Both the position numbers and the translations under genes were made by a program. DNA of 28,435 nucleotides from a virus. Positions 1-28,435 of the stretch are shown here, in pieces. Numbering within the stretch: the first letter of the stretch is position 1; each line of letters starts with the position of its first letter. Below the pieces are notes generated by a model. That model did not search any database and was not told where the DNA came from. It saw only the letters and a list, made by a program, of their open reading frames with translations. The DNA lies in the IMG/VR virus record IMGVR_UViG_3300001589_000027, positions 1-28,435 of that record; one strand, 5' to 3'.

Positions 1-588
1 ACCAAATTTTGGACTATCAAAGCGGAGGTAGGTAAAGAGCTAATGAAAGCGCGTGACTATTACAACAGCGAAGAAGGTAAGACTGAAATGGATGATGCAG
101 GGATTTGCTACAACGATATATGCGATTTCTTCCAAGTGTTAACAGCAGGACAAATGAAGAAGCCTTCAGTATACAAAAGAATCAAAGTATACGAAAACAT
201 CGAAGCCAATGCAGATGTGCCGAGGTTATTCGTAAAGGCGGTGAAGGAAGCGAAAGAGGAAAACCCAAATGTGAAAATAGTACAATCTGATGAGGGCTTC
301 AATTACTTCTGCGCTAACGGTGAGCTCAAAATCAAAGGAGCAACAGCAACAGCAAACGAAAGTGCAGCAGGCGAAACGGAAGAGAGCGAAAGCGAAGATG
401 GAGCCAACGAAAGCGAAGATGGTACCAAGTTTTCATTCTCAAGCAAGAACACGGGTAATGGTGGTAGTTGTGTCCGAATGGATGAAGACTTCAATCTTAT
501 TGCCGAAGTAGGAGATTCAAGTCAAATAATGCAAGCAATGGAGACGTACTTAAATTTAAAAGGGTTTTCAGTAACGATGAATGACTAA
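1..588 (+). CDS. Unknown protein, 5' end outside window
   Basis: I do not recognise a family. The frame is open from base 1, with 14 sense codons before the first ATG at base 43 and no stop, so the gene probably begins upstream; if it starts at 43 it is 181 aa. The N-terminal two thirds look globular and mixed charged. Next comes a low-complexity acidic Ala/Glu/Ser/Asp/Gly linker (about residues 100-128 counted from the ATG at 43), which contains a 21-nt tandem duplication. A short C-terminal segment with a hydrophobic, possibly helical end follows. The TAA stop at 586-588 is followed by the hairpin and hammerhead at 596-665, so this message would get a ribozyme-made 3' end. Coding is convincing; function is unknown. 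Confidence 0.75.
   Translation, partial: TKFWTIKAEVGKELMKARDYYNSEEGKTEMDDAGICYNDICDFFQVLTAGQMKKPSVYKRIKVYENIEANADVPRLFVKAVKEAKEENPNVKIVQSDEGFNYFCANGELKIKGATATANESAAGETEESESEDGANESEDGTKFSFSSKNTGNGGSCVRMDEDFNLIAEVGDSSQIMQAMETYLNLKGFSVTMND
387..422 (+). repeat. 21-nt tandem duplication in acidic linker
   Basis: The 15-mer CGAAAGCGAAGATGG occurs at 387-401 and again at 408-422, 21 nt apart, giving an E-S-E-D-G repeat in the linker of the first gene. The period is a multiple of three, so the frame is kept. Confidence 0.8.
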
Positions 589-595
589 CACGAAA

Positions 596-617
596 GCAGT
601 GTCCTCAGCGACACTGC
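596..617 (+). repeat. Hairpin abutting hammerhead 1
   Basis: The arms GCAGTGTC (596-603) and GACACTGC (610-617) enclose a 6-nt loop that holds the family's TCAG. The base next to the loop is C (604) where other copies have G, so one C-C mismatch lies below the tetraloop. It starts 7 nt after the stop of the first gene and ends directly against stem III of the ribozyme (618). It is one copy of the dispersed GTGTCG-N4-CGACAC family. Confidence 0.85.
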
Positions 618-665
618 CCGTCCACAGGTGAAGCCTGTGCTGATGAGCTCAAAAGAGCGAAACGG
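618..665 (+). ncRNA. Type III hammerhead ribozyme 1
   Basis: All core elements are present in order. Stem III 5' strand CCG (618-620) is followed by U621-C622 (a GUC site, cleavage expected after C622). Stem I is CACAGG/CCTGTG (623-628/634-639) with loop TGAAG. The core CTGATGA (640-646) is followed by stem II GCTC/GAGC (647-650/655-658) with an AAAA loop. GAAA (659-662) and stem III CGG (663-665) complete it. The open ends lie in stem III, which defines type III. Stem III is only 3 bp plus the A-U pair, but the hairpin at 596-617 could stack on it. The amidoligase start codon lies 20 nt downstream. The Rfam type III hammerhead model should confirm it. Confidence 0.88.
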
Positions 666-685
666 AAACTTAAAACTTACACAAT

Positions 686-1696
686 ATGAGAAACGGAATT
701 CAATTTACTAACGACGGAGAAAGAGGACGAAACGTCATTCGCTCTTACCAATCCTATATCGAAAGGAGAAACGGTACCGGTAGACCGTCTTGCATCGACA
801 AGAGCCAAGGACACGCCGTAGATATCGCAGGTCTAAGATGCAGAGAAGCCAAAAGTGATTTGGTTACAGCTACAGGAAGCGCAAGATTTAAAATAGGTTT
901 TGAGATTGAGAAATCTTCATTTGCAGGTAGAACTGCGAGAGGAGCAAGAATGACTGAGTTACCTTTGGTTCAAACGTTCGAGGAGGATTCAAGTTGTGGC
1001 GTTGAAGCAGTTACGCACATCATTCCATTACTACCTAAATCTGCTTGGAGAAGCAAAGTGTTCAATATGTTTCACGAGGCTTCTCATATCATTGAGGAGG
1101 ACAGGAGCCCAAGCACTTACCGTTGTTCAATGCATACAACGATATCGGTAGCAGGTATTAATGGTACGCAGTTAATGAATGCACTACGTCCTTACTGCGG
1201 AATTCTTTATAGTGTTTTTAGACTCAGAATTGCGAATCACTACTGCAGAAGCAATGTCGAGATGAGAACTGATTCAAGTTATTGGAGAGGAGAAACCAAG
1301 TACGTACCTGCTAAGAATAGAGGTTACGGTATTGAGTTTAGATTACCTTCGAGAGTAAAATCAGTTAGAGCTATGCAGTTACGTTATGAGCTGTTTTATG
1401 AGCTCGTTAACTTCGGTCTAAATCACGCAGGTAAATCCTTTGGTTTGTTCCTCAGAAGAGTTAAGCCAATCATTGAGAGAATGTATGCAGGTGACGAGGG
1501 CAAAGCGGAAGAGGTTCTTACCTTGGCGAAATCCTTCCAAAAGTTTTTGAACACCGGACGTATCACCTCTGACATCAGAGAATACATTGAAGGTACTCAC
1601 GCCATCAATAGAAACGTCGACACTGAAGATTGGTCGCACAGGTATACAAGGACTCTCGCGAGAGAACGAAATACTACCTACAGGACTGAGATTTGA
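686..1696 (+). CDS. Predicted amidoligase (glutamine synthetase-like COOH-NH2 ligase)
   Basis: This 336-aa protein probably joins a carboxylate to an amine with ATP, as glutamate-cysteine ligases and Amidoligase_2 proteins do. Visible motifs fit that fold: GFEIE (71-75) for the first metal-binding strand, an EDSSCGVEAVT stretch (about 100-110) matching the family's D-G/S-S...EivT signature, CSMHTTIS (147-154) at the usual H-x-H/T position, an Arg-rich helix after it, and IEFRLPSR (216-223) for a substrate or phosphate-contacting strand. The first 65 residues are polar and may be a separate extension. The substrate is unknown. The gene lies directly behind hammerhead 1 and ends just before hammerhead 2, so its mRNA could be cut on both sides. 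The GATase II/GGCT fusion at 4543 is a likely pathway partner. The call is by motif only. Confidence 0.65.
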   Translation: MRNGIQFTNDGERGRNVIRSYQSYIERRNGTGRPSCIDKSQGHAVDIAGLRCREAKSDLVTATGSARFKIGFEIEKSSFAGRTARGARMTELPLVQTFEEDSSCGVEAVTHIIPLLPKSAWRSKVFNMFHEASHIIEEDRSPSTYRCSMHTTISVAGINGTQLMNALRPYCGILYSVFRLRIANHYCRSNVEMRTDSSYWRGETKYVPAKNRGYGIEFRLPSRVKSVRAMQLRYELFYELVNFGLNHAGKSFGLFLRRVKPIIERMYAGDEGKAEEVLTLAKSFQKFLNTGRITSDIREYIEGTHAINRNVDTEDWSHRYTRTLARERNTTYRTEI

Positions 1697-1704
1697 CAGC
1701 CCTC

Positions 1705-1726
1705 AGAGAGCTCTAAGGAGCTCTCT
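1705..1726 (+). repeat. Hairpin abutting hammerhead 2 (different sequence)
   Basis: Perfect 9-bp arms AGAGAGCTC (1705-1713) and GAGCTCTCT (1718-1726) enclose the tetraloop TAAG. The sequence is unrelated to the GTGTCG family but has the same size and place, directly before stem III of the ribozyme. The last T (1726) can pair either in this hairpin or with A1778 in stem III. Confidence 0.88.
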
Positions 1727-1778
1727 CCTGTCCGCAGGTGTGTGCCTGCGCTGATGAGTCCAAGAGGACGAAACAGGA
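1726..1778 (+). ncRNA. Type III hammerhead ribozyme 2
   Basis: Stem III is TCCTG/CAGGA (1726-1730/1774-1778, the longest of the five). The site U1731-C1732 gives cleavage after C1732. Stem I is CGCAGG/CCTGCG (1733-1738/1745-1750) with loop TGTGTG. The core CTGATGA (1751-1757) is followed by stem II GTCC/GGAC (1758-1761/1766-1769) with loop AAGA, then GAAA (1770-1773). It has the canonical G-C pair at 10.1-11.1, so it is one of the two copies most likely to be active. The start codon of the next gene is 17-18 nt downstream. Confidence 0.9.
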
Positions 1779-1795
1779 ACTTTAAAACTTATAAG

Positions 1796-2245
1796 ATGAA
1801 CAAGATTGCAAAAGGATTTAAGATGAATGAATTAGAGATGACAGCGTTTGACATTATCAACGAGGCATCTGAAATGGAAACAACATTTATAACGACAGCA
1901 GATGTCAATGTTGAGGAGATATTGAAAGGCGTTTCAAATCTAAACCTTGTTACCGCGTTTGACATGATAGGGGACTTCCTTGACTCAAACAATATACCTT
2001 ACTTTTTAGTACAGCAGTTGGTTGAGGAAAGAATGGGTACTACTGAGATAGACGGAGAGATATTCAAGCTTGTTAGAACCAAGGTAAGGGTAATTCCTCA
2101 GTGCTTAGACATACATCAAGATATTGATATGACACAGCAGGAAATCAACAGCACAATCAAGACCATAATATCTCTCAAGGGAGATGACAGCGACCTGCAG
2201 GATACTTGCTTTGATGATGCAGGAATCTTGACATACAATTCCTAA
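1796..2245 (+). CDS. Unknown acidic protein, 149 aa
   Basis: No family is recognised. The protein is acidic and mostly helical by composition, with no clear membrane segment or catalytic motif; it has two Cys (about residues 101 and 138). I chose the ATG at 1796 because an upstream in-frame start at 1742 would lie inside stem I of hammerhead 2, and because 1796 follows the same A/T-rich leader (AAAACTTATAAG) seen before the gene at 2345. A further in-frame ATG at 1823 is an alternative. The TAA at 2243-2245 is the first codon of a 34-nt block repeated at 3034-3067, so the spacer module begins at the stop codon. Confidence 0.75.
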   Translation: MNKIAKGFKMNELEMTAFDIINEASEMETTFITTADVNVEEILKGVSNLNLVTAFDMIGDFLDSNNIPYFLVQQLVEERMGTTEIDGEIFKLVRTKVRVIPQCLDIHQDIDMTQQEINSTIKTIISLKGDDSDLQDTCFDDAGILTYNS

Positions 2246-2252
2246 CAGGAAT

Positions 2253-2274
2253 GCAGTGTCGTCAGCGACACTGC
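2253..2274 (+). repeat. Hairpin abutting hammerhead 3
   Basis: Perfect 9-bp arms GCAGTGTCG (2253-2261) and CGACACTGC (2266-2274) enclose a TCAG tetraloop. There is no gap to stem III of the ribozyme at 2275. It is a full-length copy of the dispersed hairpin family. Confidence 0.9.
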
Positions 2275-2323
2275 CCGTATGCAGGTGTGTACCTGCACTG
2301 AAGATTCGGAAACGATGAAACGG
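2275..2323 (+). ncRNA. Type III hammerhead ribozyme 3
   Basis: Stem III is CCG/CGG (2275-2277/2321-2323). The site U2278-A2279 is a GUA triplet with cleavage after A2279. Stem I is TGCAGG/CCTGCA (2280-2285/2292-2297) with loop TGTGTA. The core is CTGAAGA (2298-2304), the allowed CUGANGA form with N=A. Stem II is TTCG/CGAT with a GAAA loop (2305-2316), then GAAA (2317-2320). The first stem II position is U-U (2305/2316) instead of the usual G-C, so activity is less certain than for copies 1 and 2. The start codon at 2345 is 21 nt downstream. Confidence 0.8.
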
Positions 2324-2344
2324 AAATTTAATAAAACTTATAAG

Positions 2345-2539
2345 ATGAAAAACTTAAAATTTGATTTACTATGTATGTTCGCGGTGGTGTGCGGAATGTT
2401 TTCAATCCTGTCAATAGAGCAGGCGATTCACCTTGAGTGCAATGGTTTGTTTATCATTGCAGGTATGACATCCTTGGTTATGTGGATGTGCATTTACCAA
2501 GCATCATTAGAGAGTAGAAACCAAAATAAAAACCAATAG
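2345..2539 (+). CDS. Small two-helix membrane protein, 64 aa
   Basis: This protein is predicted to sit in the membrane. A short basic N-terminus leads into a hydrophobic stretch (about residues 8-26), and a second hydrophobic stretch follows (about residues 34-54), ending in a polar, Asn/Gln/Lys-rich tail. It has several Cys and Met in the hydrophobic parts. The ATG at 2345 is chosen because an earlier in-frame ATG at 2279 lies at the cleavage site of hammerhead 3. The gene ends in AAC-CAA-TAG and is followed after 2 nt by the next ATG, a junction that recurs at 6803/6806 and 7060/7063. Function unknown; a holin or host-membrane modifier is possible but unsupported. Confidence 0.7.
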   Translation: MKNLKFDLLCMFAVVCGMFSILSIEQAIHLECNGLFIIAGMTSLVMWMCIYQASLESRNQNKNQ

Positions 2540-2541
2540 AT

Positions 2542-3036
2542 ATGAAAACTGAAAATAACATAATGTACGTAACGATTAATGAGAACTACACAGCGACGGT
2601 CAGAGACCTGCAGGCTTTTCGTAAACACCTGTACAGGGAGACGGAGACGTTTGATAAGACGTTCGGAGAGATAACATATACCAAGAGCACAACGAGTTTA
2701 AGATTCGTTAGGGCTGTTGAACGTATGATTAGAGACAAGCAACAATCAATGCTTCCTCGTGTACTCCAAATGATAGGATGTACAGGTACGCTGTATGCTA
2801 ATCAAGGGCAGAGAGATTACACGATAGTATCGGCGTGTGAGGAGACGAACACAATGTTGTTAGAGTATGAAATGCCGAACGGTACAACTGCGCTAAGGGT
2901 ATTCTCTAACAACGTAAAATATTACAACAACTTCAGCTATAGACAGCTTAACAAATCAAATAGATTCAAGAAGCATCTGAACGAGGACCTGTTGGTAAAC
3001 AATCCTCAGAGCGGACAGGCTTGGGTGTGGTCGTAA
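2542..3036 (+). CDS. Unknown protein, 164 aa
   Basis: No family is recognised. It is a soluble, basic protein with a helical, Arg-rich first half (about residues 20-75), then a likely beta-rich part (about 85-125), then a polar C-terminus. It starts 2 nt after the membrane-protein gene, so the two are probably translated together as one unit behind hammerhead 3. The phrase M-P-N-G-T (about residues 112-116) also occurs in the protein at 3419, which may be chance. The TAA stop at 3034 starts the repeated 34-nt block leading into hammerhead 4. Confidence 0.78.
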   Translation: MKTENNIMYVTINENYTATVRDLQAFRKHLYRETETFDKTFGEITYTKSTTSLRFVRAVERMIRDKQQSMLPRVLQMIGCTGTLYANQGQRDYTIVSACEETNTMLLEYEMPNGTTALRVFSNNVKYYNNFSYRQLNKSNRFKKHLNEDLLVNNPQSGQAWVWS

Positions 3037-3043
3037 CAGGAAT

Positions 3044-3065
3044 GCAGTGTCGTCAGCGACACTGC
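3044..3065 (+). repeat. Hairpin preceding hammerhead 4
   Basis: Perfect arms GCAGTGTCG (3044-3052) and CGACACTGC (3057-3065) enclose a TCAG loop, identical to the copy at 2253-2274. One unpaired C (3066) separates it from stem III. Confidence 0.9.
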
Positions 3066-3066
3066 C

Positions 3067-3115
3067 CCGTATCAACGTGTGTGCGTTGACTGATGATTCC
3101 AAAAGGATGAAACGG
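3067..3115 (+). ncRNA. Type III hammerhead ribozyme 4
   Basis: Stem III is CCG/CGG (3067-3069/3113-3115). The site U3070-A3071 gives cleavage after A3071. Stem I is TCAACG/CGTTGA (3072-3077/3084-3089) with loop TGTGTG. The core CTGATGA (3090-3096) is followed by stem II TTCC/GGAT (3097-3100/3105-3108) with an AAAA loop, then GAAA (3109-3112). Stem I differs from the other copies on both strands while still pairing, which is compensatory change. U-U replaces G-C at the base of stem II. The start codon at 3145 is 29 nt downstream. Confidence 0.82.
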
Positions 3116-3144
3116 ATTTACTAACTTTCATAAATTCAAACACT

Positions 3145-3249
3145 ATGAAAACATTAACAAAGATTGAGCTAATGCTCATCGCAATTACACCTGTCGCTGT
3201 AGGATTCGGCGGGTTCACGATTGCTCAAGTAATCTTGGGCACGTGGTAG
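3145..3249 (+). CDS. Tiny single-span membrane protein, 34 aa
   Basis: A 34-residue frame starts with ATG behind the leader AAACACT, the same context as the starts at 3854 and 4087. After a short Lys-containing start, residues about 8-31 are almost wholly hydrophobic with Gly and Pro, which suggests one membrane span. It ends in TAG at 3247-3249, inside the first codons of the next frame (GTG at 3243). Function unknown. It is the first gene behind hammerhead 4. Confidence 0.55.
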   Translation: MKTLTKIELMLIAITPVAVGFGGFTIAQVILGTW

Positions 3250-3419
3250 AGAAATGGTTCTACTACCACATAACCTGCACGCGCAGGTTGGGAGATTGGA
3301 GAGGGATATCCCTCTCCGCTCACTCCAAGTGGGAAGCCATAGACAAGGCGTTTACAATTCTCCGGCAGGAACATCCTACACTGCAGAGAAAAGAACTAAC
3401 AATAAAAAAACTAAAGTAA
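3243..3419 (+). CDS. Unknown basic protein, 58 aa, GTG start
   Basis: There is no ATG in this frame, but it reads as natural protein. GTG at 3243 overlaps the stop of the 34-aa gene by 7 nt, and the TAA at 3417-3419 overlaps the next ATG (TAATG), so it fits a translationally coupled chain. The product starts V-E-K-W-F-Y-Y, is rich in Arg, Lys and Trp, and ends in an amphipathic, Lys-rich helix-like stretch (about residues 29-58). It fills what would otherwise be a 169-nt gap. An ATG frame at 3254 in another register covers part of the same DNA but is less convincing upstream of 3419. No function can be assigned. Confidence 0.5.
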   Translation: MVEKWFYYHITCTRRLGDWRGISLSAHSKWEAIDKAFTILRQEHPTLQRKELTIKKLK

Positions 3420-3739
3420 TGACAACTAATAAAGAGAAAATAGAGAGCCTCAACAAGGCAATGAATGTACTGAACGAACTATACTATTTCACTAACGACA
3501 ACGAAACAATGTTGAAACAAAAGATGGCATCGGCTTACGACACGCTAAAGTATATGAAAAGCTTAATGACAAAGAAAGAACAGGAGACCAATCCCATACA
3601 GGCGCAGATGAAATTCAGAATGCCGAACGGAACAGACAAGTACGTGACCAAGACATTCAATGATAAGAAACATATGCGCGCGTATATAGACAAAGTATGT
3701 AAGCAGGAAGACTGCGACTTGGATGAGGTGTGGTACTAA
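3419..3739 (+). CDS. Unknown protein, 106 aa
   Basis: No family is recognised. The first half (about residues 1-55) is a helical, Lys/Glu/Met-rich segment, possibly coiled coil; the second half looks like a small alpha/beta unit ending in D-E-V-W-Y, with two Cys (about 94 and 99). I chose ATG 3419 because it couples by TAATG to the 58-aa frame and follows an A-rich tract; the same frame is open further up to 3254. A hairpin of the GTGTCG family follows the stop by 7 nt, so the unit started at hammerhead 4 probably ends here. Confidence 0.75.
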   Translation: MTTNKEKIESLNKAMNVLNELYYFTNDNETMLKQKMASAYDTLKYMKSLMTKKEQETNPIQAQMKFRMPNGTDKYVTKTFNDKKHMRAYIDKVCKQEDCDLDEVWY

Positions 3740-3746
3740 TGCAGGC

Positions 3747-3764
3747 AGTGTCGTCAGCGACACT
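3747..3764 (+). repeat. GTGTCG-family hairpin at unit end
   Basis: The 7-bp arms AGTGTCG (3747-3753) and CGACACT (3758-3764) enclose a TCAG loop. No hammerhead core follows. A 19-bp palindrome begins 5 nt later. It may mark the 3' end of the preceding message; there is no long T tract. Confidence 0.85.
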
Positions 3765-3768
3765 CCTT

Positions 3769-3787
3769 ATTTAGAATGATTCTAAAT
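3769..3787. promoter_or_regulatory. Perfect 19-bp palindrome, operator candidate
   Basis: ATTTAGAAT-G-ATTCTAAAT is a perfect inverted repeat around a central G. It lies 13 nt upstream of the TTG element of the promoter candidate at 3800-3830, which is a reasonable place for a dimeric regulator. It could instead fold as a 7-bp RNA hairpin. The regulator is not identifiable. Confidence 0.5.
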
Positions 3788-3799
3788 TAGCATTCAGAT

Positions 3800-3830
3800 T
3801 TGGTAGTGTCGTATTTATTTCGTATACTTG
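3800..3830 (+). promoter_or_regulatory. Bacteroidetes-type promoter candidate
   Basis: TTG (3800-3802), a 20-nt spacer and TATACTTG (3823-3830) match the Bacteroidetes -33/-7 pattern TTG-N17-23-TAnnTTTG with one mismatch. A start of transcription just after 3835 would leave a short leader before the ATG at 3854. Confidence 0.5.
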
Positions 3831-3853
3831 TATTAATCATTAACAAAAACACT

Positions 3854-4075
3854 ATGACCAAAGTAAACGAGGTAAAAAAAGTAGGAGACAAAATCACATT
3901 CAACTATGGTGGTCTCAAGGGTACTAAAGAGCACACGATTAAGAAGGTGGTCGTAATAGAAGACCGTAACAGGTATGAATATTGGATATCTAAAACCCAT
4001 CATATTCAAGCTCCTATAAGGGAAGAGGTTGAAAGCAAAAGAGGTTTTAAGTACACGAGTATAATTGGATTTTAA
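3854..4075 (+). CDS. Unknown small protein, 73 aa
   Basis: No family is recognised. It is a basic, beta-rich small protein (K-V-G-D-K-I-T-F, then K-K-V-V-V-I-E-D), perhaps an SH3- or OB-like barrel, but this is only an impression from strand spacing. ATG 3854 is preferred over an earlier in-frame GTG or TTG because it has the leader AACAAAAACACT and lies a sensible distance behind the promoter candidate at 3800-3830. It is the first gene of a short operon with 4087 and 4307. Confidence 0.7.
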   Translation: MTKVNEVKKVGDKITFNYGGLKGTKEHTIKKVVVIEDRNRYEYWISKTHHIQAPIREEVESKRGFKYTSIIGF

Positions 4076-4086
4076 AAACAAACACT

Positions 4087-4305
4087 ATGAAAAAGGTAAG
4101 AGCATTCAGAGACATTACTAATCACGAGGCTGTCACTTATTTAGATGACCGAGATGTAGATTACGAATTGCCTGCAAGAGACAGGGCTTCTATACTCATC
4201 GGACTCAAAGAAGGATACAAGGATAGATGGGGTAATGGAATCATATCTGCAATCTCCAAGAGAGATGCAATCCAAAAGGTAAACGAAATAACTAAACTGA
4301 AGTAA
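4087..4305 (+). CDS. Unknown small protein, 72 aa
   Basis: No family is recognised. A mixed charged protein whose C-terminal half (I-S-A-I-S-K-R-D-A-I-Q-K) looks helical. It starts 11 nt after the preceding stop with the context AAACACTATG, repeated from 3145 and 3854, and is followed after 1 nt by the next ATG. It is likely co-transcribed with its neighbours. Confidence 0.7.
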   Translation: MKKVRAFRDITNHEAVTYLDDRDVDYELPARDRASILIGLKEGYKDRWGNGIISAISKRDAIQKVNEITKLK

Positions 4306-4306
4306 G

Positions 4307-4462
4307 ATGAAAGACTTGAAAGACGTACAGCACGTGAACGAAATCAGAACTGCTACAATGGAACAGGTTCAGCATTGGTTGACTCAATGCAGACAGGTTC
4401 AGCAGATGACAACGAGAGAGCTGTGGGATAGAGAGTCTGACTTAAAAGATAAACAAAGGTAG
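4307..4462 (+). CDS. Unknown small polar protein, 51 aa
   Basis: A short frame starts 1 nt after the stop of the 72-aa gene (TAAGATG). The product is almost entirely helical by composition, rich in Gln, Glu, Lys and Asp with two Trp, and could form a short coiled coil. It ends with TAG at 4460-4462. The tight spacing and plausible composition support coding; nothing indicates a function. Confidence 0.6.
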   Translation: MKDLKDVQHVNEIRTATMEQVQHWLTQCRQVQQMTTRELWDRESDLKDKQR

Positions 4463-4464
4463 AC

Positions 4465-4491
4465 AAGCGGTCACCTACACAAGCACCGCTT
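4465..4491 (+). repeat. Inverted repeat after 51-aa gene
   Basis: AAGCGGT (4465-4471) and ACCGCTT (4485-4491) are perfectly complementary around a 13-nt loop. It starts just after the stop at 4462 and could stabilise or end the upstream message. No T tract follows. Confidence 0.55.
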
Positions 4492-4504
4492 ACAAACAGG
4501 GTTC

Positions 4505-4522
4505 GGTGTCGCCAACGACACT
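4505..4522 (+). repeat. GTGTCG-family hairpin with CCAA loop
   Basis: GTGTCG (4506-4511) and CGACAC (4516-4521) enclose CCAA, extended by a G-T pair at 4505/4522. The CCAA loop is the version found on the coding strand inside the giant minus-strand gene. No hammerhead core follows; the next gene starts at 4543. Confidence 0.8.
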
Positions 4523-4542
4523 GCCCACAAAACTAAATAATT

Positions 4543-5652
4543 ATGTGTGTAATTATCGTAAAACAAAAAGACAAACCACTATCGCGTGAGGTGGCTAAAA
4601 CAAGCGCAAGAAAGAATCCTCACGGTCTCGGTATCGTATGGCTCGACACGTTCGAGTTAACACGTCACGAGTCTAAGGAGTACGGTGTACTGACATCAGA
4701 TGAGAACAAGCACCGACCATTCATAGCGCACTTCAGATACGCTACGGTTGGAAAGATATCCAAAGAGAACACGCACCCATTTGTATGTGGAGCGCAGACG
4801 GATGAACTTCTGATGATGAACGGAACGGTTGCAGGTTACGGTAACAAGAAGATGACTGACTCGCAGGCATTGGCTAACGAGCTTGGTACTATACCAAGAG
4901 AGGAATGGAAAGAGCATCTGAAAGTAAAGGATGTAAACGCGCCTAACTACTGCAGGTTCGTATCAATCAACACTCGCACTCGTTCGTTCCAAATCTACAA
5001 CAGGGAATTGTTCACGTATCACGACGGCGTATGGTTCTCAAAGGCAAACGTCTTGGAGACAAACGTTATCGCAGTGTACGGTACACTCAAGAAAGGGTAC
5101 AGCAACTACTACCATTACCTTAGAGGCTCTAAGTATGTCGGTGGTGGTACAACTAAGAACAAGTATCCTCTTATTGAAGAAGGACTTCCGTATGTGGTTA
5201 ACAAGCCCGGCATCGGACATCACATTGAGGTTGATGTGTTCAAGGTTGCAGACCAAACCTTTGCAGACATTGATATGCTTGAGGGACATCCGAGGTGGTA
5301 CAAGCGTGAGCAGATTACGGTAATGGTCAAGGGTAAAGAGATTGTATGTTGGTTGTACTTCAATCCAACGGTGAAGCTAAAGCCTCATAACCGATTATTA
5401 AAGACATACAAGCAAGAGTATAAACCTTACAAGGGGTATTCGTTTGACAATACCAAAACGTACAGGACTCCTGTAACAAAGCCTGCGGTCACAAAGATTG
5501 CAGACCTGTTCGACGACTGCAACTTAGACGACACAGGCACAGGGTTCAATGCGCTCAAGGAATGCAGTGACTCAAAGTGTAACACGAACAACTTTGCGTT
5601 CGACGGTTGGGGCAACTACTACTGCGAGACCTGTGGAGAATGGTACACGTAG
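4543..5652 (+). CDS. Glutamine amidotransferase II - GGCT - zinc-ribbon fusion
   Basis: Three parts are visible in 369 aa. Residues about 1-170 resemble class II (Ntn) glutamine amidotransferase: the nucleophile Cys2 follows the initiator Met, then N-P-H-G-L-G-I, H-F-R-Y-A-T and M-M-N-G-T-V motifs. This domain frees ammonia from glutamine. Residues about 175-290 match gamma-glutamylcyclotransferase/AIG2: V-Y-G-T-L-K-K-G (178-185) and D-M-L-E-G-H with the probable catalytic Glu247; these enzymes release gamma-glutamyl groups as 5-oxoproline. A C-terminal zinc-ribbon-like segment has C341, C346, C361 and C364. Links between such domains and amidoligases are known from comparative genomics, so the amidoligase at 686 is a likely partner. 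A hairpin precedes the gene and hammerhead 5 follows it. Confidence 0.8.
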   Translation: MCVIIVKQKDKPLSREVAKTSARKNPHGLGIVWLDTFELTRHESKEYGVLTSDENKHRPFIAHFRYATVGKISKENTHPFVCGAQTDELLMMNGTVAGYGNKKMTDSQALANELGTIPREEWKEHLKVKDVNAPNYCRFVSINTRTRSFQIYNRELFTYHDGVWFSKANVLETNVIAVYGTLKKGYSNYYHYLRGSKYVGGGTTKNKYPLIEEGLPYVVNKPGIGHHIEVDVFKVADQTFADIDMLEGHPRWYKREQITVMVKGKEIVCWLYFNPTVKLKPHNRLLKTYKQEYKPYKGYSFDNTKTYRTPVTKPAVTKIADLFDDCNLDDTGTGFNALKECSDSKCNTNNFAFDGWGNYYCETCGEWYT

Positions 5653-5687
5653 TCAGATTTTAGTAAGTTTTAGTCTGACTCAAACGG

Positions 5688-5709
5688 GGAGTGTCGTCAG
5701 CGACACTCC
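5688..5709 (+). repeat. Hairpin preceding hammerhead 5
   Basis: Perfect 9-bp arms GGAGTGTCG (5688-5696) and CGACACTCC (5701-5709) enclose TCAG. The outer pairs differ from the copies at 2253 and 3044 (GG/CC instead of GC/GC) but still pair. One T (5710) separates it from stem III. Confidence 0.9.
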
Positions 5710-5710
5710 T

Positions 5711-5761
5711 TCCGTATCGGGATGTGCATCCCGGCTGATGATTCGAAAACGATGAAACGGA
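5711..5761 (+). ncRNA. Type III hammerhead ribozyme 5
   Basis: Stem III is TCCG/CGGA (5711-5714/5758-5761). The site U5715-A5716 gives cleavage after A5716. Stem I is TCGGGA/TCCCGG (5717-5722/5729-5734, with one U-G pair) and loop TGTGCA. The core CTGATGA (5735-5741) is followed by stem II TTCG/CGAT (5742-5745/5750-5753) with an AAAA loop, then GAAA (5754-5757). U-U replaces G-C at the base of stem II. The ATG at 5784 is 22 nt downstream. Confidence 0.84.
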
Positions 5762-5783
5762 AACTTTATAAAACTTTAATACA

Positions 5784-6533
5784 ATGGCACAGAAAAAAAC
5801 AGGTGCGCTCGACAGAGCAGTAAGGTTCTTCAATGAACTATCAAGCAGAACACTCACGAGAACTGAGATGGCAAAATTAGCAAAAGAGATTGGGGTTCGC
5901 AACGGGCTCGAACGATTTGCTTTAGAAAGAAAATGGTGCAAGGCTTTGCCGGGAATACAAAGTCCAAACCAAAAGGGAAGGGCATCGGGCAGGTTAAAAT
6001 TCATTGACCTATCCAACATCAGCCCGCTCCACATCCGACTACTTCTTGATGACGCGAATGCGTATGTGATGCAAAGCATTAGTAAGAGAGAGAAGGTAGA
6101 AAAGAAGACAGCAGAAACTTCTGATGTGGTTGTTACGGCAGAGTTTGAATGGACAGCAGAGACCACGAAGATGTTTGCGAAAGTTTATTCGGGCAACTTC
6201 AGAAGCCTGCCGTCACGATTCAACTACAAGACATACCACGGGCTGTCAATGGACGAGAAGGTCAAGCAGTTTATGTCTGACTTCGTCCTTCCCGAAACAA
6301 AACAAGTTACGGTATCGTTTGTAGAAACATACACTCGAACACACACCGAGACGATTGATATTCCCGTTGACGTTGTAGATATAAAAACATATCTTATAGA
6401 TAAAAGCACGCATACGTTTAAGAAAATGCCCACGTTAGAAGGCACGCCATTCACTGACACGTCAGAGCTGACACGTACACCGGGGACTACTATCAAATGG
6501 GACTTCGGTACTGATAAAAAAGATACACTTTAA
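5784..6533 (+). CDS. Unknown protein, 249 aa
   Basis: No family is recognised. The N-terminal part (about residues 1-60) is basic and helical, with a stretch T-R-T-E-M-A-K-L-A-K-E-I-G-V-R-N that could be a helix-turn-helix, so DNA binding is possible but unproven. The middle (about 60-170) is mixed, and the C-terminal third is rich in Thr and Val in alternating patterns, suggesting beta strands. The ATG follows the leader AAAACTTTAATACA behind hammerhead 5. A long reverse-strand frame across the gene's first half is a shadow. An 11-bp hairpin of the dispersed family follows the stop. Confidence 0.78.
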   Translation: MAQKKTGALDRAVRFFNELSSRTLTRTEMAKLAKEIGVRNGLERFALERKWCKALPGIQSPNQKGRASGRLKFIDLSNISPLHIRLLLDDANAYVMQSISKREKVEKKTAETSDVVVTAEFEWTAETTKMFAKVYSGNFRSLPSRFNYKTYHGLSMDEKVKQFMSDFVLPETKQVTVSFVETYTRTHTETIDIPVDVVDIKTYLIDKSTHTFKKMPTLEGTPFTDTSELTRTPGTTIKWDFGTDKKDTL

Positions 6534-6546
6534 TATTACAAATCAG

Positions 6547-6572
6547 AACGGGTGTCGTCAGCGACACTCGTT
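6547..6572 (+). repeat. Longest GTGTCG-family hairpin
   Basis: An 11-bp stem (one G-T pair) runs from AACGGGTGTCG (6547-6557) to CGACACTCGTT (6562-6572) around TCAG. It lies between the genes ending at 6533 and starting at 6588. Read as protein from its GTG it would be V-S-S-A-T, the same frame as the in-gene copies, but that extension is probably not translated. Confidence 0.88.
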
Positions 6573-6587
6573 CACAAATCAAATCAA

Positions 6588-6803
6588 ATGTTTAGGACAA
6601 TTATTTTTATATGCCTGTTGATGAAAGGACAGGTCGAAAGAATGGGAGAACAGACCAACGACGGAAGAAAACTTTACACGTTGACTATTGATACCCCGGA
6701 CACGCTGTTCAAGTATGAGCACGTGTACAAAGAAGAGATTTACCAATACATAAAGACAGGTAAGTTTGAGTACAACGATTTTTTAACAGACGAAAACCAA
6801 TAG
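6588..6803 (+). CDS. Unknown small protein, 71 aa
   Basis: No family is recognised. The N-terminus from the ATG at 6588 is hydrophobic (F-R-T-I-I-F-I-C-L-L), so it may carry a short membrane anchor; the rest is polar and acidic with several Tyr. Other in-frame starts are the GTG at 6552 inside the hairpin and ATGs at 6621 and 6642, which would remove the hydrophobic part. I prefer 6588 because of the AAATCAAATCAA leader. It ends in AAC-CAA-TAG with the next ATG 2 nt later. Confidence 0.6.
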   Translation: MFRTIIFICLLMKGQVERMGEQTNDGRKLYTLTIDTPDTLFKYEHVYKEEIYQYIKTGKFEYNDFLTDENQ

Positions 6804-6805
6804 AG

Positions 6806-7060
6806 ATGAGTACAACAAAGATATATTCAGTATGGGAAAGTGATTGGAACGGCAGAGACTATCCAAGTTATTACCCAAACAAATCAGAGGCAATGAAACA
6901 CTACAACGAATCCAAAGAGGACAAGCCACAATATGTTTCGATAAGGGAGTGCATAGTAACAGGTTGGAAGACTGATGAGATGGAAATCTTAGAAGAGGAC
7001 AACATAGAATCTTACTATGAGGAAGACGAAGAAGAATCACTAACAATTAAAAACCAATAG
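6806..7060 (+). CDS. Unknown acidic protein, 84 aa
   Basis: No family is recognised. The N-terminal half is rich in aromatic residues (Tyr and Trp) and looks like a compact beta-rich unit; the C-terminus from about residue 60 is strongly acidic (many Glu and Asp) before a short basic tail ending K-N-Q. Small acidic phage proteins sometimes mimic DNA, but nothing here proves that. The gene sits between two copies of the AAAACCAATAGAGATG junction (6793-6808 and 7050-7065), so it could have been gained as a cassette. Confidence 0.72.
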   Translation: MSTTKIYSVWESDWNGRDYPSYYPNKSEAMKHYNESKEDKPQYVSIRECIVTGWKTDEMEILEEDNIESYYEEDEEESLTIKNQ

Positions 7061-7062
7061 AG

Positions 7063-7158
7063 ATGGGTAACGCAACTAACATAGCAGATTGGATAGAGCA
7101 TTGGGATAGTTTTGACTATGGGCTGTACATAAAAATACTACAGGCAAAGAATAAATAG
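7063..7158 (+). CDS. Tiny protein, 31 aa
   Basis: A short frame starts 2 nt after the previous stop in the repeated junction AAAAACCAATAGAGATG. The peptide is aromatic and acidic in the middle (W-I-E-H-W-D-S-F-D-Y) with a basic end, compatible with an amphipathic helix. Its TAG stop (7156-7158) lies in the left arm of the hairpin at 7155-7176. Coding is suggested by the conserved junction; function is unknown. Confidence 0.5.
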   Translation: MGNATNIADWIEHWDSFDYGLYIKILQAKNK

Positions 7159-7176
7159 TGTCGTCAAGGACACTAT
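7155..7176 (+). repeat. Hairpin containing a stop codon
   Basis: An 8-bp stem, ATAGTGTC (7155-7162) with GACACTAT (7169-7176), surrounds a 6-nt loop GTCAAG. The TAG of the 31-aa gene is inside the left arm. It is a variant of the GTGTCG family with an open loop, and a likely 3' end for the operon before the promoter at 7196. Confidence 0.75.
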
Positions 7177-7195
7177 AAATTTATTACAAAAAAGA

Positions 7196-7227
7196 TTAGG
7201 AATTGTACAATTCTTTTCTTATATTTG
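7196..7227 (+). promoter_or_regulatory. Promoter candidate with internal palindrome
   Basis: TATATTTG (7220-7227) matches the Bacteroidetes -7 element TAnnTTTG exactly. The upstream element is weak: TTA at 7196-7198 with a 21-nt spacer. A perfect 14-bp palindrome, GAATTGTACAATTC (7200-7213), lies between them, where a bound repressor would block RNA polymerase. Transcription starting near 7233 would give a 15-nt leader to the ATG at 7248. Confidence 0.55.
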
Positions 7228-7247
7228 TTTTATTCAAACACAATTCA

Positions 7248-7502
7248 ATGATACAACTAATCAAAATAAATGGTGATGTCACTGACAATTTTACAGCAGA
7301 CACACTAAAAGAAAAACAAGACGCGGTAGGTGGATACATAGAGGTGGTCGCCACACGCAAGGGCAAGGTGCTAATCGTAAACGAAGAGGGACTTATAAAA
7401 GGTCTGAAGAAGAACAAGAAGGCTTCAGACATTGCAGGTTTCGATATCGTTGGTGATGTCATATGCTTAGATGAAAAAGACTACCGAAAATTTTTAAACT
7501 AA
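7248..7502 (+). CDS. DUF3846-like protein, 84 aa
   Basis: The sequence fits the DUF3846 family of small phage and plasmid proteins of unknown role: an N-terminal I-Q-L-I-K-I-N strand, then K-Q-D-A-V-G-G-Y-I-E-V-V (about residues 23-34), then V-N-E-E-G-L-I-K-G-L-K-K-N (about 44-56), then a final I-V-G-D-V-I strand. I start it at ATG 7248; the in-frame ATG at 7203 lies within the promoter region. It is probably the first gene transcribed from the promoter at 7196-7227, leading the block of recombination genes. Confidence 0.7.
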   Translation: MIQLIKINGDVTDNFTADTLKEKQDAVGGYIEVVATRKGKVLIVNEEGLIKGLKKNKKASDIAGFDIVGDVICLDEKDYRKFLN

Positions 7503-7513
7503 AATCAAATAAA

Positions 7514-7864
7514 ATGAAATCAATTTATGAAAAACAAATCCTCATAGAAAAAATGAGGAAGAACCCGCACAAGGGTTTGATTCAAAGACTGCAAAGCTAT
7601 ATGGAAAAGGATGAGCCTATTTCTAAGCTTATCTTTTTTGACTCTTCGGTTTTGATGTCAGTGTCTGACTTCGTTAAGTCTTACACAGGAAAGATTCACT
7701 CAGAATGTCAAACGGTTATGACGTACATAGGAGACAACTTCCTTCAGTCTTTACACAATGGAGATTGGATTGCACACATAGGCGACAAGGAGGTTAGGTA
7801 TACTAATATTAAAAATGCCGAAGAAGACTTGTGGGAATATTTTAAAACAAATAAACTGAACTAA
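7514..7864 (+). CDS. Unknown protein, 116 aa
   Basis: No family is recognised. The first 40 residues are helical and basic; the rest is mixed, with a hydrophobic segment around residues 38-50 too short and broken for a membrane span, and an acidic helical C-terminus. It lies 11 nt after the DUF3846-like gene (leader AAAATCAAATAAA) and 1 nt before the DnaA-domain-like gene, so it belongs to the same operon. Confidence 0.75.
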   Translation: MKSIYEKQILIEKMRKNPHKGLIQRLQSYMEKDEPISKLIFFDSSVLMSVSDFVKSYTGKIHSECQTVMTYIGDNFLQSLHNGDWIAHIGDKEVRYTNIKNAEEDLWEYFKTNKLN

Positions 7865-7865
7865 T

Positions 7866-8156
7866 ATGCTGAAAGAAAAGATATTCAATAAGTATGTTAC
7901 GGATGTATGTAACAAGCTTGATGTTCCAAAAGAGGACATCTTTACCAACACCAAGAAGCGCAGTGTTGTAGATGCCCGGCAACTAATCTACTATCTATGT
8001 CACATACGCCCGATGCGTAGCTCATACATAATAGACTATATGTCTCGCAACGGTTACGCACCACCGCATTCTACCATAAACTATGGTATAAATAAAATAC
8101 TAACCAAGATTAACACCGACCAAGACTATGTTGAACTAATAGAAAAGCTGAAGTAA
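7866..8156 (+). CDS. DnaA domain IV-like DNA-binding protein, 96 aa
   Basis: It resembles the C-terminal DNA-box-binding domain of DnaA without the ATPase. S-V-V-D-A-R (33-38) corresponds to the start of the long helix, and P-H-S-T-I-N-Y-G-I (67-75) to the DnaA signature D-H-S-T-V, where DnaA reads the 9-mer box. The spacing between them (about 30 residues) fits. It probably binds DNA, perhaps phage or host origin sequences, to steer replication. The stop overlaps the next start (TAATG). A second protein of this kind is at 15246. Confidence 0.7.
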   Translation: MLKEKIFNKYVTDVCNKLDVPKEDIFTNTKKRSVVDARQLIYYLCHIRPMRSSYIIDYMSRNGYAPPHSTINYGINKILTKINTDQDYVELIEKLK

Positions 8157-8551
8157 TGTATACTCTACAAGAAATATGGGAGCAGGCGAAGAAAGATACA
8201 TTCGCATCTAACCTTGACGGAGGAGGATACCAAGCACGTATAGTATATGGATGCAGGATTGTTCGCGATGATGCAACAGGAGAGATAGAAGTATACAATA
8301 CAGGCAAGGGTGGAGACTACTACAAGAGGATAGAAAACATAGATGTATTCTTGAATAACGGTTGGAGACAAGGTTGCTATGAGGTTTCATTGGACAACTA
8401 CAGAGACAGGCTTGACAGGATAGAGAAGATGATTAGGAATGAGGTGAACGGAAAACGAAATCCAAAACAGATTCAGTCTTACAAAACTCAAAGAGAGAGC
8501 GTGCTAAATAAGTACGCAGAATTAATGGTTAAACTAAATAAAATAAAGTAA
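8156..8551 (+). CDS. Unknown protein, 131 aa
   Basis: No family is recognised. The N-terminal 75 residues look like a small alpha/beta domain with Gly-rich turns (D-G-G-G-Y, G-K-G-G-D-Y-Y). The C-terminal 50 residues are strongly charged and helical, probably a coiled coil (R-L-D-R-I-E-K-M-I-R). Translation is coupled to the DnaA-like gene by TAATG, and the annealing-protein gene follows after 1 nt. A role in recombination or replication is only suggested by position. Confidence 0.75.
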   Translation: MYTLQEIWEQAKKDTFASNLDGGGYQARIVYGCRIVRDDATGEIEVYNTGKGGDYYKRIENIDVFLNNGWRQGCYEVSLDNYRDRLDRIEKMIRNEVNGKRNPKQIQSYKTQRESVLNKYAELMVKLNKIK

Positions 8552-8552
8552 A

Positions 8553-9185
8553 ATGGCAAACGCTAAAAAGAAATCAGTGTTCGAGACACTGAACGCAATC
8601 AACGTCAACGGACGTACAGAAACAAAGAATGGACTAACGTATTTGTCTTGGGCTTGGGCTTGGGCAACAGCAAAGGAACACTATCCGGAAGCGACGTATA
8701 CAATCTATGAGAATGCAGAAGGTGTGTTCTATCACAGAGACCACAACTCAGCTTGGGTAAAGACAGGAGTGTCTATCGAGGGCATCGAGCATATCGAGTA
8801 CCTACCTGTAATGGACTTCAGAAACAACTCAATAGAGCTTGTAAAGATTAAGTCTACTGATGTTAACAAAGCTATACAACGTAGCTTAACCAAGGCTCTT
8901 GCTCGTCACGGACTTGGGCTGTATGTGTATGCAGGAGAGGACCTTCCATCAGTAGAGAAGGAGCAACCTAAGAAAGCTCCTGTAAAGAAAGCACCTGCTA
9001 AGTCAGAGAAAGTGTCGTCAGCGACACCGAAGATGCCCGGTATACCAAAGGGTAAATGGGATGACTTCGTGCTGTATGTTACAGCAAACAAGAAGATGGG
9101 CTTCAATCAGCTCGTAGCAAACATTGAGGCTAAGTACACACTGACTGAGGCTCAGCTCAAGGAAATCAAAAATATTACAGGATAA
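8553..9185 (+). CDS. Sak3-like single-strand annealing protein (DUF1071)
   Basis: It probably coats single-stranded DNA and anneals complementary strands during phage recombination. The hallmark Y-L-S-W-A-W-A-W is at residues 30-37, followed by the typical Y-P-E-A-T-Y strand and an R-S-L-T-K-A-L-A-R-H-G-L-G helix-turn (about 109-121), as in DUF1071/Sak3. A Lys/Pro/Ala-rich linker (about 134-165) precedes a small C-terminal domain. Within that linker the hairpin element at 9012-9027 encodes V154-S-S-A-T-P159. The stop overlaps the start of the exonuclease gene (TAATG), the usual annealase-exonuclease pairing. 210 aa is near the usual length for the family. Confidence 0.82.
   Translation: MANAKKKSVFETLNAINVNGRTETKNGLTYLSWAWAWATAKEHYPEATYTIYENAEGVFYHRDHNSAWVKTGVSIEGIEHIEYLPVMDFRNNSIELVKIKSTDVNKAIQRSLTKALARHGLGLYVYAGEDLPSVEKEQPKKAPVKKAPAKSEKVSSATPKMPGIPKGKWDDFVLYVTANKKMGFNQLVANIEAKYTLTEAQLKEIKNITG
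9012..9027 (+). repeat. In-frame copy of GTGTCG hairpin in annealing-protein gene
   Basis: GTGTCG-TCAG-CGACAC lies in the linker of the Sak3-like gene and is read V-S-S-A-T-(P). The 16 nt are identical to the intergenic copies, and the flanks do not pair further. Confidence 0.85.
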
Positions 9186-9940
9186 TGAGCGACGTAATAG
9201 AACTACTCCGTGATGACCAAGAGTATTACGGAGGGGTAGGTAAGCAGTACCTATCCAACTCAGACATAGGAACACTGCTAAAGAGCCCCGAAGAGTTTGG
9301 GTTTTCACGTCCCGACAATAAGAACTTTGCAGAGGGTAGATACTTTCATCAACTGATTCTTGAACCGGAGAAGGCTAAGGAGATACACACTGTGGACTTC
9401 GCAAGCAGGAATACAAAGGGTTACAAAGAAGCCTGTCTTGATATGAACCTTGAGGTTCTGCTACTGAAGAAAGAAGCGGACCACATTGAGAACCTTGTAT
9501 CAAGAATGACAGGCAACCTTGATTTCTTCGAACTCATACACGCAAAGGGAAACATCTTTGAGGTCCCTAATATTATGACGTACTCCTCGGTGATTGATGA
9601 CAACCATTCAGTTACTCAGTGGAAGGGTAAGGCAGACATCGTTGGAAAAGATTATGTCATAGACCTAAAGACCACGTCAAATTTAGATGACTTCAAGTGG
9701 AACGCACGCAAGTACAACTACGATAGTCAAGCATTCATATACCAAAGACTATTCGGAAAACCGATGATGTTCTTAGTCATTGAGAAGCAGACAGGTAGAA
9801 TGGGAATGTTCACAGGTAACGATGACTTCTATCAGAGGGGACAGGACAAGATGCACAGAGCAATAGGTGTGTACCAAAAATTCTTTTCTGAAGAAAAAAT
9901 TCTTGACATAAATAATTACTACGTCAAGGACGAGATATAA
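9185..9940 (+). CDS. RecE-like PD-(D/E)XK exonuclease
   Basis: It probably resects double-stranded ends to give the single strands used by the annealing protein. The catalytic strand region is visible: G-K-A-D151-I-V-G-K-D-Y-V-I-D160-L-K162-T-T, i.e. D...(D/E)-x-K, preceded by the helix G-R-Y-F-H-Q-L-I-L-E (about 51-60) that matches the conserved G...H/E motif of RecE/Cas4/YqaJ-type nucleases, and followed by Y-D-S-Q-A-F-I-Y-Q (the Q-x-x-x-Y helix). The start overlaps the annealase stop by 1 nt. 251 aa is normal for such a stand-alone domain (DUF3799/RecE C-terminal type). Confidence 0.82.
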   Translation: MSDVIELLRDDQEYYGGVGKQYLSNSDIGTLLKSPEEFGFSRPDNKNFAEGRYFHQLILEPEKAKEIHTVDFASRNTKGYKEACLDMNLEVLLLKKEADHIENLVSRMTGNLDFFELIHAKGNIFEVPNIMTYSSVIDDNHSVTQWKGKADIVGKDYVIDLKTTSNLDDFKWNARKYNYDSQAFIYQRLFGKPMMFLVIEKQTGRMGMFTGNDDFYQRGQDKMHRAIGVYQKFFSEEKILDINNYYVKDEI

Positions 9941-9964
9941 TTTTACAACTCACGCGCAGTGTAT

Positions 9965-10002
9965 CCGATGTATTGTGTGTGGGTTTATTTTTTAATCATC
10001 GG
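9965..10002 (+). repeat. Long-loop inverted repeat before SSB-like gene
   Basis: CCGATG (9965-9970) pairs with CATCGG (9997-10002); allowing one bulged T, three more pairs (ATT/AAT) extend it. The loop is U-rich. It ends 16 nt before the ATG at 10019 and could influence translation or stability. Evidence is limited to complementarity. Confidence 0.4.
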
Positions 10003-10018
10003 AATCAAATACTATAAT

Positions 10019-10336
10019 ATGGCAGAAGAAAAAATTTTTGCAGACGGATTTGTCTTTAAGAGACAAGAACAAAACACAGCCTTGATACCATTGGCTCCAA
10101 CAGAACCCAATCACTTTGTCTTAGGAAGACTAAGCGTGAAGACTGAGGATGCTGTAGCTTGGCTGAAAGCACACACCAACAAAGATGGTTGGGTGAGTAT
10201 CAACATCAAGCAATCAAAAGGAGGAAACTTCTATTGTGATTTGGATACGTGGGAACCAAAGAAACAGGAACCACGAGTTACTAACAATCCCGAACCCGCT
10301 GTAAAAGATTTACCGGCGGATGACCTACCGTTTTAA
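10019..10336 (+). CDS. Protein with SSB-like acidic tail, 105 aa
   Basis: The last residues are A-D-D-L-P-F, the acidic hydrophobic tip by which single-stranded DNA-binding proteins recruit other replication proteins. The body (about residues 1-80) is predicted beta-rich with aromatic residues and may be a small OB-like fold, but it does not match standard SSB motifs I can recognise; residues 83-100 are a Pro/Asn-rich linker as in SSBs. I start it at ATG 10019 (context ACTATAATATG), not at the in-frame 9959. The position between exonuclease and primase supports a ssDNA-binding role. It is followed by a strong terminator. Confidence 0.6.
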   Translation: MAEEKIFADGFVFKRQEQNTALIPLAPTEPNHFVLGRLSVKTEDAVAWLKAHTNKDGWVSINIKQSKGGNFYCDLDTWEPKKQEPRVTNNPEPAVKDLPADDLPF

Positions 10337-10362
10337 ATTGGTCAGCTTATTGGTTAGAAAGG

Positions 10363-10389
10363 GAGTGTCGTCAGCGACACTCTTTTTTT
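10363..10389 (+). terminator. Intrinsic terminator built on the GTGTCG hairpin
   Basis: Perfect 8-bp arms GAGTGTCG (10363-10370) and CGACACTC (10375-10382) enclose TCAG and are followed at once by seven T (10383-10389). It lies 27 nt after the stop of the SSB-like gene. It is the only copy of the family with a clear T tract, so it is a credible stop for the recombination operon. Confidence 0.85.
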
Positions 10390-10558
10390 CCCTTATAAGA
10401 TGTCAAGTTTTTCTCTGTATATCTTTTATTATTTCTTTTCTTTTATTATTATTATCCTTAATACAAGAGAAAAAAGTTAACATAGTATACAACTCACTGA
10501 TAATCAGAGAGAAACTTAACATAAAGTCAACATCAACTCAACACTAACACTAACAAAG
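10390..10558 (+). promoter_or_regulatory. AT-rich leader of the replication operon
   Basis: This 169-nt gap has no convincing gene. It holds a pyrimidine/AT tract (about 10403-10456), then A-rich sequence with short repeats of the type AACATA, CAACTCA and CACTAACACTAACA up to the ATG of the primase-helicase. A promoter must lie here if the terminator at 10363 works, but I see no good TTG/TAnnTTTG pair. An origin or initiator-binding region is possible because primase and DnaA-like genes are nearby; no clear DnaA box was found by eye. Confidence 0.35.
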
Positions 10559-12982
10559 ATGACAGATTACAGAATAACTATCTTCAGAAACATTAAAGAA
10601 ACGGACACACCGTTTCACAGACCTATCTCCGCTATCCTTGAAAGGATAAAGGATGGAGCAAACAAGGAGCTCGTAAAAAAGATAAGACTTGAGACAAAAA
10701 AGGCAGAGCGTAACGAGCTAAAGAAGCAACTGCCCGCCATTTGTTTCAGCGGTATCTTCACCAAGAGAAGCGACTCTTCAATACAGGAACACAGCGGACT
10801 GATATGCTTGGACTTCGACGGATACGAAAAGAAAAAGGATATGCTACAGGACAAGGAGCAGATGACGAGAGACAAATTTGTTTACTCGGTTTTTATATCT
10901 CCGTCCGGAAGAGGACTAAAGGTTCTTGTAAAGATACCACAGGACACCGACAACCACGTGAACTATTTCAACTCACTTAAGAATCACTTCGACAATCCTC
11001 ACTTCGATATCACGTGCAAGAATCTATCTCGTGTGTGCTACGAGTCTTACGATGCACTCATCTACTTGAATGAGAACTCATCGGTATGGGACAAGATTGA
11101 CGAGAGAGAGTATCAAGAGAAGAACACATACAGGGATGCTCCAACGATACCAATCACGGACGAGAATAAAATTGTTGACATACTGCAGAGATGGTGGGAA
11201 AAGAAATACCCGATGTCAGAGGGACAGAGAAACCACAACTGCTATGTGCTCGCCGCTGCGTTCAATGACTTCGGTATCAACAGGAGTCTTGCTAAGTATG
11301 TACTAAACAAATACATATCCTCAGACTTCACTGAGCGTGAGATAATAAGAACCATTGAATCAGCATACTCAAACACTCAGAACTTCGGAACTAAATACTA
11401 CGAGGATGAGGACAGATTAACTTCAATTAAAGTAAAGTTAAGGAGGGGTTCATCAAAAAAAGAAATCCGGAGTCAGTTAGCCGAGTCGGACTTGGATTCC
11501 GAGACAATAGACTCAGTATTACAGAGGGTAGATGAGGAGAATAAAGAACAACAGTTTTGGTCCAAGAGCGACAAGGGTGTTATCAAGATTACTCACATCC
11601 TATTCAAACAATTCTTAGAGGACAACGGGTTCTATAAGTATTGCCCGGAGGGAGGGAAGAACTATGTGTTCGTAAAGGTTACTAATAACCTCATCGACCA
11701 CACAGACGAGAAGAGTATCAAGGACTTCATATTAAACTATCTGATAGAGCTTGACGACATAGCTATATACAACTACTTCGCAGACCAAACAAGGTTCTTT
11801 AGAGAGGAGTTTCTTACCCTGTTATCAACGATTGATATCTACTTCATTGAGGATACGAAGAACTCTTCGTACCTGTACTACAGGAACTGCGCTGTTAAGA
11901 TTACTAAGAATGAGATTACAACTCTTGACTACTTAGACTTGGGTGGGTACGTTTGGAAAGACCACGTGATAGACAGAAACTTTTCCGTGTGTGGTACAAC
12001 TGAAGACTTCAGCTATAGAAAGTTTATCAGTAACATATGCAAGAACAATGAGAGCAGGATAGCATCAATGGAATCCACGATAGGATTTATGATGCACGGA
12101 TACAAGAACCTGTCTTACTGTCCTGCAATCATCCTTAATGATGAGGTGATATCAGATAATCCGGAGGGTGGTACAGGCAAGGGGTTGTTTATGAATGCGC
12201 TATCCAAGATGAAGAAGGTGGTGACCATTGACGGAAAGTCATTTGCATTCGAGCGTTCCTTTGCATACCAACTCGTGAGTGCAGACACGCAGATACTTGT
12301 GTTCGATGATGTCAAGAAACACTTTGACTTCGAGAGATTGTTCAGCGTTGTTACAGAGGGGCTGACATTAGAGAAGAAGAACAAGGATGCTATCAAGATA
12401 CCATTCAGTAAGTCGCCTAAGATTGCAATAACTACCAACTACGCAATCAAGGGAGCAGGGAATAGTTTTGCACGTAGAAAGTGGGAGCTCGAACTTCATC
12501 AATACTACACCAAGAACTTCACACCGTTAGATGAATTCGGCAAGCTGATGTTCGGTGATTGGAACGATGCAGAATGGTGTGAGTTTGACAACTATATGGT
12601 TGGATGTCTTCAGTCTTACTTGTCAACAGGATTGCTTGAGAGTCAGTTTGTAAACCTAAAGGTGCGACAGCTTTCAGCAGAGACGAGCCATGACTTTATA
12701 GAATGGTGTGGACTGATAAACGGAGCGCAGCCAAATGAGAACTTGGTGGTTGATGAGAGAGTTATAATGCAGGAGTGCTATTACGATTTCATACAGGAGT
12801 ATCCCGACTACGGACCTAAGAGTCGTATGACAATCAGCCGTATAAGATTCAACAAATGGTTGGTTGCCTATGCAGTGTATGCTACAGGCTCTTCTCCACA
12901 GGAGGGCAGAGATGCATCGGGAAGATGGATGAGAATGAAGAGACCGGAAGAATTAAATAATCAAAGAAATGTAAACAACTAA
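10559..12982 (+). CDS. Primase-helicase (VirE_N/BT4734-type primase + helicase)
   Basis: This 807-aa protein probably primes and unwinds phage DNA. The N-terminal 170 residues match the BT4734/VirE_N domain, a primase-polymerase relative: L-D-F-D-G-Y (84-89) carries the metal-binding acids, S-P-S-G-R-G-L-K (114-121) the sGRG-type motif, and S-R-V-C-Y-E-S (157-163) a later strand. About residues 215-275 look like a primase C-terminal helical domain. The C-terminal ATPase has Walker A G-G-T-G-K-G (537-542) and Walker B F-D-D (582-584), then T-T-N-Y (about 625) as sensor 1, as in SF3/D5-like phage helicases. It starts the replication operon after the 10390-10558 leader. This architecture is common in Bacteroidetes phages and elements. 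Confidence 0.85.
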   Translation: MTDYRITIFRNIKETDTPFHRPISAILERIKDGANKELVKKIRLETKKAERNELKKQLPAICFSGIFTKRSDSSIQEHSGLICLDFDGYEKKKDMLQDKEQMTRDKFVYSVFISPSGRGLKVLVKIPQDTDNHVNYFNSLKNHFDNPHFDITCKNLSRVCYESYDALIYLNENSSVWDKIDEREYQEKNTYRDAPTIPITDENKIVDILQRWWEKKYPMSEGQRNHNCYVLAAAFNDFGINRSLAKYVLNKYISSDFTEREIIRTIESAYSNTQNFGTKYYEDEDRLTSIKVKLRRGSSKKEIRSQLAESDLDSETIDSVLQRVDEENKEQQFWSKSDKGVIKITHILFKQFLEDNGFYKYCPEGGKNYVFVKVTNNLIDHTDEKSIKDFILNYLIELDDIAIYNYFADQTRFFREEFLTLLSTIDIYFIEDTKNSSYLYYRNCAVKITKNEITTLDYLDLGGYVWKDHVIDRNFSVCGTTEDFSYRKFISNICKNNESRIASMESTIGFMMHGYKNLSYCPAIILNDEVISDNPEGGTGKGLFMNALSKMKKVVTIDGKSFAFERSFAYQLVSADTQILVFDDVKKHFDFERLFSVVTEGLTLEKKNKDAIKIPFSKSPKIAITTNYAIKGAGNSFARRKWELELHQYYTKNFTPLDEFGKLMFGDWNDAEWCEFDNYMVGCLQSYLSTGLLESQFVNLKVRQLSAETSHDFIEWCGLINGAQPNENLVVDERVIMQECYYDFIQEYPDYGPKSRMTISRIRFNKWLVAYAVYATGSSPQEGRDASGRWMRMKRPEELNNQRNVNN

Positions 12983-12995
12983 AAACCAAAATAAA

Positions 12996-13220
12996 ATGAG
13001 TATAGATAATCAAATTTTTGCACACTACAGAGAACTAAAGAAGAAGGAGCAGGAAGCTATACAGCTTCTACTAAAGCTCGGCTATGTCATTGGAGACAGA
13101 GAGGCAATCAATGAAATGGTAATGCTTATCAAGAGCAGGAAGGTAGACCTCATTGAGGGTGTTGATTCAATTGTAAAAGAACTAAACCAAAACAAAGAAG
13201 ATGTGGAAAAGAATATTTAA
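12996..13220 (+). CDS. Unknown small helical protein, 74 aa
   Basis: No family is recognised. The composition is nearly all helical and charged (E-L-K-K-K-E-Q-E-A-I-Q-L-L), so a coiled-coil or small helical bundle is likely. It lies 13 nt after the primase-helicase gene (leader CAAAATAAA) and 42 nt before the SF2 helicase gene, so it is probably co-transcribed with them; it may be a helicase accessory protein, which is inference from position only. Confidence 0.7.
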   Translation: MSIDNQIFAHYRELKKKEQEAIQLLLKLGYVIGDREAINEMVMLIKSRKVDLIEGVDSIVKELNQNKEDVEKNI

Positions 13221-13262
13221 ACTAAATTTTTTTAGATATAAGTTTAGAATATACAGAAAAGT

Positions 13263-14756
13263 ATGAACGATATCATAAAGAGAAGACCTTCGTACAGCAA
13301 TGAGATGATGCTGAAATACTGCAACATTCTCGACAGGGTTGTATCTAAAACTCAGCAGGTAAAAAGAGGACGAGGCAAGTCAGCGGTTATGGTTGACGCG
13401 CCTGTTCACAAGTTTCCCAATGAGGTCAAGCAGAGAATTAAAAACAGTTTAGAACACTACAAAAAGACAGACGTGATAGAACTTAGAGAATACCAAAAAG
13501 AAATAATAGAAGAAGGAACTGAGATAGTAAACAAGAGTGGGTTTGTATACCTTGCGATGGAGGTGAGGACAGGTAAGACACTCACGAGTTTAGGAATTTG
13601 TCAACAGCTTAATGTTGATAACGTATTGTTCCTCACCAAAAAGAAAGCAATAGGCTCTATCAGTGATGACTACACCAAGATGTGCCCTACTAATTTTGCC
13701 CTGTTCACAATCAACTACGAATCTATACATAAGATTCCCGATTTGAAATGGGATGTAATTGTGTGTGACGAGGCGCATTCAATGGGTGCATTCCCAAAGC
13801 CGAGCAACAGAGCCAAGGCTGTCAAAGAATTGATACGCAAGAACAGGAGCAAAGTCATACTACTGTCGGGTACACCAACACCGGAGTCATACTCTCAGAT
13901 GTACCACCAAGTGTATGGGATACCAACAAATCCGTTCAGTCAATACAAGAACTTCTACAGGTTCTGTGATGACTACGTGAACGTCACCGAAAGAAGAATC
14001 AACTCTATGACGATTAAGGATTACTCGAAGGGGTATGATACCATAGTGCAGGAGATGAGCCCTTACACAATAAATTACACGCAATCTGAGGCAGGTTTCA
14101 AAGTGGAAACGAAAGAGCATATTCTTTCAGTGAAGATGAAGCCGGTGATTCACAGCCTCGCAAAGAAACTACAGAAGAATCTTGTGGTCGAGGGTAAGGA
14201 TGAGGTGATACTTGCAGACACTCCCGTTAAGCTGATGTCAAAGCTGCATCAGATATATTCCGGGACTGTAAAGTTTGAGAGTGGTAAGACTATGACATTG
14301 GATGACAGCAAGGCAGAGTATATCAGAGACAGGTTCAAGGGAAAGAAGATAGGAATTTTCTACAAGTTTAAGCAGGAACTAAAAGTCTTGATGGGTGTGT
14401 ACGGGACAGACTATCTGACTACAGACTTGAGTGTCTTCAACGACACTGACAAGTCTATTGCTTTACAAATTGTATCGGGACGAGAGGGGATATCTCTACG
14501 CAAGGCTGACGCTCTTGTATACTACAACATAGACTTCAGTGCTACCTCATATTGGCAGAGCAGAGACCGTATGACTACCAAGGAAAGACTTAAGAGTGAT
14601 GTGTATTGGGTATTCTCAGAAGGCGGTATAGAGCGAGAGATATACCAAGCTGTTTCTAAAAAGAAGGACTACACGATTCGTCACTTCAAAAGAGATTTGT
14701 TATCTTTGATAGGTGACGGAACAGCAGATACAGGCAAAAAGGATAAAGGAACTTGA
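13263..14756 (+). CDS. SF2 (SNF2-like) DNA helicase/translocase
   Basis: The motifs of a superfamily 2 ATPase are in order in 497 aa: L-R-E-Y-Q (about 77-81, Q-like motif), Walker A V-R-T-G-K-T (101-106), D-E-A-H (169-172, motif II), L-S-G-T-P-T (about 201-206, motif III), and in the second RecA-like domain I-V-S-G-R-E-G-I-S-L (motif V) and Q-S-R-D-R (432-436, motif VI). The first 70 residues are a basic extension. It probably moves along or remodels DNA in replication or recombination. Its end overlaps the VRR-NUC gene by 44 nt, a pairing frequent in phages. Confidence 0.85.
   Translation: MNDIIKRRPSYSNEMMLKYCNILDRVVSKTQQVKRGRGKSAVMVDAPVHKFPNEVKQRIKNSLEHYKKTDVIELREYQKEIIEEGTEIVNKSGFVYLAMEVRTGKTLTSLGICQQLNVDNVLFLTKKKAIGSISDDYTKMCPTNFALFTINYESIHKIPDLKWDVIVCDEAHSMGAFPKPSNRAKAVKELIRKNRSKVILLSGTPTPESYSQMYHQVYGIPTNPFSQYKNFYRFCDDYVNVTERRINSMTIKDYSKGYDTIVQEMSPYTINYTQSEAGFKVETKEHILSVKMKPVIHSLAKKLQKNLVVEGKDEVILADTPVKLMSKLHQIYSGTVKFESGKTMTLDDSKAEYIRDRFKGKKIGIFYKFKQELKVLMGVYGTDYLTTDLSVFNDTDKSIALQIVSGREGISLRKADALVYYNIDFSATSYWQSRDRMTTKERLKSDVYWVFSEGGIEREIYQAVSKKKDYTIRHFKRDLLSLIGDGTADTGKKDKGT
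14430..14447 (+). repeat. Possible degenerate hairpin in helicase gene
   Basis: AGTGTC (14430-14435) and GACACT (14442-14447) enclose TTCAAC. It resembles the dispersed family but has an open 6-nt loop and a different reading frame (S-V-F-N-D-T), so it may be chance. Confidence 0.35.
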
Positions 14757-14952
14757 GGAGCAGGGCTATTATGTTATCAAGCTAATCAAGACAAACAAGA
14801 ACGGAATCCCCGACCTTATTGCTATCCCTCCCGACTCTGATGTTATATTCAGCGAGGTAAAAAAACCGGGAGGTAAACTGTCCAAATTGCAGGAGTACAG
14901 ACTAAAAGAGCTAAAGGATTATGGTAGAACAGAGATATACAAAGGTGGGTAA
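14713..14952 (+). CDS. VRR-NUC nuclease, 79 aa, GTG start
   Basis: It is a minimal VRR-NUC domain of the PD-(D/E)XK group: G-I-P-D34-L-I, then F-S-E48-V-K50, then K-L-S-K-L-Q60, with helices in the expected places. Stand-alone phage VRR-NUC proteins of this size are known, and some cut branched DNA such as Holliday junctions. The frame begins with GTG at 14713 inside the end of the helicase gene; no suitable ATG exists before the catalytic core. It overlaps the next gene's start (ATG 14921) by 32 nt. Helicase and nuclease may work on the same intermediates. Confidence 0.8.
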   Translation: MTEQQIQAKRIKELEEQGYYVIKLIKTNKNGIPDLIAIPPDSDVIFSEVKKPGGKLSKLQEYRLKELKDYGRTEIYKGG

Positions 14953-15283
14953 TATTCAGTACGACATTGACGATTGGTTCATCGAACAAATAAGAGAGAT
15001 ACCAATGGACTATGCGTTTGATATTGCGTCTCAGATTACAGAACAGGTAGATGAGCTGCCTGTAAAAAATGGTTGGACTCAGTATGTTGCAGGCGTATCT
15101 CACGCTCTTAAGGAACCGTTCTTCTTTAAGCTTGAATATTTAAACCAAGAGGAAGAGCTATGCTTATTCCTTGGAGTAGAGGAGGTAGATGTGGATACCT
15201 TCTTAGATTATATGAATGAAAATCAAACACTAAAATTTAATAAAGATGAAAAGAAATCCGAAAGTAGAGAGCCTGCTGATTAG
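14921..15283 (+). CDS. Unknown acidic protein, 120 aa
   Basis: No family is recognised. It is acidic, with a predicted mixed fold (W-F-I-E-Q-I-R-E-I helix, later F-F-F-K-L-E-Y-L and L-C-L-F-L-G strands) and a polar Lys/Glu tail. It overlaps the VRR-NUC gene by 32 nt at its start and the DnaA-like gene by 38 nt at its end; both neighbours are convincing, so the overlaps are real. Function unknown, presumably replication-associated by position. Confidence 0.72.
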   Translation: MVEQRYTKVGNIQYDIDDWFIEQIREIPMDYAFDIASQITEQVDELPVKNGWTQYVAGVSHALKEPFFFKLEYLNQEEELCLFLGVEEVDVDTFLDYMNENQTLKFNKDEKKSESREPAD

Positions 15284-15773
15284 CATTGTGAATTCTATAT
15301 TTAATGTAGACATAAATAAAAAAAGTCGTAAGCAACAGGTGATAGATGCGAGGTGCGTATTCTTTAAAATATTATTTGACTTTAAATATACCAAGACTGA
15401 TATCGCGGCGGTACTCGGCATGCACCACGCGAGCATTATACACAGCTTAAGGATGATGCCAATATATTTACAGCACGATTCGTTTCTTAGAGAGAAGTAT
15501 GACAAGTGTCGACAAGATTTCAACGAACAGATTAAGGACGTGAACAACCCGATTGAGGTTACTAAAATAACACACGAGGATATACTAAGGAATAGAATGG
15601 TTACTTTAAAAATTGAGAACGATGCTTTGAAAAAACAAATAAAATCTTTACATTCGGAACTCAAGGAGTTTGGAGAGTATGCTCCTTTGATTAGAGTAAT
15701 AAAGGATAGAGTACATAAAAATAATGTTGACGAATTCAAACGTAAGCTTAACACCATTGCAAATGGAATATAA
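15246..15773 (+). CDS. DnaA domain IV-like protein with coiled-coil tail, 175 aa
   Basis: The N-terminal 75 residues resemble DnaA domain IV: K-S-R-K-Q-Q-V-I-D-A-R-C (26-37) for the long helix, then T-K-T-D-I-A-A-V-L-G (49-58) for the helix-turn-helix and M-H-H-A-S-I-I-H-S (59-67) in place of the D-H-S-T-V signature. From about residue 110 a charged helical region (N-D-A-L-K-K-Q-I-K-S-L) suggests a coiled coil for dimerisation. There is no ATPase domain. It may bind the phage origin or interfere with host DnaA. It is the larger of two such proteins in this window. A long reverse-strand frame over the gene is a shadow. Confidence 0.68.
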   Translation: MKRNPKVESLLISIVNSIFNVDINKKSRKQQVIDARCVFFKILFDFKYTKTDIAAVLGMHHASIIHSLRMMPIYLQHDSFLREKYDKCRQDFNEQIKDVNNPIEVTKITHEDILRNRMVTLKIENDALKKQIKSLHSELKEFGEYAPLIRVIKDRVHKNNVDEFKRKLNTIANGI

Positions 15774-15789
15774 AAACCACGCATAGGAG

Positions 15790-15978
15790 ATGTCTATTTC
15801 TCCTCTTGATGCTGAAAGACTTACCCATATCAATCACGTTATGGGACAGCTTCACGACCATATGGATAGCATATATGAGCACCTTGTAGACAGAGAGATA
15901 TCACAATGTGTTAAGGAGGTAGATGAAACTTTACTTAAACTAAAAGACTTGAGACAGTCGTTAGGAGATGGAGTGTAA
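15790..15978 (+). CDS. Unknown small helical protein, 62 aa
   Basis: No family is recognised. The sequence is helical with a regular hydrophobic spacing and several His (I-N-H-V-M-G-Q-L-H-D-H-M-D), suggestive of a short coiled coil. The start follows ATAGGAG directly, a rare Shine-Dalgarno-like stretch here though placed too close to be optimal. Its end overlaps the HNH gene by 11 nt, so the two are probably coupled. Confidence 0.65.
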   Translation: MSISPLDAERLTHINHVMGQLHDHMDSIYEHLVDREISQCVKEVDETLLKLKDLRQSLGDGV

Positions 15979-16357
15979 GACTTGTATTCGTTGTAATAAA
16001 AGCAAGCCATTAAAAGATTATTGGAGCGCAGGAGTAAAGAACGGAAAGAAGCATTTAAGAAGAACCTGTGTTGATTGTTACAGGAAGGTAAAGAAAGATT
16101 ACAAAAAGAGAAAGAAAGAATGGTACAATAATCTAAAGAAGAACTTAAACTGTGAGAAGTGTGGATACTCTAAGCTAACGCACGAAGAGTTTAGCCCTCA
16201 CGCAATACAGTTTCATCATCACAATGACGATAAGGAGTTTAGTATAGGAGATGGAATAAATACAGGATATTCTCGAAAAAGAATTGTACAAGAGATAAAT
16301 AAATGCAGGGTGCTATGCGCTCGGTGTCACGCAGAAGAACACGATAAATTAAATTAA
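15968..16357 (+). CDS. HNH endonuclease-like protein, 129 aa
   Basis: Zinc- and metal-binding residues are clear. An N-terminal zinc knuckle uses C6/C9 and C34/C37. A second Cys set, C62/C65 with C117/C120, holds an HNH core in which F-H-H-H (82-85) supplies the first His, N111 the Asn and H121/H125 the last His. The Lys/Arg-rich segment at 39-59 would bind DNA. Such phage HNH proteins are homing endonucleases, packaging nickases or free nucleases; the position in the replication block, far from a terminase, favours a free or homing enzyme. Confidence 0.78.
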   Translation: MECKTCIRCNKSKPLKDYWSAGVKNGKKHLRRTCVDCYRKVKKDYKKRKKEWYNNLKKNLNCEKCGYSKLTHEEFSPHAIQFHHHNDDKEFSIGDGINTGYSRKRIVQEINKCRVLCARCHAEEHDKLN

Positions 16358-16361
16358 ATAT

Positions 16362-16628
16362 ATGTCAGAATCAAAAACAGTTTTAGAACAGATAATGGAA
16401 GACTTTCCGGATGGAACATTCCTATACCCCACAGGGTATGAAGATTGTGTAGTTGGTCTTCAGTATGCGAGCGACGTGCTCATAATGGACTCCAATAAAA
16501 TTATTAATAAGCTAATAGTAAACGAGGGGTTAAGCGAGGTGGATGCTATAGAACATTTTGATTACAACATTGCCGGTGCAGGTGGAGATGGGTTTCCTCT
16601 ATATGTATACATACCCGAAGAAGAATGA
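16362..16628 (+). CDS. Unknown acidic protein, 88 aa
   Basis: No family is recognised. It is an acidic, compact-looking protein with a Gly-rich turn (A-G-A-G-G-D-G, about 70-76) near the C-terminus and no membrane segment. It starts 4 nt after the HNH gene and shares an ATGA overlap with the next gene, so all three are likely translated from one message. Confidence 0.7.
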   Translation: MSESKTVLEQIMEDFPDGTFLYPTGYEDCVVGLQYASDVLIMDSNKIINKLIVNEGLSEVDAIEHFDYNIAGAGGDGFPLYVYIPEEE

Positions 16629-17044
16629 GCCCACGTTTTGAAACAGAGAAGGACAGGGACAGAGAACTAAAAGCCATAACAAAATTTGTTGAAAGATTCA
16701 GTGGTTCGTTCAAGAAGCTTGACCCATTTGATGTAGACTACAGGGTATATAATGATAAAGGAAACCTTATAGCTTACGTCGAAGTAAAAGGTAGACTGAG
16801 AGAAATGTCTGATGCTTATCCCCTTCCCATATCCGCAACAAAAGTAACCAAGCTGTGCGCTAAGAGGCTTAACCCTGTGATTATATGGGCGTGTGAAGAC
16901 GGTATCATATACGGTAAGGTAAACGAGATTGTGGGTGAGGCAAGATGGGGAGGTCGTAAGCCACGTAAAGATTCGTACTCCGACGAGGAGCTTATGCTAT
17001 ACTATCCTAAGCAAAAAACATTCAAGTACGCAAAGTATTATTAG
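16625..17044 (+). CDS. PD-(D/E)XK nuclease-like protein, 139 aa
   Basis: A restriction-nuclease-like core is visible: helix K-A-I-T-K-F-V-E-R-F near the N-terminus, then F-D36-V-D38-Y-R-V, then A-Y-V-E53-V-K55-G-R, the D...E-x-K pattern with normal spacing, and later a strand V-I-I-W-A with G-I-I-Y-G-K-V. This is the layout of many small phage proteins of this fold; whether it still cuts DNA cannot be told. It is the last plus-strand gene (ATGA-coupled to the gene before) and ends directly before the hairpin repeats at 17045-17101. Confidence 0.6.
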   Translation: MSPRFETEKDRDRELKAITKFVERFSGSFKKLDPFDVDYRVYNDKGNLIAYVEVKGRLREMSDAYPLPISATKVTKLCAKRLNPVIIWACEDGIIYGKVNEIVGEARWGGRKPRKDSYSDEELMLYYPKQKTFKYAKYY

Positions 17045-17086
17045 AACTTCCCCTAAATGGGAAAAAACTTCCCCTAAATGGGAAGT
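17045..17086. repeat. Two tandem 21-nt hairpin units between convergent operons
   Basis: AACTTCCCCTAAATGGGAA occurs at 17045-17063 and 17066-17084. Each unit folds: TTCCC/GGGAA in the first, and ACTTCCC/GGGAAGT (17067-17073/17080-17086) in the second, both with loop CTAAAT. Together with the hairpin at 17084-17101 they fill the gap between the convergent gene ends, so they probably act as a transcription or RNA 3'-end barrier. No long T tract is present. Confidence 0.65.
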
Positions 17087-17101
17087 GTCGTTGAGGACAC
17101 T
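17084..17101 (-). repeat. GTGTC-family hairpin at end of minus operon
   Basis: AGTGTC (17084-17089) pairs with GACACT (17096-17101). Read on the minus strand the loop is CTCAAC, close to the copy at 596-617. The TAG of the minus-strand 51-aa gene (17102-17100) overlaps its arm, as the TAG does at 7156-7158. Confidence 0.65.
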
Positions 17102-17255
17102 AAGTATACTTTCTTTTTGAAGGTCTTAAGTTTTTAGGTTTCTTAGCCATATTTTCAAACCCATCTGTTGCGTAGTACAAAGCCACCTGCTTATCTGTAA
17201 ACACTCTTCCACTTGGGCTTTGATTCTTGTTCTTCCCTATCTTTTTAAATGGCAT
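17100..17255 (-). CDS. Small basic protein, 51 aa
   Basis: A 51-codon frame starts 2 nt after the stop of the giant gene. The protein is strongly basic: an N-terminal Lys-rich patch (K-K-I-G-K-N-K-N), a middle helix-like part with G-R-V-F-T-D-K-Q-V-A-L-Y-Y-A, and a Lys/Arg-rich C-terminus. That composition suits nucleic-acid or virion DNA contact. It uses ATG and ends with TAG in the arm of the hairpin at 17084-17101. It is probably translated with the giant protein. Function unknown. Confidence 0.65.
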   Translation of the reverse strand: MPFKKIGKNKNQSPSGRVFTDKQVALYYATDGFENMAKKPKNLRPSKRKYT

Positions 17256-17257
17256 AT

Positions 17258-20200
17258 CTATAAACTTCCTAAGTCTCCACTTGATTTTTTCTTTTTCTTT
17301 GTCTTCTTTTTCTTTGTCTCTTTCTGACCTTCTATCTGATAGTCGCTGTAGTTAAGTAAGCGTAAAACTAACTCTCCTATATCATCGTACTCTCCTGTTG
17401 AAAGTTTCTGAAGATTGCTCCACCCTTTAGACATATTTCTTGCAGGAATACCGAACAACTCCATAACATCTGTACGCATTTTTTGCTGATATTTTGCCTT
17501 GGTTTCGGCTTTAGTTGACTGCTGATACTTCAAGTAGTTTTCGCCCAAAGATTCCATCTGAGAAAAGAATGGAAGGTTCCTAAGCCTCGCACCCCAAGGC
17601 TTCCCTTGAGCAAGCTGTGATGCACTGTACACAAGGTCACCCAAAACAAACACGGAGTTTATATTACCTAATAAAGCTGCCCAACCCATCTGCTCGGTGT
17701 CATCCTCGTCCCAATCTTGAGCCAATCCGGGGAGACCCAAACCAACCCATTGGAATAACATTGGAATAGCAAAGTGATAACTCATAAATGTTCTAAGATT
17801 ATCTTTCACGCTTCCTTTCCCTTCTTGCTTTGCGGCTTGAAGGTCTCCCGTAACTGCAAGCTTGTACATTTTTCTGTACAACTCTCTGAGTGCATACGTT
17901 TCTTTTCTCAGCAAAGCTCTTGCCGAAGACGTAAACAAACTAAACGTTCTCATAAGTGCGCTTGATGTAGAGAATTCATCTTTATTAGCAACATCTTTAG
18001 ACTGTTGCGTGCTCATAATCTGAGGTATCGTTTTTCTTATAGCAAAATTTACAACCTGTTCGTTGGTAGCTTTAGGATTTTTCTTTTTGAATTGGTCCTT
18101 GTAATAAGAGTAGACAGGTATCGAGCCCATAACTCCACCCTTATCACCTGTCTTAACCAAATACATCATAAAATTCATCACCTTGTTGTAGCTTTTATCA
18201 AACTTGGATGTACCTAATACCTCGTCAGCTCTTGCAGGGGTGTAGCTTTCCAACACCTCAACAAAATCATTTCTATTGTACCTGTCTTGAAGCTGTGCTG
18301 AAGCGTCGTACATTTCCTGCCAAGTTTTATTCCAAACTCCGACACCATTCTTCAACTCTTTTACAGCGTATCTGTTCCAATTTTTATAGCCTATATAATC
18401 GGCGAACGCCAAGGCAGATGTCATTTGTTTAAGCATAATCACAGGACTAAATCCTAACTTACTTAATGCAAACATACTTGTGGTTACACTAAACACAGCG
18501 TGCTCAGAACCAAGCCTTGCTTTGTTTCTGTTTATAACCTTGTCAATCTGATTCTTCAATACATTGTATGTGTCTTCTGAAGATGTAGCTACAATAGCAG
18601 CTCTGACCTCTTCGTTGTTATACATCTTGGTTATGTCTCTAACATTCTCTGCATAAGCCCTAAAGTATTCCATCTCATCTATGTATCTCTGCAGTGCGTT
18701 GTCTCCGCTCAGCGTAAGAATAGCTTTCTTGTTTTGAATTCTAATCTTCATTGAGTTGGTTCCCATCTGCGTGCTGAAAGAATTTGAATCCATATTCATC
18801 ATATCAGCATCTTGGTCTGAGCCCTCCCTTACTATACTACCTGCATAGTTTTTGTAAGAGCCCATATTGGTACGGTATATCGTCTTGTATATTTCGTTGT
18901 ACCTTTCATATGCCGCAGGGAAAAATTCATTGACTTGCCAATCAGCCCACTTCACAACTTCGGGTTTTAGATTGTTGTTTATCTGAGCCATAATGTCTCC
19001 TGTATTCTTACCCCATCCCCGCTTATTTATAATGCCCGGATGATTGCCTATGTCTTTGTACTGATTGTACATATAGTACATTTCATTCTGACTCATTCTG
19101 ACAGTAAGAGATTTTATTTCTTGATTTATTTTTCTTACATCCTTTTTTCTTTTGGTAGTCTTTAGTTTTTCTTTTAGCTCTGCTACTTTTTTTACATCAA
19201 TAAAAATATCTGTGTTTCTTTTCTGATTATTTTCCGTTATCTTCTGATAGTTTTTTCCAAAGATTCTTTCAGCGTTTTCTTTTAGGATATCGAACTGCTC
19301 TTTCTTTCCTTGATAGTAATCAAAGTTTGACTCGCTAAACTTTTCTCCTATAAGCTCAGCAGACTTACCGCCAAACATCTCACCCATACCTATTGATATC
19401 TTAGATGTCAATCCTGCTACGTCTTCCACCCTGTTACTGATGATAGAGAATGGCTTTAATATTTTACCTATGAACTTAACCATTATGTTAGAGTTATCTT
19501 TTAGGTTTTGCTTTTTTGCAATTTTTCCTTTAGCTTCCTCGACAGATTTGGTGTCATTAAAGTTTATGTCTACTCCCGATACATCTTTAAAGAACTCAGA
19601 CTTTATGTTGTTGTATCTTTCTTTTGCTTGCTTGATAACTTCGTTATACGCTTGACGTTCTACCGTCAACATATTCTTAAGAAGCTCCTCCACCGCACCG
19701 AACTCTTCTGCTTTCGCAGGGTTTGTGTTCTCCATAAGAAGGGCATCGTTGTACTTTATAGCCACGTCTATATCATACATACGGTCTTGGTCCTCCTTGG
19801 TGATTTCATTTTGACTTTGAAGTTTATTGAACTCTGTTCTAAGCTCTATAACTTTGTCCTCAATTTCTTTACTCTGTACGTTTAATTTATCCAACTTCTC
19901 TTGTGCCTCAGCTTCTTTCTCTTTAAGCTTTTCTGTCTTAGCGTCATCAGTTTCTTCTCCAATCTTTTTACCTATACGTTGAATCTCAATCTCAAGCTTG
20001 GTAATTTTTTCTGCAGCCACAGGTTCTAATACCAACTCCTTTCTGATTGCATCTATTCTTTCTTGTGCTTCGGGAAGCAACTTACCCTTTCTCCTTGAAC
20101 CCTCAATAGCTGTGGTCTTTATACCTAACTGCTTGTTGATTTTCTTTATAGAGTCGTTAACTCTTTGCTCTGTAATGATACCAATGACATCGTTCATTAC

Positions 20201-23200
20201 CAATCGAATGTCATCTTCGGGTTTGACAGGAAGACTTTCAAAGGATTTGTAGTATTTAGCCGCCGCAACTTTTGTTAACAGCTTGTTTACCATAGGAGTT
20301 TTCCACATACTTTGTGGCATATTCTTTCTGATGAACATACTTAGCTGAACCCTTAGCGCACTTAACTCCTTGGCTCCTCTTCTTCTTTCCTTTACCACCT
20401 GCTTCATCTTCTTGATGTCTGCAGATAGCTCGTCGCTTATAGAGATTTGTAAGCTGTTTATAAATATAGGCTCCAAGCTTTTGCGTAAAGTCTCGTTAAA
20501 AGTTTTAAACGTTTGGTCTCTGTTTAGTATCAAAGATGCCTGTGCCGCAATCTCTACTTGAGGGGCGTTAGGGTTTCTTCGAGACCATTGATTAATCTTC
20601 TTTCTGTTTCTGTTGTACAACTGAACTCCTGCATTAAATCCTCCCGGTACATTGGCGAATGCTACAGGAAACTTCTGACCAAACAGGTCCGACTCTACAG
20701 CTAATGCTTCGTTAATTTCTTTTATGTTGTAGCCTCGTGACTGAGCGTAAATTCTAATTGCTTCGTCACTGTTTCCATCTCTTCTTGTCTTTACAATAAT
20801 TGTATTTAAAGAATCCTCCTCTCTAAACATAGCTTCGGGGATTCCTATCTTTGGAATAAGCTCGTTCCTTTTTACATTCTGAACCTTCTTCCCTTGGAAT
20901 ATATCCGCCAATGCCATACCTAAGAACTCATCAAGAGTGATGTCTTGTAGCTCGCTTACCTTTATTTTCTCAGAGGTTTTAAATGTGGTCTGTATGTATT
21001 TCCACATACCAAGCAACCACTCTTTGAACTTGGATTGTATTCCTGCTTCCGCAATAGTCTCTCCCTTGTTCCCGATAAGAACAGCCATAGCTTCTTTCGC
21101 AGCCTTGGCTTCGTTACCTTTAAACTTCTTTAATTGTTTTTGATACTCATTACCCTCTTCCTTAACTAATTCTACACCTCTCGCATATATCTTTTTCCCC
21201 TTTGGTGTAGTATCCAAAAAGTCTTGCCATACGTGACCAAACTCGTGGATAGATGTGTTAAATAATTCAGACTCTGTGTTGTGAACATCGGGATTTATAA
21301 AGATGTCTCCATTTTTTGTCACACCATACAGCACCTGTCCTTTTAACATTTTTGTCTGCGTAGTTTCGGCACTAACAATATTATCAAACGACTCCTTGTC
21401 TGTGGATACGACTGTGGTCGGGAAAGATTCATTCATAAATGCCATTATACCTTGTGCCCTGCTAACATTTGCCTGCGCTAATGCTCCAACAAATTCTGCG
21501 TTAGGTAATCCATTCTGAACTCCAATAGCTTGCGTAAGTATTGTACCTACACTTGCCTCTTCAAGCTCTCCCGGCTTAGCTGATGTTTCTTTCTCTGCTT
21601 TAGTTAACTTATCAAATGTCTTTTTGCTCATCACCTTACCCTTTTTGTCTTCAGCAATAAGACCCTTCATAGCATTTGAAAATGCTTGAGGATATGCACG
21701 TACTACAGACACAGGGTTCTCAAGTATACCTATTGTTTTTCCTTTTGTTCCAACAGGATAATTAGGGTGATTGGTTTCTATTACAGCCTCGCTTAATGGT
21801 AGGGGCTTTAGCTTGTTTGTTTCTGCATTAAACGTTCCAATTTCTACCGCTTGTAGTGCTATGATATTTCTTTGCGGAACATTCTTTAACTGAGGCTCGG
21901 TAATTAAATCTGTAATAGGTCCAAGATGCACAAGCTCTACAGCTTCTTTAGTCATCCCTTCAATCAACGCAGCAGGTACTGCCTTGCTTCCTGCTGTCAT
22001 TTTTTTTGGCGTTTGACCTGCTCTGTTTGGTCCACCAAATGTTAACTGCTCCAACAACACCCTTCTTGCAGGAAGTGATATTGTATTTATAAACTCATTA
22101 GTGATAACATCATCTATGCTTTTTGGCTTAACTGAGTTAAGAGTTTTTAAAGTTTCTCTATGCCCTGTTATTTCTTTCTTGTAATTTTTTATCGTGGTAT
22201 CCGTGAGAGGTTTTCCTGTCTTTGCACTTACACCCGATTTTATTGTAGCTTGTCTTGATGCAATCTTATCGTTGATAGATTTCTTTAATTCCTTCAAAGC
22301 TTTCACTTTGTTCTTCTTTGGAATCTTTGTAAGGTTGTCTTGTAGTACGCGGAACGCAGCTTCGTTAGAAAGCATTGAGCCCTCGCCCATCTTGACAACA
22401 GACATAGGTATGTGCCCCGAAAATTCGGGGTTCTCTTTCCACCATTTTTCAAAGACCTCTTGATTCTCTTCGTATGCTTTTACAGCTTTATTGTACAGGT
22501 CTTCAGCCTCTTTTTCTGTAGTGTTAGCCCACGCAGCATTCTCATTTCCCTCTGTACCCGTGAAACCTAAGCCACCTCGAAGATTAAATATTACATTTCC
22601 TGTAAACGGATTAACAATATCTCCTGTTCTTAGTTGGTCTGATATCGTGAAGATTGTAGGTATACCATCTATAATTTTTAAGGATGAAATAGTTGGAAGC
22701 TTTCTTGACGTTCTTTCATTTAACTCTGCAACATCTATGCTTACACCTTCTGTTGTCTCATCTAAGTTTGTAGATGTATTGCCCGATGGCAGCTCATTCA
22801 TTTTATCAAGTACCTCAAATACATTATCGGCTTTTTCAATAAACTCTTCTTCTTCCTCCTTAAGCCTTCCTGTTGCACTAATATAATCTAAATCAATGTT
22901 TCCTGTCTTATCTTCAACAGCTTCCTTAAAGTCCTTCTCTCTCTGAACCTTTGCTTCATCTTTAGTTCTAAAATCAAGGTCCGAATTCGTATCGTTAAAT
23001 ACGCTTGTCTCTTTTTTTAACTGTCTATTTAATGCTCTTTTGTATTGTTCGTAATTAGTATAGCTTTTTATGCTTTGTTTTCTTACCTTTCCCAAAGTAG
23101 TGATGTCTTCTAAACTTGTGCCTTCGGGGTATATAAACACATCATAAACAGTTTCACTTGAGGCAAAACGCCCTACGCCTCGTTTCACGATTCTTTTTCG

Positions 23201-26200
23201 AGTTGCTGTCCTGTTATTTAAGGCTACTAATTTTCCGTCTGCGTTTTCTATTTCACTTAATTTGTTATTAAATTTTTCTGAAAAACTTTTTTGAACAGCC
23301 GGTACAGCTTCCTCGGTGACTTGTTCATCAAGGCTTGAAAAAGTTTCACTTTCCGGAATGCCTGTGAGCTCATCTATAGGTCCCTCTTCGGTAGTCACTT
23401 CTTCCTCAGCTACAGGTGCGGCTTCCTCTTGAACCTCCTGCTCAACCACTGTTTCAACGGGTGTCGTTGGCGACACTTCATCCTGCTCTAACCTACGTGC
23501 AATCATCTCAGCTTCCGTTCGGGTGTCCGCGTCAACATCCTCACTTACCTGTATGGGTGTCGTTGGCGACACTCGCGTTGGCTGTTCTTGTGTTACTGCT
23601 CCCTCAGCTTGCTGAGCTTGTTGGTCGGTTGTTAAAACATTTTCTTGCTGAGTCTCAGCGACAGCTTCCTCCTGCATCTGCTCACCAAATTGATTCCGTA
23701 TCTCTTGCTCTACACCATTTTTTAAAGAATAGAATGTACGGTACGCTCTGAAGTCTCCCGTAAATGTACCGTCTTTCTTTTCTTGGTCATACTTCTTTGT
23801 GGCTTCTGCAAGCTCCTGCTCAGCCTCTTGTGCAAGAACAGCTATGTCTTCGTTTAAAATATCAATCTGTCTTCTCTGCTCCCGTGTGGTTGCTTTGTCA
23901 AGAGGTTTAATTTGATTCTCTAAGTTTTGTCTTTTCATTAGAAAGCCAAGCATCTTCTTTTGATACTCTGCGGCATACTCCGGTCTGACAGACTTAGACT
24001 GTCCAACAGCAAACTCAAAGTCACGAATGGTTTGGTCTACCTCCTGCTGTGTGTACACCTCACCCGTTGCTTTGTTTATTTCCACCCCCACTTTAGAGTT
24101 CCAAAACGCAGTTTGGTTTGCTAATGTCTCAGAGAATCTTGGGTCTGCGGTTACGCTTCTAAACACATCAAAAGCAGCATCCTTTATTTCCGGTATCCTG
24201 TCTTCTCTTTGAGCCATTGAGATTCCACCCGGCATACTCATAACAAAACCGCCGACTGCACCTACTTTCCCTGCGTGGTGTGCACGGTCAAAAACTTCTT
24301 TATTCATAAGCCTACCGCCTAAGTCGGCAACTCCTTTTATATCTTGAAAGTTTGTTGAAGTTTGAAAATAGTCTACATCTTTTATAGCGTCGTATATTTC
24401 TAATCCATAAACCTCTACCAAGTCTTGAAAGAATTCTGTCTCATACTCTGCCGCCATACCAACAGCACCTGTCGCTGCTACTGTTGCAGCTTTGCTACCA
24501 AATACTTTTTTAATTGTCTCAACAAAAGTTCTTGACGTTTGCTGTGCCGCAGGTCTTGCTCCAAAAGATTTAAAAACTTTTGTAAGAAGCCTTGATGTTG
24601 CGGAAGAATTTTTAAGTATGTTTCTAAGACCAAACTCTTCAAGCAAAGCTACAGGTACACCAATGCCTATTTTTAATGCGTTCTTTTCCCATTCCGGCAT
24701 ATCATCCAATTCGGGATTACTCCTTATAAGCTTGTCTATATGGTCCGCGCCCATACCATAAAAAGCCAATACCCTCGCAGGACCTGTAAGCATTGCAGGC
24801 AAAGACCTTGTAAAAGTGGTCAAACCTTCTACTATAATTCCACCGTCTTCATTGAAAGCTTGAAGTGTTCCTTCGTCAGCATATCCTGCAGGAGCTTTCC
24901 ATTCCCCAAGGTCAGCATCGTAGGTTATGCTTCCGTTTTTAAGAAAATCTTCATTCCCTCCACTAATAAGATATGGTAATAACAACCTACCTGCGGTGCT
25001 AACGGGAACACTATTTTTTTCTTTCCAATCTTTTCTTTCTTTGTCTGTCCAATAGCCTTCCTCATACTCATTATAAAAAGCATTGTTTATTAAACCCACA
25101 GTTTCAGCACCTTGGTTGATAAGTCCCCCTGTAAGAGAAGACATACCGTCTGCAAATTGATTAAAAAATATTTCGCCTATTTGACTGAAATCCCAATCTC
25201 CCGTCTTGGATAATAGCCTTGCGCCTGCAACACGCTCCATTTCCTGTTTCATACCAACCATACCTACTTGAGCCTTGATTGCAAACTCCGCACTGTTTTG
25301 TATTTGCTTATTGGTAGAGTTTAACTCAGCTTCTTTGCTTTCATACTCAGCTCTTAATTGTTGGTTAAGGACATCGTTGTTTAGTTTATCACCTAAATCT
25401 TTTAGCTCCGCTTTCAATACCTTCACTGACTCTTGTCTTGCCTCTATGTTTCCGACAAGAGATAGCACTGCTTCGTTGTCTTCCTTCAACATTTTTCTAC
25501 GACGAGTGTCATAGCCATTATTAAAGTAAGCATCTGCGTATGTGTACTCTTCTCCAAGACCTACCTTTGATGGGTCAGATGGTCGCTCCATTGCCTGCGC
25601 TACAATGTCCTCATCAGATATATCAGCGGCATTGTAGGAGTTGTTCATAAACCTTTTAAGGTTAATGGATACATCTTTGTCTGTTGCTTCGGTCCAATTG
25701 TCAAGTGGGAATTCTTTTTTTCTTCCGTCGGGACCTGTAATTAATATGTTGTCCCCTACACCAACTTCCTCAAATGTAAATCCGTACTGCCCAAACTTTC
25801 TTGTAAATTCTTTTCTGAATCCCTGTTCTTCTTCCTGTACGTAGTTAAGAATATTTATGTTGTCTATTGCTGCGCCGAATCCATAGCCCTTCGGTAAATC
25901 TTTTGGGTCGTAATAATCCCCAAGAAACTCAATATATCCCGCTGCTTTTTTCTGTGAACGTATAAGGTCTTTTACCCTTTCTTTGTATTCAAACTTTGCT
26001 GCGGCAATATTATCTTTATTTATAGTTCCGTCTGCGTTTAAAGCAAAGTTATAAAACTCCGGTCCTAATTCTACCTGTGGCTTTGCTCCGCTTAGAACCT
26101 CTTCTAAAGAAACTACTTCAGATGGAGTTAAAATTCCTTTTCTTCTGCCATTAGCAACCTCAAGCTCTTTAATCTGCGAAACAATCCTATCTCTTTTTAA

Positions 26201-26788
26201 TTGTGAGTCGGACCTGTTATTATTATACCTACTGTTTTTTCTTTCTTGGTATGTGATTCCGCTCTCCGCAGCTTCGAGTTTAGTCATTAACCTTTTTCTC
26301 TCAGACTGAAACATATCTTCCTCAAGGGATATGTCTCTTAACCCTTCGGTGTACGCACTTTCGTCTCTTGCCATTGGCTGAGAAGTAACCTCTACAATAT
26401 CCTCTACGGTTACGTCTTGCGGAACATCTCCTGTAGCTACATTTTCTTGATAGTCCTCCATCATAGGAGAGCCTGCAACAGATGTGTAATCAGTAAAGTC
26501 TATGGATTCCGAAGAACCATCTGCCGAAACAGATTCCGAAATGCTTGCGCCCACTGCTTGAGTAGGTTCTTTTTTTTTTAAAGGTTCAACTTGTGTCTGT
26601 TCTTCAGAGCCTATTAACACCTTAAAATCATCAATAGTTTTGGCATAACCGTTACCTCTAACATATTCAAAGTTGTCATTCAAAACATCATTATCGGTTG
26701 ATAATAAAACTTTAAATTCATCTATGGTTTTGCCATAGCCTAATGTTTTAGCACGATTGAATAAATCAATTACTACCTCTTCGTCCAT
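17258..26788 (-). CDS. Giant polyvalent (ejection-type) virion protein with HEFGH protease motif, 3176 aa
   Basis: A single 9.5-kb frame resembles large polyvalent phage proteins thought to be packaged and injected with DNA. The N-terminus has two copies of G-Y-x-K-T-I-D-x-F-K-V-L (17-28, 47-58). Hydrophobic helices occur around residues 660-850. A Glu/Gln/Thr-rich, probably unfolded segment (about 1040-1150) holds two in-frame hairpin elements. H1848-E-F-G-H1852 is a zinc metalloprotease site; a downstream E-T-I-A-E may give the third ligand. Long charged coiled-coil regions follow (about 2100-2450), then hydrophobic helices near 2760-2800 and 3020-3080, and a Lys-rich C-terminal tail. No RNA polymerase motif was recognised. 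It follows the next upstream gene after 6 nt. Confidence 0.78.
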   Translation of the reverse strand: MDEEVVIDLFNRAKTLGYGKTIDEFKVLLSTDNDVLNDNFEYVRGNGYAKTIDDFKVLIGSEEQTQVEPLKKKEPTQAVGASISESVSADGSSESIDFTDYTSVAGSPMMEDYQENVATGDVPQDVTVEDIVEVTSQPMARDESAYTEGLRDISLEEDMFQSERKRLMTKLEAAESGITYQERKNSRYNNNRSDSQLKRDRIVSQIKELEVANGRRKGILTPSEVVSLEEVLSGAKPQVELGPEFYNFALNADGTINKDNIAAAKFEYKERVKDLIRSQKKAAGYIEFLGDYYDPKDLPKGYGFGAAIDNINILNYVQEEEQGFRKEFTRKFGQYGFTFEEVGVGDNILITGPDGRKKEFPLDNWTEATDKDVSINLKRFMNNSYNAADISDEDIVAQAMERPSDPSKVGLGEEYTYADAYFNNGYDTRRRKMLKEDNEAVLSLVGNIEARQESVKVLKAELKDLGDKLNNDVLNQQLRAEYESKEAELNSTNKQIQNSAEFAIKAQVGMVGMKQEMERVAGARLLSKTGDWDFSQIGEIFFNQFADGMSSLTGGLINQGAETVGLINNAFYNEYEEGYWTDKERKDWKEKNSVPVSTAGRLLLPYLISGGNEDFLKNGSITYDADLGEWKAPAGYADEGTLQAFNEDGGIIVEGLTTFTRSLPAMLTGPARVLAFYGMGADHIDKLIRSNPELDDMPEWEKNALKIGIGVPVALLEEFGLRNILKNSSATSRLLTKVFKSFGARPAAQQTSRTFVETIKKVFGSKAATVAATGAVGMAAEYETEFFQDLVEVYGLEIYDAIKDVDYFQTSTNFQDIKGVADLGGRLMNKEVFDRAHHAGKVGAVGGFVMSMPGGISMAQREDRIPEIKDAAFDVFRSVTADPRFSETLANQTAFWNSKVGVEINKATGEVYTQQEVDQTIRDFEFAVGQSKSVRPEYAAEYQKKMLGFLMKRQNLENQIKPLDKATTREQRRQIDILNEDIAVLAQEAEQELAEATKKYDQEKKDGTFTGDFRAYRTFYSLKNGVEQEIRNQFGEQMQEEAVAETQQENVLTTDQQAQQAEGAVTQEQPTRVSPTTPIQVSEDVDADTRTEAEMIARRLEQDEVSPTTPVETVVEQEVQEEAAPVAEEEVTTEEGPIDELTGIPESETFSSLDEQVTEEAVPAVQKSFSEKFNNKLSEIENADGKLVALNNRTATRKRIVKRGVGRFASSETVYDVFIYPEGTSLEDITTLGKVRKQSIKSYTNYEQYKRALNRQLKKETSVFNDTNSDLDFRTKDEAKVQREKDFKEAVEDKTGNIDLDYISATGRLKEEEEEFIEKADNVFEVLDKMNELPSGNTSTNLDETTEGVSIDVAELNERTSRKLPTISSLKIIDGIPTIFTISDQLRTGDIVNPFTGNVIFNLRGGLGFTGTEGNENAAWANTTEKEAEDLYNKAVKAYEENQEVFEKWWKENPEFSGHIPMSVVKMGEGSMLSNEAAFRVLQDNLTKIPKKNKVKALKELKKSINDKIASRQATIKSGVSAKTGKPLTDTTIKNYKKEITGHRETLKTLNSVKPKSIDDVITNEFINTISLPARRVLLEQLTFGGPNRAGQTPKKMTAGSKAVPAALIEGMTKEAVELVHLGPITDLITEPQLKNVPQRNIIALQAVEIGTFNAETNKLKPLPLSEAVIETNHPNYPVGTKGKTIGILENPVSVVRAYPQAFSNAMKGLIAEDKKGKVMSKKTFDKLTKAEKETSAKPGELEEASVGTILTQAIGVQNGLPNAEFVGALAQANVSRAQGIMAFMNESFPTTVVSTDKESFDNIVSAETTQTKMLKGQVLYGVTKNGDIFINPDVHNTESELFNTSIHEFGHVWQDFLDTTPKGKKIYARGVELVKEEGNEYQKQLKKFKGNEAKAAKEAMAVLIGNKGETIAEAGIQSKFKEWLLGMWKYIQTTFKTSEKIKVSELQDITLDEFLGMALADIFQGKKVQNVKRNELIPKIGIPEAMFREEDSLNTIIVKTRRDGNSDEAIRIYAQSRGYNIKEINEALAVESDLFGQKFPVAFANVPGGFNAGVQLYNRNRKKINQWSRRNPNAPQVEIAAQASLILNRDQTFKTFNETLRKSLEPIFINSLQISISDELSADIKKMKQVVKERRRGAKELSALRVQLSMFIRKNMPQSMWKTPMVNKLLTKVAAAKYYKSFESLPVKPEDDIRLVMNDVIGIITEQRVNDSIKKINKQLGIKTTAIEGSRRKGKLLPEAQERIDAIRKELVLEPVAAEKITKLEIEIQRIGKKIGEETDDAKTEKLKEKEAEAQEKLDKLNVQSKEIEDKVIELRTEFNKLQSQNEITKEDQDRMYDIDVAIKYNDALLMENTNPAKAEEFGAVEELLKNMLTVERQAYNEVIKQAKERYNNIKSEFFKDVSGVDINFNDTKSVEEAKGKIAKKQNLKDNSNIMVKFIGKILKPFSIISNRVEDVAGLTSKISIGMGEMFGGKSAELIGEKFSESNFDYYQGKKEQFDILKENAERIFGKNYQKITENNQKRNTDIFIDVKKVAELKEKLKTTKRKKDVRKINQEIKSLTVRMSQNEMYYMYNQYKDIGNHPGIINKRGWGKNTGDIMAQINNNLKPEVVKWADWQVNEFFPAAYERYNEIYKTIYRTNMGSYKNYAGSIVREGSDQDADMMNMDSNSFSTQMGTNSMKIRIQNKKAILTLSGDNALQRYIDEMEYFRAYAENVRDITKMYNNEEVRAAIVATSSEDTYNVLKNQIDKVINRNKARLGSEHAVFSVTTSMFALSKLGFSPVIMLKQMTSALAFADYIGYKNWNRYAVKELKNGVGVWNKTWQEMYDASAQLQDRYNRNDFVEVLESYTPARADEVLGTSKFDKSYNKVMNFMMYLVKTGDKGGVMGSIPVYSYYKDQFKKKNPKATNEQVVNFAIRKTIPQIMSTQQSKDVANKDEFSTSSALMRTFSLFTSSARALLRKETYALRELYRKMYKLAVTGDLQAAKQEGKGSVKDNLRTFMSYHFAIPMLFQWVGLGLPGLAQDWDEDDTEQMGWAALLGNINSVFVLGDLVYSASQLAQGKPWGARLRNLPFFSQMESLGENYLKYQQSTKAETKAKYQQKMRTDVMELFGIPARNMSKGWSNLQKLSTGEYDDIGELVLRLLNYSDYQIEGQKETKKKKTKKKKKSSGDLGSL
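23461..23476 (-). repeat. In-frame GTGTCG hairpin in giant gene, copy 1
   Basis: On the coding strand it reads GTGTCG-CCAA-CGACAC and encodes V1105-S-P-T-T-(P1110) in the acidic linker. The loop CCAA equals that of the intergenic copy at 4505-4522. Confidence 0.85.
23557..23572 (-). repeat. In-frame GTGTCG hairpin in giant gene, copy 2
   Basis: The same 16 nt as at 23461-23476, exactly 96 nt away, encode V1073-S-P-T-T-(P1078) in the same frame. The flanking sequence differs, so it is not part of a longer tandem repeat. Confidence 0.85.
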
Positions 26789-26794
26789 TGTTTT

Positions 26795-28435
26795 TTATTT
26801 ATTTGAATAGTCAATACTTGACGAACCTGTTACAGCTCTATTCTTTGTTATAGTCTCTTGGTTCTTACCTGCAAATTGCTTTGCTGCTCTCTTAAGTTCC
26901 TCTGTTGTAAATTTACCATCACGAGCCCTTGCTATAATTTTACCGTTTGACGTTATTACTTCGGGGTCATTAAAATATGAATCTGAATTCGTATCTATAC
27001 TTACACCTAAACCTTGTTCTGTAAGAAGATTTTTTACATCCTCCACAGTCGTTGCAGCTTCTAATTCTGTGTAGTAGCTTTTTAAATTTTTAGAAGCGGT
27101 AGTTCCTGTAGGAATAAGTTCTGCTTTTGTATTTGAAAAAGCTTGAGCACCTTCGTCCGTGAAGTAGGACAATGTTTTCGTATAGTTAGGGGTACGTTTT
27201 TTTATTTTTTCCAAATCATTAATTCCGTGTACAATGTTACCAAGCAAAGCGTGGTTCTCTAAAGTCATATTATTTACGTCATAAGGAATAGACTGCTTGG
27301 TTCCATCTTTAACATAGTAAACTTTATTATCTGTTCCCACCCTTGAGAAATCTATGCTTGTCAAATTGTTCTCTTTAGCAATATCACTATTTATAAGTGC
27401 GTTAATTTTTGCGTCTCTATCTTGAGCGTTTTTGGCGGTCATTATTCCGTTCCAAGCATCAAGCGCAGTGTAGTTGTTTTTGAGGGCTTGGTTATCATCA
27501 TATATTTTTCCTCGTAATGGGTCGTAACTTTTCATACCTGCTGTCTTAGCCTCATTGCTTGTTGATATCTTGCTACGTAGCTGTGTCTTTAAATAGTCAT
27601 AAGCCATTTTCTCTTGCTCCTCTGTAGGTTGCGCCTCAAGACCCGTAGGTGTCATCTTGTAGAATATAACAGATTGGTCTCCTTTTGCGTGTGCCGCTTT
27701 AGCCTTCTCCTCATCAAACTCTTCAGTAAAAGTTCCGGTTAAATTCTCTGTGAGTATTGATGTTACATTAAAAGGATTAACCAACATCTCCTCAATAAGA
27801 AGCTTCTCTGCCCCCGAATAAGAGTTAGCCGCCATAGTCTCATCAAATTCTATTTTAGATATTTCTTTATCAGCTAATTGTTTCTGAAGTTTTGCCAATT
27901 CAGCTTTGGTTAAATACATTCCTTCTTTTTTGTCAGACATAGCGAAAATTGTATTGGCATCTCCTCCTCTTTTAGCTAAATCAAGCATCTGTGTCTTTAC
28001 CTCTCCAAGACCATCGGCTGCGTTGGCTGTTGCTGTAGCAACATCAAAGTAATCATACTTAGCCTTAATTCTATTTCTAAGCTCACCAACCGTAGCAACG
28101 TCATTAGGGCTATCGCTAAGGACCCTAACCTCTTTTCCATCAATGGTCTTGGTAATGTACTTACCTAAGCTAACCACCCCTGTGTTTGGATTAATGACAG
28201 CATCTACATTTGAAAGGTTACTGAGCCCTTCTATCTGAGCCATTAAAGCAGACTCTAATTGCTGACTTCTATTAGCAGGGTCTACGTTATCTATCCTTGA
28301 CAACTTATCTTGATACTCAGCCTCGTACTCCTTAGCTAAGTCAAACATCTGAGTTGTTCCGTCGTTGAGGTTCTGTCTTAGGACCGCATAGTCATTTGGC
28401 TTTAGTATACCCGACTTTAATAACCTGTCTTGAAT
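26795..28435 (-). CDS. Virion-associated-type protein, 5' end outside window
   Basis: The frame is open to the window edge; 29 sense codons precede the ATG at 28348, so the gene likely starts beyond 28435 and 546 residues are visible. No family is recognised with certainty. The protein is soluble, mostly helical and charged, with Asp/Asn-rich turns and no membrane span, and has a helical C-terminal end (T-T-E-E-L-K-R-A-A-K-Q-F-A-G). It resembles in composition the internal or neck/tail structural proteins often found before giant polyvalent genes in Bacteroidetes phages. Its stop lies 6 nt before the giant gene's ATG, so the two form one operon read leftwards. Confidence 0.7.
   Translation of the reverse strand: MQDRLLKSGILKPNDYAVLRQNLNDGTTQMFDLAKEYEAEYQDKLSRIDNVDPANRSQQLESALMAQIEGLSNLSNVDAVINPNTGVVSLGKYITKTIDGKEVRVLSDSPNDVATVGELRNRIKAKYDYFDVATATANAADGLGEVKTQMLDLAKRGGDANTIFAMSDKKEGMYLTKAELAKLQKQLADKEISKIEFDETMAANSYSGAEKLLIEEMLVNPFNVTSILTENLTGTFTEEFDEEKAKAAHAKGDQSVIFYKMTPTGLEAQPTEEQEKMAYDYLKTQLRSKISTSNEAKTAGMKSYDPLRGKIYDDNQALKNNYTALDAWNGIMTAKNAQDRDAKINALINSDIAKENNLTSIDFSRVGTDNKVYYVKDGTKQSIPYDVNNMTLENHALLGNIVHGINDLEKIKKRTPNYTKTLSYFTDEGAQAFSNTKAELIPTGTTASKNLKSYYTELEAATTVEDVKNLLTEQGLGVSIDTNSDSYFNDPEVITSNGKIIARARDGKFTTEELKRAAKQFAGKNQETITKNRAVTGSSSIDYSNK

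Follow-up and report, generated by a model that had tools for sequence, protein, structure and literature searches.

Five gene boundaries in the genome of a marine bacterial virus carry a composite unit in which a stem-loop stands directly before a type III hammerhead ribozyme. These units most likely split polycistronic mRNA into separate, end-protected messages of independent lifetime, with the cleavage itself predicted from the sequence. The DNA studied is a 28.4-kb window (28,435 nt) of the 47.5-kb record IMGVR_UViG_3300001589_000027. The elements, the conservation of their structure, their placement, their coupling to a hairpin, and their persistence at the same boundaries in related phages are all observed directly. 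The host is probably a member of the Bacteroidota, given that the primase-helicase has relatives in phages of Flavobacterium, Polaribacter, and Cellulophaga. The window also encodes a very large protein, in a single open frame of 3176 aa (17258-26788) that runs on the − strand, opposite to the array genes.

A mechanical descriptor of the type III hammerhead, comprising the core CUGANGA and GAAA, a U-H cleavage site, and three stems, matches the 28.4-kb window exactly five times, always on the + strand. No other match occurs on either strand, and none of 200 Markov-shuffled windows contains one. The five elements, numbered here in order as ribozymes 1 to 5, occupy positions 618-665, 1726-1778, 2275-2323, 3067-3115, and 5710-5762, with predicted cuts after nucleotides 622, 1732, 2279, 3071, and 5716, respectively. 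All five contain the complete core, with A15.1-U16.1 and an H17 nucleotide, around which three stems are arranged such that stems I and II are closed by loops and stem III is open. The UG-N-GU sequence of loop I and the NAAA sequence of loop II, sites relevant to a possible tertiary contact between the two loops that would speed cleavage, are strongly conserved. The N10.1-N11.1 pair at the foot of stem II, whose consensus is strong but not absolute, is G-C in ribozymes 1 and 2, which have C at the cleavage site (GUC), and U.U in ribozymes 3, 4, and 5, which have A (GUA). Minimum-energy folding of ribozyme 4 in its spacer yields a structure other than the hammerhead; the equivalent fold of ribozyme 5 forms stems I and II, with stem III absent.

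An earlier note, made from the letters of this DNA, had proposed an Rfam search as a check on the elements. RF00008 (Hammerhead_3), which shares the core, the order of the stems, and the open stem III, matches ribozyme 2 (1725-1779, 47.5 bits), ribozyme 1 (615-668, 37.3 bits), and ribozyme 4 (3064-3118, 28.8 bits), but all five elements lie below its gathering score of 48.5, an operational threshold that does not define the class, and those at 2275 and 5710, two of the three with U.U, are absent from its matches at E ≤ 1. Rfam cut-offs miss elements like these, and all five would stay unannotated. A further Rfam match, to SCARNA8 at 5976-6105, falls below its own cut-off within a coding region and is attributed to chance. 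We also used an independent covariance model, R2, comprising 32 hammerheads of other phages, from which the window and its relatives (L004-L010) were left out to avoid circularity. With filters off, R2 recovers all five elements at 58-69 bits (E values from 3.7e-17 to 1.2e-20) and nothing else in the window, and a sister covariance model, applied to the full 47.5-kb record, yields the same five alone. The descriptor and R2 thus each return the five full-core hammerheads that the earlier note had located, and the cleavage positions it predicted agree with our sequence analysis. Five same-strand hammerheads flanking phage genes are concentrated in 5.2 kb, with none elsewhere in the 47.5-kb record.

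As had been claimed, each ribozyme lies on the coding strand between a stop codon (at 588, 1696, 2245, 3036, and 5652) and the next ATG (at 686, 1796, 2345, 3145, and 5784), with 17-29 nt from ribozyme to ATG. The + strand genes that follow ribozymes 1 (686-1696, 336 aa), 2 (1796-2245, 149 aa), and 5 (5784-6533, 249 aa) match no Pfam or PHROG family, and a common function of the separated genes is therefore not seen. Ribozyme 3 precedes a 64-aa gene (2345-2539, + strand) and ribozyme 4 a small, 34-aa gene (3145-3249, + strand) that is conserved in the relatives L005-L007. The gene before ribozyme 5 (4543-5652, + strand) is glutamine amidotransferase-like and includes a gamma-glutamyl cyclotransferase (GGACT). 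Assignment of the whole array to one operon region is less secure. Ribozyme 5 may be separated from the other four by features near 3748-3833, namely a hairpin and a promoter-like sequence; this possible transcription-unit break makes a single operon uncertain for the fifth element. A search for the Bacteroidota promoter consensus gave one match, which is the chance level.

Placement was also assessed in a wider collection of 204 non-redundant hammerheads from phages and MAGs. This collection was seeded with stem II and loop II patterns, so its proportions are biased; many of its contigs are fragments, and the listed matches of two scans are lower bounds. An open-frame ATG lies no more than 60 nt downstream of 164 of the 197 non-redundant elements that have sufficient sequence (median 23 nt), compared with 21 of 203 in antisense and 32% of random places.

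The stem-loop upstream of every ribozyme is a feature absent from the earlier note, as are the U.U/GUA subclass formed by the elements at 2275, 3067, and 5710 and the possible transcription-unit break described above. All five stem-loops are on the + strand. Stem-loop 1 (596-617; 8 bp with a 6-nt loop), stem-loop 2 (1706-1725), stem-loop 3 (2253-2274; 9 bp), and stem-loop 5 (5688-5709; 9 bp) abut stem III of their respective ribozymes, and stem-loop 4 (3044-3065; 9 bp) ends 1 nt before it. The gap is therefore 0-1 nt in all five units, with stems of 8-9 bp and a predicted post-cleavage tail of 5-7 nt. Four of the five hairpins have the core AGTGTC...GACACT in common. Stem-loop 2 is unrelated to them in sequence although L006 and L007 carry an AGTGTC-type hairpin at the boundary of ribozyme 2, which argues that structure, not sequence, is kept there. 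We considered whether the five hairpins are intrinsic terminators, and this is ruled out by the absence of a U tract, as stem III follows directly; a hairpin copy at 10365, which has no ribozyme, does have a T run.

Within the pattern-seeded collection, a strong hairpin is present no more than 8 nt from stem III in 49% of the 204 non-redundant elements. The corresponding figures are 3% for dinucleotide shuffles, 3% immediately downstream, and 8% in the stretch 100-140 nt upstream. By this strict test, roughly one collected element in two has no hairpin. The 100 hairpins all differ in sequence, frequently carry UUCG or GNRA loops, and show a distance to the cleavage site that peaks at 5-6 nt.

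The same array recurs in IMG/VR relatives whose counterparts of the gene that follows ribozyme 1 are 50-58% identical. In L006 all five places are occupied, four of the elements preceding orthologous genes and the fifth lying behind the GGACT gene. L005 and L007 also keep elements at the same boundaries, four in L005, one of them with an inserted U, and three in L007, whose first boundary is cut off. Each of the more distantly related L008-L010 carries two or three. Across 18 elements from the window and its relatives, standard pairs occupy 95.6% of stem cells. Cells changed on both sides number 69; shuffles give 20.9, with none of 500 reaching 69, and slid structures give at most 7. Covariation is present in all three stems. 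These comparisons support the view that the hammerhead structure is under selection. Three to six same-strand elements occur in 16 of 20 records searched, a set chosen largely for loci already showing several. A search among cultured phages for an element resembling ribozyme 2 gave none.

In the model that we favor, each spacer presents a stable stem-loop, a type III hammerhead, a short A/U-rich leader, and a start codon, in that order. During synthesis of the polycistronic transcript, each hammerhead would fold and cleave the RNA 3′ to its GUC or GUA triplet. The message upstream of the cut would then end in the stem-loop followed by 5-7 nt and a 2′,3′-cyclic phosphate, an end that 3′ exonucleases presumably attack poorly. 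The message downstream of the cut would begin with a 5′-OH directly at the stem I hairpin, which should make it a poor substrate for 5′-end-dependent nucleases, and cleavage would release the leader before the ATG from stem III. The end chemistry assigned here is that of the known hammerhead reaction, and we infer both cleavage in vivo and the effect on message stability. Three of the five elements combine a U.U mismatch beside the core with a GUA site, so their activity may be low. The earlier proposal that a polycistronic RNA is split into messages with 5′-OH leaders thus gains support from a structure under selection and from placement at gene boundaries, with cutting itself still a prediction.

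The same cleavage might instead matter only to the gene downstream, whose translation would be insulated from upstream sequence by a uniform 5′ end of the RNA's own making; the hairpin would then guard stem III against upstream RNA. In favor of this reading, the distance between ribozyme and start codon is fixed, a hairpin abutting stem III fits coaxial stacking or insulation, and stem III is slightly longer in hairpin-less elements of the collection (mean 5.66 versus 5.22, p = 0.016). The synthetic ribozyme insulator RiboJ is also joined to a hairpin, one located after the ribozyme, where it makes the ribosome site accessible; in the units described here, by contrast, the hairpin precedes the ribozyme and would stay on the upstream message. 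RiboJ, too, is a self-cleaving ribozyme placed before a gene that changes message level, raising the transcript about twofold in E. coli, and it provides a precedent both for the favored model and for insulation (PMC6206723). However, ribozyme 5 stays behind the GGACT gene in relatives even where the downstream gene is different, and the hairpin occurs alone in other spacers, where there is no ribozyme to insulate. We consider it rather unlikely that insulation is the sole role, and retain the splitting of polycistronic mRNA by composite units as the preferred reading.

Solitary stem-loops of the same family are found in two spacers without a ribozyme, at 4504-4526 and 6546-6573 (both + strand). 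These hairpins, near 4506 and 6552, remain alone at those boundaries in some relatives, and L009 and L010 have only the hairpin at the boundary of ribozyme 1. No hammerhead was found in MW202828.1 (L136), a freshwater relative in which hairpins are present, indicating that the ribozymes are not essential. In this record, GTGTCGTTAACGACAC, a perfect 16-bp palindrome, occurs in 14 copies within 11.4 kb (3746-15170), many of them at gene boundaries or in spacers, and nowhere else. These patterns are most simply explained if the hairpin came first as an intercistronic element and the hammerhead was added later between it and the start codon; alternatively, the hammerhead was lost from the hairpin-only boundaries.

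The palindrome GTGTC-N6-GACAC has 17 copies in this genome and 13-19 per genome across the group, and the reversed control has none. Copies inside coding sequence were observed in the window (9012, 14431, 23461, and 23557), L005 (14581), L008 (12150), and L009 (14613), and in relatives one intragenic copy recurs within the gene for the single-strand annealing protein. Given this frequency and the intragenic copies, the hairpin core may serve another purpose. A phage protein could bind it in DNA or RNA, as a palindrome dispersed like repressor or stoperator sites, with hammerheads next to it only because both occupy spacers. Such a role, which the 14 identical, perfect palindromes of MW202828 would suit, appears distinctly improbable as an account of the units, since stem-loop 2 is unrelated in sequence where relatives have the palindrome, and since in other phages the 100 different hairpin sequences that abut stem III carry RNA-type tetraloops.

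The association between the stem II foot and the cleavage site extends beyond the window. When the collection is grouped at 60% flank identity, the U.U class has A17 in 80 cases, U17 in 10, and C17 in 3, whereas the G-C class has C17 in 79, A17 in 16, and U17 in 11. The 11 clusters of the A.A class have C17 in 8, U17 in 3, and A17 in none. Within 32 loci that hold both of the first two classes, C17 is found in 34 of 44 G-C elements versus 1 of 46 U.U elements, and a within-locus permutation test gave no association as strong in 20,000 trials. When U.U is combined with C17 in an IMG/VR scan requiring a stem I of 18 nt, 7 contigs are listed, compared with at least 119 for U.U as such. A Watson-Crick rule linking 10.1 to H17 fits G/C and U/A but fails for the A.A class, and we therefore do not claim a 10.1-H17 base pair. 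The coupling is a correlation between sequence positions rather than a mechanism, and shared descent of modules may contribute to it. A further core variant has a U inserted after A9 (CUGAUGAU), followed mostly by a 5-bp stem II starting with G-C. It is represented by 42 distinct elements (L005:9012-9063, L008:5316-5367, and 40 more in IMG/VR), 41 of which have C at the cleavage site.

The U.U pair also bears on whether the elements, above all the three of the U.U/GUA type, have decayed and no longer cut. This is very unlikely: although U.U lies at the most conserved variable pair, Rfam scores are low, and ribozyme 4 has a competing fold, the stems covary in U.U elements too. The U.U class is moreover frequent in phages, with 122 members among the 281 viral elements of a pattern-biased set, and, unlike decayed elements, has an H17 preference of its own. 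Perreault et al. 2011 describe U10.1-U11.1 as a natural variant and the best tolerated mispair, and they list the hammerhead of PaP3, nearly identical to ribozyme 5, among active core variants (PMC3088659). Over 47 nt, ribozyme 5 is 89-92% identical to the element of the Pseudomonas phages PaP3 and PaP4 (Bruynoghevirus), with 89% to the PaP3 record, and both are type III with GUA and U10.1.U11.1. The PaP3 core variation is probably this U.U pair, on the basis of the near-identical PaP4 sequence. Unlike the window, PaP3 and PaP4 infect a different host phylum and have a single aligned element with no strong abutting hairpin. At a distance of 1.5 kb from its known element, PaP4 (L135) also contains a weak second hammerhead-like match (1707-1758, 21.8 bits). 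In principle, the ends left by a hammerhead can be ligated. That paired cuts free gene-length RNAs for ligation into circles, or that the elements are remnants of mobile or circular RNAs, is nevertheless extremely improbable despite the use of hammerheads by circular RNAs elsewhere (PMC6155905), as the flanking genes differ with no surrounding repeat, and a search by Perreault et al. for splicing or circularization of tandem elements gave no such products (PMC3088659).

The earlier note had described hammerheads as known singly in bacterial and phage genomes, a view not borne out by the prophage clusters of Perreault et al. 2011, who also proposed processing into shorter mRNAs (PMC3088659). 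The array as such is therefore not new, and the claim that it is unusual was only partly right. As in the window, genes or short gene blocks of those phages are flanked by several hammerheads. Cleavage was shown in vitro for three arrangements and in E. coli for one, and in three clusters all tandem elements of one long RNA cleaved (PMC3088659). Here, in contrast, a hairpin precedes each of five serial elements, and related phages conserve them at the individual boundaries; the main text of the 2011 paper does not mention an upstream hairpin (PMC3088659). New relative to known clusters, as far as the literature was searched, are the composite unit, the two core subclasses, and the hairpin-only state at some orthologous boundaries. 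The hairpin-plus-hammerhead unit, the boundary-by-boundary conservation, and the coupling of H17 to stem II are undescribed in that literature, which took in few subscription journals and preprints.

Prokaryote contigs with the hammerhead pattern are mostly Patescibacteria (CPR) MAGs (L273, L286, L293, L302, L304, and others of L260-L307). Some of their elements are near cellular-type genes, such as those for ABC transporter binding proteins and NAD-dependent DNA ligase, frequently with an upstream hairpin and a GTTCTTTGAA-like leader, and these look chromosomal rather than phage-borne.

A 2017 review describes the role of prokaryotic hammerheads as an open question of the field and points to a persistent phage link (PMC6155905). 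More speculatively, GUC/G-C and GUA/U.U elements may differ in cleavage strength, such that boundaries would be cut to different extents. We tentatively suggest, as a possibility short of likely, that phage hammerheads form functional subclasses in which H17 is tied to the stem II foot (G-C with C17; U.U with A17 or U17; A.A with U17 or C17; and U after A9 plus G-C with C17). If kept at each array position, these subclasses could provide graded, boundary-specific cutting, and hairpin-hammerhead units could be a general intercistronic processing device across unrelated phages. The coupling between H17 and 10.1/11.1, if real, would add an unforeseen constraint to a ribozyme that is among the best studied. 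The composite unit offers a concrete, testable model of these elements, in which both new RNA ends would lie at a hairpin or a few nucleotides from one.
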